Shown one piece after another: positions 1 to 64,000 of a stretch of DNA of 64,000 bases; positions within the stretch are counted from its first letter, which is position 1, and the number at the start of each line of letters is the position of its first letter. The position numbers were made by a program, and so were the translations under genes. The notes beneath the pieces are model-generated. The model was not told where the DNA came from. It saw only the letters and a list, made by a program, of their open reading frames with translations, and ran no database searches. The stretch is from Nitrosomonas communis (lineage in GTDB: Bacteria; Pseudomonadota; Gammaproteobacteria; Burkholderiales; Nitrosomonadaceae): positions 310,001-374,000 of the forward strand of contig NZ_CP011451.1 of assembly GCF_001007935.1 (NCBI RefSeq), written 5' to 3'.

Positions 1-51
1 CGCGCGCATGGCAACCTTCATGTCTTCTGTAATTTTCTGCCTCAAATTCAT
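1..51 (-). CDS. GatB/YqeY-family protein, N-terminal fragment (runs off the window)
   Basis: The reverse strand reads ATG at 51 and continues open to the window edge for 17 codons. The peptide begins MNLRQKITEDMKVAMRA, which matches the N-terminus of the GatB/YqeY family (tRNA amidotransferase-related, roughly 150 residues). It lies just downstream of rpsU on the same strand, the usual bacterial order rpsU-yqeY-dnaG-rpoD. Only the start is present, so nothing can be said about the rest of the protein. Confidence 0.7.
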   Translation of the reverse strand, partial: MNLRQKITEDMKVAMRA

Positions 52-94
52 AACAAAGCAGCCTAGTAAGTTTGTCTTACGAATTCATGACCAA

Positions 95-307
95 CTAATA
101 AAGTTTTTTCGGGAGTAATTGACTACGCAAACGTTTATAGGTACGCTTGACAGCTGCTGCATGTTTACGTTTACGTTCTGCAGTTGGCTTTTCATAAAAT
201 TCGCGCGCGCGCAATTCAGTAAGTAATCCAGTTTTCTCAACCGAGCGTTTAAAACGACGCATGGCAACTTCAAATGGCTCATTTTCCTTGACTTTAACAG
301 TGGTCAT
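95..307 (-). CDS. rpsU: 30S ribosomal protein S21
   Basis: This 70-residue basic protein has the S21 pattern: N-terminal [18 protein letters not shown], the central REFYEKP and a lysine/arginine-rich tail with [14 protein letters not shown]. Its length equals the family norm. S21 binds late to the small ribosomal subunit and helps base-pairing with the Shine-Dalgarno region. It heads a minus-strand set with the GatB/YqeY-like gene and is divergent from tsaD, an arrangement common in proteobacteria. Confidence 0.96.
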
Positions 308-561
308 AAAGTAGTAATCCCTTTCGGTCTCCTTCTATTTTTATTGAATGTTAATAATTCTGCAAAAGCTTATAAATATAACATTATTATTTTCTTAATA
401 AAAGCATGCAATAAGAAAAGCTTTTGGATGCAATGAAGAAGATATTAAGCAAACATCAACCATATTTTCTCATACACCACTTTTTACTCTTCTCTTTCTC
501 TCACCAAAAGGTTTAAAATTGGACACAAAGAGATTCAATATAGTTTCTATTGACATTAAAA

Positions 562-1578
562 ATGATTGTGCTTGGTATTGAAACGTCATGTGATGAAACA
601 GGTATTGCCCTTTATCACACAAAATATGGTTTATTAAGTCACACGCTATATTCACAAACTGAAATACATAATGAATATGGCGGAGTTGTACCAGAACTAG
701 CCTCACGCGACCATATTCGCCGTGTCATACCGCTTATCAAACAAGCTTTGAAAGAAGCCAATATTTGTTTGAAAGAAGTTAACGCTATTGCCTACACTCA
801 AGGACCTGGTCTGGCAGGAGCTTTACTAGTAGGCGCATGTATTGGTTCCGCACTGTCATTCGCTCTTGAAATCCCAATACTGAATATTCATCATCTTGAA
901 GGCCATCTTCTGTCTCCTCTATTATCGACACCTTCCCCTACGTTTCCTTTTGTAGCCCTTCTCGTTTCTGGTGGTCACACTCAGTTAATAAAGGTTAATG
1001 GAATAGGAGAATATATATTGCTTGGCGAAACGGTAGATGATGCGGCAGGTGAAGCTTTTGATAAAACAGCAAAACTTCTTGGGTTAGATTACCCCGGCGG
1101 GCGAGCACTTGCCGAACTTGCGGAACAAGGTCAATCGGGTCGTTTTAAACTTCCTCGCCCTATGCGGTATAGCGGGGACTTTAACTTTAGTTTCAGCGGA
1201 TTAAAAACTGCGGTATCAACTTTAATCAAAAATCATCATATTACACAGCAAACCGGTGCTGACATTGCACTTGCCTTTCAAGAAGCGGTCATAGACATTC
1301 TGGCAGAAAAATCTTTGTCCGCTCTCATGCAAAATGGTCTTAGTCAACTGGTCATAGCGGGTGGAGTAGGAGCAAATATCCAATTACGTAAAAGGCTCGT
1401 TCGCGAAACAACCAACATAGGCGCAACAGTATTTTTTCCAGAATTTGAATTCTGTACTGACAATGGCGCCATGATCGCTTTTGCTGGAGCAATGCGTCTA
1501 CAACAACAAGAGATTAACTACCAGCATAGTATGAGCTGCTTTACAGTAAGAGCCAGGTGGGATCTGGAAATGTTGTAA
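562..1578 (+). CDS. tsaD: tRNA N6-threonylcarbamoyladenosine transferase TsaD
   Basis: TsaD transfers the threonylcarbamoyl group onto A37 of ANN-decoding tRNAs, working with TsaB, TsaE and TsaC. The protein opens [14 protein letters not shown], the family signature. It carries the metal-binding HLEGH motif at residues 111-115 and the LVSGGHTQL motif. An in-frame TTG lies 12 bases upstream at 550, but the ATG at 562 gives the conserved N-terminus and a normal length of 338 residues, so 562 is chosen. It is divergent from rpsU with about 250 bp between the two starts. Confidence 0.96.
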
Positions 1579-1595
1579 GCATCTTCGATTTCAAC

Positions 1596-2204
1596 TCACA
1601 ATCTGCTTTTTTCTCCAATGCGTGCTTCTTTACCTATAGCTAGATTGATGAAATTTGATTTATGCCGCCAAAGAAGTAACAATGAAATAATAGTAGTAGC
1701 CCAGACATTTATTTTGGAGTCAAATAGAATAAACGCATAAATTGGCGCTAACAGAGCAGCAACCATAGCAGATAATGAAGATATACGCCAAAGCATGGCA
1801 ACTAAAATCCACGTAAATATTACCAATAGTCCTAATAAAGGATCCAAACCGAGTAGCACACCTGCCGATGTCGCCACCCCTTTGCCACCTTTAAAACCAA
1901 GAAAGATTGGAAACAAGTGACCAAGAAAAACAGCTATTGCAACACCCGCAACCGCTTCATTTCCTAGTTGCCAAGCTTGTGAAAAATAATTAGCGAGTAT
2001 CACTGCCAGCCAACCTTTGCCAGCATCACCTAGTAATGTCACAACTGCTGCCACTTTCTTGCCACTACGCAACACATTTGTTGCCCCGGGATTTTTCGAG
2101 CCATATGTTCTTGGATCAGGTAAATTAAATAACCAACTTGCTACCACTGCAAATGAAACTGAACCCAGCAAATAAGCGGCTAACAACAATAATCCTACTT
2201 CCAT
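1596..2204 (-). CDS. plsY: Acyl-phosphate:glycerol-3-phosphate acyltransferase PlsY
   Basis: This inner-membrane enzyme acylates glycerol-3-phosphate from acyl-phosphate, the first step of phospholipid synthesis. The 202-residue protein has several hydrophobic segments. The three PlsY motifs are visible: GSVSFAVV near the N-terminus, SKNPGATNVLR at about residues 36-46, and FKGGKGVATSAG at about 103-114. The gene is convergent with tsaD, 17 bp from its stop, and divergent from folB. Confidence 0.95.
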   Translation of the reverse strand: MEVGLLLLAAYLLGSVSFAVVASWLFNLPDPRTYGSKNPGATNVLRSGKKVAAVVTLLGDAGKGWLAVILANYFSQAWQLGNEAVAGVAIAVFLGHLFPIFLGFKGGKGVATSAGVLLGLDPLLGLLVIFTWILVAMLWRISSLSAMVAALLAPIYAFILFDSKINVWATTIISLLLLWRHKSNFINLAIGKEARIGEKSRL

Positions 2205-2318
2205 ATCATCACCAAAATAGCATCACCTTCATAAATAGACTAGAATCGCGATAACAACACACAAAAATATTTCTTTAATTTATTCCACCAAGGTTATAGA
2301 TCATTTTAAATCCTAATA

Positions 2319-2669
2319 ATGGATATCATCTTTCTTCATGACTTCAAAGCAAAAACACTGATTGGAATTTATCCATGGGAAAAAAAGATTGCTCAAACAA
2401 TCGAACTTAATCTTGAAATCGCCCTACCAACCAATCGAGCTTGTTTTACTGACAAACTTGAAGATGCACTGGATTATTCTCTGATTATCAAGCGCATCAA
2501 CGATATTTTAGCCACCAAACAATTCTCTTTACTTGAGGCATTAGCTGAACATATCGCACAAATTATTTTGACAGAATTTAATTCACCTTGGGTAAAAGTA
2601 AGTGCAGCCAAACTTGACATTATTAAAGGAGTAAAAAAGCTAGGTGTATGTATTGAACGAAAATCATAG
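2319..2669 (+). CDS. folB: Dihydroneopterin aldolase FolB
   Basis: FolB cleaves 7,8-dihydroneopterin to 6-hydroxymethyl-dihydropterin in folate synthesis. The 116-residue product opens MDIIFLHDFKAKTLIGIYPWE, which includes the conserved G-I/V-x-x-W-E segment around the catalytic Glu. DYSLIIKRI and LLEALAEHIA follow, and the C-terminus carries the expected lysine-rich substrate region. Length is normal. It is a single gene, convergent with queC. Confidence 0.93.
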   Translation: MDIIFLHDFKAKTLIGIYPWEKKIAQTIELNLEIALPTNRACFTDKLEDALDYSLIIKRINDILATKQFSLLEALAEHIAQIILTEFNSPWVKVSAAKLDIIKGVKKLGVCIERKS

Positions 2670-2778
2670 CCCTTCTCTTAGCCTATTCCTATTTTGCTAC
2701 CCGCCTATTTACTTTATTCTATTTGATCAGGAATTCTCTTGATCCTGAGGTAACTTTAAACGATGTTTGCCCACATTT

Positions 2779-3456
2779 TTAACCTACTCTATACCGCGTC
2801 GGATCAGAGATATCTGCCGCTAAAAATCCTGCTCTACGAATGCGACAAGCATCACATAGGCCACAAGCAGAGCCACTTTCATCAGCTTGATAACATGATA
2901 CAGTCAAGGCATAATCAACCCCTAGCTCTTTTCCTAAACTAATAATTTCTTTCTTAGAAAGGTTAAGAAGTGGCGCATGCAGCATCAGCTTATTCCCCTC
3001 TCTGGCAGTTTTGGTAGCAAGATTGGACATTTTCTCAAAGGCTTCAATGTAATCAGGTCGGCAATCTGGATAGCCAGAATAATCGATAGCATTCACTCCA
3101 ATAAATATATCGTGACTTCCGAGCACTTCAGCCCAGGCTAAAGCTAAAGAGAGCATGACCGTATTTCTGGCAGGAACATAAGTAACTGGAATACCTGTGG
3201 TTGTCCCTCCAGTAGGCACCGCAATAGACCTGTCAGTAAGAGCAGATCCTCCCAATGCGCTCAAGTCAATACTAATAGTTCGATGCATCTTTATACCCAT
3301 GGATTGGCCGACCTTCCGCGCTGCAGCCAACTCTGATTGATGACGTTGCCCATAATCAATACTTAAGGCATAACATGCAAATCCTTTATCGCAAGCCATA
3401 GCAAGCGTCGTCGCAGAATCCAGGCCCCCCGATAAAAGTACGACTGCTTTTCTCAT
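2779..3456 (-). CDS. queC: 7-cyano-7-deazaguanine synthase QueC
   Basis: QueC converts 7-carboxy-7-deazaguanine to preQ0 using ATP and ammonia, on the path to queuosine in tRNA. The protein has the PP-loop ATPase motif [11 protein letters not shown] at residues 7-17. The C-terminal zinc site is the cysteine cluster [19 protein letters not shown]. Its 225 residues fit the family. It lies 51 bp downstream of queE on the same strand, so the two form a queuosine-precursor pair. Confidence 0.96.
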
Positions 3457-3507
3457 AAAACCATATGTTGATTTAAAGGAAGAACAGTTTTCAAAAATGC
3501 TGAATCT

Positions 3508-4236
3508 TCACCGCCCTGCTACCTCTCCCCAGAGTATCTTATGCAGCTGAAGCTGTAATCTAACCGGTAAGCGATCTTTTAATATCCAGTCAGCAAGCTT
3601 GGCTGGATCGAGTTGACCATACACTGGTGAAAATAATACTGGACAAATCTGATGGAGACATCGTTCGTAAAATACATCCACTGCCCATCGATAATCTGCT
3701 TCATCACATAAAACAAACTTCAATTCATCCTGGTCAGTTAAATAATCGAGATTGGACCAACGATTTTTTGCAACTTCTCCCGAACCGGGTGTTTTAATAT
3801 CCATAATCTTGGAAACCCTTTTATCCAGTTTGGATATATCGAGCGCACCGCTCGTTTCAATCGATACCGAATAACCTGTATCACATAATACTTTTAGCAG
3901 GGTGGAACAAGCTTTCTGCGCCAGTGGCTCACCTCCAGTAACTGTAATATAACGAGAGGCATAATTTGAAGCTTTATTCAGCACATCAGCAATTGACATA
4001 TTCTCGCCCCCTGAAAATGCATACTCCGTATCACAATATCCACACCGTAGCGGACAGCCAGTCAAACGGATAAACACGGTTGGTAGACCAGTGCGACTGG
4101 TTTCACCTTGGATAGAATAAAATATCTCACTTACACGCAATACTTCTGCTTCGGGTTTTTGTGTAGCATGTTGTCGTAGTAGAGAGAGGGAATGCATTAC
4201 GTCTTTAGAGACAGCTTTAACAATTGCTTCTTTCAT
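3508..4236 (-). CDS. queE: 7-carboxy-7-deazaguanine synthase QueE (radical SAM)
   Basis: QueE rearranges 6-carboxytetrahydropterin to 7-carboxy-7-deazaguanine with a radical SAM cluster. The motif CPLRCGYC supplies the CxxxCxxC ligands at about residues 61-68. It is preceded by FYSIQGET and followed by the glycine-rich TVTGGEPLAQ. The annotated start gives roughly 35 residues before the conserved LRVSEIFYSIQG, so an internal start such as the Met at residue 14 is possible. It follows cpoB by 9 bp and precedes queC, consistent with cotranscription with the tol-pal genes, as in many proteobacteria. Confidence 0.94.
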   Translation of the reverse strand: MKEAIVKAVSKDVMHSLSLLRQHATQKPEAEVLRVSEIFYSIQGETSRTGLPTVFIRLTGCPLRCGYCDTEYAFSGGENMSIADVLNKASNYASRYITVTGGEPLAQKACSTLLKVLCDTGYSVSIETSGALDISKLDKRVSKIMDIKTPGSGEVAKNRWSNLDYLTDQDELKFVLCDEADYRWAVDVFYERCLHQICPVLFSPVYGQLDPAKLADWILKDRLPVRLQLQLHKILWGEVAGR

Positions 4237-4245
4237 TGTTAAATC

Positions 4246-5067
4246 TTATTTAAGGTTAGCAAGACGCCGTCTAGCTTTATCAGCAGCGTCACTATTGGGA
4301 TATTTTGTGACTAAGCTTTGTAATGTTGTTTTGGCTGCAGCAACCTCAGCCATTTCTATTTGGCTACTTGCAATATTGAGCATGGCATCAGGCGCCTTTC
4401 CACTTTTCGGATAATTCTCGATCACTTTTTGCTGTGCCCGGATGGCAGAACTAAAATCACGTAATGCATAATAAGCATTTCCAATCCAGTAGGCAGCTCC
4501 TGGTGCTAAATTAGAGGTAGGGTAACGCGTAATAAAATTCTCAAATTGCGTGATCGCTCCTGAATAATTACCTTCTTTGAATAAGCTATAACTTGCGTTA
4601 TAAGCATCGCGCTCTGATAGGTCTGTAGCCCGATCTTTAGACTGTACTACGCTGCTCGTTTCGGCCTCTGGCGTAGCAGAAGGAGCCGTTTTAGCTGTTG
4701 TCTCTGGTGGAGAACCCAACCCTATCGAAGCATCATGGGATGTCGGCTCTACTTGTCTCAATCGGTTATCCAAATCCAGATAAAAATCTTTCTGCTGTTT
4801 CTTCAAAATCTTATTTTCTTCATGCAATATCTCAATTTGCCCACGCAGTTTCCCAAGCTCAATTTTAAATGTTTCGATCTGAGTATAAAGCTCCAATACC
4901 GCCTGATTCTTAAGCGCTTCCTCCATGCTGACAATACGCGCCTCCAACTCTTGCATTTGTTTTTGCATAACCTCTATCTGCTCACGGGCATGTGCATCAT
5001 CAAATAGCCCCGCGAAGCTTACATTATAACTAAACAAAAACAATAGTATGGAAGCACGTACCAACAT
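4246..5067 (-). CDS. cpoB: Cell division coordinator CpoB (YbgF), periplasmic TPR protein
   Basis: CpoB links the Tol-Pal machine to peptidoglycan synthesis at the septum. The 273-residue protein has a signal peptide ending near SFAGLFDD. A coiled-coil follows (residues ~25-110, EQIEVMQKQMQELEARI), then a Ser/Thr/Ala linker and three C-terminal TPR-like repeats (AYNASYSLFKEGNYSGAI, AAYWIGNAYYALRDFSSAI, APDAMLNIASSQ). Its start codon touches the pal stop (one-base overlap), consistent with translational coupling. It is the last gene of the tol-pal block. Confidence 0.93.
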   Translation of the reverse strand: MLVRASILLFLFSYNVSFAGLFDDAHAREQIEVMQKQMQELEARIVSMEEALKNQAVLELYTQIETFKIELGKLRGQIEILHEENKILKKQQKDFYLDLDNRLRQVEPTSHDASIGLGSPPETTAKTAPSATPEAETSSVVQSKDRATDLSERDAYNASYSLFKEGNYSGAITQFENFITRYPTSNLAPGAAYWIGNAYYALRDFSSAIRAQQKVIENYPKSGKAPDAMLNIASSQIEMAEVAAAKTTLQSLVTKYPNSDAADKARRRLANLK

Positions 5068-5594
5068 TAGTATTCCCCTTGATAAAGAATATCGGCTCGA
5101 CGATTCTCAGTCCATGCAGATTCATCACGTCCTGCTGCACGAGGTTTTTCCTCACCTAGGCTTACTGACTCAATTTGATGATCACGAGCGCCCGAGAGCA
5201 ACATAGCATTTTTTACGCTATCTGCCCGACGCTGACCAAGTGCAAGATTATACTCACGGCTTCCACGTTCATCGGTATTACCTTGTATTAATACCTTAGA
5301 GTTTGAGTTATCCCGCAGGTACCTAGCATGCGCCAGCACTAAATCTCTGTATTCGTTTTTTATTGTATAGTTATCAAAGTCAAAATAGATACTCCGCTGA
5401 GAAAGAATGTTAGAAGGATCTCGTAATGGATCCATGCCAAATCCACCTCCACCGGCTCTCATACCTTCTTGTGCCCCCGCACCCATCCCACCCCCACCCA
5501 TAGTTCGGTCTTCCAATTCACTGGTAGGTTGTGTAGTTTTGCTTGCGCACGCTGACAATAAACAGATTATCAACACACTCAAAATTTTTTTCAT
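5067..5594 (-). CDS. pal: Peptidoglycan-associated lipoprotein Pal
   Basis: Pal anchors the outer membrane to peptidoglycan and is loaded by TolB. It has a lipoprotein signal peptide with lipobox LLSAC (Cys at about residue 16). A glycine-rich linker follows. The OmpA-like domain contains IYFDFDNYTIKNEYRDLV and the peptidoglycan-binding stretch GNTDERGSREYNLALGQRRA. Its 175 residues are typical. It follows tolB by 15 bp. Confidence 0.96.
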   Translation of the reverse strand: MKKILSVLIICLLSACASKTTQPTSELEDRTMGGGGMGAGAQEGMRAGGGGFGMDPLRDPSNILSQRSIYFDFDNYTIKNEYRDLVLAHARYLRDNSNSKVLIQGNTDERGSREYNLALGQRRADSVKNAMLLSGARDHQIESVSLGEEKPRAAGRDESAWTENRRADILYQGEY

Positions 5595-5609
5595 TCTTTA
5601 CCTTAAAAA

Positions 5610-6944
5610 TTAATTAATAAATTTGCTTGTACGCTGCGATCTCAGCAAAGGACCCCATACTGGCTCTCTGATATCGCCAGCTTGTGAAGTCAGACGCTGC
5701 TTTGTTTGTCCATCGCTCGAAACGGCGGATAATATACCACGCCCTCCTATTTCAGTAGCATATAAAATCATCTTGCCATTGGGTGCGAAACTAGGAGATT
5801 CATCAAATTTTGAATCGGTTAATATTTGGACTTGTCGCCTAGCAAAATCCTGTACAGCAACATTAAACTTACCATCATGACGATGAATATAAGCAAAGCT
5901 TTTTCCATCTGGGCTAAAACGCGGACTTACATTGTAGCTTCCTTCAAATGTTAGTCGCTCAGCTGTACCAGCTTGATTTCCTGTTATTGCCACGCGGTAT
6001 ATTTGTGGACTACCACCACGATCTGAAGTAAAAATAATCGATCGGCCATCGGGTGAGAAACTTGGTTCCGTATCAATTCCTGAACTTTGGGTAAGCCTTT
6101 GCGCCCCACTTCCATCTGCATTAATCAAGAATATTTGTGATCCACCCTGCATGGTCAACACGACAGCTAGCTTACTGCCATCTGGAGACCAAGCTGGCGC
6201 GCTATTACTTCCCTTAAAATTAGCGACCGCTTTCCGATTGCGCGTCAACAATTCCTGCACATAAACCACAGGTTTTTTGTTTTCAAATGAGACATAGGCG
6301 AGTTTGCTGCCATCAGGTGACCAAGCAGGAGAAATAATAGGCTCGGTATATTCGATGACTGATTGTGCATTATGACCATCAGAATCAGCCACCTGCAGCG
6401 CATATTTATTACCTTGCTTCAATACATAAGCAATACGAGTACTAAATACTCCAATATCACCTGTCAATGCTTCATAAATGATGTCAGCAATACGATGGGC
6501 AACAGCGCTTAGCTGATCGGCTGAAACGGTACTGGTAAATCCAGTTAACTGGACCTGCTTGGCAACATCCATCAAGCGAAAGCGTACCTCAATCCGCCCA
6601 TCGGGTAGCATTGCCGTATTGCCTATCACGAGCGCACTTGCTCCTTGATTCTGCCAATCTGCATACACAATTTCTTCCGGTTCATGAGGTGTATGACCCA
6701 GTGAATCTACTAACTTAAATAAACCTGTGCGCCCTAAATCAGCTGCTACTATTGTAGTTACACTCTGCGGGAGTCTGGATTCAGCAGAAAATGGAACAAT
6801 AGCAATAGGAATTCTAGTTGCACCACCACCAAATATTTCGATATTAAGTGCTGCATTTAGCGGTACATACACCATCGATAAAAATAAAGTAAGTGCATAC
6901 AAGGAAGCACGATGTAAATAATTTTGCATAGCAGCAACTCTCAA
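5610..6944 (-). CDS. tolB: Tol-Pal system beta-propeller protein TolB
   Basis: TolB is a periplasmic protein that shuttles between Pal and TolA. The 444-residue protein has an N-terminal signal sequence, then the TolB N-domain (IPIAIVPFSAE, DLGRTGLFKLVD). Five or so WD-like propeller repeats follow, each with an SPDG/APNG-type turn: SPAWSPDGSKLAYVS, APAWSPDGSKLAVV, EPSFSPDGRSIIFTSD, SPRFSPDGKSFAYI and SPSFAPNGKMILYAT. It sits between tolA and pal with short gaps. Confidence 0.97.
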   Translation of the reverse strand: MRVAAMQNYLHRASLYALTLFLSMVYVPLNAALNIEIFGGGATRIPIAIVPFSAESRLPQSVTTIVAADLGRTGLFKLVDSLGHTPHEPEEIVYADWQNQGASALVIGNTAMLPDGRIEVRFRLMDVAKQVQLTGFTSTVSADQLSAVAHRIADIIYEALTGDIGVFSTRIAYVLKQGNKYALQVADSDGHNAQSVIEYTEPIISPAWSPDGSKLAYVSFENKKPVVYVQELLTRNRKAVANFKGSNSAPAWSPDGSKLAVVLTMQGGSQIFLINADGSGAQRLTQSSGIDTEPSFSPDGRSIIFTSDRGGSPQIYRVAITGNQAGTAERLTFEGSYNVSPRFSPDGKSFAYIHRHDGKFNVAVQDFARRQVQILTDSKFDESPSFAPNGKMILYATEIGGRGILSAVSSDGQTKQRLTSQAGDIREPVWGPLLRSQRTSKFIN

Positions 6945-6965
6945 AAAAATTGCGTTTTGTAAAAA

Positions 6966-8129
6966 TCAAAGCGATTCACGATAATGTACGGTAAGATTAA
7001 AATCACGAAATTCTCTGAATAACGTTACATCCGGCGGTATAGGTAAGGGTGTGGATAAAAAGATAGCTCTTTCTACTGCTTCATCAAATGCGGCATAACC
7101 ACTGGTTCTGCGCAACACTACGTTCAATACTTCCCCTCCCGGTAACAGCGTCACTCTGTACTCAACAACCGGATTGCCGGGCAAATTAGGCGGCATGACA
7201 ATACGACTTCTGATTTTTGCCTGAATCATTGCCTTATATCTAGCTATTTCATCCATTTGTCTGGTTTTCTCCGCGGCAGCTTTTTGTGCAGCGGCCTCTT
7301 GCTCACGTTGTTGTTGCCGCTTGATTTCTTCAGCCTGTTGCTGTTCCTTAAGCTGTTGATCTTTCTCCAGATCGGATCTTCTCGTTGTTTCTTTGGTTAT
7401 TTCCTTAGCAACCTCTGATTGGGTTATCTTCTCCTTGATTGGTTCAGCCTTAGGAGGGATCTCTTTAACTGGCTCAGGTTGCTTTGTGGCTTCCTTCATA
7501 GGCTGAGGCTTTACCGTTTTTTCCTTGATCTCAGTAGCCGGTTTTGGGGATGGCGATGACGCATCTGCCTTGATTAACTCAGGTTTAGGAGTTTCTTTAA
7601 TTGGCTCAGGCTGCTTTGCGGCTTGCTTCGTAGGTTGAGGTTTTACCGTTTTTTCCTTGATCTCAATAGCCGGTTTTTGGGACGGCGGCGGCGCATCTGC
7701 CTTGATTGGCTCAGGTTTAGGAGAGGGCTCTTTAACTGGCTCAGCCTGCTTTGTAGCTTCCTTCATAGGCTGAGGTTTTACCGTTTTTTCCTTGATCTCA
7801 GCAGTCGGTTTTGGGGATGGCGACGGAACATCTGCCTTGACTGATTCAGATTTAGGCAGCGTCTCTTTAACTGGCTCAGGTTTCGCTTTGATGAGTGGTT
7901 GCCGCACAGGTTCAGTTCGCGGTGGTGTTACTCTAGCAGGCGCAGGTTTAATCGGCTGTGGCAAGTCACTCCACAAGTCAACAATCATCGTTTCAGGTGG
8001 ATCATTTTTCCAGCTTAAGCCAAAAACCATAAATGCAAAAAAAATAATATGTACTAGCAAAGCTAGTACAGCAGCCCGTAATAATCCAGGTTCTGTATAG
8101 GAAGCATCCCGCCAAGCTGTCACATTCAT
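6966..8129 (-). CDS. tolA: Tol-Pal system protein TolA, with proline-rich repeats
   Basis: TolA spans the periplasm and transmits force from TolQR to TolB-Pal. It has one N-terminal membrane segment (residues ~17-38), a long central domain and a compact C-terminal domain (IRSRIVMPPNLPGNPVVEYRVTLLPGGEV through DVTLFREFRDF). The central region is unusual. Instead of the alanine-rich helix of E. coli TolA it contains three copies of a 44-45-residue Pro/Lys/Glu-rich unit (residues 85-218). A Glu/Gln-rich coiled segment follows (~250-290). Placement between tolR and tolB supports the call. Confidence 0.93.
   Translation of the reverse strand: MNVTAWRDASYTEPGLLRAAVLALLVHIIFFAFMVFGLSWKNDPPETMIVDLWSDLPQPIKPAPARVTPPRTEPVRQPLIKAKPEPVKETLPKSESVKADVPSPSPKPTAEIKEKTVKPQPMKEATKQAEPVKEPSPKPEPIKADAPPPSQKPAIEIKEKTVKPQPTKQAAKQPEPIKETPKPELIKADASSPSPKPATEIKEKTVKPQPMKEATKQPEPVKEIPPKAEPIKEKITQSEVAKEITKETTRRSDLEKDQQLKEQQQAEEIKRQQQREQEAAAQKAAAEKTRQMDEIARYKAMIQAKIRSRIVMPPNLPGNPVVEYRVTLLPGGEVLNVVLRRTSGYAAFDEAVERAIFLSTPLPIPPDVTLFREFRDFNLTVHYRESL
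7476..7877 (-). repeat. In-gene tandem repeat of about 135 bp in tolA
   Basis: Three consecutive units encode EP(V/I)KE...KAD..SP..KP...EIKEKTVKPQP(M/T)K.A.KQ. Unit lengths are 45, 45 and 44 residues, and a fourth, shorter partial unit follows. The copies are near-identical in the IEIKEKTVKPQP core and vary elsewhere. Such an array can change copy number by slippage or recombination and so alter the reach of TolA across the periplasm. Confidence 0.85.
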
Positions 8130-8143
8130 CGTTACTTGCGATC

Positions 8144-8560
8144 TTATCTGGGTTTTGTGAGCAGCCCAACCTTATTAACTTGTTCTTGTTGTAATATATC
8201 CATGACATTGATCACTTCTTCATAGCGAACATTTTTATCGGCTGCAATCACGACAGGTTGTTCAGTATTCTGTGCCTGTCTATTTTTGATTGCCTTTACA
8301 AGTTCGCTACGGCTCATTTTCTGCTCGCTTCCTATTTTACTACGATCACGTAATGTCAAATTGCCATCGGCTGCAATAATCACTTCCAAAGGTTCAACAG
8401 GGGCTGTTGAAGATTTGCCGATTTGAGGAAGTTCAATTTGGCCAGGATGAATAAGCGGTGCTGTGATCATGAAAATAACCAATAACACCAGCATCACATC
8501 AATATACGGCACAACATTGATTTCGTTCATTAGACGACGTTTAGTACGACGATTAATCAT
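8144..8560 (-). CDS. tolR: Tol-Pal system protein TolR
   Basis: TolR is the ExbD-family partner of TolQ in the proton-driven stator. The 138-residue protein has one N-terminal membrane helix that contains the conserved proton-path aspartate (NVVPYIDVMLVLLVIFMIT, residues ~16-34). A periplasmic domain follows, ending in VINVMDILQQEQVNKVGLLT. It is flanked by tolQ (18 bp) and tolA (14 bp). Confidence 0.96.
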   Translation of the reverse strand: MINRRTKRRLMNEINVVPYIDVMLVLLVIFMITAPLIHPGQIELPQIGKSSTAPVEPLEVIIAADGNLTLRDRSKIGSEQKMSRSELVKAIKNRQAQNTEQPVVIAADKNVRYEEVINVMDILQQEQVNKVGLLTKPR

Positions 8561-8578
8561 GTGATGGCTATCATCCTC

Positions 8579-9262
8579 TTATAATTTTGCTGCTCGTCGC
8601 TGCAACACATTAGATAGTTCTTCCATAAAACTCTCATAGCGTGTGGCTAATTGGCTGGTATCACTTGCATAACGATTATAGGCAATAACCGCTGGAATTG
8701 CTGCAAACAAACCCATTGCCGTTGCTATTAGCGCTTCTGCAATACCTGGTGCAACATGCGCAATGGTCGCTTGGGTTAAATTGGATAATTCACGAAATGA
8801 ATTCATAATACCCCAGACCGTACCAAACAAACCAACATAAGGGCTTACTGATCCCACAGTCGCTAAGAAAGAAAGATGGGATTCCAATCTGTCCATTTCA
8901 CGTTGATAGGCAGCACGCATTGCACCCCGGGTACTATCCATTATCGCACCAATATCCATACCGGCTTGATGCTTGGTAAATTCACGAAATCCTGCTTCAA
9001 AAATACGCTCCATACTTCCCGCCATGTCACGCGCACCTGCTGCGCGGTGGTAAAGCGCGTTAAGATCTACCCCTCTCCAAAAAGTATTCTCAAACTCGTC
9101 GCTTTGTTTAATAGCTAATCTAATCGCAAACATCTTACGAAAAATAAACCACCATGATACCAATGATGCAATCAATAAAAGCAGCATCACCAGTTGTACA
9201 GGTAAGCTAGCGCTGCCAACCAGGTAAAAAAGCGATAAGTCTTGAGTTACATTCGTATTCAT
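8579..9262 (-). CDS. tolQ: Tol-Pal system protein TolQ
   Basis: TolQ is the MotA/ExbB-like channel subunit. The 227-residue protein has three membrane segments (about residues 20-40, 135-155 and 170-192). It has the family core VGLFGTVWGIMNSF and the proline/glycine-rich AEALIATAMGLFAAIPAVIAYN, where polar residues line the proton path. It lies 6 bp downstream of ybgC, the first gene of the block. Confidence 0.97.
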   Translation of the reverse strand: MNTNVTQDLSLFYLVGSASLPVQLVMLLLLIASLVSWWFIFRKMFAIRLAIKQSDEFENTFWRGVDLNALYHRAAGARDMAGSMERIFEAGFREFTKHQAGMDIGAIMDSTRGAMRAAYQREMDRLESHLSFLATVGSVSPYVGLFGTVWGIMNSFRELSNLTQATIAHVAPGIAEALIATAMGLFAAIPAVIAYNRYASDTSQLATRYESFMEELSNVLQRRAAKL

Positions 9263-9268
9263 AATAAT

Positions 9269-9703
9269 TTATTTCTTGATTTTTTGACGAAGCGGCATGG
9301 GAATACTCACTGGCTTGAGATTTTCCATACTGACACATACCACATGAATGATTGCACTGACTAACATAACCTGATCTCGCAAGACTTGTTGAAATAATGT
9401 GATGCGGCTTCTACCTGTCTCTGTTACTTGAACTGTAACATGCAGCAAATCATCAAGAAGCGCTGGCTTGAAATATTCGATATTAAGTGACCGCACCATA
9501 AAAACCGTTTTGTGCGCTCGGATTAATGTATCAACCGAAAATCCCATTTCTCGCAGCCATTCGTAACGGGCGCGTTCCATAAAATTAAGATAACTCGCAT
9601 GATAAACGACTCCTCCTGTATCAGTGTCCTGATAATAAACGCGCACTGGATGGGAGAAGATATGATCCGGTAAAGTAAATTGCGTTTGATGCTCGAAGCT
9701 CAT
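9269..9703 (-). CDS. ybgC: Tol-Pal associated acyl-CoA thioesterase YbgC
   Basis: This small hot-dog fold thioesterase heads the tol-pal operon in many proteobacteria. The 144-residue product has the 4-hydroxybenzoyl-CoA thioesterase signature YYQDTDTGGVVYHASYLNFMERARYEW, with the catalytic Asp in QDTD. It is followed 6 bp later by tolQ, which supports the assignment. The exact cellular substrate is not evident from sequence. Confidence 0.94.
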   Translation of the reverse strand: MSFEHQTQFTLPDHIFSHPVRVYYQDTDTGGVVYHASYLNFMERARYEWLREMGFSVDTLIRAHKTVFMVRSLNIEYFKPALLDDLLHVTVQVTETGRSRITLFQQVLRDQVMLVSAIIHVVCVSMENLKPVSIPMPLRQKIKK

Positions 9704-9740
9704 TTATGACCTATTGTTCACAAAATTTTTTATTAACACT

Positions 9741-10781
9741 TCAACATTCACTCCATAACTCATCCATTAAACTATTTTTCGGAGGAATAATATTAAAATG
9801 CTGATAAGTAATGGTTGTTGCCATACGGCCGCGCGGTGTACGTTTCAAGAATCCTTGCTGAATTAAATAGGGCTCCAAAACATCTTCAATTGTGTCACGC
9901 TCTTCATTGATTGCCGCAGCAAGATTATCTATACCTACTGGGCCACCTTCAAATTTTTCCAGAACGGCCAATAACAGCTTTCTATCTAACACATCAAGCC
10001 CTATCGCATCCACATCAAGCATCTTTAGTGCTGCATCTGCCACGGGTTGCGTAATATATCCTTCGGCCTTGATTTCAGCAAAATCTCGAACCCTTCGTAA
10101 CAACCGGTTCGCAATACGAGGTGTACCACGCGATCGACATGCAATCTCCTTTGCCCCCTCAAAAGAGATTTTGACATACAGCAACCCTGCTGAACGCATT
10201 ACGATTTTACTTAACTCATCAGTGGTATAAAACTCTAACCGTGACACAATACCAAAACGATCTCTCAGCGGATTGGTTAGCATTCCTGCACGAGTTGTCG
10301 CCCCTACCAGGGTAAAAGGTGGTAAATCAATTTTAACTGAGCGAGCAGCTGGGCCTTCCCCAATCATGATATCAAGCTGATAATCTTCCAATGCAGGATA
10401 AAGAATCTCCTCCACTACCGCCGAGAGCCGGTGAATTTCATCGATAAACAATACATCATTAGGTTCAAGGTTGGTTAGCAAAGCAGCTAAATCACCCCGC
10501 CTCTCCAATACTGGTCCTGATGTTTGGCGCAAGTTAACACCCATTTCTCTAGCAATAATATGCGCCAACGTCGTTTTACCTAAACCCGGAGGGCCAAATA
10601 ATAGTACGTGATCTAAAGACTCCTTCCGTCGTCGTGCTGCCTCGATAAATATTTGTAGCTGCTCTCGAATTTTTTCTTGACCAACATATTCCTCAAGTTG
10701 CCTGGGACGTAAGGCTCGCTCTAATACTTCTTCTTGAGAAGAAAATGATGTTGCAGCAATAATTCGATCTGTCTCAATCAT
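9741..10781 (-). CDS. ruvB: Holliday junction branch migration ATPase RuvB
   Basis: RuvB is the AAA+ hexameric motor that drives Holliday junction migration. The 346-residue protein has Walker [13 protein letters not shown] (residues ~63-74), Walker [11 protein letters not shown], sensor 1 GATTRAG and the C-terminal winged helix ending [12 protein letters not shown]. It follows ruvA by 24 bp in a ruvC-ruvA-ruvB block. Confidence 0.98.
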
Positions 10782-10805
10782 TTGACTATCCAGAAAATGA
10801 ATGCA

Positions 10806-11390
10806 CTACTTTTCTTTTGAAAGGAGCTTTAAGGCTTGTTTAATGCCATCTGAAACAGTGATATTGTTAGGTAATTGTTTGACTGCCCAATCCACTTCCC
10901 GGTCATTATAGCCTAGCGAGCGCAACGCATTCAGTATGTCACTATCACTTCTTGCAGAAACGGTTACAGCATCAAAATGATTTGTATCAAAATCAAGTTT
11001 ATCCCGCAACTCTAAAAGTAAACGTTCAGCAGTTTTTTTCCCTATTCCTGGAATTCTGGTAAGCCGTACAGAATCCTGGGTGGATACTACATGATGTATA
11101 TCCGCTACACTTAATCCGGACAATAGAGCCAAAGCAGTTCTTGCACCCACACCCGAGATTTTCATTAGCTGGCGGAAAACAGAACGTTCGGCCTCAGTAC
11201 CAAATCCAAATAATAAATGAGCATCTTCCCTAACGATAAGTTGGGTATAAAGGGTCACAGCTTCTCCAATCGCAGGGAGATGGTAGAACGTACTCATCGG
11301 CACATCGATTTCATAGCCAATTCCTTGCACGTCTACTACCACTAAGGGGGGGCGTTTTTCAAGCAATGCACCTGTGATTTTTCCTATCAC
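10806..11390 (-). CDS. ruvA: Holliday junction DNA-binding protein RuvA
   Basis: RuvA binds four-way junctions as a tetramer and recruits RuvB. The 194-residue protein starts [12 protein letters not shown]. It carries two helix-hairpin-helix motifs ([19 protein letters not shown] and [23 protein letters not shown]) and a C-terminal RuvB-binding helix domain ([20 protein letters not shown]). Its start overlaps the ruvC stop by 4 bases, consistent with translational coupling. Confidence 0.97.
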
Positions 11391-11902
11391 AACATTCTTC
11401 CGTTCTTTAATTGGCTATATATGCCCGCGAGTGTCCCCACTCCACCATGAGCATGACAAATCGCACAGGCAAGCGCATCAGACGCATCGACACCGGGCTT
11501 TCCTTCCAGTCTTAGTAATCTTACAACCATCTCCTGGACTTGCTCTTTTTTAGCATGCCCATTACCCACTACTGCTTGTTTGATCTGCAATGCCGTATAT
11601 TCAGATACGTCAAGATTATTAAGCACAGCAGCACAGATTGCCACACCACGTGCTTGTCCAAGTAATAAAGTTGATTTTGGATTAATGTTAACAAAGACTT
11701 GTTCTATTGCGGCATGTTCGGGAACATGCCGCAGAATGATGTGGTTAAGCCCGTCAAGAATCAATTTCAAACGGGGTGGTAGCTTATTGTCTGAAGATGT
11801 TTTGATACAACCGCTGGTCACATAAACCAATTTGCTGCCAATTTTATCGATTATCCCAAAGCCAGTAATATGCAGACCAGGATCTATACCGAGAATACGA
11901 AT
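11387..11902 (-). CDS. ruvC: Crossover junction endodeoxyribonuclease RuvC, apparent ATT start
   Basis: RuvC is the dimeric resolvase that nicks Holliday junctions. A GTG-initiated frame from 11830 encodes 147 residues but lacks the N-terminal catalytic strand. Reading further upstream in the same frame gives (M)[18 protein letters not shown] and restores the catalytic Asp at residue 7, beginning at an ATT codon at 11902. No ATG, GTG or TTG lies between that point and the upstream in-frame stop. The other acidic residues are in AAIEQVF and [14 protein letters not shown]. With the ATT start the protein is 171 residues, normal for RuvC. A purine-rich GGGAGGGAAGGTGAG tract precedes it. Confidence is high for the gene and moderate for the start codon. 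Confidence 0.9.
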
Positions 11903-11922
11903 TTCCTCACCTTCCCTCCCAA

Positions 11923-12648
11923 TTACTCAACAAGGACCGCAGTAGTATAAACCTCCTGTACATCATCGATATTTTCTAATGCATCTAACAGTTTTTGCAT
12001 TCTGACTGCATCATCCCCTGTCAGCACAGTCTCGTTTATCGGTTTCATAGTGACTTCAGCGAGGTCAGCTTTAAAACCAGCTTTTTCCAAACCAGCTTTA
12101 ACTGCAATAAATTCATACGGCGCAGTAATGACTTCTATACTATTATCTTCATTATTGATAACGTCTTCAGCCCCCGCTTCCAATGCTGCTTCTATTAATC
12201 GATCTTCATCAGCCCCAGGTGCGAAAAGCAATTGACCACAATGCTTAAATAGAAATGCAACTGAACCATCTGTACCCAGGTTACCACCATATTTAGTGAA
12301 TGCATGACGCACATCGGCAACAGTCCGTGTCCGATTATCAGTCATGCAATCTACCATAATCGCAGCTCCCCCCACTCCATAACCTTCATAGCGAATTTCT
12401 TCATAACTTACCCCTTCCAGATCCCCATATCCACGCTTGATAGCACGCTCGATGTTATCTTTAGGCATATTGTGTTCGTATGCCTTATCAATAGCGAGCC
12501 GTAAGCGAGGGTTACTCCCAGGATCAGCCCCTCCTAACCGGGCTGCAATGGTTATTTCCTTGATTAATCGCGTGAAAATCTTACCACGCTTGGCATCCTG
12601 GGCGGCCTTCTTGTGTTTAATATTAGCCCACTTGCTGTGACCTGCCAT
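11923..12648 (-). CDS. yebC: YebC/PmpR family (TACO1-like) protein
   Basis: The 241-residue protein opens [22 protein letters not shown], the invariant YebC signature, followed by [35 protein letters not shown]. The family has been described both as DNA-binding regulators and, more recently, as ribosome-associated factors that relieve stalling at proline stretches. It lies immediately upstream of ruvC (20 bp to the proposed ATT start), the usual proteobacterial order. Confidence 0.96.
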
Positions 12649-12736
12649 CAGTGTCCTTTCTTAATGAAAAGTATCCAATCCTATCATCCCATACTTTATG
12701 AATAAAGTAATCATGGTTTAAACAGGATTGGTTTGC

Positions 12737-12880
12737 ATGAAAAGATATTTTCGAAAAGCAGAATCATACATACTTCTGAATTTCGTATCAGCGGCCGGAG
12801 CTTATGTGTCGCCGTTTGGGAATACAGCAGAAGACTATGATTGCTCAATACTGCCAAAATATGGCAATAATTACTGCTAA
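12737..12880 (+). CDS. Possible small protein, 47 residues, unrecognised
   Basis: An ATG at 12737 opens 47 codons ending in TAA. The product begins MKRYFRKAESYILLNFVSAAGA and ends ILPKYGNNYC. AGGA lies 9 bases before the start. It sits alone on the plus strand in the 410-bp gap between yebC and glmS, both on the minus strand. No family is recognised and the ORF could be chance. The rest of this gap holds the 30-bp palindrome at 13010 and presumably the yebC promoter. Confidence 0.25.
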   Translation: MKRYFRKAESYILLNFVSAAGAYVSPFGNTAEDYDCSILPKYGNNYC

Positions 12881-13009
12881 TCTATGTTTAAAATAACTAA
12901 AATAATAAAGTAAGTACAGAGATTCTATTCCATACTTACTTTATTGAAAATACCCTTGGTTCTGGACAAGAGATAATCAAAAATTGCACTTCCTGTTACT
13001 CCCTTTCCC

Positions 13010-13039
13010 GGTTCCTTTTATCTTAAGATAAAAGGAACC
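13010..13039. repeat. Perfect 30-bp palindrome downstream of glmS
   Basis: The sequence GGTTCCTTTTATCTT is followed directly by its exact reverse complement, giving 15+15 bp with no spacer. It lies 19 bp beyond the glmS stop codon, so it could act as a transcription end or RNA-stability hairpin for glmU-glmS. No run of T follows on the minus strand, so it is not a standard intrinsic terminator. Confidence 0.7.
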
Positions 13040-13058
13040 TTCCTAATCCAAACTTAAG

Positions 13059-14906
13059 CTATTCGACTGTTACAGCTTTTGCTAAATTTCTTGGTTTGTC
13101 TACATCTGTACCTTTCTGCAGAGCGACATGATAGGCTAGCAATTGTAATGGAATAGTATGTAAAATAGGGCTTAGCATATCAGCATACTCCGCTAATCGG
13201 ATAATGTGCACGCCTTCGCTCTCCTGAATTTGGGAATCAGCATCGGCAAAAACATATAGCTCTCCTCCCCGCGCGCGAACTTCCTGTAAATTGGATTTAA
13301 GCTTCTCCAATAATGCATCATTAGGTGCAATGGCAATCACAGGCATTTCCTTATCAACCAGAGCAAGCGGACCATGTTTAAGCTCACCAGCCGCATAAGC
13401 TTCTGCATGAATATAGGAGATTTCTTTGAGTTTGAGCGCACCTTCTAAAGCAATAGGATAATGTACTCCTCTTCCAAGGAATAAAGCATGGCGTTTTTGA
13501 AAGAAATTGGCAGCCCATTGAACCACTTGCGGCTCAATTTGCAGTGCAAGCTGGATAGCAGTAGGCAAACGCCGCATTGCCATCAACATTTTCTGCTCAC
13601 ACTCGTGAGAGAACTTGTTACGAAGTTTGGCTAGAGTGACAGTCAACAGCATCAATGCAGCTAATTGCGTTGTAAATGCCTTGGTAGAAGCTACGCCGAT
13701 TTCAGGCCCCGCACGTGTCAGAAAACGCAGATCTGTCTGTCGAATCAATGCACTTTCAGGAACATTACAAATTGCTAAACTATACTGATGCCCTAATGAT
13801 TTAGCATAACTGATTGCGGCCAGGGTATCTGCCGTTTCACCCGATTGAGAAATCCCTACCACGAGTGTATTTTTATCTGCTATTGGATCCCGATAACGGT
13901 ATTCGCTTGCGATTTCTACACTGCATTGTAAGCCAGCTATGGTCTCCAACCAATATTTGGCAACGAGACCCGCATGATAGCTTGTGCCGCAGGCCAGGAT
14001 CAAAATACCATTTGTCTGTCTAAAAATTTTCTCAGCTTTACTGCCGAATAATTGTGGAGAAATGGATTGTGCATTTGATACCATTTCCAATGTATTAGCG
14101 ACCGCTACGGGTTGCTCGAATATTTCCTTTTGCATGAAGTGCGCATAGGGACCCAATTCTACTGCATCGCGAGTTAGAGTACTTTCTTGGACAGGACGAG
14201 TCACCTCTTTACCTTTCTTACCTTTGACACAGCTCAATATGCGGTAGCCGTCTTGATGTAATTCAGCCACATCTCCTTCCTCTAAATAAACCATATTTCG
14301 CGTTACCTGAACTAAGGCTGACGCATCTGATGCAACATAGTTACCTTCTGTTCCCAAACCCAATAATAGAGGCGCACCGTTCCGCGCAACCACAATATGA
14401 TCAGGTCGCGTTTCTTCAACTACCGCAATCGCATAGGCGCCTTGCAACTCTGCAACAGACGAGCAAACGGATTCAAGCAGGTCATGAGTTGTCTTGAGAT
14501 TGAATGAAATAAGATGTGCTATTACTTCGGTATCAGTATCCGAAGAAAATTTGAATCCTTCAGATTCAAGACGTTTCCGTATTGCTTCATGATTTTCAAT
14601 AATACCATTATGGACGACAGCTATTTTTCTTTCATCTCCTGACAAATGGGGATGTGCATTACGTTCGCTAGGAGCCCCATGGGTCGCCCAGCGTGTATGA
14701 GCAATGCCGGTGAATCCATGTGTTTTCTGGAGATGAGCAAGCTTGCTCAATTCACTCACGCGCCCGGTAGTACGTAATCTATGCAATTTTCCGTTTGCAA
14801 TAGCAATCCCTGCCGAATCATAACCACGATATTCCAGCTTCGATAAACCTTCTAACAAAACAGGTACTACGTCGTTTTTAGCAATGGCTCCCACTATTCC
14901 GCACAT
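13059..14906 (-). CDS. glmS: Glutamine--fructose-6-phosphate aminotransferase GlmS
   Basis: GlmS makes glucosamine-6-phosphate from fructose-6-phosphate and glutamine, the entry to UDP-GlcNAc. The start is set at the ATG at 14906 so that the catalytic Cys is residue 2 (MCGIVGAIA). An upstream in-frame start at 14921 would leave Cys1 unexposed. The 615-residue protein has the N-terminal glutaminase (TRWATHG, HNGIIEN, SDTDTEV), two SIS domains ([42 protein letters not shown]) and the C-terminal [12 protein letters not shown]. It is 43 bp downstream of glmU. No glmS ribozyme is expected or seen. Confidence 0.97.
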
Positions 14907-14949
14907 AATGTCTCCTCTCACGCTTATTTTTGTTTAATACAATCATGAA

Positions 14950-16323
14950 CTATGCTTTGTTCTTTTTGGGACGTTTCCAACCATTAATACTCACTTGCCT
15001 GGCACGGGCCAACGTTAACTGATCTTCAGGAGTATCCCGGGTAATTGTAGAACCTGCACCGATAGTAGAACCTCGCGCTATTCTTACGGGCGCTACCAGT
15101 TGCGTATCTGAACCGACAAAAACATCATCCTCAATAATAGTCTGATGCTTAAGAGCACCATCGTAATTACAGGTGATTGTTCCAGCCCCAATATTTACCT
15201 TAGCACCAATTACTGCATCACCTATGTAACTGAGGTGATTTGCTTTGCTCCCCATGCCAATTTTGCTATTTTTTATCTCGACAAAATTACCAACATGCGC
15301 TTCATCATAAAGCCTGGTTCCGGGACGGATGCGCGAATAGGGCCCTACATGACAGTTTTTTCCTATCTCTGCGTTTTCTATCAAACTAAACGGGAAAATT
15401 GTTGATCCCGGGTAGACAGTGACATTTCGTAAAATACAATGAGCACCAATTTTGACGTCATCACCAAGTTGCACATTGCCTTCAAAAATACAATTAATAT
15501 CGATTTCAACGTTACGGCCACAGACTAACTGCCCACGTACATCAATACGGGTAGGATCCGTGATCATAACACCCCGTTCTAACAGATTTTTTGCATTATC
15601 ACGTTGATAAATGCGTTCAAGCTCGGCCAAATGCAATTTACTGTTAATTCCCAGTACCTCCCAGCTATGAGCTGGATGGGCAGCATCTACCCTCACACCT
15701 GCCTTTACAGCCATCTCAATAACATCGGTAAGGTAATACTCGCCTTGCGAATTTTTGTTTTGCAGCTTAGGCAAAAACTCACGTAAATATGAATTAGGCA
15801 ATACCATAATCCCTGTATTAACTTCCCGGATTTGGAGCTGAAATTCACTGGCATCCTTTTCCTCGACAATAGCTTGAATCGCACCTGTTTCTTGATTCTT
15901 GACGATCCTGCCATAGCCAAATGGGGCATCCAGCTCTGCCGTCAACAGAACAAAATTGTTTTCGGTTGCCTTTGAGATCAGCCTGTCTAATGTATCGACT
16001 TTTATTAAAGGGACATCACCCAGCAATACCAGCGTTACCCCCTCATTATCAAGATAAGGCAGAGCCTGTAACAAAGCATGGCCCGTGCCTAGCTGAACTT
16101 CCTGTGGCACCCAATTAATTTCACTATCATTGATCGCACTTTGCACCATCTCACCACCATGCCCATAAACTACGCAGATTTTTTTAGGTGAAAGTGCTCT
16201 GGCAGCATCAAGTACATGTCCTAACAAGGGCTTCCCAGCCAGCAAATGTAATACTTTAGGCTGAGATGATTGCATTCTTTTACCCACTCCAGCAGCCAAA
16301 ATAACTATGTTTAGATCAGTCAC
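14950..16323 (-). CDS. glmU: Bifunctional UDP-GlcNAc pyrophosphorylase / GlcN-1-P acetyltransferase GlmU
   Basis: GlmU acetylates glucosamine-1-phosphate and couples it to UTP, giving UDP-GlcNAc. The 457-residue protein has the N-terminal nucleotidyltransferase motif LAAGVGKRMQSSQPKVLH with LGDVPLI. The C-terminal left-handed beta-helix is built of hexapeptide repeats (IGDAVIGAKVNIGAGTITCNYDG, FVGSDTQLVAPVRIARGSTIGAGSTIT). It heads glmU-glmS. The product feeds peptidoglycan and lipid A, and here plausibly the neighbouring exopolysaccharide genes. Confidence 0.97.
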   Translation of the reverse strand: MTDLNIVILAAGVGKRMQSSQPKVLHLLAGKPLLGHVLDAARALSPKKICVVYGHGGEMVQSAINDSEINWVPQEVQLGTGHALLQALPYLDNEGVTLVLLGDVPLIKVDTLDRLISKATENNFVLLTAELDAPFGYGRIVKNQETGAIQAIVEEKDASEFQLQIREVNTGIMVLPNSYLREFLPKLQNKNSQGEYYLTDVIEMAVKAGVRVDAAHPAHSWEVLGINSKLHLAELERIYQRDNAKNLLERGVMITDPTRIDVRGQLVCGRNVEIDINCIFEGNVQLGDDVKIGAHCILRNVTVYPGSTIFPFSLIENAEIGKNCHVGPYSRIRPGTRLYDEAHVGNFVEIKNSKIGMGSKANHLSYIGDAVIGAKVNIGAGTITCNYDGALKHQTIIEDDVFVGSDTQLVAPVRIARGSTIGAGSTITRDTPEDQLTLARARQVSINGWKRPKKNKA

Positions 16324-16421
16324 GACTGTATATCCCTCTTAATGATTTAAATACATTTTTTGCAAATTCATTTCAGTTAATTCAATTTTGTCACCGCTAC
16401 TGCCCGCATGGCTATCACATT

Positions 16422-16439
16422 GCCCCGGCTTACCGGGGC
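16422..16439. other. GC-rich hairpin between the small secreted-protein gene and glmU
   Basis: GCCCCGG, a 4-base loop and CCGGGGC form a strong 7-bp stem 32 bp beyond the stop of the small secreted-protein gene. On the plus strand it is followed by an AT-rich but not T-run sequence. It may terminate transcription coming from the Agd3-like unit before it enters glmU. Confidence 0.45.
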
Positions 16440-16470
16440 TATTTAAATTATCAATCAAACAAAAAAGCGA

Positions 16471-16884
16471 TTATTCCGCATCCTTGTCAAAATAAGCAGC
16501 CGCATCAAGAAGCGGTTGGGCATTGCCGCCTTGTTGAGCAACAATGGCTGCCGATTCTCTAAGTCGCTCTGCCAGCGATTTCGCTTGCTGAGGGTAAAAA
16601 GAATTTTTCTCTCCCTGTTCCCGCCCATCTCTTATCCCCCTTCCTTTTTTTAACTTATGCTCTTCCTCTTTCCGTATTTTATTTCTCTGGTACTCAAACT
16701 CATCTTCATGATGCTTTTTGTAGTTTTTTTGTCTCGGTGCTGCATCAGATTCCCAGGAATTATCGGGTTCTTGTCCTGCGGCAGCTGCATGTGCTGATAT
16801 TGGCGCTCCTGTACCTGTCACTATAGCCACGGCGACAATCAGCAGCACATGAGCGGTTCTCAACGGGTGAATGTTATGTTTCAT
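16471..16884 (-). CDS. Small charged secreted protein, copy 1 (unknown function)
   Basis: This 137-residue protein has a clear signal peptide (hydrophobic residues ~12-32, cleavage likely near SAHA|A). The mature part is rich in Lys, Glu and Arg (KIRKEEEHKLKKGRGIRDGREQGE). The C-terminal helix, NSFYPQQAKSLAERLRESAA and on to GGNAQPLLDAAAYFDK, is almost identical to that of copy 2 at 21557. The start has the good ribosome site AGAGGAT. It follows the Agd3-like gene by 57 bp, exactly as in copy 2, so the two genes form a conserved unit. No family is recognised. A chaperone-like or polymer-binding accessory of the deacetylase is an inference only. Confidence 0.8.
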   Translation of the reverse strand: MKHNIHPLRTAHVLLIVAVAIVTGTGAPISAHAAAAGQEPDNSWESDAAPRQKNYKKHHEDEFEYQRNKIRKEEEHKLKKGRGIRDGREQGEKNSFYPQQAKSLAERLRESAAIVAQQGGNAQPLLDAAAYFDKDAE

Positions 16885-16941
16885 TTGATTATCCTCTTAA
16901 TGGTTAACCTTTTTCTATTAAATTACCGAAGGAGCAGTCGC

Positions 16942-19068
16942 TTACTGCGTCAGCCCCCGATTAACCGTGAATACTGTTGGTGTCGTAGTTACGTTAACTG
17001 CACGGACAAATTGACCGCCATATGTTCCGCCACCGGTAATTCCCGTCATCTCTAGAGTGATAGCTTTGTTTGCCGATAAGGCGACTTGGTTGGTGCTCCG
17101 ATTCCATTTCGCCTGAATAATCGCAGTCTTCGCGTCGAGTCTCTGTTTTGTCTTATCGCCAATTTGCCAATATGGCAAATTCAAGACTGGCAATTTAAAC
17201 AATCGCTCGTAGGCTGCAAAGACAGCGTTTAACCAATCAAATATCAGCGTATTGCCATTTGCATAATTGGCTGCATTCGATTGATGAAAAAAATGAGGCC
17301 ATTTATTAAAGGACAGCATATGGCGTACCGCATTGTCGGCTTCGGCTGCGAGAATTTCTGCATAACTCCGGGGAGTGCAGATTGCCCCGGGTATCGAGCA
17401 AGGATCTTGGCCGGCATTGACAAACCGATCGTGAAACATATAGTTGTATTCATCAACCAATTGATCCGGATTAATGACATTCACGAACACATTGGTTGGC
17501 CAGCGCGGCAGCATAATGCGATCCGTCGATTTGCCATCATCGTACTGAGTAATATATTGCTCAACGTTCTGTGCTCGCTGCGAGGAGTCGGAAGCTATAT
17601 ATTGGACATTGGTATTGGCAGCGGCGCGTAGGAATAGCGGATTGGCGCCACCTTGATCAAACGCTACATCGTCATCCTGAACATTGGCCATATTTGTGTG
17701 CAGCAAAGGATCATCGGTGCATTTGCGGTCTTTCAGCCCAGCGTGATTGCCCGTTAGCAGGACCCGGTTGTTATTCGCTTGCTCAGGCAGCCCCAACAGT
17801 CCCCACACCGTCCGGTTCTTGGTAATTTCTGCCTGGATAGGCGCCACGGTAGTAAAGGTTTCATAATCACACGGGGCATTCGCTGGCACGGGTGGTTTAT
17901 CCATGTCTGCATGTGTGAAAGTGTGGTTGATGTAACGGAACGCATCTTTGTTGGCGATTACTGCGGCCACCAAATCTTCTGTCAGGTTCGCCACCGGTGC
18001 CGGTGCTTCCGGATCAATCACTGCCCCGGATCCATTGAATGGGAAATCCAGTTTGAAAGCGCCAGCCGTTGGATGAGTAGCCCGAAAAGCAGCCTGCTTC
18101 TCCACGAGATTGCTGATATCGCTACTGTTCAAGCGATAGCTTTGCAACGGATTATCCGCTTTAAGGCTGGGATCATATAGTGTATTCGCTAAGAACAAAT
18201 CATCCAAATGAGCAGCCATATGCACGCGACGTGCACCCACGAACACACCTTGCGTCGCCCAGTTGATAAACTCGTAGGCCAGTACTTTTGAATGGATGAG
18301 AAACGAAGCATGGGAAATGGTCGAGATCATTACTTCACGCAACGGTGTGGTCTGGTTGGGCAGCTTGTATTGTACGATCGATAACAGCGCCTCTCCATTG
18401 GTGGTTTGCAGCAGTGGCATAACGCTCGGGATAGTGCCGTCGCGTGGACCCACAGCATCATTTCGGGGAGTGGCGGCAAAGGCAAAGTCGGTGATCGGCA
18501 ACGGATTGGCCAGGTTTACCGATTCAAGTACCTCTTTTTGATAGGCAGCCGGTACTGACCACTGCGTATTGTAGCTGGCCCCACTGGATGAAAACACCAG
18601 ACCATAATCCAGGTAGATGCCGAACGGTGCATTGGGGTCAAAGTAAGTGGCGGGCCAACCCGATAAGACGGCTTCACGGACCTTAAAGTCCTTTTCATAA
18701 TTGTGCAGAATGTCCCACTCTGCCGGGGTGAAGTTGGGAGTCAAATCGGAGATTGTGAGGATAATGCCGTTGTAGCTACCTACACAACCCGCATCTACGG
18801 AGTTGCAGGCTACGCCATTCAAAGAGGCGAGCATATCGGCAGTTAAATCCTGGGTGTTAGCATTCAATACGTCATAGAGCACGCCTATTTCATCCAGCAC
18901 AGGCTTGATGTAGCTGAGTCCCAGATCCTGGGTTTCATCTCCTGTTGAAATGACTAATACTTTCAAATTGACCGTATTATCGGCAAAGGCAGGCGGCGCT
19001 ATCATTAATGCTAGCCACATTGCCACGGTAGCAAGCAGCCCCCCTGTTAATCTCCAATTCTTTATCAT
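16942..19068 (-). CDS. Secreted Agd3-like polysaccharide de-N-acetylase, copy 1
   Basis: The 708-residue protein has a signal peptide (residues 1-29, AFA|D). An N-terminal region follows (LKVLVISTGDETQDLG), then a putative carbohydrate-binding domain, then a central deacetylase domain. That domain has the metal/catalytic pair HLDDLF (H287, D289, D290) and the second motif NHTFTHADMD (H382, H386). The overall pattern and length match Agd3, the Aspergillus fumigatus galactosaminogalactan deacetylase (CAZy CE18 with CBM87). The resemblance is from memory of that family, not a search. The start has the strong site GAGAGGAG. A sigma-54-type promoter lies about 120 bp upstream. Predicted role: removing acetyl groups from GalNAc-rich extracellular polymer. 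Confidence 0.78.
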   Translation of the reverse strand: MIKNWRLTGGLLATVAMWLALMIAPPAFADNTVNLKVLVISTGDETQDLGLSYIKPVLDEIGVLYDVLNANTQDLTADMLASLNGVACNSVDAGCVGSYNGIILTISDLTPNFTPAEWDILHNYEKDFKVREAVLSGWPATYFDPNAPFGIYLDYGLVFSSSGASYNTQWSVPAAYQKEVLESVNLANPLPITDFAFAATPRNDAVGPRDGTIPSVMPLLQTTNGEALLSIVQYKLPNQTTPLREVMISTISHASFLIHSKVLAYEFINWATQGVFVGARRVHMAAHLDDLFLANTLYDPSLKADNPLQSYRLNSSDISNLVEKQAAFRATHPTAGAFKLDFPFNGSGAVIDPEAPAPVANLTEDLVAAVIANKDAFRYINHTFTHADMDKPPVPANAPCDYETFTTVAPIQAEITKNRTVWGLLGLPEQANNNRVLLTGNHAGLKDRKCTDDPLLHTNMANVQDDDVAFDQGGANPLFLRAAANTNVQYIASDSSQRAQNVEQYITQYDDGKSTDRIMLPRWPTNVFVNVINPDQLVDEYNYMFHDRFVNAGQDPCSIPGAICTPRSYAEILAAEADNAVRHMLSFNKWPHFFHQSNAANYANGNTLIFDWLNAVFAAYERLFKLPVLNLPYWQIGDKTKQRLDAKTAIIQAKWNRSTNQVALSANKAITLEMTGITGGGTYGGQFVRAVNVTTTPTVFTVNRGLTQ

Positions 19069-19189
19069 AAATACTCTCCTCTCAGCTCACATAAATATCT
19101 CATGAAGTTAAAGCACCTATTTTCTGCAATTTCTTATTCCCTTCATTACCTTCGAAGATTACAAGGGCATAAACTGTATTAAATTACAA

Positions 19190-19205
19190 AGCATGATCTA
19201 TGCCA
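19190..19205 (-). promoter_or_regulatory. Sigma-54-type promoter of the Agd3-like gene, copy 1
   Basis: Read on the minus strand the site is TGGCATAGATCATGCT. It has the essential GG and GC doublets 10 bases apart and matches TGGCAC-N5-TTGC at most other positions. The -12 element lies about 120 bp before the start codon. A 17-bp dyad-like element lies 65 bp further upstream, an ordinary distance for an enhancer-binding activator site. An equivalent promoter is present in copy 2. Confidence 0.72.
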
Positions 19206-19269
19206 AACAATATAAATTCAGAATAATCAGCGTGTTATAGACAAAAGAAAGCGTAACACCGAATTGAAG

Positions 19270-19286
19270 TGTAAAATCCTGCGACA
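19270..19286. promoter_or_regulatory. 17-bp upstream activator-like element (TGTAAAATCCTGCGACA)
   Basis: This imperfect dyad (TGT...ACA ends with AA/TT inside) is one of five near-identical elements in this region. It sits 65 bp upstream of the sigma-54-type promoter. It is the most diverged of the five. Confidence 0.6.
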
Positions 19287-19813
19287 TAATTTTGCTGCGC
19301 TTAGAAAGAAATCACACTCTCGATTTCGTACAAAAAGATCGAGTTTTGGAGACTAAGTGAGCTTGGATTGGTGAGGTAAAGAAGAGCCAAGAATCGAGTA
19401 TTAATGCATTGGCGTGAGCAGCGCAAGCAGTTTGTGCAAGTGTTACCGTAATAGGACGTACATAATGCGAGCGATCGAGTTGAGCAGATTAAGCTCGTCC
19501 GCCGGGCAGTGAATAGAAATGTCCGCACTCACTGACAGGTTGTTGGAAAAACTATCTATACTACCGCTGAAGTGTTAAAAAAAACGCAAAATGCTCATTT
19601 ATCAGGTATAAACTCTGCTTCCCCGTCTGCTTTTGTCTATCATCAGCTAGCGAATAAATAGTTAAAAATTTCATCATTCCATGATTCTTGTGCTGTTTGG
19701 AAATTCAGAAATTAGGATGAGTCGCTCAATCATGTGGAAAGCTGAAAATAAAAAGCAAAAAAATGCTTGAGAATTAAAAATATCGATTTATTGAATATAC
19801 TGCTTAATCAAAA

Positions 19814-19830
19814 TGTAAAATTTTCCGACA
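19814..19830. promoter_or_regulatory. 17-bp upstream activator-like element (TGTAAAATTTTCCGACA)
   Basis: This second element of copy A lies 146 bp before the GH114 start codon. It could serve that gene, or it could simply be the distal element inherited with the block, since the same element with the same flanks occurs at 24925. No convincing sigma-54 promoter was found between it and the GH114 gene. The rest of 19287-19813 holds no gene. Confidence 0.55.
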
Positions 19831-19975
19831 GAATTTTATTCAAAGCTTAAATAAATTATTCCATTTCGGTGCATTATCACTTTATATACATACAAATAAC
19901 ATTGATAAAACAAAATATTAATTAATTTACACCTTTTTGTAGTCAAACAGAGACATTAAATATTTACCAGTAAAA

Positions 19976-21316
19976 TTGTTCACTTTTAAAATTTATTTAC
20001 CCAAAAAAATAAAAAGATCACTTCAGCTGTTATTGGTCTCGGCGCTACTTACAGCCAATGTCAATTTTACCGAGTTCATTTCCCTATCCCGTTCAATCAA
20101 TATAGGCTCAACCTCTTCACCACCGTTCAATGCTCTTACTGTTCAAGACCAACAAGGTTCAGACAATAACTTGAATAGCCATGTAGAATTTAAACCAATT
20201 GACAAGCGATATGTAGGAATTTCTCAATTCAATGCGCCCTCCATTCCAAATCCTACAATTCAGGAATTAAAATTTCACGCGAATTATCGTGGTCCAGAAA
20301 AATCCACAGAACACCAGGAATTTCAACTACTTAATAATTTCGAGAAATGGTTACCTATTGCAGACAACTTTAATGCTCAAAACGGGTTAAGGAGCAATGA
20401 TATCAATTCATCAATAAAAGATGCCGGTCAATTTATAGACAACAATCAGCAGGAGGCTTTGCGCTATAAAACAAAAAGTAGCGTAGATAAAAATCAACCC
20501 GACTATTTTGCTTTCAAAATAAATAGCTCGGGATCAAATTCTACCATGGCCATATCAGGGTTTACGGATGGCACGACTGCTATGCCAAGGACAACTACTA
20601 GAAACAGGAGAGGCCGTTGGCAACCAGTTCCTGGATTAAAATGGCAAATTCAATATACAGGCACACTCGATACTTCCTTAAATGTCGATGTTTATAATAT
20701 TGACTTGTTTGATATCAGTGCAAAAGTCATCTCGGAATTACAATCAAAAGGTAAGCATATCATTTGTTATTTTAGCGCAGGCAGCTATGAAAACTGGCGT
20801 CCCGATGCTAACGCATTTCCAGCATCGATTCTCGGTCGAAAGCTTGATAGCTGGGCGGGCGAGAAATGGTTAGATATCCGGCAATTAGATATTCTGATTC
20901 CCATCATGCAAGCACGCATGAAGTTGGCCGCCGACAAAGGTTGTCATGCTGTCGATCCTGACAATGTTGACGGTTACAGTAATAATACGGGATTCCCTCT
21001 TAGTTATAATGATCAGCTGGCTTACAACATCGCTATTGCTAATACGGCTCATAATCTTGGATTAGCTGTAAGTTTGAAAAATGATGTTGAACAAATCAAG
21101 GATCTTGTAAATCATTTTGACTTTGCTGTAAATGAAAAGTGTTTTCAATATGACGAATGCACTATGCTCATACCATTCATCTCTGCGGGAAAAGCAGTGT
21201 TCGGTATTGAATATTATCTTTCAGATTCAAGTTTCTGTCCGCGCGCAAATGCAATGAATTTTGATTTTCTCAAGAAGAAATTATCTCTGGATGCTTGGAG
21301 AAAATCCTGCAGATAG
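19976..21316 (+). CDS. Secreted GH114-family (Ega3-like) glycoside hydrolase
   Basis: The frame opens at a TTG at 19976. The nearest upstream in-frame stop is at 19940 and no ATG is available, so TTG is the likely start, with a weak ribosome site. The 446-residue product has a basic N-terminus with a hydrophobic signal segment (~14-32) and a low-complexity Asn/Gln-rich linker to about residue 205. A C-terminal GH114 TIM-barrel follows: PGLKWQIQYTG, NIDLFD, IICYFSAGSYENWRPD, AVDPDNVDGYS and AVNEKCFQYDEC. GH114 includes Ega3, the Aspergillus endo-alpha-1,4-galactosaminidase, and the hydrolase part of PelA. Predicted role: trimming or releasing a galactosamine-containing polymer. It lies between the two Agd3-like units. 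Confidence 0.82.
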   Translation: MFTFKIYLPKKIKRSLQLLLVSALLTANVNFTEFISLSRSINIGSTSSPPFNALTVQDQQGSDNNLNSHVEFKPIDKRYVGISQFNAPSIPNPTIQELKFHANYRGPEKSTEHQEFQLLNNFEKWLPIADNFNAQNGLRSNDINSSIKDAGQFIDNNQQEALRYKTKSSVDKNQPDYFAFKINSSGSNSTMAISGFTDGTTAMPRTTTRNRRGRWQPVPGLKWQIQYTGTLDTSLNVDVYNIDLFDISAKVISELQSKGKHIICYFSAGSYENWRPDANAFPASILGRKLDSWAGEKWLDIRQLDILIPIMQARMKLAADKGCHAVDPDNVDGYSNNTGFPLSYNDQLAYNIAIANTAHNLGLAVSLKNDVEQIKDLVNHFDFAVNEKCFQYDECTMLIPFISAGKAVFGIEYYLSDSSFCPRANAMNFDFLKKKLSLDAWRKSCR

Positions 21317-21556
21317 TTGAAGCAGAGGATGTGCACAACCCAATATAGAAGAATATCTGTATCAAACAGATTGGTTTGATATAATTCAAAGATCTTGGTG
21401 AGCATATTTTGAATTAATTCGACCAGAAAAACAGGTGCTATTTGATCCTTTCTCCTGATCGAATTAATGATTCACTCTTATTTCATATTTTATTATCAGT
21501 ATATTAAATGATCATTCAGGGATGAAAATTTAAGCTGCTCATTGAACAAAAAGCGG

Positions 21557-21949
21557 TTACTGACCTTCCTTGTCAAAATAAGCAGCCGCATCAAGAAGCG
21601 GTTGGGCATTGCCGCCTTGTTGAGCGACAATAGCTGCCGATTCTCTAAGTCGCTCTGCCAGTGATTTCGCCTGCTGAGGGTAAAAAGAATTTTCCTCTCC
21701 CTGTTCCCGCCCCTCTCTTATCCCCTTCCCTTTTTTTAATTTATGCTCTTCCTCTTTCCGTATTTTATTTATTTGCTCTTCAGATTCATCCTTATTATGT
21801 CCCGGTGCCGCCTCAGATTTACCGGGATTATCGGGTTTTTGTTCTTCGGCTGCATGGACCGATATCGGTAACCCTGTACCTATCATCATAGCCATAGTGA
21901 CAATCAGCAAAGCAAGGGCAGTTCTCAATGAGTGGATGTAGTGTTTCAT
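21557..21949 (-). CDS. Small charged secreted protein, copy 2 (unknown function)
   Basis: This 130-residue paralogue of the protein at 16471 has the same signal peptide layout (cleavage near SVHA|A), the same charged core KIRKEEEHKLKKGKGIREGREQGE, and a nearly identical C-terminal 40 residues. It is shorter because of deletions in the variable acidic segment after the signal peptide. The ribosome site AGAGGAT and the 57-bp spacing to the upstream deacetylase gene are unchanged. The most conserved part is the C-terminal helix, which is therefore probably the functional part. Confidence 0.8.
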   Translation of the reverse strand: MKHYIHSLRTALALLIVTMAMMIGTGLPISVHAAEEQKPDNPGKSEAAPGHNKDESEEQINKIRKEEEHKLKKGKGIREGREQGEENSFYPQQAKSLAERLRESAAIVAQQGGNAQPLLDAAAYFDKEGQ

Positions 21950-22006
21950 TTGATTATCCTCTTAACGGTTAACCTTTTTCTATAAAATCACCGAAGCAAC
22001 GATTGC

Positions 22007-24133
22007 TTACTGCGTCAGCGCGCGATCTACTGTGAACACTGCCGGTGTCGCAGTTACGTCAACTGCCTGGATAAACTGACCACCATATAAATCCCCACCG
22101 GCAATCCCCGTGACCTCTAGATTCACCGCTTTGTCTGCCGATAAAGTGACTTGATTAGTAGTTCGATCCCACTTTGCTTGAATAACCGCAGTCTTAGCAT
22201 CAAGCCTGTTTTTTGTTTTATCGCCAATCTGCCAATAGGGCAAATTCAAGACCGGTAAATTAAATAATTGCTCGTAGGCTATGAAGACAGCATCTAACCA
22301 GTCAAATATCAGCGTATTGCCATATGCATAATTGGCCGCATTCGATTGATGGAAAAAATGAGGCCATTTATTAAAGCTCAGCATATGTCGTACCGCGTTG
22401 TCGGCTTCAGCAGCGAGAATTTCTATATAATTCCGAGGAGTGCAGATCGCCCCTGGTATGGTGCAAGGATCCTTACCGTCATTGATAAATCGATCGTGAA
22501 ACATATAGTTGTATTCACCCACCAATTGATCCGGGTTAATGACATTCACGAACACATTGGTTGGCCAGCGCGGCAGCATAATACGATCAGTGGCACTACC
22601 ATCCTCATACTGAGCAATATACTGCTCAACGTTTTGTGCTCGCTGCGAGGCGTCGGAAGCCACATATTGCACATTGGTATTGGCAGCAGCTTGCAGCAAC
22701 AGCGGATTGGCGCCACCTCGATCAAACGCCACATCGTCATCCTGAACATTAGCCATTTCCGGATGCAGCAAAGGTTCACCAGTGCACCTGCGATCGTTGA
22801 GGCCTGAATGATTGCCCGTAAGCAGAACCCGGTCGTTTTCAGCTTGCTCAGGAAGAGCCAATAGTCCCCACACCGTCCGATTCTTGGTAATTTCTGCCTC
22901 GATAGGTGCTGCGCCAGTGAAAGTTTCATAATCACATGGGGCATTCGCCGGCACGGGTGCTTTATCCATGTCTGCATGCGTAAAAGTGTGGTTGATGTAA
23001 CGAAACGCATCTTTGTTGGCGATCACTGCTGCCACCAGATCTTCCGTCAGGTTTGCAACCAGAGGGGTTGCGGCCGGATCAACCACTGCCCCGGATCCGT
23101 TGAATGGAAAATCCAGTTTGAAAGCGCCAGCCGTTGGATGAGCAGCCCGAAAATCAGCCTGCTTGCTTATGGCATTGCTGATATCGCTGCTGGTCAAGCG
23201 ATAAGTTTGCAACGGGTTAGACTCCTTGAGGTCGGGATCCCACAGCTCATTCGCAATGAATAAATCGTCCAAATGAGCGGCCATATAAACGTAACGCGCC
23301 CCTACAAACACCCCTTGAGTTGCCCAGTTGATAAACTCGTAAGCCAGTACTTTTGAATGAATGAGAAATGAAGCATTGGCGATGGTCGAGATCATCACCT
23401 CGCGCACCGGTGCTGTCTGGTTGGGCATCAGGTACTGAACGATCGATACCAGCGCTTCTCCATTGGTGGTCTGCAGCAGTGGCATAACACTCGGGATAGT
23501 GCCGTCACGTGGACCCACAGTATCATTTCGCGGGGCGGCGGCGAAGGCAAAATCGGTAATCGGCAATAAATTTGCCTGATTTACCGATTCAAATATTTCT
23601 TTTTGGTAGGTGGCAGGCACTGACCACTGCCCGATATAGCTCGCTCCACTGGATGAAAACACCAGACCATAATCCAGGTAAATGCCGAACGGCGCATTGG
23701 GGTCAGAGTAGGTAGCCGGCCAACCCGATAAGACGGCTTCACGGACTTTAAAGTCCTTTTCGTAATTGTGCAGAATGTCCCACTCTGCCGGTGTAAAGTT
23801 GGGAGTCAAGTCGGATATGGTCAGGATAATGCCGTTGTAGCTACCCACACAACCCGCATCCAGGGAGCTGCAGGCTACGCCATTCAAAGAAGCAAGCATA
23901 TCGGCAGTTAAATCCTGTGTGGTAGCATTGAATACGTCATAGGGCACGCCTATTTCATCAAGAACAGGCTTGATGTAGCTGAATCCCAGATCCTGGGTTT
24001 CGTCTCCTGTTGAAATGACCAATACCTTCAAATTGACAGCATTATCGGCAAAGGCAGGCGGTATCATGAATAATGCTAACCACATTACTACTGAGACAAG
24101 CAGATTAATTCCTTTTTCATAGTTCTTTTTCAT
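22007..24133 (-). CDS. Secreted Agd3-like polysaccharide de-N-acetylase, copy 2
   Basis: With the ATG at 24133 the protein is 708 residues, the same as copy 1. That start has GAGGAG eight bases upstream; in-frame Mets at 24166 and 24139 are worse placed. The signal peptide ends PAFA|D. The catalytic motifs AAHLDDLF and NHTFTHADMD are intact, as are the C-terminal aromatic segment LPYWQIGDKTK and the final propeller-like strands. By eye it is roughly 85-90% identical to copy 1. Both paralogues keep all motif residues, so both are probably active. Its control region has two tandem sigma-54-type promoters. Predicted role as for copy 1. Confidence 0.78.
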   Translation of the reverse strand: MKKNYEKGINLLVSVVMWLALFMIPPAFADNAVNLKVLVISTGDETQDLGFSYIKPVLDEIGVPYDVFNATTQDLTADMLASLNGVACSSLDAGCVGSYNGIILTISDLTPNFTPAEWDILHNYEKDFKVREAVLSGWPATYSDPNAPFGIYLDYGLVFSSSGASYIGQWSVPATYQKEIFESVNQANLLPITDFAFAAAPRNDTVGPRDGTIPSVMPLLQTTNGEALVSIVQYLMPNQTAPVREVMISTIANASFLIHSKVLAYEFINWATQGVFVGARYVYMAAHLDDLFIANELWDPDLKESNPLQTYRLTSSDISNAISKQADFRAAHPTAGAFKLDFPFNGSGAVVDPAATPLVANLTEDLVAAVIANKDAFRYINHTFTHADMDKAPVPANAPCDYETFTGAAPIEAEITKNRTVWGLLALPEQAENDRVLLTGNHSGLNDRRCTGEPLLHPEMANVQDDDVAFDRGGANPLLLQAAANTNVQYVASDASQRAQNVEQYIAQYEDGSATDRIMLPRWPTNVFVNVINPDQLVGEYNYMFHDRFINDGKDPCTIPGAICTPRNYIEILAAEADNAVRHMLSFNKWPHFFHQSNAANYAYGNTLIFDWLDAVFIAYEQLFNLPVLNLPYWQIGDKTKNRLDAKTAVIQAKWDRTTNQVTLSADKAVNLEVTGIAGGDLYGGQFIQAVDVTATPAVFTVDRALTQ

Positions 24134-24261
24134 CAGCATTCTCCTCGCACTCTCAACTTTGCTCACATAAAAAATCTAACTTATGAAGTTTTACAAGCTA
24201 TATAGTTTCTGTAATTATTATCACCTTCCAAAATCATAAAAATAAACTATATTAAGTAGCG

Positions 24262-24277
24262 AGCATGATTCATGCCA
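24262..24277 (-). promoter_or_regulatory. Sigma-54-type promoter, proximal, of the Agd3-like gene copy 2
   Basis: The minus-strand sequence TGGCATGAATCATGCT has GG and GC 10 bases apart. It lies about 130 bp before the start codon, with the 17-bp element 75 bp further upstream. Confidence 0.72.
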
Positions 24278-24351
24278 TATTATATAATCAATGAATAATC
24301 ATGTAGTTACAAACAAAGGGGAATATTGAAAAATATAGCGCCGGCTCGAAG

Positions 24352-24368
24352 TGTAAAATTCTTCGACA
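24352..24368. promoter_or_regulatory. 17-bp upstream activator-like element (TGTAAAATTCTTCGACA)
   Basis: This matches exactly the elements at 24566 and 24925. It is placed 75 bp upstream of the proximal sigma-54-type promoter. Confidence 0.65.
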
Positions 24369-24504
24369 AAATTCTGTGAGTAGACTTCTCTTACTTACAA
24401 TTCAGTCCACATAAACATTTTATGAAGTTTTTATAATCTATCTAGTCTTTATTATTTTTTATTCTCTCCAAAAATCACAAAGGCATAAACATCACTTAAT
24501 ATAA

Positions 24505-24520
24505 TGCAGAATTCATGCCA
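24505..24520 (-). promoter_or_regulatory. Sigma-54-type promoter, distal, of the Agd3-like gene copy 2
   Basis: The minus-strand sequence TGGCATGAATTCTGCA is a third match with correct GG/GC spacing. It lies in a second, tandem copy of the control region and points the same way, with its own 17-bp element 46 bp upstream. Confidence 0.65.
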
Positions 24521-24565
24521 AATTATAATGTTATAAAGGAATACAAACATAGTACTGGGATGGAA

Positions 24566-24582
24566 TGTAAAATTCTTCGACA
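24566..24582. promoter_or_regulatory. 17-bp upstream activator-like element (TGTAAAATTCTTCGACA)
   Basis: This exact copy of the element is associated with the distal sigma-54-type promoter. Confidence 0.65.
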
Positions 24583-24924
24583 TATATTTATCATGCTTAA
24601 GAAAGAAAATTATATTATCGATCTGGTACAAAAAGATGTCCGCTGGATACCAAGTTAGTTTGAAGTAACAAGGTAAAAAGAAAGCACTAAAAATCAAAAT
24701 TTAATGCATCGGTATAAGAAGCAGATGCGTCTTATGCTTTGTGTAAATGATATTGTAATAGGGGGATACTCATAATATGAGCGACCAAGTTGAGCAGGCT
24801 GAACTAATCGGTCGAGCAGCGAATAAGAATACCCACGCTCGCTAAAGCCAAACTGAAAATAAATGCAGAAATGATGCTAGAAAGTTAAAAATATTGATTT
24901 TTTAAATACACTGACTAATCAAAA

Positions 24925-24941
24925 TGTAAAATTCTTCGACA
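24925..24941. promoter_or_regulatory. 17-bp upstream activator-like element (TGTAAAATTCTTCGACA)
   Basis: This exact copy shares flanks (TAATCAAA before, AGAAT..TATTCAAA after) with the element at 19814. It marks the end of the duplicated block. Confidence 0.6.
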
Positions 24942-25059
24942 GAATCTCTTATTCAAAATTCAAATCGGCCTTCAGAAGTTGCACTTCGAATTTGAATCCA
25001 CGTATTATTAACTCGAAAGAAAACCACCTTTCGATACCACAAGAACGGTTATTAAGAGT

Positions 25060-25323
25060 TTGGCTATGATAGATAAAATTCGCACTTGGCATCAACTAGT
25101 TGAGCAGATTGAATATAATTTTCTGTATCAGTGGGTTTGTTTACCAGTATGTGTTGGACTGGACATAGACGAATCGGTTTACGAGCAAACCATCTTTACC
25201 CAGAATTTTAATCATATGTTGAGTAACAAAATGGCTGGACATTTTGTTGCTGGAGCATGGAACTGCTATCATGTTAGAACCTTAGCAATGACCAACATTT
25301 CAGCATGGATTGCACACCACTAG
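25060..25323 (+). pseudogene. IS5-family transposase remnant (N-terminal part)
   Basis: The open frame encodes LVEQIEYNFLYQW, GLDIDESVYEQTIFTQNFNHML and NKMAGHF. This resembles the N-terminal DUF772 region of IS5-family transposases (LxEQLxYNLLFRWFVGL..DxxVWDxTVFxKNRxRLL), with an insertion in the middle. The catalytic DDE part is absent, so this is a decayed fragment. It abuts the end of duplicated block B. Confidence 0.6.
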
Positions 25324-25902
25324 GTGTAAGAGCTTCGCATAAAAGCTTTATGGGTACAAAAAATGGAAAAAGCCATCACTGGATGATAATGTTCATAAAG
25401 AGTATATACTCAAAATATCCGCCGTAAGTGTACAGGTAAAGTTTAAAAAGTGAGAAATCCCAATTACTTGAATAAAAACTGCCCCAAAATGAGCAGTTTC
25501 AGCTTTTTTTGAAAAAATAGCTAAAGAGTAAACTAATACATACAATCATTAAAAAGATTCCAGACTGTAAGCATCAAATTTTTCAAAATCCCGTTAGAGC
25601 AATATAAATCCCTGATGTTCTCGCTAAGTATTGATCTCTTGCATCCAATCAATACTACTCCACTGAATGGCATTAATTAGAATAAAAAATATTTTGTATT
25701 TGCCATTGATCCAGCTTACAGAAATATTTGTAACATCTTGTATTTAAGTTTTTATTTAAAGATAATCCTTCTCACTGCCTAATTCCATTCCCCAATCAAA
25801 AATGGCGCGAAGACGAGCCGCAGACAGAAGAAGAATACGGCAAGGTGAAGCCAACAAAATCAGTTTTGATTTAAAAATGGAATAACACATCAAAAAGACC
25901 TT
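25324..25902. other. Intergenic, no gene recognised
   Basis: This AT-rich stretch lies between the IS5 remnant and the end of pelA. A 27-codon arginine-rich ORF (25802-25885, plus strand) is the only coding-like feature and has no support. No hairpin with a T-run was found after pelA. Confidence 0.5.
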
Positions 25903-28683
25903 TTAATGGCAAACTAGCGAGGCATTCTCCAGCTTGGTTATAGGGAAAACAAATTTCCAGCTTCGGTTCTGTTGCTGTCCATCAAGCTTTCCATCTCTCC
26001 AATTAATATAGCATTTACGTTTTGAAGATGCTATGACTAATTCTAACGGCATATGCGCATGTACATGTAAATTAGCGCCTTCCGCAGTCTTTTGCCACTT
26101 TCCGACCTCTCCGTTGCTATGTAATAGATAGGTGGAAGAAGGAAGCTCAGATGTTGTATTCAATAGAGCTTGCCCATGATTAGGTAAAAGATGCACATAC
26201 CGCCCCTGCTTAATGTCACGAACGCCGATTATTCCTTCAGAATTTTCCAAATCTGGCCATCCTAGCGATACTGGCAAACGTAAAGTACGTAATTTATTGA
26301 GTCCTCTGATATCCCAAGTACCATCGATTCTGCGGGACAAAGTAATACTCCGAAATTCATTTGCCTTCTGAGCATACTCACTCACCCAAATAGCTCTTGG
26401 TTCCTGTTTAATGCTCCAGTCATAAACGGATTGAAGCGCATTGATAGATGCTATCTTACTTCCCGAATAAAAGTGATAATGGATATGCAATGGTTTCAGG
26501 CGCAGCGGGCTATCGGTAAGCTGCATAGTTTCAATGACTCGATTAAATCCGTAAAAAGGGCCTTGCCAGCTGTTCGTAAAAACATGCTCACTTGCAATGG
26601 GAGCATATACCTGAAATTGATCGCCAATTGCATAGCCCAGAGGGGGCACACGTGTCATGGTTTTTTCATCTTTGCTTATAGTCGCACCACCGCCATTCAT
26701 ATTCTCCAACCCAAGTGAATGCGTCAGAGTTAAAGCTTCTTTATCTGCCAGCGCATCACCAGTCCAGAAAAAAACACGAACTTGCTTTTTCTCAGGCGCC
26801 AGCTTTTTATTAATATAATTTACCGACCCAGCGATTTCCCGTTCCAAGCTAAACTTATAATCAGGAATGGAAAAGTTAAAATCATCACCTCTCGCATCAA
26901 TATTGTTCTTTGGAAACCATGTTGAAGGATGACTATAAGAATGGCTAGCGATCTCAACATTATTTAGATCAAAAATGTTTCGCGCCACTTTCTCGATTTC
27001 AGTAAGCCTATCTGTAGAGTTACCGTTTGATACTTCTCCTTCAATTATAGAAACCGTCGATGGCAATTTATATTTTTTTAAGAAATAATCCTGAATCACT
27101 TTTATTGTTAAGGGTGTTCCCGGTATCTCTGCTTTATTGCTGGATCCATCACCATCAATTTGCACCAGTAATAAGCGTCTGCCATTCTCAGTGGTGACAT
27201 CAGGAACAGGTATTTCTGGTAGGTCGAGAGCCTTGGTTAAAAATTTAAATGGGTCAATAATCCACCGCTGACGTCCCTCATAGCCAGTCTCAATTACATA
27301 AGGATGGAAGGCAACTCCACCCCACTGTCCAGTAAATACAGCGACCCAAGATTGTTTATTTTGATCTATCAAACTTAGATGTGTATCAATATTTCTTGAA
27401 GCTTGCCAGGTGGTGAACCCGCGTGTTTTTGGCTGAGGTTTCACTTCATAACCAATAATTTGATCGCTCCGTTCAATTTTGAGCGGCTCTTTTATTGCTG
27501 ACTGACTTAATTTGACCTGCAAATGCTGCAAAAAAGTATTATTAGCTTTAAAACCTAGATTACCCAGAATAGCAACCTTTATGCCAGAATCTATTTGGCT
27601 TAATAGCCAATCTCTATAATTTATTGGTCCTCGTAAAGTATCGTTGTTGAACCAGGTGACAATCCCGGCATATTGTCCTATCAGTGATTGAGTGGGTAGT
27701 CCACTGTTTACATCTAAATAATCAACTGTATAACCCATATATTCTAGTGGCATGGCAAGTAATTTATGCACATCAGTTCGCTGCAATCCTTCTGGATGCT
27801 CTTGCCCATCATAAAGCGCTAAAATTCGTCTTGGAAATATTTCCGACAATCCGACACCAAGAATATCGAGTTTTGGAGTGGCCACCCAAGGGGTAAAACC
27901 CAAGTCAGATATTCGTTTAGCAGTCTTTCGCGCCAATTCTCTCTGCTTTGGGTCAACATAATCGATAACAATTATCTGTAATCCATATTGATCTCGTGTC
28001 TGCCTGAGCTTCTCCAGCAACCAGTGATGATCTGCTTCTTTAACTTCGGTATATTCTTGTTTAGCTGGGTCCCAGCCTTCGAATAGTGATTCTGCAGCCA
28101 GCGCGACAGCATATCGACCCACTTCCGGTAAAACCTCAAACCCACGGTTAAAAATAAGTTTAACCCCTGGGAAATGTTGATGAATACGACTAATGAGGCT
28201 TGCCAATGCTTTTTCCTGAAGCAATCGACCATCAGCATCATGGACAGCGCTTTGATAGCTATCCATGGTATCCAGAAAAAAGCCGCGATATCCTTCTTTC
28301 CACAGCTTGCTTAAATATTTATTAATGAGATAGTCATGCCACCCTTGTTGGGTTAAGTCAATAATACGACTCCCCCATTTTTCATTACTGCCCAGAATCC
28401 AGGATTTAGGAATTTCTGAATACCAAGAGCGCGTCAGATGGATTTCTCCTATACTTATATAGGCAAATACGTTTGTTCCTTTAGCATGGAGATCATCCAG
28501 ATTATCCATATTCTCTGGCTCCACCACCACTTGCTGATAATGTGAAAGTAAATTCACCGGAACAGGCCGACCATAGAAAAATGCGATACTCTGGTTTGCC
28601 TGTAGGGGCAAGCAGATACTTAATAAAATTATGCTATGAATAAGGAATACAACTGCTCGATAGTTCAAGAAGATTAATTTCAT
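25903..28683 (-). CDS. pelA: Pel polysaccharide deacetylase/hydrolase PelA
   Basis: PelA partly deacetylates and cleaves the GalNAc-rich Pel polymer in the periplasm. The start is the ATG at 28683 (MKLIFLNYRAV, with AGAG upstream), giving a signal peptide and 926 residues. Domains in order: GH114-like hydrolase (~30-285; VFAYISIGEIH, GFFLDTMDSY, ALAAESLFEGWD), a GATase-like middle domain (~290-470), a deacetylase (~500-770) with IDGDG (D510, D512) and HSYSH (H581, H585), and a C-terminal beta domain. It is the last gene of the pelDEFG-A run, separated from pelG by a damaged copy of its own 5' part. Confidence 0.93.
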   Translation of the reverse strand: MKLIFLNYRAVVFLIHSIILLSICLPLQANQSIAFFYGRPVPVNLLSHYQQVVVEPENMDNLDDLHAKGTNVFAYISIGEIHLTRSWYSEIPKSWILGSNEKWGSRIIDLTQQGWHDYLINKYLSKLWKEGYRGFFLDTMDSYQSAVHDADGRLLQEKALASLISRIHQHFPGVKLIFNRGFEVLPEVGRYAVALAAESLFEGWDPAKQEYTEVKEADHHWLLEKLRQTRDQYGLQIIVIDYVDPKQRELARKTAKRISDLGFTPWVATPKLDILGVGLSEIFPRRILALYDGQEHPEGLQRTDVHKLLAMPLEYMGYTVDYLDVNSGLPTQSLIGQYAGIVTWFNNDTLRGPINYRDWLLSQIDSGIKVAILGNLGFKANNTFLQHLQVKLSQSAIKEPLKIERSDQIIGYEVKPQPKTRGFTTWQASRNIDTHLSLIDQNKQSWVAVFTGQWGGVAFHPYVIETGYEGRQRWIIDPFKFLTKALDLPEIPVPDVTTENGRRLLLVQIDGDGSSNKAEIPGTPLTIKVIQDYFLKKYKLPSTVSIIEGEVSNGNSTDRLTEIEKVARNIFDLNNVEIASHSYSHPSTWFPKNNIDARGDDFNFSIPDYKFSLEREIAGSVNYINKKLAPEKKQVRVFFWTGDALADKEALTLTHSLGLENMNGGGATISKDEKTMTRVPPLGYAIGDQFQVYAPIASEHVFTNSWQGPFYGFNRVIETMQLTDSPLRLKPLHIHYHFYSGSKIASINALQSVYDWSIKQEPRAIWVSEYAQKANEFRSITLSRRIDGTWDIRGLNKLRTLRLPVSLGWPDLENSEGIIGVRDIKQGRYVHLLPNHGQALLNTTSELPSSTYLLHSNGEVGKWQKTAEGANLHVHAHMPLELVIASSKRKCYINWRDGKLDGQQQNRSWKFVFPITKLENASLVCH

Positions 28684-28764
28684 ATTTTTCTCTTTTCCAT
28701 GAGATAAGCACGAAGCCAACTACCTTCAGCAAAACCGAGAAACTTGCCTCTTAGATGGGTTAAA

Positions 28765-29660
28765 TTAATTTTTAATTTCTGATTTTATGATGATGCGGGG
28801 AAATATTTCCGACAATCCGACACCAAGAATATCGAGTCTTGGAGTGGCCACCCAAGGTGTAAAACCTAAGTAAGATATTCGTTTAGCAGTCTTTCGCGCC
28901 AATTCTCTCTGCTTTGGGTCAACATAATCGATAACAATTATCTGTAATCCATATTGATCTCGTGTCTGCCTGAGCTTCTCCAGCAACCAGTGACGATCTG
29001 CTTCTTTAACTTCGGTATATTCTTGTTTAGCTGGGTCCCAGCCTTCGAATAGTGATTCTGCAGCCAGCGCGACAGCATATCGACCCACTTCCGGTAAAAC
29101 CTCAAACCCACGGTTAAAAATAAGTTTAACCCCTGGGAAATGTTGATGAATACGACTAATGAGGCTTGCCAATGCTTTTTCCTGAAGCAATCGACCATCA
29201 GCATCATGGACAGCGCTTTGATAGCTATCCATGGTATCCAGAAAAAAGCCGCGATATCCTTCTTTCCACAGCTTGCTTAAATATTTATTAATGAGATAGT
29301 CATGCCACCCTTGTTGGGTTAAGTCAATAATACGACTCCCCCATTTTTCATTACTGCCCAGAATCCAGGATTTAGGAATTTCTGAATACCAAGAGCGTGT
29401 CGGATGGATTTCTCCTATACTTATATAGGCAAATACGTTTGTTCCTTTAGCATGGAGATCATTCAGATTATCCATATTCTCTGGCTCCACCACCACTTGC
29501 TGATAATGTGAAAGTAAATTCACCGGAACAGGCCGACCATAGAAAAATGCGATACTCTGGTTTACCTGTAGGGGCAAGCAGATGCTCAATAAAACCATGC
29601 TTGATTAAGCAATACAACTGCTCGATAGTTCAAGAAGACTAATTTCATTTTTCTCTTTCC
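28765..29660 (-). pseudogene. Partial duplicate of pelA (GH114-like domain only), frameshifted
   Basis: About 900 bp here are near-identical to the 5' part of pelA and its upstream flank. The pelA-like start and first ten codons (MKLVFLNYRA) are present near 29650. A one-base deletion in the signal-peptide codons then shifts the frame to a stop. The surviving open frame (28765-29598, 277 residues) starts MVLLSICLPLQ and covers only the hydrolase domain, ending IFPR plus seven unrelated residues. A truncated product from the internal ATG cannot be excluded, but the export signal is damaged. This is a tandem duplication within the pel locus. Confidence 0.85.
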
Positions 29661-29737
29661 CACGAAATAAGCATTAAGCTGATGACCTTCAGCAAAATCG
29701 AAAAACTTACCTTTTAATGGTATTTATAATTAATTTT

Positions 29738-31120
29738 TTAATCTCCAGATTTATAATGTAGCATAAATGTCTCATACACTAACAGGTTAAGTCTTTTTGA
29801 GACGATGACCATTCCAACTACTGTTGTTAACGCAACGGATAAGGCAAATCCATAACCATAAAATACAGGGCCCAGATATTGGCTCAGAAACGTCAATATA
29901 ATATTTGAGGCTAGAAATAAAAAACAGAGATAGAGTGCATCTTTACGATAATCAAAATAAAACAATAAATTGAGAACCGCCAGCAGTAATACTTGTATTC
30001 CGACCGCAATCAAATCAATATTTAACAATACTTTATAAAAAGGTGATATCCCTACCCATATTAGTAATTTATCTCCTAAAGCCAACAGGATAACGATAGT
30101 CACTCCCTGCACTTTAATGATTTCGAAAAATCCTCTTCGAATGGTTGCAACCATTTCTTCATAGATTTCTAAAATAAGCCTTAAGGAAGCACCGCCATTA
30201 ATAGCACCATAAAACTTTGTATATTTTTCTACAAAATCTGTTTCTATTCGCAATAAAAATACGGCCATCCCAGGTATGATTGATAAATAAGCAAGAAAGA
30301 TTGGAAGATCATAAAGCTCTGATCCTCTTAAAGGAAAAATGATCGAAGTACTTGTTTGAGGATTGAACCAGAAAATAAACTTATCAGCCCAAATAGCTAC
30401 GTTATAAAGTAAGCCAGTAATTGCCAAGCTTGGAAATATCTGGTTTCGTCGCAAAAAATCAAAAGCAATCAGTTTATTACTAGAATAGGAGTTAAAAACT
30501 ACAACCATAAGCATAAATAATAAGATGCCTTGTCCTACAACAAACCCAGAAAGCAAGCCTTCCAGTCCAAACTTACCCAATTCTTTAGAAGCCCATACCG
30601 TTATCCCATAACCTAACAGAAATGCTAACAAAATTTCACGATATGCCTTGAGTCCCGATAAAATGATCACTACTATCCAAATAGTAGAAAGAATAATCAA
30701 ACCACTTAACATTAATAAGCGATACAATACAGAACCAGCAAAGAAATAAATTAAACACAAGCTTGCAAGTGTTCCGATTACAGTGATTACAAGACATATG
30801 GCACCAATCAGGTTTGGCAGAACTAGTTCCTCATGCTTTTCATACACCCTGTCAGCAATAAAACGCGTGATGATTAACTGTAATGGACCAGTCAGAATTA
30901 AAGATATCGCCATCAGATAAGTTACAGATATCTGGAACTGTCCTACAAAATAAGGGACAGAGGAGCTATCTGTGCTGATGAAACCAATTAATAGTATCCC
31001 AACGATCGATAATACCCATGGGCCAGAACCAATAATTCCGGCGAAACTATACGCTAACAGTACTCCAGATAGAGTATCTGCCTTCATCAGTTCACGTAGT
31101 CTGAACCCAATGCCTGCCAT
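29738..31120 (-). CDS. pelG: Pel export flippase-like membrane protein PelG
   Basis: PelG is the polytopic inner-membrane component of the Pel synthase/export complex, distantly Wzx/MOP-like. The 460-residue protein opens MAGIGFRLRELMKADTLSG and has about 12 hydrophobic segments, including LLLVYSFAGIIGSGPWVLS-like motifs typical of PelG and SVALTTVVGMVIVSKRL near the end. Its start shares one base with the pelF stop. The neighbours pelF, pelE and pelD are in the usual order. Confidence 0.94.
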   Translation of the reverse strand: MAGIGFRLRELMKADTLSGVLLAYSFAGIIGSGPWVLSIVGILLIGFISTDSSSVPYFVGQFQISVTYLMAISLILTGPLQLIITRFIADRVYEKHEELVLPNLIGAICLVITVIGTLASLCLIYFFAGSVLYRLLMLSGLIILSTIWIVVIILSGLKAYREILLAFLLGYGITVWASKELGKFGLEGLLSGFVVGQGILLFMLMVVVFNSYSSNKLIAFDFLRRNQIFPSLAITGLLYNVAIWADKFIFWFNPQTSTSIIFPLRGSELYDLPIFLAYLSIIPGMAVFLLRIETDFVEKYTKFYGAINGGASLRLILEIYEEMVATIRRGFFEIIKVQGVTIVILLALGDKLLIWVGISPFYKVLLNIDLIAVGIQVLLLAVLNLLFYFDYRKDALYLCFLFLASNIILTFLSQYLGPVFYGYGFALSVALTTVVGMVIVSKRLNLLVYETFMLHYKSGD

Positions 31121-32649
31121 TATTGTATCAATGCCTGATCATAAATTGTTTTATAGCCGTCTAACATTCTAGACTGCGTATAATAGCTCTCAACTCGTTG
31201 AATGCCAGCTCTTTGTGCTGAATACCACCGATTCTCATCGGTCAGCAGTGTAATAATTGCTTCTGCAATGGCTTCTGGATTAGCGATGGGAACTACTATT
31301 CCCGCGCATCCCAAAGCACGGTCTTCGTCGCTACTGCCTTCGATGATTTCCCGGCAGCAACCCACATCAGTTGTCACAACTGGTAAACCGCTTGCATAGG
31401 CCTCAAGTAATACTAGTGGAAAAGCTTCACTGATTGATGACAATACCAACAATCCTAGACGAGGAAGCACATCGCTTATTTTTTGGAATCCTAAAAAATG
31501 TACGTTTTTTTCCAATTCCAGCTCCAGCACTAAATCCCTACATTCTTGTGCGTACTCTTTATCTTCATCATCTGGACCAATCAGCCAACCTTCAGCTTCA
31601 GGTAATTGAGTAACCACCGTACGCATGGCCCGAATAAAAGTTTTAATATCCTTTATAGGTACTATCCTTCCCAGCAATCCAATCACGAGAGGAATTTTTT
31701 CTGGTCGTTGCGCGCGTAGAGTAAGAAAACGCTCGATTTCCATTCCGTTTGGTATAACCTTTGTACGGTCGCGATCTGCGCCATCAGTAATCTGCCGTTC
31801 TCTATTTTTCTCATAAAGACTAATAATAGGGTTCGATGCTTTATAAATAAGCCGTCCCAATGATTCAAAATATCTTAGCCATAATAGTTCCTGATATTGC
31901 ATTCCCATATGATAAGCATCACTTAATAAATCACGATGCTCCTTGATAAAAAGAGACTGCAAATCTATTTTTCTTTCTTTTGTGTAAATACCATGTTCCG
32001 TTAGTATTAACGGTCGGTGGGTTAAATAATGCAATAATACTCCTAACAAACCTGCAAAACCTGTAGACACAGTATGAAATGTTCCTGTACTAAGCGCAAA
32101 TTGGTGAGCAATGTTGGCAATCTTAAATAACGGAGCATGCATGGATTTAATTGCCCATATGTAATCTATGAATGAATTGTCTGCATTATTTTCATTATAT
32201 TGCTTACAGATCTGCTCCCATGCCGCTACGCTATAAAAAAACTCCTCCACAGTAAAGCCAGACGGTTGTCCCAAAGAAACCAAAATTTTACTTACTAGTG
32301 CTTCATCGAAGCTTGAACAAGGATTGCGAAACCAATCGTGGAGCTTGCTTGAGCTCTGAATATACTCATCATTACCGTTACAAGCTTTTGGCTTAGAGAA
32401 TGAAAGAGGGTCCCACAAGTAATGGCATTCCAGATGAACTACATTACTAGGTACGGCATATTTCTGATCGGTATAATCTTTTTCCTTTGATCCTAAAAAA
32501 ACCAGTGCAAATGTGTACTGTGGAAGTCCTTCTATTAACTGGTGTACCCAGCCTGAAACTCCTCCCCTAATAAAAGGATAAGTGCCCTCTAGCAAGAGAG
32601 TGATATCTGCATGCTTTTGTTTTTTTTGTATTAGTTTCTTTTCTGCCAA
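31120..32649 (-). CDS. pelF: Pel glycosyltransferase PelF (GT4)
   Basis: PelF is the cytosolic GT4 transferase that builds Pel from UDP-sugars. The 509-residue protein has the N-terminal EGTYPFIRGGVSGWVHQLI, FHTVSTGFAGLLG, the core GLLGRIVPIKDIKTFIRA, and the retaining-GT E-x7-E motif in SEAFPLVLLEAYASGLPVV. It overlaps the 3' end of pelE by 19 bp and is followed by pelG. The substrate is probably UDP-GalNAc and/or UDP-GlcNAc, based on studies of Pel. Confidence 0.96.
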   Translation of the reverse strand: MAEKKLIQKKQKHADITLLLEGTYPFIRGGVSGWVHQLIEGLPQYTFALVFLGSKEKDYTDQKYAVPSNVVHLECHYLWDPLSFSKPKACNGNDEYIQSSSKLHDWFRNPCSSFDEALVSKILVSLGQPSGFTVEEFFYSVAAWEQICKQYNENNADNSFIDYIWAIKSMHAPLFKIANIAHQFALSTGTFHTVSTGFAGLLGVLLHYLTHRPLILTEHGIYTKERKIDLQSLFIKEHRDLLSDAYHMGMQYQELLWLRYFESLGRLIYKASNPIISLYEKNRERQITDGADRDRTKVIPNGMEIERFLTLRAQRPEKIPLVIGLLGRIVPIKDIKTFIRAMRTVVTQLPEAEGWLIGPDDEDKEYAQECRDLVLELELEKNVHFLGFQKISDVLPRLGLLVLSSISEAFPLVLLEAYASGLPVVTTDVGCCREIIEGSSDEDRALGCAGIVVPIANPEAIAEAIITLLTDENRWYSAQRAGIQRVESYYTQSRMLDGYKTIYDQALIQ

Positions 32650-33641
32650 AATTGTACTACCGATGTTAATTGAGGATAAGCTGCTGGATAATCTATCTCT
32701 GCCATTAATTGCTTTACCTTGTAGTATTGATGTCTATGAAAAGCAATTTCTGCATAGTAAATCAATAATTTTTTATGCTCCATTCCCAGACTCTCAGCTT
32801 TTTTAAATTGTTCATATGCACGCTCAAAATTTCCCAGCTTCAGCAAGATTTGTGCATACTGGAAGCATAATCCCACATCTTGGGGGTAATATTTAAGACC
32901 CAGTTCAATATATTTGCAGGCCATATTAAGCACATAATTTCGTGCTTCCCCTTGAGTTAGACCAAGATTTGCTAATTCCCAATAGTCATTTGCAATCTGA
33001 CGATACAAGCGTTTATTTCTTGAGTTTTCTATTTTTTCAAGTTTTTGCTTCGAAAGCTTAATTCGTTCGCTGATCCCATGCTCTTTTCTGTCCAATAAAG
33101 CGTAAGCAAGCAACCTGATATCATCAACTGGATCACTAAGTGCCATACGCAAAAGTGGAATGGCATCCCGATCCTTTATTTTTAATGAAGCATATATCGC
33201 CTTAAGTCTTTTATCAGGATTTCTGGACCGATACAAACTATGTAAGTTTGCAAAATTATCATCTATAGCTTGCGCCGGTATATCAGGTAGATTCCTGATT
33301 TTACTTAAGCTCATAGCAAAATTGGTTTTTTTGGGTTTAGGAGAATGACGAATGATGAATGGTACTGCCAAGGTTAATCCTACTAATCCTAACACCGGCA
33401 AATAAAAAACAACCACAAAAAAGAAAATATTGATCTTCAACTGAGGTTGTTTTCGATTAGATGCCATTATTGTTGGAAAAATACAGGCAGCTATGATACT
33501 CGCAATAAAATGAAGAAAAAGAGATGTTATTAAAATTTGTTCAGATAAAGATTCATTTAGAATTAACTTAAAGCCGTATATTTCTAATCCTAATGCTAGA
33601 ACAAGTAGAATTAAATTACACAGAATTAGAAATAATCGCAT
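32631..33641 (-). CDS. pelE: Pel synthase complex membrane protein PelE
   Basis: PelE links PelD to PelF and PelG in the inner-membrane complex. The 336-residue protein has N-terminal membrane segments (about residues 3-25, 35-58 and 75-95). The cytosolic part contains a HEAT/TPR-like stretch (KAIYASLKIKDRDAIPLLRMAL, DIRLLAYALLDRKE, ELGLKYYPQDVGLCFQYAQILLKLGNFERAYEQFKKAESLG). It overlaps pelF and lies 9 bp after pelD. Confidence 0.9.
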   Translation of the reverse strand: MRLFLILCNLILLVLALGLEIYGFKLILNESLSEQILITSLFLHFIASIIAACIFPTIMASNRKQPQLKINIFFFVVVFYLPVLGLVGLTLAVPFIIRHSPKPKKTNFAMSLSKIRNLPDIPAQAIDDNFANLHSLYRSRNPDKRLKAIYASLKIKDRDAIPLLRMALSDPVDDIRLLAYALLDRKEHGISERIKLSKQKLEKIENSRNKRLYRQIANDYWELANLGLTQGEARNYVLNMACKYIELGLKYYPQDVGLCFQYAQILLKLGNFERAYEQFKKAESLGMEHKKLLIYYAEIAFHRHQYYKVKQLMAEIDYPAAYPQLTSVVQFWQKRN

Positions 33642-33650
33642 TCTTATTTC

Positions 33651-35033
33651 TTATCTTTGAATATCAAAATAAGCCGTTCTTTTCTTATAAAATTGAAAAA
33701 TTTCTGATACTAATTTTTTTAGTGAAGTTTTATTATTTAAGCTCCATATATTGAGACTAACTTCACTGTCATGGTAACCAGCGCCCTTAGTATTGGACTC
33801 ATTGCAAACTTTTTTAGCTAATAATTCTGATAATCCAATACGGTTTAAGAACTCATTAGCACCATTTTCATCCGTATAAGGCAGCAGGATCAGATAAGTT
33901 TTATAATTTTGTTCTTCATTGAAAATCCAAATTTTATCGACCCCTCGCAAATTAGCTTGAAATCTAGTCAGATATTTATTTTGTACTTCTTCAGAATCGA
34001 TAATTGCGCCAATCAACATAGCAGATGTCTTTAAAAGTTTAATTTCATTTAAAACACGTCGCAATTTAAGTTCAACATCTTTTCCTTTATCATCTATATA
34101 ACTATAGGCCTCTGCACGCCGCTTTACCAGATCACCGATACTTCCCCCTAGTACAGCAAATAAATCCATGGTACTTTCCTGCAATGCAAATAGCGGCATC
34201 TCATTCACAACAACCAATCCCCAGATTTTCTGATAAACGTCAATTAAAGGAATAGCGACAAGCGTTTCAGGAGTATCCATTGCATTTTCATTTTCTAATT
34301 TAATACTCGCAACAAGCCCTGTTTTTAGGGCTTCTTTTACTAAGGGATCTGAAATTAATAAAGGTGGTGCATGCCCTAAATAAGCCACAGGCTCAGGATT
34401 AATTTCTTTTCGCTCATCATCTGTTATCGCGTATATTGCAGCTATTTGCACACTTGCAAAGTCACCAAAGAGTTTAAGAATACTTGCACCGATACCCTTT
34501 AGAGGTTCACCTTCATTTTTCTCTAAAGATAAAATATGTCGCTCTAAATCATGCAAGAAAGAACGTAAACTTTTTGCCTGACTTGCTACATGTAACTCTA
34601 GCTGACGATGTGAACCTTTGAGAAGGTGATATTCGCGAGTAAACTTATCCATTCTCGCGTTAATATGATTATATTTGCTCTCTAAGTATTTTATTTTCCG
34701 CATCCAAATTTCATGAAATTCAGCTGAAATTATTGTGACCAGCAATAAACCAACTATCATTTCTTTTGGAAAAAAAGGAACCTCTTGCCAATCAAATAAA
34801 AAGCCCGTCGCAACTATTCCTACAAGCACTGTAGTAGCTACTATCCCATAAGCAAGCCCATGTCGAAGAGCGATTAATAAAGGAGCTAGAATCAACCAGG
34901 GAAAATGATAATTTACAAAAAAAGGATCTGATGAATTAATAACATAGCCGATTACCGGAAGTAATATCGTAATAATAATGGATTCTATCCATTTAGTTAT
35001 TTCTCCTTTTCTTGATGGTATCAACTTATTCAA
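33651..35033 (-). CDS. pelD: c-di-GMP receptor PelD
   Basis: PelD activates Pel synthesis on binding c-di-GMP. The 460-residue protein has four N-terminal membrane segments (~17-105), a coiled stalk (~108-165), a GAF-like domain (~170-310) and a degenerate GGDEF domain. That domain keeps the inhibitory-site motif RGVD at 363-366, close to the R367xxD370 of the Pseudomonas protein, but no GGDEF active site. The start at 35033 is TTG without an obvious ribosome site, and no ATG occurs before residue 111. It leads pelDEFG-A. Its upstream region has been disrupted by mobile DNA, so the native promoter may be lost. Confidence 0.94.
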   Translation of the reverse strand: MNKLIPSRKGEITKWIESIIITILLPVIGYVINSSDPFFVNYHFPWLILAPLLIALRHGLAYGIVATTVLVGIVATGFLFDWQEVPFFPKEMIVGLLLVTIISAEFHEIWMRKIKYLESKYNHINARMDKFTREYHLLKGSHRQLELHVASQAKSLRSFLHDLERHILSLEKNEGEPLKGIGASILKLFGDFASVQIAAIYAITDDERKEINPEPVAYLGHAPPLLISDPLVKEALKTGLVASIKLENENAMDTPETLVAIPLIDVYQKIWGLVVVNEMPLFALQESTMDLFAVLGGSIGDLVKRRAEAYSYIDDKGKDVELKLRRVLNEIKLLKTSAMLIGAIIDSEEVQNKYLTRFQANLRGVDKIWIFNEEQNYKTYLILLPYTDENGANEFLNRIGLSELLAKKVCNESNTKGAGYHDSEVSLNIWSLNNKTSLKKLVSEIFQFYKKRTAYFDIQR

Positions 35034-35049
35034 TTTTTGAAAGTAAAAA

Positions 35050-35305
35050 TTATAAATTAGATTTAAAAACTAGATCTGATATAAAACGCTTTTGCTTAAT
35101 GCTATTTGCATCTCCAAGAAATTTTTCATGCTTTTCAAGCATAGCACTAGAAGATGATGCATTTGACACACTTAACATATCTTCAAGAATTTAGCTCATC
35201 ATATCTTCAATTGAACTGATCAAATCTTTCAATCTTTCAAATAAAATTTTGGAATCCGAAGACTCAAGGAACACCTTAATAGATAAGGATGCGTGAATTC
35301 TAATT
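35050..35305 (-). pseudogene. Coding remnant just upstream of pelD, with an in-frame stop
   Basis: The minus strand reads open in one frame (RIRIHASLSIKVFLESS..., LFERLKDLISSIEDMMS), hits TAA at 35191-35193, then continues in frame as ILEDMLSVSNASSSSAMLEK and ends at TAA 35050-35052. The amphipathic, non-repetitive composition looks coding. It ends 17 bp before the pelD start, so it is probably the tail of a lost gene that preceded pelD. The family is not recognised. Confidence 0.4.
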
Positions 35306-35673
35306 CTCTACTCAGGCATAGTATTGGTTAACTTGACGGTCCAACTAGCAAAGTGCCAATGTATCTTGCCATAAAGATCACAGAACTGACAACCCTAACC
35401 CAAATTCTATGATTTAAATTTTAACTGCCCATCTATGAAGAAGGTAACGAGTACCTACAGCTAGTCAGTAGAATTTGCACAGCCCTGATCAAGCTTTTCC
35501 TTATACTAAGGATAAAAGGAGACACAGCTTTATGCTGACTTTAGGGTATATGTCTCATGTAAGGTCTATTTTTAATTTCTTACTATACAGTATTTTCCAA
35601 TACAGAAATGAGTCTGAAAGAAGGCTGTTGAATTTGAGTATTCGAACTGATTCTGTTTTGGTCTGGCTTGAAT
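35306..35673. other. Intergenic, no gene recognised
   Basis: AT-rich sequence between the coding remnant upstream of pelD and the IS30 remnant. No convincing ORF, hairpin or promoter was recognised. Confidence 0.4.
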
Positions 35674-36106
35674 TCAAGTAATAAGTGCATAACCCACCAA
35701 TCTTTCGGTATCTGTTCCTGACAATTCTCGGAACACCTCGTAAAGCGTCCTAAACCCCAGGCACTTTCTTGGCCTGTTGTTAAGTTTGTGTACAGCATAT
35801 AATACTTGCCAAGTGGTTACATCCAGCAGCCCCATCGTTTTAGGGAAATATTAGCGTGACAGTCCATTGGCGTTCTCATTCTGGCCACGCGCCCACGAGT
35901 GATAGGGTTTAGCAAAATAGTTTCACATTCAAGAATATTCGCTACTTCTTCATGCTTAGCGAACTCCTTGCCATTGTCAAAGGTGAGCGTCTGTACCCAA
36001 TCATTGAATACACCCAGCAGAGTGATGATATCGCATACCACCTCCTCTGCAGTTTTGTTTGCCACTGGTAGGGCAAGGCGTAGCTTGGATTTGCGCTCAT
36101 CCAATG
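35674..36106 (-). pseudogene. IS30-family transposase, C-terminal remnant
   Basis: From 36106 downward the minus strand encodes PLDERKSKLRLALPVANKTAEEV and TLTFDNGKEFAKHEEVA. After small frame breaks it gives NENANGLSR, YFPK and KLNNRPRKCLGFRTLYEVF, which are the hallmark 3' blocks of IS30 transposases. The N-terminal half is absent. Its 5' edge abuts the 3' end of the group II intron, so the intron probably entered an IS30 copy. Confidence 0.8.
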
Positions 36107-36507
36107 GTCGAGTAAGCCGGAGGAGTTTCACCTCCAGCTCCTCACAGACTCCGTACGTGAACCTCTCGATTCATACGGCTCCTGTCGGCCATTCTATTAG
36201 CACCTCTCAATGCCAATACTACAGGCAAAGCATACGCTCTTCCCCGAGCCGGGTTGGCAAATGCTTAGTCTGAGCCAACACATCCCCTTCACTCCATTTC
36301 CATTACAGAAACTTCATCGCTAATACGGGATAATCCGCCCCTCATACATGCATCGATATTTTCCCCCTTCGCGGGTTTCGCTTATAAGGTTTTCTCTTAA
36401 CATCACGTATAAGGTTCCCACGTTCCATACAAACGCCCAGACTAAGCTCATGCCCTCTCTACACCGGCAGCCATCCAAACAGTAAACAGGTATCCTTTGG
36501 ACTTATC

Positions 36508-37873
36508 TCAGGAGCCAATTAAGGTGATTTCCGAGAAAGGCTATTCCCATTGAGGTAGAATTGGGCTTCCACTTGTTTAACCGCTGAGCTTGATCATGCT
36601 GTCCGCCTCTGCCCCGACTGTTGCGCCCCTGAGTACGTCCCAAATCGAAGACCTGAGACTGGCGAGTTCGAAAATGCTCGGACCGGAACGCCGATCCTTT
36701 CAGGCGACGATGACGTTGAAATATTGCCGGGGCAATCCCCGCCAGGCGGAGCGGGTGTTTGGCTGGAATCGCGACACGATCGAACTCGGGCTGAATGAAT
36801 AGCGCACGGGCGTGATTTGCCTGGGGGCGCAAGCAGCGTACTGCGGAAACCGCCTCTGGGAGGAGAGGCACTCTGACGTGGCGCAGGTCCTATGGACATT
36901 AGCGGAATCGCACTGTCAGTAAGACCCGACCTTCCGTACGGCGCTATCGTATACTCGGCTGACCGTAGCGGTGGTGTTGGATCGATTACGTGCCCAAGGT
37001 TTTCCGGAGGGTGGCCTACCATCATCCAGCACGATGGCCGAAGTGCTGAACCGAAATGGCTACTGCCTACGCAAGGTAGTCAGGGCCAAACCCCAAAAAA
37101 CTCCCGGAAACGAATGCCATCTTTGCCAATATCGCAGACAAGGGCGGAAAGCCCATAATGGACCCAGCGGTTTGGAAGTTAGGCAGGTCATGCGCCTGAG
37201 CATCGACTGCAAGGCCACTGTGAAGATCGGGGAATACTCACGGGGTGGGAAAACTCGCGGTGACACCCAAGCCGCCGATCACGATATGGGCTGCGAGGAA
37301 AAGCAGGTTCCGTTTGGGATCGTGGAAGAGGATAGTGGGCAGTTGCATCTGACGTTTGGAAGCTCCTTCAAGACCAGTGACTTCATCGTGGATGGCTTGG
37401 AGGACTGGTGGCAGGCTATCCCCAGGGAAAAGCAGGCCGTGATGACACACGTCCAACTCAAAGTGGACAATGGCCCGAAAAGCAGCGGGGTGCGTACCCA
37501 GTTCCTCAAGCGCATGGTGGAGTTCACCGATACGACCGGCAAAATCATCCAACTGCTGTACTATCCGCCATACCACAGCAAGTATCATCCCATCGAACGA
37601 TGTTGGGGAATTTTGGAACAGCATTGGAATGGAGCCCAACTGGTGGATACCGCAACCATGCTGGCATGGGCGAAAAGCATGACCTGGAAAGGTAGCCACC
37701 CAGTGGTAAAATTGAGCCGTAGGCTCTACCAGAAAGGCGTTTCTCTATCCAGGAAAACCATGCGGGAGAGATCGAAACCAGATGGGAGCGCAACCCCTTT
37801 TGCCCAAATGGGACATTCTGATTCGGCCTACCTGATGGGGATGTTTACTTTCGGAAATCGCCTAAGCTCCTGA
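36508..37873 (+). mobile_element. ISAzo13-like insertion sequence inside the intron
   Basis: Inverted ends are visible. The left end starts TCAGGAGC and continues to AGGTGATTTCCGAGA. The right end, read in reverse, starts TCAGGAGC and continues to AGGCGATTTCCGAAA. The element is about 1366 bp, more GC-rich than its surroundings, and carries one damaged transposase gene. Confidence 0.78.
36590..37873 (+). pseudogene. ISAzo13-family transposase with two in-frame stops
   Basis: One reading frame covers the protein: KYCRGNPRQAERVFGWNRDTIELGLNE, stop TAG (36800), RTGVICLGAQAAYCGNRLW to LAESHCQ, stop TAA (36920), then DPTFRTALSYTRLT and the catalytic part. That part contains LSIDCKATVKIGEYSRGGKTRG, PFGIVEEDSGQLHLTFG and QLLYYPPYHSKYHPIERCWG. 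Near the end a frameshift separates it from the usual LLPKWDILIRPT terminus, which is readable in another frame. The longest intact piece is 36971-37873. It is not expected to be active. Confidence 0.82.
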
Positions 37874-38148
37874 TTTTGACTACACATACAGACGTTTCGA
37901 TGCTTGCAAGGGTTCACTTATTGTTCATCTTTTTAATCCTCACCTGACACTTTCAAAAGTGCCTTTTCCTTAACGCTCACGACCCAGGCTTTTGACAAGA
38001 GCCGCTTAAGGTGGTTTGAAACCTCCTCCTGTAAGGTGATTCCGGAGGGCCTTCCTCCATCATTTGTATAGTTACGGACAGTTTCCTATCCTCGTGGCAC
38101 GCTAACTCCTCACCCCATACTTAAATCTGAAACGAAAAGATGAGTGAT

Positions 38149-39234
38149 TTATCTTAGCTGCTCCAGTCTCGAATCGGAATTGATATTTTCTTCAATATCA
38201 GCCAAATACCTGTTATACAGAGCTTCTCCAAGATTACCAGCTATCGGCATCATGTAAGATGGGATACAAAAAGCAATTATATTTTGTGAAAACCTACTCG
38301 CTAGTTGCCGCTGCAGGTTGATTCTAAACAAATCAGCAGGAACCGCTTGAAATGGTTTTTTATTGATTGGGTAACCATCCGTTTGACGAAAAATTTCAAC
38401 AATAACGCCTATTTCCTTCTGATTATCAACAGCAGCTTGCTTAAAAGCGGCAAGATAATTAGGTAGCTTAGAGAAAGTTAATTTATTCACCCCAATTCCG
38501 TCCTGAAATAAAGCCAAATTAATTCTTGTTCGCTTAAATAATTGATCCCAAAATTTTTTAAATTCAGCAATCTTAATTTGCCCGTTACAAAATCCTGAAA
38601 TTGCAATTTGATAGCCAGGTGTCAACTTCTCTAACGCACTACTTAATTGTCCCAAATAAGCAAACAGAAGTTCTTTTTTGTCAACTCGCCTCCAGTTTAT
38701 ATCATCCACTTCCTCGGTAATATACCATCCATTAAATGATTTATATTTTATGGCAATTGGGGCTATTTGCTCAGCAACGAATGTAGAACGATTCAGCAAT
38801 TCGTCCAAATAGACCTTCACTTGATGTGGATTTTTAGTAATCTGATTCCAATATTTGTCATCGTAAACTAAACCGATATTAATTTTTATATCAAGCTGCT
38901 CGGCCAGTTTTAAAATGGTTTCTAGTGGAGGAAACTTAACAGACTGAAGCGAGCTACTGGAAAAAAAAGCGTGTGTATCTGCAACAGTCCATTGCAAGTA
39001 TAAATCAGATATTTTTAGCTTTTTAAGATACGAAAAAAAAATCAACCAATCATTTTCTTTCCATTGTCCATGCGAGTTTTCAAGAAGCTGAATAAACGTC
39101 CCTCGAATTGGATAAATTGGTTCTGGTTCTTTTAAAAAAAGCGCTCGACTGAAAATAATCATTATTATTATCAAACAACCTATCCATACCCAGTAAAAAC
39201 GTCTTACGCTGTAATTCTCCGATATACGGCTCAA
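38149..39234 (-). CDS. Membrane-anchored DUF4434-like TIM-barrel protein (YbcH-like position)
   Basis: The 361-residue protein has one N-terminal membrane segment (~12-30). A domain with GTFIQLLENSHGQWKENDW, LKISDLYLQWTV, NGWYITEEVDDINW and GYQIAISGFCNG follows. This pattern fits DUF4434, a putative glycoside-hydrolase-like barrel; the conserved Glu in YITEEVD could be catalytic. Its start overlaps the nfrA-like stop by 4 bases (ATGA). In E. coli the nfrAB genes are accompanied by ybcH, which I believe is of the same family. Predicted role: periplasmic processing of the glycan made by the NfrB-like synthase. Confidence 0.7.
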   Translation of the reverse strand: MSRISENYSVRRFYWVWIGCLIIIMIIFSRALFLKEPEPIYPIRGTFIQLLENSHGQWKENDWLIFFSYLKKLKISDLYLQWTVADTHAFFSSSSLQSVKFPPLETILKLAEQLDIKINIGLVYDDKYWNQITKNPHQVKVYLDELLNRSTFVAEQIAPIAIKYKSFNGWYITEEVDDINWRRVDKKELLFAYLGQLSSALEKLTPGYQIAISGFCNGQIKIAEFKKFWDQLFKRTRINLALFQDGIGVNKLTFSKLPNYLAAFKQAAVDNQKEIGVIVEIFRQTDGYPINKKPFQAVPADLFRINLQRQLASRFSQNIIAFCIPSYMMPIAGNLGEALYNRYLADIEENINSDSRLEQLR

Positions 39235-42200
39235 TATCTGAAAATCCCAATTGCATTAAAACCACTTTCAATATTTACAATACCAGCCTTATACTGAAAT
39301 AAAAATTCAATATAAGATTTAGGAGCTGAGTATCTGGTTTGATTAAAGTAATATTTCAACGATAATCCACCGCCAGCTTCTAAATAGGATAGGTTACTCT
39401 GATCTTTTGTCTGAATTCGACCATCAATCACTGCGTGCGGCGTTAAAACTATGTTGTTCCATAAGTTATAACTGATTCCTTGACGAGCCTCACCGAAGAA
39501 ACTCAATATATCAGGAGATTTAACAAAATAACCTAAGTCGCCAAATAATGTTGTGTAATTCCAGTATTTTTTCCCGAAATTGATGTCAAATCCATTTGTC
39601 CAGCCATACATTCCTCTAATCAACCAGTTATTTTGAGAACTATCTCCAATCTTGATTAGTTTTTCTACACTTAAATTAAAATTATGTGTTTTAAAGGGCT
39701 TATACCTGATTCCAACAGTAGACTGAAATGTTTCTGAATCTACCTTAAATGAATCAGGCTCCATAGACCAGAGCAAACGTGAAAACAATGTGAAGGTGCG
39801 CCCATCACGCAATCCGATAACAGGCGGTCGATAATTCAGTTCAACACCACCTTGGGAAGGAATAACACCACCAAGAATTCCCGGAGCTCCAGTTGGGTTT
39901 ACGGTATTATTGTTTTGTCTATAGCCAGAATAAACAGTGAAATTAAAATTATCCTCTAACTCCCTCACTTCTCTTCTTAAACTGGCAAACTCACTATCCT
40001 TGTTTATTACATCGAGCTGATTACTGCCTAATTGTTCAGTCCTCACATCAATGGCTTGTTTAAACCAATACTTACTTGCTTCATTATCTGAATTTCTCAG
40101 ACTAAGGTAAGCCAGATCTTTATTCAACCCAAGATTTTCAGGATCTTTCTCTACGACATTTTCAAGCATTTGTATGCTCTGATCAGGTTGCTCATTATTC
40201 GAATAAGCATAGCCTAATGCAGCTACAAAAAATTTATTATCAGGATCTTTATCAACAGCAAGCTTAAACTGTTCGAGAGCTTCTTTATTCTGCTTATTAG
40301 ACTGAAAATAATTTCCCAACCTATAGTGCCGCTCTGCTGTTTTTATAAAATCAAGCGCTTTTATCTGAGCACTAATTGCGGTTGAAAACTGTTTTCTTTT
40401 TGCATACTGTTGGGCGATAAAATCATATCGTTCAGCATTCAGCTCCACAGATAAGCTATTTCTATCAATTGACTCTAATTCGCTTAAAGATTGATCATCA
40501 TCAAATTCAGAACTAAGCAGCATAGCCAACCGCATTCTGATAACCGGATCGTCTTTGATTCGCAAAGATCGCCGCCATCTCTCTGCGGCCTGTTCATATT
40601 CTTTTTGATTCGCTAAAAAATAGCCAAATGTATCAAGAATTGTCTTTTTCTCCTCGGAGTTAACGCCATCTTTATCTGCTTGCTCCATCGCTCGTTGAAA
40701 ATAATCAGTAGCAATGTCGTTTTTATTCAGCTTGCCATTAGCTTGGGCAAAGTTCAACAAATTTTCCAAATTGTTTTGTTTTGATAATGCAGACCGATAC
40801 TGTACAAACGCTTCATCCCACCGATCAAAATGGGCATATGCGTTACCCAGGATTCGGTTGCTCACCCAGTTTTGCTCATCCATAGAAGCTGCTGCTTTTA
40901 GATAATCAAGTGCCGGTTGCTCTTGCCCTTGGTCGAGATACAATAACCCCAGATTTGTTAACGCATCGCTTTTTTGCTTTGAATTTAAATTATTAAGCTG
41001 AATTAAATGGCGATATATTTCAGCTGACTTCTCCCATTTTCCTAGATTTTTTTCAACTTCAGCCAGCATAAACAAGGTATGAACCGATTCCTTTATTTTC
41101 AGACTTTTCTTTAAAGTGTCTGAAGCTTCATCTAAGTGACCTGTTTTTAAACTTGTTATAGCCGATGAATTCATTAATTCCAGATCAGCTGAATCAATTT
41201 TTGCTGCTAACCCCAGATCAGCTGAATCAATTTTTACTGCTTTTTGAAAAGCAATTTTAGCCTGTGCATATTTTTTTTGCTGGTAAAGCAATTCACCTTG
41301 AGATCGATACACCATTTTTTGCTGTTCTTTAGATGCGCCAGACTGAAGTGCTAACTCTAATGATCGTAAAGCATTATTCATATCGCCAGAACTGATATAA
41401 AGATTACTTAATTTAATATATGCTTCTGGGCTTTTTTCTTTATTTAACCAATCGCGATAGACCTTAATTGCTTTGACAACATCACCTTTATTTTCCAATG
41501 CATTGGCTAAAGATTGCATAACTTCACTGGATTGGTTTATTTCAGCAGCATGCTGAAAAGCTTTAGCTGCCATATCATACTGCTTTGCATTACTATAGGC
41601 ATGACCTATCAACATATAAGTACGATATAAACCAGAATCCTGTGTTTGTTTCAAGAGTAATGTTTCATATGATCTTGCTGCGGATAAATAATTTTGGTTT
41701 GCAAAAAAAAGATTGGCCAGAAATTCCTGATCATCATCATGATATCGCTGTTTCAAAAGCACATTCATCATATCAATGGCTTTATCCAGATGACCCAAAT
41801 CGTAATATAGATAAGCTAATGACCGTAATATCTCAGGATTGCTTTTATCAATTGCTAATGCAGCTTGATATGCACTTTCTGCCAAATCAGGCCTTTTGCT
41901 TTTTTGATAAATGTTACCTAATGCCAAATAGACCTTTATAGATTCATTCTTAGTTTTAGAATGTAATAAAGCCTTATCAAGCATTTCCCTAGCCAAATCA
42001 TATTTACCTAAACCTTCTTTTGCTATCGCATAACGCATAAAATAATTAAAATCTTTTTTTTGAGCAGGGTATTGATCAAAAAAAACCAAAGATTGTCGAT
42101 ATGCTTTTTGTTCTAGTAAGATAATTAATGACATTTCTAGTGCAAATAGTTTATCTTCCTCCAGAACATCATTACTTACGATTATTAAGTTAAAATCCTT

Positions 42201-42665
42201 AAGCGCTTGCTCATTATTTCCAGAGGCATTATGAGCTAAAGCACGATATAGAAGAAATGGTACACTATAGCCAATTTGTTTTAATGCTAAGCTCGCCTGT
42301 TGAATCACCTCCTGATATTCTTTGATTTTATATAACATGATGGCATAAGCCATTCTTGCTTTAATATCCAATGGATCGATTTCAAAAAATTTCTGAAACT
42401 CGATCTTGGATTCAGGATATTTATTTTCATCCATTAAACGATAGGCTTTATCCAAATGTGGAAAACTACGAAATTTTCGTATTACTGGCTCCAAATAACG
42501 CTCAGACCGTTCAATGACTATTTTATCTAAATAATAGTCTTGTTTATTTTGACTTAATGCTGGATCAGCAGCATGGCTGGTAAATATAACCAGTGTAGAC
42601 ATCAAGCTTCCTATTACAGCAAAAAATAACCTTAATTTTAATTTGAACATCCAGGTTAATACCAT
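39231..42665 (-). CDS. nfrA: NfrA-like outer-membrane TPR/beta-barrel exporter
   Basis: This 1144-residue protein has a signal peptide (cleavage near SHAA|D; the ATG at 42665 or a second at 42650 may be the start). About twenty TPR-like repeats follow (residues ~60-880; e.g. AESAYQAALAIDKSNPEILRS and ALEQFKLAVDKDPDNKFFVAALGYAYS). The C-terminal domain (~905-1144) is rich in alternating aromatic strands, ends GIFRY and resembles the bacteriophage N4 adsorption protein A C-terminal domain. Predicted role: outer-membrane secretion pore and periplasmic scaffold for the NfrB-made glycan. A 33-bp in-frame duplication lies near residues 480-500. PelB-like architecture is shared, but the C-terminal domain differs from the PelB of this window. 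Confidence 0.75.
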   Translation of the reverse strand: MVLTWMFKLKLRLFFAVIGSLMSTLVIFTSHAADPALSQNKQDYYLDKIVIERSERYLEPVIRKFRSFPHLDKAYRLMDENKYPESKIEFQKFFEIDPLDIKARMAYAIMLYKIKEYQEVIQQASLALKQIGYSVPFLLYRALAHNASGNNEQALKDFNLIIVSNDVLEEDKLFALEMSLIILLEQKAYRQSLVFFDQYPAQKKDFNYFMRYAIAKEGLGKYDLAREMLDKALLHSKTKNESIKVYLALGNIYQKSKRPDLAESAYQAALAIDKSNPEILRSLAYLYYDLGHLDKAIDMMNVLLKQRYHDDDQEFLANLFFANQNYLSAARSYETLLLKQTQDSGLYRTYMLIGHAYSNAKQYDMAAKAFQHAAEINQSSEVMQSLANALENKGDVVKAIKVYRDWLNKEKSPEAYIKLSNLYISSGDMNNALRSLELALQSGASKEQQKMVYRSQGELLYQQKKYAQAKIAFQKAVKIDSADLGLAAKIDSADLELMNSSAITSLKTGHLDEASDTLKKSLKIKESVHTLFMLAEVEKNLGKWEKSAEIYRHLIQLNNLNSKQKSDALTNLGLLYLDQGQEQPALDYLKAAASMDEQNWVSNRILGNAYAHFDRWDEAFVQYRSALSKQNNLENLLNFAQANGKLNKNDIATDYFQRAMEQADKDGVNSEEKKTILDTFGYFLANQKEYEQAAERWRRSLRIKDDPVIRMRLAMLLSSEFDDDQSLSELESIDRNSLSVELNAERYDFIAQQYAKRKQFSTAISAQIKALDFIKTAERHYRLGNYFQSNKQNKEALEQFKLAVDKDPDNKFFVAALGYAYSNNEQPDQSIQMLENVVEKDPENLGLNKDLAYLSLRNSDNEASKYWFKQAIDVRTEQLGSNQLDVINKDSEFASLRREVRELEDNFNFTVYSGYRQNNNTVNPTGAPGILGGVIPSQGGVELNYRPPVIGLRDGRTFTLFSRLLWSMEPDSFKVDSETFQSTVGIRYKPFKTHNFNLSVEKLIKIGDSSQNNWLIRGMYGWTNGFDINFGKKYWNYTTLFGDLGYFVKSPDILSFFGEARQGISYNLWNNIVLTPHAVIDGRIQTKDQSNLSYLEAGGGLSLKYYFNQTRYSAPKSYIEFLFQYKAGIVNIESGFNAIGIFRY

Positions 42666-43165
42666 TTCTCAGCCTTATTTTTGACCTTTACCTGACAACA
42701 TTTAATCAAGTAAAAATTGCTATATATTCCTTGCTTCCGCATTTCTATCATAAACTGCTGCGTATTTTATTTATGACAAAGCGCATAAAATTCTTTTAAA
42801 GTAGGACCATGCGTTAATCTCCCAGATTAAATGTCAAGCCTTTGTAAACATATTTCTCACTGAATTGAGCGCAATTTCAGATAGCCAACTGTTGGTCCTT
42901 TAATATGTGGCGTCACCATAAAACCTGTTTTTCTGTTCTTTCAGAATTCCTAATGATATGCCTTCTTTGAGGAGCATGTGCTTCATATAAACCTACTTTT
43001 TCTTGCTGACTTATTCGGGATAAAAAATTACTTATTTATTATTCATTTTACAAATAAAAAAACAATTTACGCTAAAAAATCAAACCAATAGCATAATCCT
43101 ATAATTTAGCCATTATAGATCCTATTTTTTCATCATATTTTTTAATTTATAAGCAATAAAATTTA
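42666..43165. other. 500-bp intergenic region between the nfrB-like and nfrA-like genes
   Basis: AT-rich, without a recognised gene. It may hold a promoter for the nfrA-like gene, since the other genes in this set are closely spaced. No sigma-54-type site or 17-bp element was found. Confidence 0.4.
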
Positions 43166-44785
43166 CTACATATTTTCTATGATCAATTCCAGCTGGACTT
43201 TTTGTACATAACCCAGCTCACTCAAAATGTCACCTAATAAGCGAGGCTGTTCTATTTGTGTTGATAACGCATTATCTAGTTGTTCTTTTGTAATAATTCC
43301 TGCGCCAATCAAGAACTCTCCTAATTTCGGTTTAAATACATTCAGAGCATTATCTTCTGGATAAACATGATCAGTTTTATCCCAGCCAATTGTTTTTTTG
43401 GTTCTTAAATAGGTCATATATTGTGACAAAGCCCTGGTAGTCGCAAAAAAATTAATCACATTGCCCCACACCATTCTTGGGAATGAAAGAAAAGCCTGAG
43501 TCCAGCCATGGAGTTGCTTAACACAGTAGCCACGGTGAAAAATTCTAAGCCCTAGAAAAAAAGCATTGATTGCAATCAGGTACCATAAAAATGTCCCTTC
43601 CTCGACCAAAGGGGGATATTGGTAAGCATTGGGATCCAAACTGATTATTATCCAGATTGAGACAACAACGAAGACAATAATATAACCGAGCAAATTAATT
43701 AAATTAGTAATTAAAGCTTTCCGATCCCGATACAAAATATATTTAATAGATAGTGGTCCTTTCCACCCCAAATTCGCCCAGCCTTGCAAACCAATACCGA
43801 GTACCCATCGTGATTTTTGCCGCACCGAAGCCCAAAAAATATTTGGAAAGAATTCTTTGATACAAACCAGTTCCTTAACTTTAACTTGCTTCTTTTTCCC
43901 TGTAATAAGAGACTTCTTGGTTATTGTTCTATCTACAAATAAACGAACAAACATTTGTTTTAACTTATATTCTCTGAGCTTGAATCCAAAATCATAGTCC
44001 TCTGTTAGAGAATTGGTACTAAAAATCTGATTATTATTATTACTGGCAACAATACTGATAGCTTTTCGGCTAAAAGCAACACCAACGCCGGCTGCTGGAA
44101 TACTTTTAGTAATGGATTCCCTTACCGGTAAATCTTTGTAGTGTAATTGAGCAAATTCGTCTTGATAGTGTGCACCAGTAAACTCATACCATTTACGAGG
44201 TAATGACAATACTGGCAGTTGCACCATATCTGCTTTTGGAAACAAATAATTAAACAGTTTGTAACATAATGGATGTATTACATCTTCACAATCCTGCATA
44301 ATATAGCAGGCAAATTCAATATTATTTTTTTGCTCAAATTTTCTGATTCCATTACAAATCCAGTTAAGGCAATCCGCTTTGTTTGTCGGCCCATCATCTC
44401 CAGTGATGCAAAGATGAACATGATCACTTTCAACCATAACCTTCTCAACTTCTGCTCTAGTTTTCGGATCATTCGGGTAAACCCCAACAAAAATATGATA
44501 ATTAGTGTAATTGATGGATTTGATCGTGTTCCTAAGCATCTGACCAATAACTGCCGATTCATCCCAGGCTGGCAGCATAATGGCAATAAACTGTTCCGGC
44601 TTATCTAATATCTGCTGTTCTGTTAATGGCTGATATTTTGTCATCACAAAAAATTTTCGATAAAAACGCCTAACCCAGAAATATAAATCAATGAACAGAT
44701 CATCAAGACCACTGATAAAAAAAACAATACATACAAATGCCATCAAGATTTGCATGACTACCAAAAGATAAGGAATATTATCCAT
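43166..44785 (-). CDS. nfrB: NfrB-like glycosyltransferase with c-di-GMP-binding MshEN motif
   Basis: The 539-residue inner-membrane GT2 synthase has a membrane segment at ~5-27, then a GT-A domain with AIMLPAWDESAVIGQML, QDCEDVIHP, TEDYDFGFKLRE and the processive-type QKSRWVLG. Further membrane segments lie around 365-455. The last 55 residues hold two tandem MshEN units (KLGEFLIGAGIITKEQLDNA and LLGDILSELGYVQKVQLELI), the c-di-GMP-binding module known from E. coli NfrB. It lies 37 bp downstream of wecB. Predicted role: c-di-GMP-triggered polymerisation of an N-acetylmannosamine-type glycan. It is shorter than E. coli NfrB (about 745 residues). Confidence 0.82.
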   Translation of the reverse strand: MDNIPYLLVVMQILMAFVCIVFFISGLDDLFIDLYFWVRRFYRKFFVMTKYQPLTEQQILDKPEQFIAIMLPAWDESAVIGQMLRNTIKSINYTNYHIFVGVYPNDPKTRAEVEKVMVESDHVHLCITGDDGPTNKADCLNWICNGIRKFEQKNNIEFACYIMQDCEDVIHPLCYKLFNYLFPKADMVQLPVLSLPRKWYEFTGAHYQDEFAQLHYKDLPVRESITKSIPAAGVGVAFSRKAISIVASNNNNQIFSTNSLTEDYDFGFKLREYKLKQMFVRLFVDRTITKKSLITGKKKQVKVKELVCIKEFFPNIFWASVRQKSRWVLGIGLQGWANLGWKGPLSIKYILYRDRKALITNLINLLGYIIVFVVVSIWIIISLDPNAYQYPPLVEEGTFLWYLIAINAFFLGLRIFHRGYCVKQLHGWTQAFLSFPRMVWGNVINFFATTRALSQYMTYLRTKKTIGWDKTDHVYPEDNALNVFKPKLGEFLIGAGIITKEQLDNALSTQIEQPRLLGDILSELGYVQKVQLELIIENM

Positions 44786-44822
44786 TTTTATAGAAAACCC
44801 AATATAAATATTAATTTATAGT

Positions 44823-45983
44823 TCAGCTTTTAAACTCATTTTCATATTGCAATAGAGGCTTTTGATTTTTTGCCCATCTGCAGACCAATTCAGCGATTCG
44901 CTCAGATGCTTTTCCATCACCAAAAGGATTATTGCCAATCATTGCCTGGTATGCCTTGTCATCAGTTAATAACAGGCTGATTTCATCGATAATTTTTTGT
45001 GTTGATGTACCGATAATTTTGGATAACCCTGCGTTAAATGCTTCTGGTCTTTCTGTCAGTTTCCGTAATACTAATAAAGGCTTTTTAAGAGTCGGTGCTT
45101 CTTCCTGCACACCACCAGAATCGGTAACAATCAGATGAGCATTTCGCATTAAATTCAAGAAACAGAGATAATCAACCGGTTCTGTCAATGCAATACGTTC
45201 AGCATCAGACAGAATTTCCATCACCGTTTTCCTGACATTCGGATTTAAATGAACGGGATAAACGATTATGACATCTGGAAAACGCTGAACGATTCCTTTT
45301 AATGCCAAGCAAGTATTTTTTAGATCTTCTCCGTGCGACTCTCTTCTATGCGACGTTACTAAAATGACACGGTGCTGACTCAGGGGTAAATTTTCGATGG
45401 GAGAACCTTGAAAAGAGAATGGTGCGTCAAGCAGTGTTGACATTGCATCAACAACTGTATTCCCCGTCACAAAAATATTTTCTTCATTGACACCTTCATT
45501 CAATAATTTCTCTTTTGCTAATGGAGTGGGTGCTAAATGAATTTGAGCCAATACAGAAGTTAATCGACGATTCGCTTCCTCCGGAAATGGGTTGTACAAA
45601 TCATGACTGCGCAATCCTGCTTCAACATGTGCAACAGGTATTTTTAAATAAAATGCTGCCACTGAAGCTGCGAAGACTGTAGTTGTATCCCCTTGAACCA
45701 TCAACAAATCCGGCTTTACATCTTCAAGAGTTTTTTGCATCAATTGCAGCACGCTGCAAGTCAAATCATTTAAACTTTGATTAGGCCTCATCAAATCAAG
45801 ATCTATGTCCGGAACAATGTTAAACAACGATAAAACTTGATCAAGCATCTGCCGATGCTGGGCTGTTGCAATTACCACTGTATCAATATCACTGGATCGT
45901 TGTTTAAGAGCATATATGATAGAAGCCATTTTGATGGCTTCAGGGCGTGTACCCATAATTAATGCTATTTTCTTTTTATTCAT
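44823..45983 (-). CDS. wecB: UDP-N-acetylglucosamine 2-epimerase (non-hydrolysing) WecB
   Basis: WecB interconverts UDP-GlcNAc and UDP-ManNAc. The 386-residue protein shows MGTRPEAIKMASI, MVQGDTTTVFAASVAAFY, HVEAGLRSHDLYNPFPEEANRRL, TSHRRESHGEDL and TDSGGVQEEAPTL, all hallmarks of the family. It is followed at 37 bp by the nfrB-like gene. In E. coli WecB supplies the precursor of the NfrB-made glycan, so the same link is inferred here. Confidence 0.94.
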   Translation of the reverse strand: MNKKKIALIMGTRPEAIKMASIIYALKQRSSDIDTVVIATAQHRQMLDQVLSLFNIVPDIDLDLMRPNQSLNDLTCSVLQLMQKTLEDVKPDLLMVQGDTTTVFAASVAAFYLKIPVAHVEAGLRSHDLYNPFPEEANRRLTSVLAQIHLAPTPLAKEKLLNEGVNEENIFVTGNTVVDAMSTLLDAPFSFQGSPIENLPLSQHRVILVTSHRRESHGEDLKNTCLALKGIVQRFPDVIIVYPVHLNPNVRKTVMEILSDAERIALTEPVDYLCFLNLMRNAHLIVTDSGGVQEEAPTLKKPLLVLRKLTERPEAFNAGLSKIIGTSTQKIIDEISLLLTDDKAYQAMIGNNPFGDGKASERIAELVCRWAKNQKPLLQYENEFKS

Positions 45984-46119
45984 TTATTCACCAAATAATT
46001 TTAATAAAATTTATGCTTAAAAACTTCTCGCAACTTTCCGTTAAATCGACTCCTAGATCCTTATCTCTGAAATCAGTGTCAGTGATACGACAAGGAAGAC
46101 AAAGATAAGGTCGTTGAGC

Positions 46120-47988
46120 CTATGGCTTGAGGCTGTCTAATGTGACAAATGTGTAGCCTTGTTGCTTGAGCCCGTCCACCACTTGAATAAGCATATCTTT
46201 CCCCAAATATGGATGGTAGAAGAAGCTGGCAAATCCATCACGAATGACAAGGTTGGCTTGACCAGTAGCAAGCAGGTCTGCCGGAAGTCGAGCCGGATGA
46301 TTGTTAAATGCTTCAGGTTCGATATTCCCCAGGTTCTCTGGTGCTACCCAACTTCCATATATATCTTTCACGGGATAGGGGAAAAACTGCCCAGCAAGCC
46401 GGCTGTAGTCAATGGGCTGTTGGCTGAGGTTACCCGGGAAATACAAACCACGATCGTAACGTATCCCAAACCGCTCCTGTACCGCCGTATAGTCAGCCAC
46501 CGAACCGGCATAATGCGGAAACTCAAAAATTGTCGGAACTGCCAACCCGGCCGCTACAAACGCCGCTTCAGCCAGAGCGATACGGTTAGCGGCCCATGCT
46601 TGGGAATCACCTGGTACCGGTCCATCATAGATAACCGAATTATTGGCATCAACGTGGGCGGTATAGAATTCAAAGTCGTTCGCACTCACGCCATCGTAGG
46701 GATTGATCAAGTTTTCAAACTGATGGGTATAGCCGTGCATCAGCAGGGTGCCACCCTTGGATTGCATGAATTTTAAAGCATCTACCACATCGGGCCTGTC
46801 AGCAAGATTGTAGGCCTCAGGCACGCCGTTGTTGAATACACCATGAGGATCTTCGTAGCGGGAGTACACGGCCACCGCAAACGGAACGGTGCGATTAAAT
46901 AGCTCCTCGGCAATCGTCCTTAGTTCCTGGGGATCGGAGTCAGGCCCAACATCTTCGATTCTAACCAGTGCTCGATGCCGTTCGGCCGTGGCAGGGGCCA
47001 GCAGGTCGAACAACAAGTCCGCGAGAACGAGATAGCGGTCATTATGATCCATGTATGCGAATGGAATCTCTCCGATGTAAGTCAGATTCAAGGAACGCAC
47101 CGCCCAGGGGAAGCTGCTTCCATTCGTTTTAAACGCCAGTGCCGGAAATTGAACCCGAGCTGGATCGGCATTGGCGTAGGTCATCATCCCTGCCTGGTTT
47201 ATTGTGTTTCGGGTCAGATCGGTCAGTTTATATTTGACGGTCCCAACCGGACTGAAATCGAACCCGGCCCAATTCCATCCGTAAGCCGCTTGGAAGTCAC
47301 TGGAATATGCCGTTAATTGCCAGATGTTGCCATACATCCACAAGACTGGGATCGTACCAGCCAGTGTGTCAGTAAGGAAGGCAGCGGGCAGTGGTTCGTC
47401 ATAGGTTGATCCGATGTAAACCACTGCGCTATAACTGTTCATCTCACCGGCAGTATATGCACTTACCGGATGAGCCTGCCATGTCCCGAAATGGGACACA
47501 AGGTTGGCAGTCATCTGAGCGTAGAGTTCACCCAGGAAGCCCCACGGTCCGCTAGTGTCATAGAGAATCAAGGTGTTAACTGAATCGTTCGGGACTTCGG
47601 CAAGACTAGTTACCAGTGACGCCTGGTTGCTTGGCAAATCCAGACCCAGAGACTGAGCACCCCTAATCGTATCTTGAGCCGGTACAACTTTTTTAGGTTT
47701 TTTAGGTTCGGTTGGTTTTGCCTTTGGTGGCCGCGGGGGAGAAGGCAATATCCCTAGATTCCGAATGTTTTCCAAATCGCGTTTGCCGCTAACTTTATTA
47801 CTTTTAACTGGATGAGCAGAATTATCATCTTTACCTTTACCTTTACCTTGGTCTTGGCCTTTGGCTTGACCTTGACCAGGGTTAGTCACAGTTTGAGCAT
47901 TGATGGAAGTAGCAGCCACAAAACAGAAAATGCTCACAATAACCACCCAAAACCATCCTGTGCGATACTGAAAATTTTGTTTTTTCAT
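46120..47988 (-). CDS. Secreted DUF2334 polysaccharide deacetylase-like protein
   Basis: The preferred start is the ATG at 47988 (CGGAGT upstream), giving 622 residues and a signal peptide ending near SINA|Q; a longer frame begins at 48060. A Gly/Lys/Gln-rich then Pro/Lys-rich segment (to ~100) follows, then a GATase-like domain (VNTLILYDTSGPWGFLGELYAQM). The DUF2334 domain has VRIEDVGPDSDP and MHGYTHQFEN, the aspartate and HxxxH motifs of the NodB-like superfamily. It is first of the wecB-nfrB-nfrA-DUF4434 run, with a 136-bp gap to wecB. Predicted role: deacetylation of the NfrB-made or Pel polymer. Its domain order parallels the GATase-deacetylase part of PelA. Confidence 0.75.
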   Translation of the reverse strand: MKKQNFQYRTGWFWVVIVSIFCFVAATSINAQTVTNPGQGQAKGQDQGKGKGKDDNSAHPVKSNKVSGKRDLENIRNLGILPSPPRPPKAKPTEPKKPKKVVPAQDTIRGAQSLGLDLPSNQASLVTSLAEVPNDSVNTLILYDTSGPWGFLGELYAQMTANLVSHFGTWQAHPVSAYTAGEMNSYSAVVYIGSTYDEPLPAAFLTDTLAGTIPVLWMYGNIWQLTAYSSDFQAAYGWNWAGFDFSPVGTVKYKLTDLTRNTINQAGMMTYANADPARVQFPALAFKTNGSSFPWAVRSLNLTYIGEIPFAYMDHNDRYLVLADLLFDLLAPATAERHRALVRIEDVGPDSDPQELRTIAEELFNRTVPFAVAVYSRYEDPHGVFNNGVPEAYNLADRPDVVDALKFMQSKGGTLLMHGYTHQFENLINPYDGVSANDFEFYTAHVDANNSVIYDGPVPGDSQAWAANRIALAEAAFVAAGLAVPTIFEFPHYAGSVADYTAVQERFGIRYDRGLYFPGNLSQQPIDYSRLAGQFFPYPVKDIYGSWVAPENLGNIEPEAFNNHPARLPADLLATGQANLVIRDGFASFFYHPYLGKDMLIQVVDGLKQQGYTFVTLDSLKP

Positions 47989-48406
47989 TATTAACTCCGA
48001 TATATTTGATGCTGCAAAAAATCTAAAAGAAAAACCTTTAATTCTTTGAAGCTTTGGCAAATTTCTTTAATTACAAAAAATACAATCACACAATTTTTGT
48101 GCTCAATATTTAATCTGAATAAGTGATGATTTAATTGCATAAGGATGCTAAAGGAATATAACTAAAAATAATATACTGCGTTTGCATACATTCCTTATGG
48201 CTCTAATCGCGTTAAATGTGGCAAATTTTTGCTTAGGCAGGTCTCAATGCTTCAATCAGCTATAATTTTAAATTGGCAGTATCTTCAACATACCTTTAAT
48301 CATATGTGATAGGAATTAACGTTTTGGATATGAAAGATTCGCCTCTGAATTGGTATCCAAAAACTGTACAGGTTGTTATGCTCTGGCAAAATTAAAAAGG
48401 AGCTTA
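47989..48406. other. Intergenic region upstream of the DUF2334 gene
   Basis: AT-rich, no gene seen. It presumably holds the promoter of the minus-strand glycan operon. No GG-N10-GC site with good context and no copy of the 17-bp element was found here. Confidence 0.4.
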
Positions 48407-48700
48407 ATGAGGATGAGTAAAAAGCGCACACAATACTCGAGTGAATTTAAAGCAAAACTAGCGCCGGTAGCAGTGCGCGGTGATGAAACTATCCCACAAT
48501 TAGCAGCACGCTATAATGTCCATCCCACGCAGATCAATAGTAGGAAACGGCAGCTCATTGAGCAGGCTGCCGAGCTATTTTCTAAAGATAATACTGTCTC
48601 TAATAAGGAGCGACATACAACAGATGACCTGCACTGAGTTATTGGTCAATTGACAGTTGAACGCGATTTTTTAGCAAGCAAGCTTAATCATGATAACTGA
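48407..48700 (+). pseudogene. IS3-family OrfA remnant
   Basis: MRMSKKRTQYSSEFKAKLA, then PQLAARYNVHPTQINSRKRQLIEQAAELF, is the helix-turn-helix OrfA of IS3-type elements. An AAGGAG site precedes it. The frame stops at TGA (48635-48637), after which VIGQLTVERDFLASKL continues in frame. The sequence is cut by the IS630 left end. No OrfB is present. Confidence 0.78.
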
Positions 48701-49570
48701 TCCCCTATAAAATGATTCAAAATTCATAGGCGGCAAAGAGCTGCTCGATGGAACACCCTTCCCTTTTTCTGATGGCTTTGGCCTGGGCCCATTTTGGTTC
48801 AATGTCATTTAAGTCTGGGAAATAAGGCGGCAAATATTCAAGCGTATGCCCGGCATTGACAATAGCGGTTTGGATATCCAGCCGTTTATGAAAGGTTGCG
48901 TTGTCCATGACAATCACGCAAGCGGGCAGAAGTTTAGGCAAAAGGTCCTGCGTCACCCATGCATAGAAGATGTCAGCGGTGATATTGGCGATGAACAGAC
49001 CTATGGTCAGGAGCGTCTTTCCGATCAGGGCGCCAATGACATTGGTTCGGCCTGTTGTATGCCAATCTTTTACGCCATGGGCGCGTTCACCCACTGGCGC
49101 ATAGCCATGCGTGCGCGGCATGTCGTGTGCAAAGCCGCTTTCATCAAGCTAAACGATGACGCGGCCTTCGCGCTCATAGCCTTCAATTTTTTGCTGGAAG
49201 AGGCCCCGCTCTTCTTCGCTGGCTTTGGGGTGACGCAGGCTTTTTTTTATAAGTCACGCCCAGACGCTTTAAAGCGTGATTAATGCCTTGCTTGCTGACC
49301 CCCAGCCGTTTGGCGCGCTCGTACTGATACGCGTCGGATAATTCTTGATATCCTGCGCTAACATTTCCATGTTGATTTTGGTAGCAGGCTTGTTGCGGGT
49401 GGTCTTGGGATCGGGAGTCTTGATCCAACGCGTCACACTGGCCACACCTATGCAAAAACGCTTGGCCACTTGCGCGATAGTAAGATTCTCCTTCTCTCGA
49501 ACGGATAATACTTTACGGCGAAATGATATCGGATAGGTCATCCGTAAATTATAATCAATCTATAGGGGAT
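48700..49570 (-). mobile_element. IS630-family insertion sequence, 871 bp, decayed
   Basis: Terminal inverted repeats are ATCCCCTATAaAatGATT at 48700-48717 and its near-complement AATCaatcTATAGGGGAT at 49553-49570. Between them lies one broken transposase gene filling the element. It has inserted into, or next to, the IS3 remnant. Confidence 0.82.
48717..49541 (-). pseudogene. IS630-family transposase, frameshifted
   Basis: The N-terminus (49541 down) encodes MTYPISFRRKVLSVREKENL and NKPATKINMEMLAQDI. A frameshift then leads to AYQYERAKRLGVSKQGINHALKRLGVTYKKK. After another break the catalytic part runs from MPRTHGYAPVGERAHGVKDWH to VIVMDNATFHKR, LEYLPPYFPDLNDIEPKWAQAKAIR and the stop at 48717. 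A stop codon near 49150 interrupts the DDE strand before MPRTHGYAP. It is not functional. Confidence 0.82.
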
Positions 49571-49835
49571 ATGCTATACATTATCGACAAAATCTTTGCA
49601 GCCGGACCAAAAAATCTACCAGTTCTCGATTTGCCAACCTTTCATTTGGCTTCTAATTCGGGTTAAAAGAGGAATTTAGGTTTATAGCAAAACCAGTTAG
49701 CAATGATGCAAAGGTATTCTCATTGTCTTATAGAACACAAATGGGAGCAGGCCAAGGCACTGAGTAAACAATAAAACCAAACCTCGATATGTTCTTCAAA
49801 TCCTAAACATTCTGAATCATTCTTAACTGGTTAGG

Positions 49836-50273
49836 CTATATGGTTTCAAGTTGCACCTGGTCATCAATGACCAAGCTGAATTGCTGAGAGTCAAAATCAC
49901 GGCGAGCAATGTGGATGACCGTGATGTGGTGCCGGAACTGGCGCGCTCTTTGTTTGGAAAACTCTTTGGTGACCGGGGCTATATCTCGCAGCCATTCTTT
50001 GAGCAAGGCGTGCAGCTCGTCACTAAGGTACGCAAGAACATGAAAAACAAGCTGTTGCCATTGTTTGACAAGCTCTTGTTACGTAAACGCTCAATCATTG
50101 AAACCGCCAATGATCAATTAAAGAATATCTCGCAAATCGAGCATTCCCGTCATCGCAGCCCATTTAACTTTTTTGTTAATCTGATAGCCGGGCTGGTGAC
50201 TTACACTTTTCGGGAGAAGAAACCCTCGCTTAACATTAGGTTTTCTCAAGCTCTGCCAACCGTTGGATTGTGA
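49836..50273 (+). pseudogene. IS982-family transposase, C-terminal fragment
   Basis: YGFKLHLVINDQAELL, VDDRDVVPELARSLFGKLFGDRGYISQ, QLVTKVRKNMKNKL and RSIIETANDQLKNISQIEHSRHRS are characteristic of IS982 transposases. The N-terminal third is missing and the sequence before 49836 is unrecognised. It ends 25 bp from the pelC stop. Confidence 0.8.
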
Positions 50274-50298
50274 CTTTTATGTCGAACTCACGTTATAT

Positions 50299-50859
50299 TT
50301 AAATAATTCTAAGGTCAGAAATCAAATTCTTGATTAATTTTTGTGCAGTACCACTTAGTGATTCCGTACTCCAACCAGATCGCGCTCCGCTTGCAGACCA
50401 TATAACTTTGCCAGAAGAGAGATCTATAATTCTAATGGTCAGACCAACAACTGGTTCACTGCCAACACCAAGCTTATATTGCCATTCATCAACGCTGCCT
50501 GTTACTGCATAAGAAACATTCTCTTTGATCGCAAGTGACATGGCCTTTTCCTGACGTTTGCGGTCATTAGATTCGGCCCAATCATTTTTGTTATCATCAA
50601 GTTGATACATTTCTATATTTGGGATGCCTCGAATTCTGAGCAAAGTAGATAGTATTTCTTCAACTTGTTCACCCGCGCGTGGTGTCTGTGAATAATTTTG
50701 AAAAGGTAAAATTAACCAACGTTCAGAAGAAGAAAGTGGAGCACTTTTTTGTATATCGATTACCGAACATGCTATTAACAAATTCAGCAAAATAATAAAA
50801 AAGAAAAATCTAAATTTTAGATGAGCAAATCGTAGGATTTTTTCGCTGCCAATCAACAT
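50299..50859 (-). CDS. pelC: Pel outer-membrane lipoprotein PelC
   Basis: PelC forms a dodecameric ring on the inner face of the outer membrane that guides Pel to PelB. The 186-residue protein has a lipoprotein signal with lipobox LLIAC (Cys ~31). The PelC fold signature follows: RWLILPFQNYSQTPRAGEQVEEIL, AVTGSVDEWQYKLG and GLTIRIIDLSSGKVIWSASG. It is separated from the pelDEFG-A run by the NGR-like operon and several IS remnants, and is divergent from pelB. Confidence 0.9.
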   Translation of the reverse strand: MLIGSEKILRFAHLKFRFFFFIILLNLLIACSVIDIQKSAPLSSSERWLILPFQNYSQTPRAGEQVEEILSTLLRIRGIPNIEMYQLDDNKNDWAESNDRKRQEKAMSLAIKENVSYAVTGSVDEWQYKLGVGSEPVVGLTIRIIDLSSGKVIWSASGARSGWSTESLSGTAQKLIKNLISDLRII

Positions 50860-52086
50860 AAACTTCTCCTTTTTCGATTGATTAATTTAATAGTTTCTTC
50901 CCTACTGCCCGGCTGATCGTAAATCCTTAAGAAATTGGATTTGGAAGGCTTGAAAATCGAGTAAAAAATTTGATAGAGATAAATTTTTAAACTCAATATT
51001 TTAAGTTTGCAATATATTAGCATTGTATAGCACCAGTTGCTCAAACACATCGCTTGCTAATGTATTATTGCATATTAATAAACACTACCATTACTAATCA
51101 ATCTAGAAATTAAGAAAGTACTAAACAAAAAAATAGCAAAATAATTGTAAATGATCAATTTAAACAAAATATGCTTAAGGGTACTTCAATAAGTGTTTTA
51201 TTGGAGTATTATTTATGCTGTATCTCTTGTTTCGCAAACAACATTCATTATTTTTAAGCGCAAATTTTAAGGAAATATTATCCTAAAAACCTGATAAAAA
51301 CCATGAATGAAATTTAGTTATTGGGAGAATAGATTGGTTAAGATAATACTCGGTACTAGGTCACTGTTCTGTTTAAAAAACTTACCTAGTTCTTATCATT
51401 AACAAGATAAATTCCACTTTTTAAAAAGGAAGGCTCGAGCTGAGTTTCATAGCTGTAAACTATTATCTGAGGAGCTAAGAATGTATTTACACTTGCATAC
51501 TTTTTACCGTAATCGCAATAGACAGAACCCACCCTATAGCGTTTCTATTATTACCCATATTTACCATTTGTGCGGTCAGGTCGCAATTAAGTTAGCATAC
51601 GGATTTCTTAAGTATTCCACAATCTATGACTATCCTCAATTACTGATTAAGTTCCCACTGCACAGACTAGGTTATGGTGCTGAAAGGAACAATTACAGCT
51701 TGGAATCATGAGCACTGCATACGTCTATCGTGTAGCCACATTCAATGTTACTTCAAGATTGTTAAAAAACTCTGTCAATATAGCCGATGCTATAAAACTT
51801 TCCGCTTTTCAATAGATATATGCGAAACTTTTTTTATGGTAATCGATCAATAAAATTCAAAATGCATAATTTGTTGTTAAATATTAATTTCTAAAATTTT
51901 CGGTAGCCAGCCATAGCTGGCTTATATTAATGGCAGAAAATTGCGTAATGTTTGTGAATATTACTGATTTTAGTTATTGAGGCACATAATTTTAAAAAAT
52001 TTAAGAATTGCAATAGAGTCCTTGCTTAAGAAGTCAAACTTATGACATATAAAGACATTTTCTAAATTTTTTCGTTAACCCCAATT
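50860..52086. other. 1.2-kb region between divergent pelC and pelB
   Basis: AT-rich. A 76-codon plus-strand ORF (51481-51711) has a good GAGGAG site, but its product resembles no family and its composition is not convincing. Promoters for both pelC and pelB must lie here or within neighbouring genes. No 17-bp element or sigma-54 motif was recognised. Confidence 0.4.
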
Positions 52087-52242
52087 ATGATTACGTTATA
52101 TGACATTTCGTTTGTCAACCTCAGCATGGATGTATTATTACTTATCGCTATTGGAGCCATTTCCACAGCATCAATGTACCCGGTTTTATCTCCGATTCTC
52201 TATTCGCTATATCTAGTTCAATTGCGGTTCTTAAGACCATGA
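52087..52242 (+). CDS. Possible small membrane protein overlapping the pelB start
   Basis: An ATG at 52087 opens 51 codons whose TGA overlaps the pelB ATG in an ATGA junction. The product starts MITLYDISFVNLSMDVLLLI and is hydrophobic through most of its length, consistent with one or two membrane segments, ending QLRFLRP. The coupling to pelB is typical of real upstream genes. There is no good ribosome site and no recognised family. Confidence 0.45.
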   Translation: MITLYDISFVNLSMDVLLLIAIGAISTASMYPVLSPILYSLYLVQLRFLRP

Positions 52243-55200
52243 ATCAAAAATTGCCAGATAATTCTAAGAGAGCGATAGTTATATTTGCCATCACATTAGC
52301 TATTATTTTCTCGCTTTTCTTTTATGTTTATAAAGAGGAGCGGTTAAAAGAATTTCTGCAATTAGTCAAACCCGACAGTATTTCAGTACAATATTTAAAG
52401 CTGCTTTTGAATCTCAACCCTGATAACGCTGGTCTACGTCTTGAACTTGCCCGCCACTATATTAATTTAGGAGAAGACGATAAGGCTCACTTAGAGTTAG
52501 AATCATTAATAGGAGAAAATAGTCCCATAGCGTTAGAAGCCAAACTTTTAATGCTAGAAATTGATTTAAGGAAATATTTCTCATTAGCGGCAGAAGACCC
52601 AAATCGGAAAACAGAGCTAACTAAACTACAAAACATTATCACTGATATTAGTAAAAATCCGATCCCAGTAACTTTAATTTCTAAAGTTATTAAGCTTAGC
52701 CTGGAGCTTAATCAGCCAGTTATTGCTGCAAATTTGTATGACCAATGGTCCACCATGATTCTCAATCCTACCGAAAGAATTGAGAAATTAAATGAATCAG
52801 CGAGATGGTATCTTGCATCTGGCTTACATTATAAAGTAGCAGAAGCATATCATAAATGCTATGAATTATCGGAAGATATAGTCGAGGCCAAAAAATTTGC
52901 ATTTCTAGCGCTTCAAGCATTACGAGCAGTTGGTGATAGCAACCTCGCTGCGGAATATTTTCGCACCTATCAGCAGAAGTTCCCAAAAGACCCAGCACTT
53001 CTTGATGAAATAATTACTCTTTATATGGCTAACAAGAACCCAAAAGATGCCTATGAATTGGGCATCTTGCGTTTGGCATTAGACCCTGACGATCCAGAGC
53101 AAATTAAAAAACAAATTGATCGTGCTCTTGCCGTTGGAGAAATTCAGCCAGCTCTGGACTTAGCGCAGCGGTTAACAGAAATTGCTCCAGATGATGATGA
53201 AGCTTATGAAAGTCTAGCTCGTATCGCAGAATGGGCAGATAAACCGGGGTTAGCATTAAAAGCCTGGTTATGGTTAGCTAGAAATAGACAAGATGATGCT
53301 GCAATGATCAATTCAATTGATCTTTCAAAAGCGCTCTATTTTTTCAATATCACCATAGAAATGCTAGAGCAACGAGCAAGCATGCGCGAACTAACCGATG
53401 AAGAAATAGAAAATTTATTGTTTGCTTTTAATGAGGCAGGCAATCTATCTGACCAAATTAATTTCTTGAAGTCCTATTTAAAGCGTTATCCGGAAAATAT
53501 CCAGGTATGGGAAGCATTGGCTAAAGCACAAGAAAATGCAGGACAAATAGGCGAGGCCATAGCGACATGGCAAATTATTGGATCACAATTCAATCGTCTA
53601 TCAGATGCTGTGGCCCATCAAGCTAGATTATTGTGGAAGAATGGCCAATCTGAGAAGGCATTTTCGCTATTGTTATCACATCAAGATAATACATCAGATA
53701 AAGATTCCTATTACTGGCAGATTTTTGGCGAGCTTTCCTGGGAGTTAGAACGGCCTGAGGATTCATTTTCAGCTTATAACATTCTTTGGAAAACGAAAAA
53801 AGCTAATACACTTGTTGCAGAACGATTAATTCAAAGATTACGAGACACAGGTAAAGCAGAAGAAGCTATTGCACTTGGTGAAGAGGCCTATGATCGTTTT
53901 AATGAACCTCGCTGGCTACTGCTTTCTATGGATATTGCTAATGAGGCCGGTTTGTCAGCTCAACTGAAGAAACTCTTACAAATAGCAATAAGTAATGAAT
54001 CGAAATTTCAGGATTCAGAAATGTATTGGCTATTGCGTGCTCAGTTAGATATTCATGAGAATAATCCCAAAATAGCTATAAAGCACTATCAACAAGCATT
54101 GACAATTAATCCCGCGTCTGTTGTTGCCAAAGAAGGCATTTTATGGAGTCTTATTGAGCAAAATGACAGAAAATTACTTAAATCTTACCTTGAAAGGTGG
54201 CAATCAGAAGCGTTGGAAAATCCATTGTTATGGGGCAGTTATGGGGTAGCTTTAGCTAAAATTGGTCAGCACAAAAAAGCTTTGTCTTGGCTTGAGCGCA
54301 ATTCACAAATCAGCCCTGATGATTATCTGTGGCAGCTTACCTATGCAGATGTCTTGAGCCAGGCTGGGTATGCAGACAAAGCCTGGCACTTGCGGAAACA
54401 TGTTTTGTTTAACTTAAGATCTCGTTTTAACAAAATTGACAATGAACCAGGCACAAGGGTGAAGGATATTTTACGTACTGAATATTTAGCTTTAGTGCGG
54501 AATATGGAAGGCGCAAATACTGAAGTGTCTGTTTTGAAAAAATTTCTTGGAAAAGGATACGATGATCCTTTTGTTCAAGAGCTGCTTGTTGCTGCATATT
54601 TGTCTCAGAAGAATTATTCTGCTGCTCGGCATTGGCTACTACAAGAACATATTGCCAGGCAAGAAACACCAAGTTGGCAACGTCTTACCCTAGCTTTGGC
54701 GGAAAACAATCTTGCTACTGCTGAGCATATTCTTGAAAAAGAAAGCGATAAGCTTACGAAAATCAGCAAAATGGAAGTGCTTAAACGTTTAGATAGAAAT
54801 AAAGAGGCCCTAGCATTAACTTATGACCTTCTTGAGGAAAATAAAGACCAATCACCTGTGTTGCAATCATATCTTTTTCATACCAGAGATGAATTGGCGG
54901 TGAAATCAAGCAGGCAGATAATAGGCAATGTTGATTTTAGAAGTCTTGGTGCTATAGATTTTATCGAAGGTCGGGCGCGTTTTAATACTCCCCTATTAGG
55001 AGGGGTACTTGGCATGGAACTGAAGAATACTTATTTGAATTCTACAGATCCCAACATCAGGTTACCTGCTGATACTGAAGTTGATCTTAGTACAGAATAT
55101 AAACATCCTTTTAAAGAAGGAATGCTCCAGTTCAATCTGGGTGGCAATCTCAGAGAAGATGCCTCTCTGGTTTATGGCGCAGCTAGAGTCAACAAAGATA

Positions 55201-55832
55201 TAACCAATAAAGTGAAAACAAGCTTGCGCATTGGAGTGAATGAAATACCGTTTGAAACAGGGCCATTACGAGCGCTTGGAGCAAAAGATATCCTTTTATT
55301 CAATGTTACAACGCAATTACCATCAAACTCATTTATGAGTATGGATATTGATGGTCATCGTTATCTGACGAGAGAAAGGGGTACTCTCGGTACAGGCTAT
55401 AAATTGCAAGGAATTCTGGGAAAATCTCTACTTACGGGCATTCAAGATTGGCAAGTTAGATTACAAGGTACATGGGAAAGCAATGACTTAGTAGGAATAC
55501 TCCCTTCTGAATTGAATGGGTTATTGGGAGCATCTGTAGCCAATGTGGAAACATTCATCACACAAAAATTCGGTACGATGGGTGCAGGAACGGCTTTTCG
55601 TTATGGAGGATCCGATCAAGGTGTATTGAGACAACCTTTTATTCTTGCAGATGCTTGGGCAGGATGGGTATGGCCAAATGATGTTTTTGGGTATAACGGC
55701 CGGCTAGCTATGGGGGTTTCATTATTTGGCCGAGACACACTTAGTGTCGGAGCATTTTATAGTAATATTCAAGGGGGTAAGACTGATCAAGCTTTTAAGG
55801 GAGTGGGTCTTCAATACTCTATTCGCTTCTAA
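52239..55832 (+). CDS. pelB: Pel secretion porin PelB
   Basis: The 1197-residue protein matches PelB in length and plan. It has one N-terminal membrane anchor (~12-30, AIVIFAITLAIIFSLFFYVY), about twenty periplasmic TPR repeats (e.g. NPDNAGLRLELARHYINLGEDDKA and ENIQVWEALAKAQENAGQIGEAIATW), and a C-terminal 16-strand-type beta-barrel (~890-1197) ending in aromatic SIRF. PelB exports Pel and its TPRs position PelA and PelC. It is divergent from pelC and convergent with galE, separated from the other pel genes by about 16 kb. Confidence 0.9.
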   Translation: MNQKLPDNSKRAIVIFAITLAIIFSLFFYVYKEERLKEFLQLVKPDSISVQYLKLLLNLNPDNAGLRLELARHYINLGEDDKAHLELESLIGENSPIALEAKLLMLEIDLRKYFSLAAEDPNRKTELTKLQNIITDISKNPIPVTLISKVIKLSLELNQPVIAANLYDQWSTMILNPTERIEKLNESARWYLASGLHYKVAEAYHKCYELSEDIVEAKKFAFLALQALRAVGDSNLAAEYFRTYQQKFPKDPALLDEIITLYMANKNPKDAYELGILRLALDPDDPEQIKKQIDRALAVGEIQPALDLAQRLTEIAPDDDEAYESLARIAEWADKPGLALKAWLWLARNRQDDAAMINSIDLSKALYFFNITIEMLEQRASMRELTDEEIENLLFAFNEAGNLSDQINFLKSYLKRYPENIQVWEALAKAQENAGQIGEAIATWQIIGSQFNRLSDAVAHQARLLWKNGQSEKAFSLLLSHQDNTSDKDSYYWQIFGELSWELERPEDSFSAYNILWKTKKANTLVAERLIQRLRDTGKAEEAIALGEEAYDRFNEPRWLLLSMDIANEAGLSAQLKKLLQIAISNESKFQDSEMYWLLRAQLDIHENNPKIAIKHYQQALTINPASVVAKEGILWSLIEQNDRKLLKSYLERWQSEALENPLLWGSYGVALAKIGQHKKALSWLERNSQISPDDYLWQLTYADVLSQAGYADKAWHLRKHVLFNLRSRFNKIDNEPGTRVKDILRTEYLALVRNMEGANTEVSVLKKFLGKGYDDPFVQELLVAAYLSQKNYSAARHWLLQEHIARQETPSWQRLTLALAENNLATAEHILEKESDKLTKISKMEVLKRLDRNKEALALTYDLLEENKDQSPVLQSYLFHTRDELAVKSSRQIIGNVDFRSLGAIDFIEGRARFNTPLLGGVLGMELKNTYLNSTDPNIRLPADTEVDLSTEYKHPFKEGMLQFNLGGNLREDASLVYGAARVNKDITNKVKTSLRIGVNEIPFETGPLRALGAKDILLFNVTTQLPSNSFMSMDIDGHRYLTRERGTLGTGYKLQGILGKSLLTGIQDWQVRLQGTWESNDLVGILPSELNGLLGASVANVETFITQKFGTMGAGTAFRYGGSDQGVLRQPFILADAWAGWVWPNDVFGYNGRLAMGVSLFGRDTLSVGAFYSNIQGGKTDQAFKGVGLQYSIRF

Positions 55833-56031
55833 GCCTTGGAGAACTTGACTCAAAAATTGGACCGGCTTTTCATTCGATTCCCAGTTTTTTTCTATAAAAT
55901 TTCTGATCTGCTTAACCCATTTTGTAAGCTTAACAATGTTCTGATAAATGAATTATTCCAAATAAATATAATATTTTAAATATTTAAAACAAGACAGTTA
56001 TCTATCAATTCGATAGTATAGCTTTATAACA

Positions 56032-57051
56032 TCATCCTTTATAACCATTAGGGTTGTCACTTTGCCAGCGCCATGAATCTGCGCAGGCATCTTTAAGAGA
56101 TTTTTGTGCTTGCCAGCCTAAGAGAGAGTGCGCTAGGCTTGGATCAGCATAACATGCTGCGATATCACCGGGCCGCCGGTCAGTAATTTTATAAGGTATT
56201 TTTACGCCACTTGCATGTTCGAATGCATTAACAAGCTCCAGCACGCTTGTGCCTTTGCCTGTACCAACATTTATTGCACGATACTCGTTCGGTGTAGCAG
56301 GTATGTTTAGAGCTGCTACGTGTGCTTTCGCAAGGTCGGTTACATGAATATAGTCTCGTACGCCTGTACCATCAGGGGTAGGATAGTCATTACCAAATAC
56401 AGAAAGCTCCTTGAGTTTGCCAACTGCAACTTGACTGACATAGGGCATAAGGTTATTAGGTATATCGCTTGGATCTTCACCGATAGTTCCAGACTCGTGC
56501 GCACCTATTGGATTAAAATAGCGCAGTGCAGTAATTTGCCAATTATTATTGGTTATTGCAAGATCCATGAGCATAGTCTCAATAATAAGCTTTGTTTGAC
56601 CATATGGGTTAGTAACTTTAGCGGGGAGTGTGGCAGATTCTTTGATCGGAACGATTACTGGGTCACCATAAACGGTGGCTGATGAGCTGAAAACCAATTG
56701 CCTGACCTCATGAGATTCCATAACCTCTAATAATGAGATTGTGGAAATAAGATTATTATTGTAATACTTGAGTGGCACTCTCACCGACTCGCCCACCGCT
56801 TTAAGACCAGCAAAATGAATAACACCGTCAATTTGATGCTTTGAAAATATTTCTTCAAGTGCTTGCTTATTACGGACGTCTTTTTCGTAAAATGTAAGCT
56901 TTTTTCCAACAATTTTCTCGATTCGATTTATCGCGACTTTACTACTATTTAATAGATTATCAATGATAATCACATCGTGTTTATTGTTAAGCAGCTCTAT
57001 GATAGTGTGGCTACCAATATAGCCAGCACCACCTGTTACAAGAATAATCAT
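56032..57051 (-). CDS. galE: UDP-glucose/UDP-N-acetylglucosamine 4-epimerase GalE with Cys gatekeeper
   Basis: This NAD-dependent short-chain epimerase has 339 residues: VTGGAGYIGSHT (residues ~5-16), FSSSATVYGDP and the catalytic Tyr in NPYGQTKLIIE. Aligning the C-terminus with E. coli GalE (338 residues) places Cys300 in AACYADPS at the position of E. coli Tyr299. A small residue there is known to admit UDP-GlcNAc/UDP-GalNAc, as in human GALE (Cys307, AACYANPS). So this enzyme probably makes UDP-GalNAc for Pel as well as UDP-galactose. It lies next to pelB. Confidence 0.94.
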   Translation of the reverse strand: MIILVTGGAGYIGSHTIIELLNNKHDVIIIDNLLNSSKVAINRIEKIVGKKLTFYEKDVRNKQALEEIFSKHQIDGVIHFAGLKAVGESVRVPLKYYNNNLISTISLLEVMESHEVRQLVFSSSATVYGDPVIVPIKESATLPAKVTNPYGQTKLIIETMLMDLAITNNNWQITALRYFNPIGAHESGTIGEDPSDIPNNLMPYVSQVAVGKLKELSVFGNDYPTPDGTGVRDYIHVTDLAKAHVAALNIPATPNEYRAINVGTGKGTSVLELVNAFEHASGVKIPYKITDRRPGDIAACYADPSLAHSLLGWQAQKSLKDACADSWRWQSDNPNGYKG

Positions 57052-57462
57052 TTGGTGTGCCTCAAAGTTATTTTCGGTTGAATCTCATATTTTCCGAGAA
57101 CGAATTATAGTGCCGGATAATCATGAATAACAAGCTATCTGTGAAACACAGGTTTATTGTTTTAAACTAAGAATATTAAACATGATACCCATGCCACCGT
57201 ATTCAGTTTAATAACTCAAATTTTTGCTTACAATCGGCTGGCTTCAAGTGTTTTAAAAAAAGATGAATATGAGTGAAAATTCACTATGCCTCACAAAAAT
57301 TATGATACATCAATCCCATAGTCATATCTAAGCAGTAGGAAAGAAGGATTGCGGAAAGGGCTTAGTCATGTTCGATCTAAAAATGCTACAAGTAAGAGGA
57401 TGCAGCGCTCATAGATAATTCAAATATTTTTCTGAATGACATATTCTAATTGACATTAAAAA
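57052..57462. other. Intergenic, no gene recognised
   Basis: AT-rich region upstream of galE, presumably holding its promoter, up to the IS630 remnant. No other signal was recognised. Confidence 0.4.
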
Positions 57463-58430
57463 TTGAAGAAATGGAGCAATATAGCCATGTATTACCAGGA
57501 AAAAATCATGGCAGGAAAATCAAGTGGAACAGATCAATTGGTATCGGCCCGAAAATTGTTGAAAACAGCTAAAACAGCGGCTGAATTGAGGACAGCCCAA
57601 GCAGTATTGTTGCCATTGGAATTGAGCATGTCGCTAGAGCAAACGGCGAAGGTTATTAGCCGTTCAGTCTGATGAACGTGTAGCCAGCGCACACGTTACT
57701 GTAGGATCGCTCGCTCGTGGCGAAGAGAAGACGCCCCGAACGAAATGAGCGCTTCATAAGCGTGCTATTGCCACGCTTGAGCAGTAAACGCAAATTCTGG
57801 GTGGGTTTGGGAGGAGTCAGCGCAAGGCCGCGTGGTAGTTGTTCCTTCGCTTAAAGAGAAACTCGAGGAACGGCTAGGTGAGAGCGTAGCCCTATCAACA
57901 TTTATCAAATGCTGGCACGCCATGGCTGGCGTAAACTTGTGCCAGATACTGCTCATCCTCAGGGAAATACTGCGTTGCGCGAAGATTGGAAAAAAAGAGC
58001 GACTAGATGAAATGATCGCTACGTAGGGTTATTATCGACCGCTACGCTTGATGTTTCAGGATGAAGCTCACTTTGAGCCGCATTGCAGACAGGTGCTATT
58101 GTTGGTGCCGCCGTCCAGATCGACCGGAGGTAAGTACCATGATGACGAAGAGTATACTTATGCTTATGGGGCACAGTCATAGTCCATTGATGGGGACCGT
58201 GACAGCTTGGTATTGCTCATGTCAGCAGCGATTACATGCAGATTTTCATCAATGAGGTTGCCAACCATTAGTCTGAGAATCTCTGCTAGTTATGCCTGCT
58301 ATCGTATTCACCTGAGCTGAATCCGGAGGAGCATAACTGAGATGAGCTATAAGAAAAATATGTTCAAAATCGCGTGCTTGACAGTATTGATGCACATTGT
58401 TACTGCGTTAATCAAAGTATAATTGGCTAA
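57463..58430 (+). pseudogene. IS630-family transposase, heavily decayed (different lineage from 48717)
   Basis: Fragments in changing frames line up in order: KSSGTDQLVSARKLLKTAKTAAELRTAQAVLLPLE with SLEQTAKVISRSV (57520-57672), LARHGWRKLVPD-like (~57910), REDWKKK (~57975), RPLRLMFQDEAHFEPH (~58040) and SPELNPEEHN (~58310), ending VQNRVLDSIDAH. These are IS630-type blocks. At least four frame breaks or stops are present. Confidence 0.75.
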
Positions 58431-58618
58431 TGTAAGATTATTAATCTAGTTTTTATTACAAATGAACATTAGAGCTAATGGCAGATACATGCATCATTTT
58501 TTTGGCATATATCGCCGTATAGCTTATTTTTAGAAAGGGAAATAAACAAAGCAAGCCATTGCAGATTTACGTACCGAATACGACATAAAGGATACTTTGA
58601 TATATCTACCGTATTTCT

Positions 58619-58652
58619 TTACTCCCCTTCTTTGAAAGAAGAAGGGGAGTAA
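58619..58652. terminator. Strong hairpin downstream of atpC
   Basis: TTACTCCCCTTCTT, a 6-base loop and its perfect 14-bp complement lie 84 bp after the atpC stop. The stem is stable, but no T-run follows on the minus strand, so termination is plausible rather than certain. The rest of 58431-58735 holds no gene. Confidence 0.5.
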
Positions 58653-58735
58653 CAGGTAGTATCATGCGCAAAAGTTGAAAGAAAACCTAGGCTCTATTTA
58701 TTCTACCTATGGCCATTCCAAGATGCCTCTATTTT

Positions 58736-59158
58736 CTAATGACCGCGATTTCTAAGTTTTTGAATGGCAGTAAGTTGTGCTGCAGCTTCAATTAATTCAG
58801 CTTGTGCACGCGCATATTCAATCTCAGATATTTTATTCTTCATAGCTTCTTCAGCTCTTCGCTTTGCTTCTAAAGCTTTAGCCTCGTCAAGATCGTTACC
58901 ACGTATGGCAGTATCAGCTAGTATTGTTACCACGTCTGGTTGGACTTCTAACATACCACCTGATACATAAACTGCTTCTTCGTCTTTTAAAGGGGCCTTA
59001 ATTCTCACCATACCTGATCGAATGCGAGTAAGCATTGGCGTGTGATTAGGAAAAATGCCCACTTCGCCCATAAGTGCAGGTGCCGCAATAAACTCTGCGG
59101 GTCCAGAATATATTGATTCTTCAGCACTTACAATATCCAGATGAAATATTGTTCCCAT
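58736..59158 (-). CDS. atpC: ATP synthase F1 epsilon subunit
   Basis: The 140-residue subunit couples rotation and inhibits hydrolysis. It starts [35 protein letters not shown] and has [17 protein letters not shown] and [22 protein letters not shown]. The C-terminal helical hairpin is rich in Ala and Glu. It is the last gene of the atp operon, 27 bp after atpD. Confidence 0.97.
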
Positions 59159-59185
59159 TTGGTTTATATATTATATTTGCTTTAT

Positions 59186-60574
<1,389 letters not shown>

Positions 60575-60593
60575 CTAAAAACTAAAATATTGA

Positions 60594-61475
60594 TTAAACA
60601 GCGGCTGCACCGCCAACAATTTCAGATAATTCTTTTGTAATAGCCGCTTGACGAGACTTATTGTAAATCAAGGTCAATTCATTAATTAAATTACCTGCAT
60701 TATCTGAAGCAGCTTTCATAGCAACCATTCTAGCAGATTGCTCCGATGCCATATTTTCCGTAACGGCCTGATAGATTAATGCTTCAACATATCTAACCAT
60801 AATATCGTCTATTATTGGTTTCGCTTCAGGCTCGTATAAATAATCCCATAATTTCTTCTGCTCGGTATCCTGCTTCCCTGCACGCATGCGCTCGTCGGAT
60901 AATGGCAATAATTGCTCCATCGTGGGCTCTTGCTTCATCGTATTCACAAAGCGATTGTAAAAAAGATAAACCCTGTCAAAACGATCCGCTGTATATCCAT
61001 CAAGTACAATTTTTATAGCACCTATCAGTTTCTCGATATTTGCTATATCACCAAGACCTGTTATCTGCGAAATGATATTTGCTCCAATACGACTCATAAA
61101 GCCCAGGCCTTTGTTACCAATACAACAGACTTCGATTTGCTCGCCTTCAGTTTCCCATGTACGCATCTGATTAACAGCTTTACGCAGCACATTAGTATTT
61201 AGTCCGCCGCACAAACCTTTGTCTGAGGTCACTACAATAATACCAATACGTTTTACCGTATCACGTTGGATCAAAAAAGGATGCCGATATTCCGTACTCG
61301 CACGACTCATATGAGCAGCGACATTGCGGATCTTTTCGCCATACGGTCGTGCTTTTCTCATGCGCTCCTGAGCTTTACGCATTTTTGACGCAGCAACCAT
61401 TTCCATAGCACGAGTAATCTTCTGCGTATTCTTAACGCTTCGGATTTTATTGCGTATCTCCCTGCTTCCAGCCAT
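60594..61475 (-). CDS. atpG: ATP synthase F1 gamma subunit
   Basis: The central rotor shaft, 293 residues. It begins [20 protein letters not shown] and ends in the conserved [20 protein letters not shown]...[21 protein letters not shown]. It starts 3 bp after the atpA stop. Confidence 0.98.
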
Positions 61476-61478
61476 CAG

Positions 61479-63020
61479 TTAATATGTCCCAGTTTTTTTA
61501 AATTCTTCGATTGCTGCGGATAACGCCTGCTCAGTCGCATCATCCAGATTTTTGGTTGTTTCAATCTTATCCATAATTTCAGCATGCTGATTACGCATAT
61601 AGCTCCTCAAAGCTGCTTCAAATGCTAAACCTCGCTTGACTTCAACATCATCAAGGTATCCCTTATTCAACGCAAAAAGCGTCAATGCCATCTCTGACAC
61701 ACTCAAGGTAGCAAACTGCGACTGCTTCATCAGCTCGGTTGCCATTTTTCCGCGCTCAAGTTGCTTACGTGTTGCTTCATCCAGATCCGATGCAAACTGT
61801 GCAAAAGCAGCAAGTTCACGATATTGTGCTAATGCTAATCGTATACCACCACCTAGTTTTTTAATTACTTTTGTTTGTGCCGCCCCGCCGACGCGCGATA
61901 CAGAAATACCGGCATTAATAGCAGGACGAATTCCAGCATTAAATAGATCTGTTTCTAGAAATATCTGCCCATCAGTAATGGAGATAACATTGGTGGGCAC
62001 AAATGCAGTCACGTCACCTGCTTGCGTTTCAATTATTGGTAACGCTGTTAACGATCCTGTTTTTCCCTTAACCGCTCCCTTTGTATATTTTTCGACATAA
62101 TCAGCACTTACCCTTGCTGCACGTTCCAACAAGCGAGAATGTAGATAAAACACGTCTCCTGGATAAGCTTCCCGACCGGGAGGTCGACGGAGCAATAACG
62201 ATATTTGACGATATGCCCAAGCCTGTTTAGTCAAATCATCATATACGATAAGCGCATCTTGCCCTCTATCTCTAAAATATTCGCCCATCGTGCAACCTGA
62301 ATAGGGTGCTATAAATTGCATCGCGGCGGATTCAGAAGCTGATGCTACAACGACAATGGTATATTCCATTGCGCCATGCTCCTCAAGTTTACGCACAACG
62401 TTCGCAATTGATGAAGCTTTTTGCCCAATTGCCACATAGATACAGATCATATTCTCACCTTTCTGATTAATGATTGCATCTATTGCTACAGCCGTTTTCC
62501 CGGTCTGGCGATCCCCAATGATCAATTCGCGCTGGCCTCGGCCAACTGGCACCATGGAGTCAACAGCCTTAAGCCCAGTTTGAACTGGTTGATCAACAGA
62601 TTGTCGCCAAATAACGCCTGGTGCAATTTTCTCTATAGGCTCTGTTCCCTTAGCTGCGATAGGTCCTTTTCCATCTATGGGTTGTCCTAATGCGTTAACT
62701 ACCCGTCCTAACAAACCTTCACCAACTGGTACTTCTAATATCCGTCCTGTACATTTGACAGTATCGCCTTCAGTGAGGTGTTCATAAGCACCCAGAATAA
62801 CCGCACCGACTGAATCTCTTTCTAAATTCAATGCCAAACCAAAGGTATTGCCGGGAAACTCAAGCATTTCCCCTTGCATCACATCTGAAAGTCCGTGAAT
62901 TCGAACAATGCCATCAGTTAATGATACGATGGTGCCTTGAGTACGAACCTCAGTCGATATAGAAAGTCCTTCAATCCTACTTTTAATCAGCTCACTAATT
63001 TCTGATGGGTTTAACTGCAT
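61479..63020 (-). CDS. atpA: ATP synthase F1 alpha subunit
   Basis: The non-catalytic nucleotide-binding subunit, 513 residues. It begins [19 protein letters not shown], has Walker A GDRQTGKT (~169-176) and [17 protein letters not shown]. The alpha-specific [22 protein letters not shown] and [12 protein letters not shown] blocks are present. It lies 11 bp after atpH. Confidence 0.98.
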
Positions 63021-63031
63021 TTTAATAACTC

Positions 63032-63568
63032 CTAGCTTTTGAGGGCAACAGACATGGTCTCGAGTTTACCGCGTACGGAGCTATCAATAACTTCATCGCC
63101 AATTACTATCTTTACTCCGCCTATTAACTCTGGATCTATGTTTACTTTTGCTTTAATTTTACATTTAAATTTATTTTCAAGCACCGACACTAATTTCTCT
63201 AGTTGGCTATCTGAAATAGCGTACGCAGAAATAATATTTGCCTCCAGTATTTCTTCAAACTGAGCTTTTAATTGTTCATACAGAGCACTCAATTGAGGGA
63301 GCACATCTAATCGATTATTTTCAATCAATAAATTAACTAAATTTCTTCCATCACTATCGAGCTTATTTTCACAAACCTCCAAAATTATTTCAGCTAACTT
63401 GTTGGCTGGTACGCCTGGATCTGAAATAAGAGTTCGTATTTGCTCTATCGTTGTCACCTCTGTAAGCGCATTGAGCATATCCGACCAAGACGATAATGCA
63501 TTCTTTTCCTTTGCTAATTTAAATACGGCCTCAGCATAAGGTCTAGCAATTGTTATTTCCTCAGCCAT
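63032..63568 (-). CDS. atpH: ATP synthase F1 delta subunit
   Basis: The peripheral-stalk subunit, 178 residues. It opens [21 protein letters not shown] and ends with the conserved [28 protein letters not shown]. Its start overlaps the atpF stop by one base. Confidence 0.96.
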
Positions 63569-64000
63569 TACTTTAACTCTTCTTGAATTGATGCAAGCAG
63601 ATCAGCATGGACTTTGGCATTCACCTCACGCCGCAATATTTTCGTTGCCCCTGCTAATGCTAAATTGGCAATTTGCTGGCGTAAAGCTTCTTTTGCTCCA
63701 AATATTTCATGCTCAATTTCAGCTTTAGCGGCTGTCAATATCCGCTCTCCTTCGATCCTTGCATTATCCTTGGCTTCTTCAACAATCTCCGCTGCTCGCT
63801 TCTCAGCTTGTGTAATAATTTCTGTGGCGCGCTGCTTAGCTTCTTTTAACGCTTCCGAAGATCTTTGACTTGCAAGCTCCAGCTCTTTTTTACCACGCTC
63901 GCCAGCAGCTAAACCATCGGCAATTTGCTTTTGACGCTCTTCAATTGCACGCAACAAAGGTGGCCAGACAAATTTGACCGTAAACCATACGAATATCGAA
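63568..64000 (-). CDS. atpF: ATP synthase Fo b subunit, 5' end beyond the window
   Basis: The membrane-anchored stator stalk. The minus strand stays open to base 64000 and encodes [20 protein letters not shown] at the window edge, the end of the membrane anchor, followed by the long coiled-coil [21 protein letters not shown]. About the first 10-15 residues are missing. Confidence 0.96.

What the first reader, a model, noticed from the sequence alone, without database searches (positions are those of the whole stretch)
16942..24133. Bacterial relatives of fungal galactosaminogalactan enzymes (two Agd3-like, one Ega3-like) beside a Pel locus
Two secreted 708-residue proteins carry HLDDLF and NHTFTHADMD motifs and an overall plan like Agd3. 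A secreted GH114 protein resembling Ega3 lies between them. In Aspergillus these act together on galactosaminogalactan, a GalNAc polymer chemically close to Pel. Finding both next to a Pel locus and a GalNAc-capable GalE suggests a bacterial GAG-like tailoring module.
Basis: partly seen in the sequence, partly recalled or inferred. Interest (0 to 1): 0.85.

Follow-up and report, generated by a model that had tools for sequence, protein, structure and literature searches.

The report
Fungal-type deacetylase paired with Pel locus
This ammonia-oxidising bacterium carries, beside its genes for the sticky biofilm polymer Pel, relatives of the enzymes moulds use to tailor a similar polymer, and in some related bacteria the usual Pel-tailoring domain is lost or altered, so the mould-type enzyme may have taken over its job.

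Summary

The general idea is in print: Bamford 2020 reported bacterial Agd3 homologues near GH114 and Pel genes.

What seems new:
(1) A small, probably secreted protein lies directly downstream of, or fused to, CE18 in 28 of 30 mapped loci, and occurs in 25 of 26 CE18-positive family genomes.
(2) All 32 CE18-positive genomes searched for PelG have it.
(3) PelA's own deacetylase (CE21) is missing in three of them, has its catalytic Asp replaced by Arg in 22 of 22 Nitrosospira-group operons read (20 in CE18-positive genomes), and lacks the base-activating His in 10 of 10 full-length window-type PelA. All 28 CE18-negative control genomes keep the Asp, whose mutation abolishes extracellular Pel in Pseudomonas aeruginosa.

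Counterexamples exist; independent events are too few for a phylogenetic test. Best reading: CE18 shares or has taken over Pel deacetylation. No activity was tested.

The parts
16942..19068 (-). Agd3-like (CE18) deacetylase A, 708 aa, Sec-type signal peptide by inspection
16471..16884 (-). small, probably secreted helical protein, copy A (137 aa), downstream of CE18 A
   Evidence: no Pfam hit; family and position; helical model
19976..21316 (+). Ega3-like GH114 endo-alpha-1,4-galactosaminidase candidate with N-terminal GH114_assoc domain, divergent from CE18 A
   Evidence: PF03537 279.7 bits, PF14741 86.8 bits; 6OJ1 E 3.8e-57
21557..21949 (-). small, probably secreted helical protein, copy B (130 aa), downstream of CE18 B
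22007..24166 (-). Agd3-like (CE18) deacetylase B (708 aa from the ATG at 24133)
   Evidence: PF25115 53.7 bits; 84% identical to A
16458..19038 (.). first copy of the duplicated CE18 + small-protein segment (second copy 21545-24103)
   Evidence: blastn 84.9% over 2591 columns
25903..28719 (-). PelA: GH166 hydrolase plus CE21 deacetylase; base-activating His replaced by Gln, base Asp, metal Asp and HxxxH kept
   Evidence: PtPelA 9CGY E 1.9e-199 over residues 43-937; motifs
28765..29598 (-). extra partial copy of the PelA GH166 domain, without the signal-peptide part
   Evidence: 96.4% DNA identity to the 5' part of pelA over 926 columns; stops upstream of the ORF; 5TCB E 1.7e-51
29738..31120 (-). 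PelG
   Evidence: PF16933 489.4 bits
31120..32649 (-). PelF glycosyltransferase
   Evidence: PF11997 313.8 bits and GT4 domains; that PF11997 is the PelF domain is recalled
32631..33641 (-). PelE-like TPR protein
   Evidence: position and weak TPR hits; conserved between PelD and PelF in related loci
33651..35033 (-). PelD-like c-di-GMP receptor
   Evidence: PF16963 27.1 bits, cut-off 27; position
50299..50859 (-). PelC-like lipoprotein
   Evidence: 51% identical over 165 aa to the ORF between PelB and PelD in L011; weak FlgO hit below cut-off
52239..55832 (+). PelB outer-membrane export protein
   Evidence: PF24604 PelB C-terminal barrel 266.6 bits
56032..57051 (-). GalE-type UDP-sugar C4-epimerase
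13059..16323 (-). GlmU-like and GlmS-like genes (amino-sugar precursor supply), flanking the module
   Evidence: Pfam domains

Best explanation
The module is a CE18 (Agd3-type) polysaccharide deacetylase with a signal peptide, present as a duplicated cassette with a small helical, probably secreted partner, plus a divergent GH114 endo-galactosaminidase, working on the alpha-1,4-GalNAc polymer (Pel) made by the neighbouring PelDEFG and exported by PelB/PelC. Likely order: GalE and GlmS/GlmU supply UDP-GalNAc; PelF/PelG make and move the chain into the periplasm; CE18, with its partner, removes acetyl groups; the GH166 part of PelA and GH114 cut deacetylated stretches. Because CE21 in the same genomes is often altered or gone, CE18 most likely shares the Pel-deacetylating step with PelA in the window's organism and has taken it over in the Nitrosospira group, in the G030/G086 Nitrosomonas pair and in G489. 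Shown: homology, catalytic residues, fold, linkage, co-occurrence, CE21 alteration, and faster CE21 divergence in the Nitrosospira group. Inferred: substrate, compartment, the takeover and the role of the partner.
For: CE18 identity. GH114 identity. Co-occurrence: Agd3_CE in 26 of 125 family genomes, all 26 with PelG (recount 97); 2 of 398 phylum genomes (one being the window's own), both PelG+, against 30 of 398 PelG over cut-off; 5 of 5 further CE18 genomes PelG+. Linkage: CE18 lies 1.2-9.6 kb from the pel genes in 11 of 11 window-type loci (in G104 the CE18 ORF is cut by the contig end), and is on the same contig as pel in L011. GH114 frames of 447-502 aa occur in exactly those 11 genomes. 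CE21: absent from PelA in G030, G086, G489 by whole-genome tblastn; base Asp to Arg in 22 of 22 type-2 PelA read (two of them checked against solved PtPelA) with hydrolase motifs kept in 22 of 22; His to Gln in 10 of 10 full-length window-type PelA; 28 of 28 CE18-negative Pel genomes keep the Asp. CE21 is less conserved than GH166 in the 22 type-2 PelA (identity 0.801 vs 0.886) but more conserved in 14 control PelA (0.541 vs 0.443) and in four subsets of them. PelA D528A gives no detected cell- or matrix-associated Pel in P. aeruginosa (PMC10269871, passages).
Against: G114 (98% complete) and G106 (93%) have the Arg-type PelA but no CE18 found. G522-G525 have CE18 and an intact CE21 motif, CE18 and pel on different contigs. 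G437 has the Gln form without CE18, so Gln alone is weak evidence. Five type-2 genomes (G104, G105, G107, G111, G115) also hold a window-type PelA that keeps the Asp. The window's own PelA keeps base Asp, metal Asp, HxxxH and the acid His, so it may be active. On the PelG tree the independent-pairs test had 4 pairs on well-supported branches, with no significance possible. Type-2 CE21 is still under purifying selection (median dN/dS 0.09 in the 92 of 231 pairs with dS under 1.5), so it keeps some role. M666 of Agd3, reported important, is Phe593 here. Absence of CE21 in G030, G086 and G489 rests on draft assemblies (about 90, 60 and 40 contigs; 99-100% complete).
Confidence: 0.6

Rival explanations
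1. CE18 and PelA/CE21 are both active on Pel and simply redundant or set different deacetylation patterns; no takeover anywhere.
For: Window PelA keeps D528, D530, HxxxH and the acid His; G522-G525 have both with an intact CE21 motif; type-2 CE21 is still under purifying selection.
Against: CE21 is absent in G030, G086 and G489 and has Arg for the catalytic base in 22 of 22 type-2 operons read.
Confidence: 0.25
2. CE18 and GH114 are foraging or antagonism enzymes that attack GAG or Pel made by neighbours (fungi, other bacteria) and only travel with the pel genes.
For: Many CE18 copies lie away from pel genes (L082 and the type-2-only genomes); the genome has 7 GH114-profile matches, two of them the PelA-type domains.
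Against: 32 of 32 CE18 genomes searched have PelG; CE21 alterations in the same genomes fit modification of the cell's own polymer better.
Confidence: 0.1
3. The enzymes act on another polymer, for example that of the NfrA/NfrB/WecB locus at 38149-48060.
For: That locus lies in the same island.
Against: No relative of NfrA, NfrB, WecB or the DUF2334 and DUF4434 proteins at 40 bits or more was found in any of the 45 CE18 or pel loci mapped (each at most about 20 kb), while PelG is in every CE18 genome searched; that locus has its own DUF2334 and DUF4434 proteins.
Confidence: 0.05

Closest known systems
Agd3 of Aspergillus fumigatus (CE18/CBM87, PDB 6NWZ)
   Different: About 20% identity; CBM87 profile below cut-off; Met666 is Phe; bacterial two-gene cassette with a small protein; next to Pel, not a GAG cluster
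Ega3 of A. fumigatus (GH114, PDB 6OJ1)
   Same: Strong similarity over 208 residues with DPDNVDGY and NE(K/Q)C blocks kept
   Different: Extra N-terminal GH114_assoc domain; bacterial, divergently transcribed from CE18
Bacterial Agd3-like operons reported in PMC7229062 (section 13 read)
   Same: Agd3 homologue + GH114 + Pel components in Proteobacteria
   Different: That section names Burkholderia, Moritella, Stigmatella; it does not mention a small partner, cassette duplication, Nitrosomonadaceae or CE21 loss (its supplementary lists were not available to me)
Pseudomonas PelA (GH166 + CE21, PDB 9CGY)
   Same: Window PelA aligns over nearly its whole length
   Different: Base-activating His is Gln here; some relatives lack the domain or the base Asp. 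PMC12022489 section 8 (read) describes the active sites as conserved with minor differences
Bacillus cereus PelADA (CE26/CBM114)
   Same: A Pel deacetylase outside CE21 with an Agd3-like three-domain plan (PMC13254593, passages)
   Different: Gram-positive, separate family, not CE18; shows that Pel systems can use other deacetylase families
Human NDST1 N-deacetylase
   Different: Different polymer; fold likeness only

Membership tests
CE18 (Agd3 family) | Profile match to the Agd3 deacetylase domain | tested here: met
   PF25115 60.2 and 53.7 bits against cut-off 27.6
CE18 (Agd3 family) | Catalytic residues of CM1-CM4: Asp-Asp, HxxxH, Arg, acid His | tested here: met
   Aligned; invariant in 30 aligned proteins; residue roles from PMC7229062 (passages). 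Met666 of CM4, reported as highly conserved but not as catalytic base, acid or metal ligand, is Phe593 here
CE18 (Agd3 family) | Three-domain architecture | tested here: met
   [not shown]
CBM87 | Profile match to the CBM87 domain | tested here: inconclusive
   17.8 and 20.5 bits, below 27.6; region within the fold match; above cut-off in four distant relatives
CE18 (Agd3 family) | Metal-dependent deacetylation of alpha-1,4-GalNAc polymer | not testable with these tools
   needs enzyme assay
GH114 | Profile match and conserved catalytic Asp/Glu blocks | tested here: met
   PF03537 279.7 bits; alignment to Ega3; Asp nucleophile and Glu acid/base per a PMC12054363 figure legend; which residue of the blocks is which is recalled
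GH114 | Endo-alpha-1,4-galactosaminidase activity | not testable with these tools
   needs enzyme assay
Pel system | PelF, PelG, PelD, PelA and PelB present | tested here: met
   (PelD just over its cut-off)
CE21 (PelA deacetylase), window PelA | Base Asp, metal Asp, HxxxH, acid His | tested here: met
   alignment to 9CGY
CE21 (PelA deacetylase), window PelA | Base-activating His (H526 of P. aeruginosa PelA) | tested here: not met
   Gln in the window; hence only PelA homology is claimed, not CE21 activity
CE21 (PelA deacetylase), Nitrosospira-group type-2 PelA | Catalytic base Asp (D528) | tested here: not met
   Arg in 22 of 22 read
Fungal GAG cluster | Sph3 (GH135) and Gtb3-type synthase (recalled) | not tested
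   window has PelF/PelG instead

The most novel reading that the evidence does not exclude
In ammonia-oxidising bacteria, and separately in at least one other family of the same order, a fungal-type CE18 deacetylase has displaced PelA's built-in CE21 domain as the enzyme that makes Pel exportable, together with an uncharacterised small partner protein (in the ammonia oxidisers) that is sometimes fused to it; the PelA left behind serves as hydrolase and scaffold.
Probability: 0.4. Interest if true: 0.7.

Novelty: new variant of a known kind. Interest (0 to 1): 0.58.

Why it matters
In P. aeruginosa, deacetylation decides whether Pel leaves the cell. If CE18 replaced CE21 in nitrifiers, Pel systems can swap their key tailoring enzyme, a fungal virulence enzyme has a bacterial biofilm counterpart in the same job, and the view that PelA's two active sites are conserved wherever pel operons occur needs revision. 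The small partner gives a handle on how a free deacetylase might be brought to the Pel export machine. Nitrifier biofilms matter in soil and wastewater treatment.

Tried and rejected
Phylogenetic test of CE18 presence against CE21 state: too few independent events (4 pairs on starred branches, 6 on all, a quick tree with SH-aLRT only), so correlation only. Some CE21 labels on that tree were assigned before the PelA had been read; all except G108, whose PelA was not in the DNA fetched, were read and agree (G030, G086 and G489).

Gln in place of the base-activating His as a mark of takeover: weakened by G437, which has it without CE18.

Universal handover: rejected because of G522-G525 (intact CE21 with CE18) and G114/G106 (Arg-type PelA, no CE18 found).

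Small partner: no Pfam domain, no fold match (0 matches at E <= 0.001; model mean pLDDT 69, only the last two helices with high confidence). Not recognised beside the distant CE18 genes L020-L023 and L123.

CE18-negative status of the controls rests on the PF25115 search alone; that profile does find the distant CE18 proteins L020-L023 and L123 at 65.9-83.4 bits. Four genomes with PelG matches below the curated cut-off (G215, G432, G446, G452) were dropped from the controls. In the controls the best match of each of 28 genomes and two second copies were read; further second copies in G138, G236 and G177 were not. In L177 one metal His is an N in the DNA, and L193 is cut short.

Literature: searches, 93 of the held open-access library (listings; one search listed 20 of 241) showed no report of CE21 loss with CE18 or of the small partner; supplementary files could not be read and subscription papers are missing, so this is not proof. 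The Ega3 paper was not held.

The phylum sample for PF25115 is thin: 398 genomes drawn, 2 positives.
Full report
What is there. The two long proteins, the GH114 between them and the Pel genes are present at the stated places. The genome is a single 4.07 Mb contig and the window is its bases 310001-374000. Nearest named relatives of the CE18 proteins are Nitrosomonas communis and Nitrosomonas sp. Nm34, so the host is a Nitrosomonas of that group (inference).

GH114. The 446-residue protein matches Ega3 at E 3.8e-57 and carries an N-terminal GH114-associated domain. In the 125-genome family search, GH114 frames of 447-502 aa occur in exactly 11 genomes, those with the window-type pel locus; full-length likeness to the window GH114 was checked in 8 of the 11 counting the window. 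GH114 lies on the same contig within about 20 kb of pel in 7 of the 11, beside a CE18 gene on another contig in G080, and elsewhere in G104, G105 and G111.

Cassette and small partner. Each window CE18 gene is followed by a 130-137 aa ORF with a signal-peptide-like start; the two-gene segment is duplicated (84.9% DNA identity) and a third copy lies at 730 kb. I examined 30 CE18 loci, 29 of Nitrosomonadaceae and one of a Methylococcales MAG, not all those of the family; CE18 genes cut by contig ends were left out. The small ORF lies directly downstream in 27 (overlapping the CE18 stop codon by 4 nt in 7; shortened at its start in L096 and degraded at its end in L108), is fused to the C-terminus in 1 (L104/G094) and is not found in 2 (L097, L098); it is not recognised beside 5 distant CE18 genes. 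Two further fused proteins are P0081 and P0122. In the family, 25 of 26 CE18 genomes have the small protein (G112 lacks it), and of the 99 others only G090 has a weak partial match to the signal-peptide end. Among the 120 of 216 homologues listed, those with a name are called hypothetical or uncharacterised.

Link to Pel. Agd3_CE is in 26 of 125 family genomes and PelG in 29; all 26 are PelG+. In 398 phylum genomes it is in 2, both PelG+, while 30 have PelG over cut-off. Five CE18 genomes from another collection are all PelG+. The sum is 32 of 32 genomes searched for both, strongly clustered by kinship. Two pel layouts occur: window-type (pelDEFG then pelA, with CE18 1.2-9.6 kb from the pel genes in 11 of 11) and type 2 (pelA, a gap of about 2.6-2.8 kb, pelDEFG; CE18 elsewhere in the genome). 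PMC7112194 (passages) already noted pel operon duplication and pelA rearrangement in Nitrosospira multiformis. In the window, PelB and a PelC-like lipoprotein lie at 50-56 kb.

State of PelA. In G030 and G086 PelA is only the GH166 domain (281-287 aa) and in G489 likewise (317 aa ORF); whole-genome tblastn found no CE21 part in these three, while the same search found CE21 at 32-39% identity in G522-G525. In type-2 PelA the HxDGD motif reads ExRGD in 22 of 22 operons read: 13, 9 more (the pattern missed the motif in L115, which one search shows). Twenty of the 22 are in CE18 genomes, two (G106, G114) are not. Alignment of two of them to solved PtPelA confirms Asp528 to Arg and His526 to Glu. 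Full-length window-type PelA reads QxDGD in 10 of 10, counting G521. Controls: 28 of 28 CE18-negative Pel genomes from the phylum sample have the CE21 domain with the Asp, 27 with His and 1 (G437) with Gln. Of 32 CE18 genomes, only 4 (G522-G525) have the canonical motif. Five genomes (G104, G105, G107, G111, G115) hold both a type-2 and a window-type PelA. Against: G114 and G106 have the Arg form but no CE18 found; G108 PelA was not read.

Rates. In the 22 type-2 PelA, CE21 is less conserved than GH166 (0.801 vs 0.886; mean dN 0.123 vs 0.066), whereas in 14 control PelA and four subsets of them (0.541 vs 0.443 overall), and in 7 of the 10 window-type PelA (0.786 vs 0.756), CE21 is the more conserved. 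This fits relaxed constraint, though median dN/dS stays near 0.09 (92 of 231 pairs usable), so the domain keeps some use.

Why it matters functionally. In P. aeruginosa, PelA D528A yields no detected cell- or matrix-associated Pel (PMC10269871, passages). A natural Asp to Arg change in an otherwise intact operon, in a genome that encodes CE18, therefore calls for another deacetylase, and CE18 is the obvious candidate. This is inference; the tree gives too few independent events for a test.

Conclusion. The added value is the likely sharing or takeover of the PelA deacetylase job by CE18 in nitrifiers and the conserved small partner protein.

Noticed in passing
38149-48060: A second polysaccharide locus: DUF4434 protein, NfrA-like TPR protein, NfrB-like glycosyltransferase with a c-di-GMP-binding motif, WecB-type epimerase, DUF2334 protein; looks like the NGR glycan pathway of E. 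coli (PMC8669472 passages).
   Followed up: partly
16324-58735: The whole polysaccharide island lies between ATP synthase genes (58736-63568) and glmU/glmS-like genes (13059-16323), which are often neighbours in bacteria (recalled); it looks inserted there.
   Followed up: partly
28765-29598: Recent partial duplication of the PelA GH166 domain without its signal-peptide part; also 277 aa in G080, longer open frame in G010.
   Followed up: partly
36971-37873; 48717-49121; 49851-50273: Transposase genes or remnants inside the island.
   Followed up: no
L123:7617-12497: G489 encodes a CE18 protein in a 1626-aa ORF with DUF11 and CARDB repeats after the CE18 part, ending in a Gly/Cys-rich stretch, hydrophobic segment and Arg tail, like a sorting signal (recalled); start uncertain.
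   Followed up: partly
L082:8314-10905: Third CE18 + small-protein cassette 0.4 Mb away, no pel gene found in the 20 kb fetched.
   Followed up: partly
[not shown]
   Followed up: no
L120 (G114): Nitrosospira-group genome with Arg-form PelA but no CE18 found; either Pel is non-functional or yet another deacetylase acts.
   Followed up: partly
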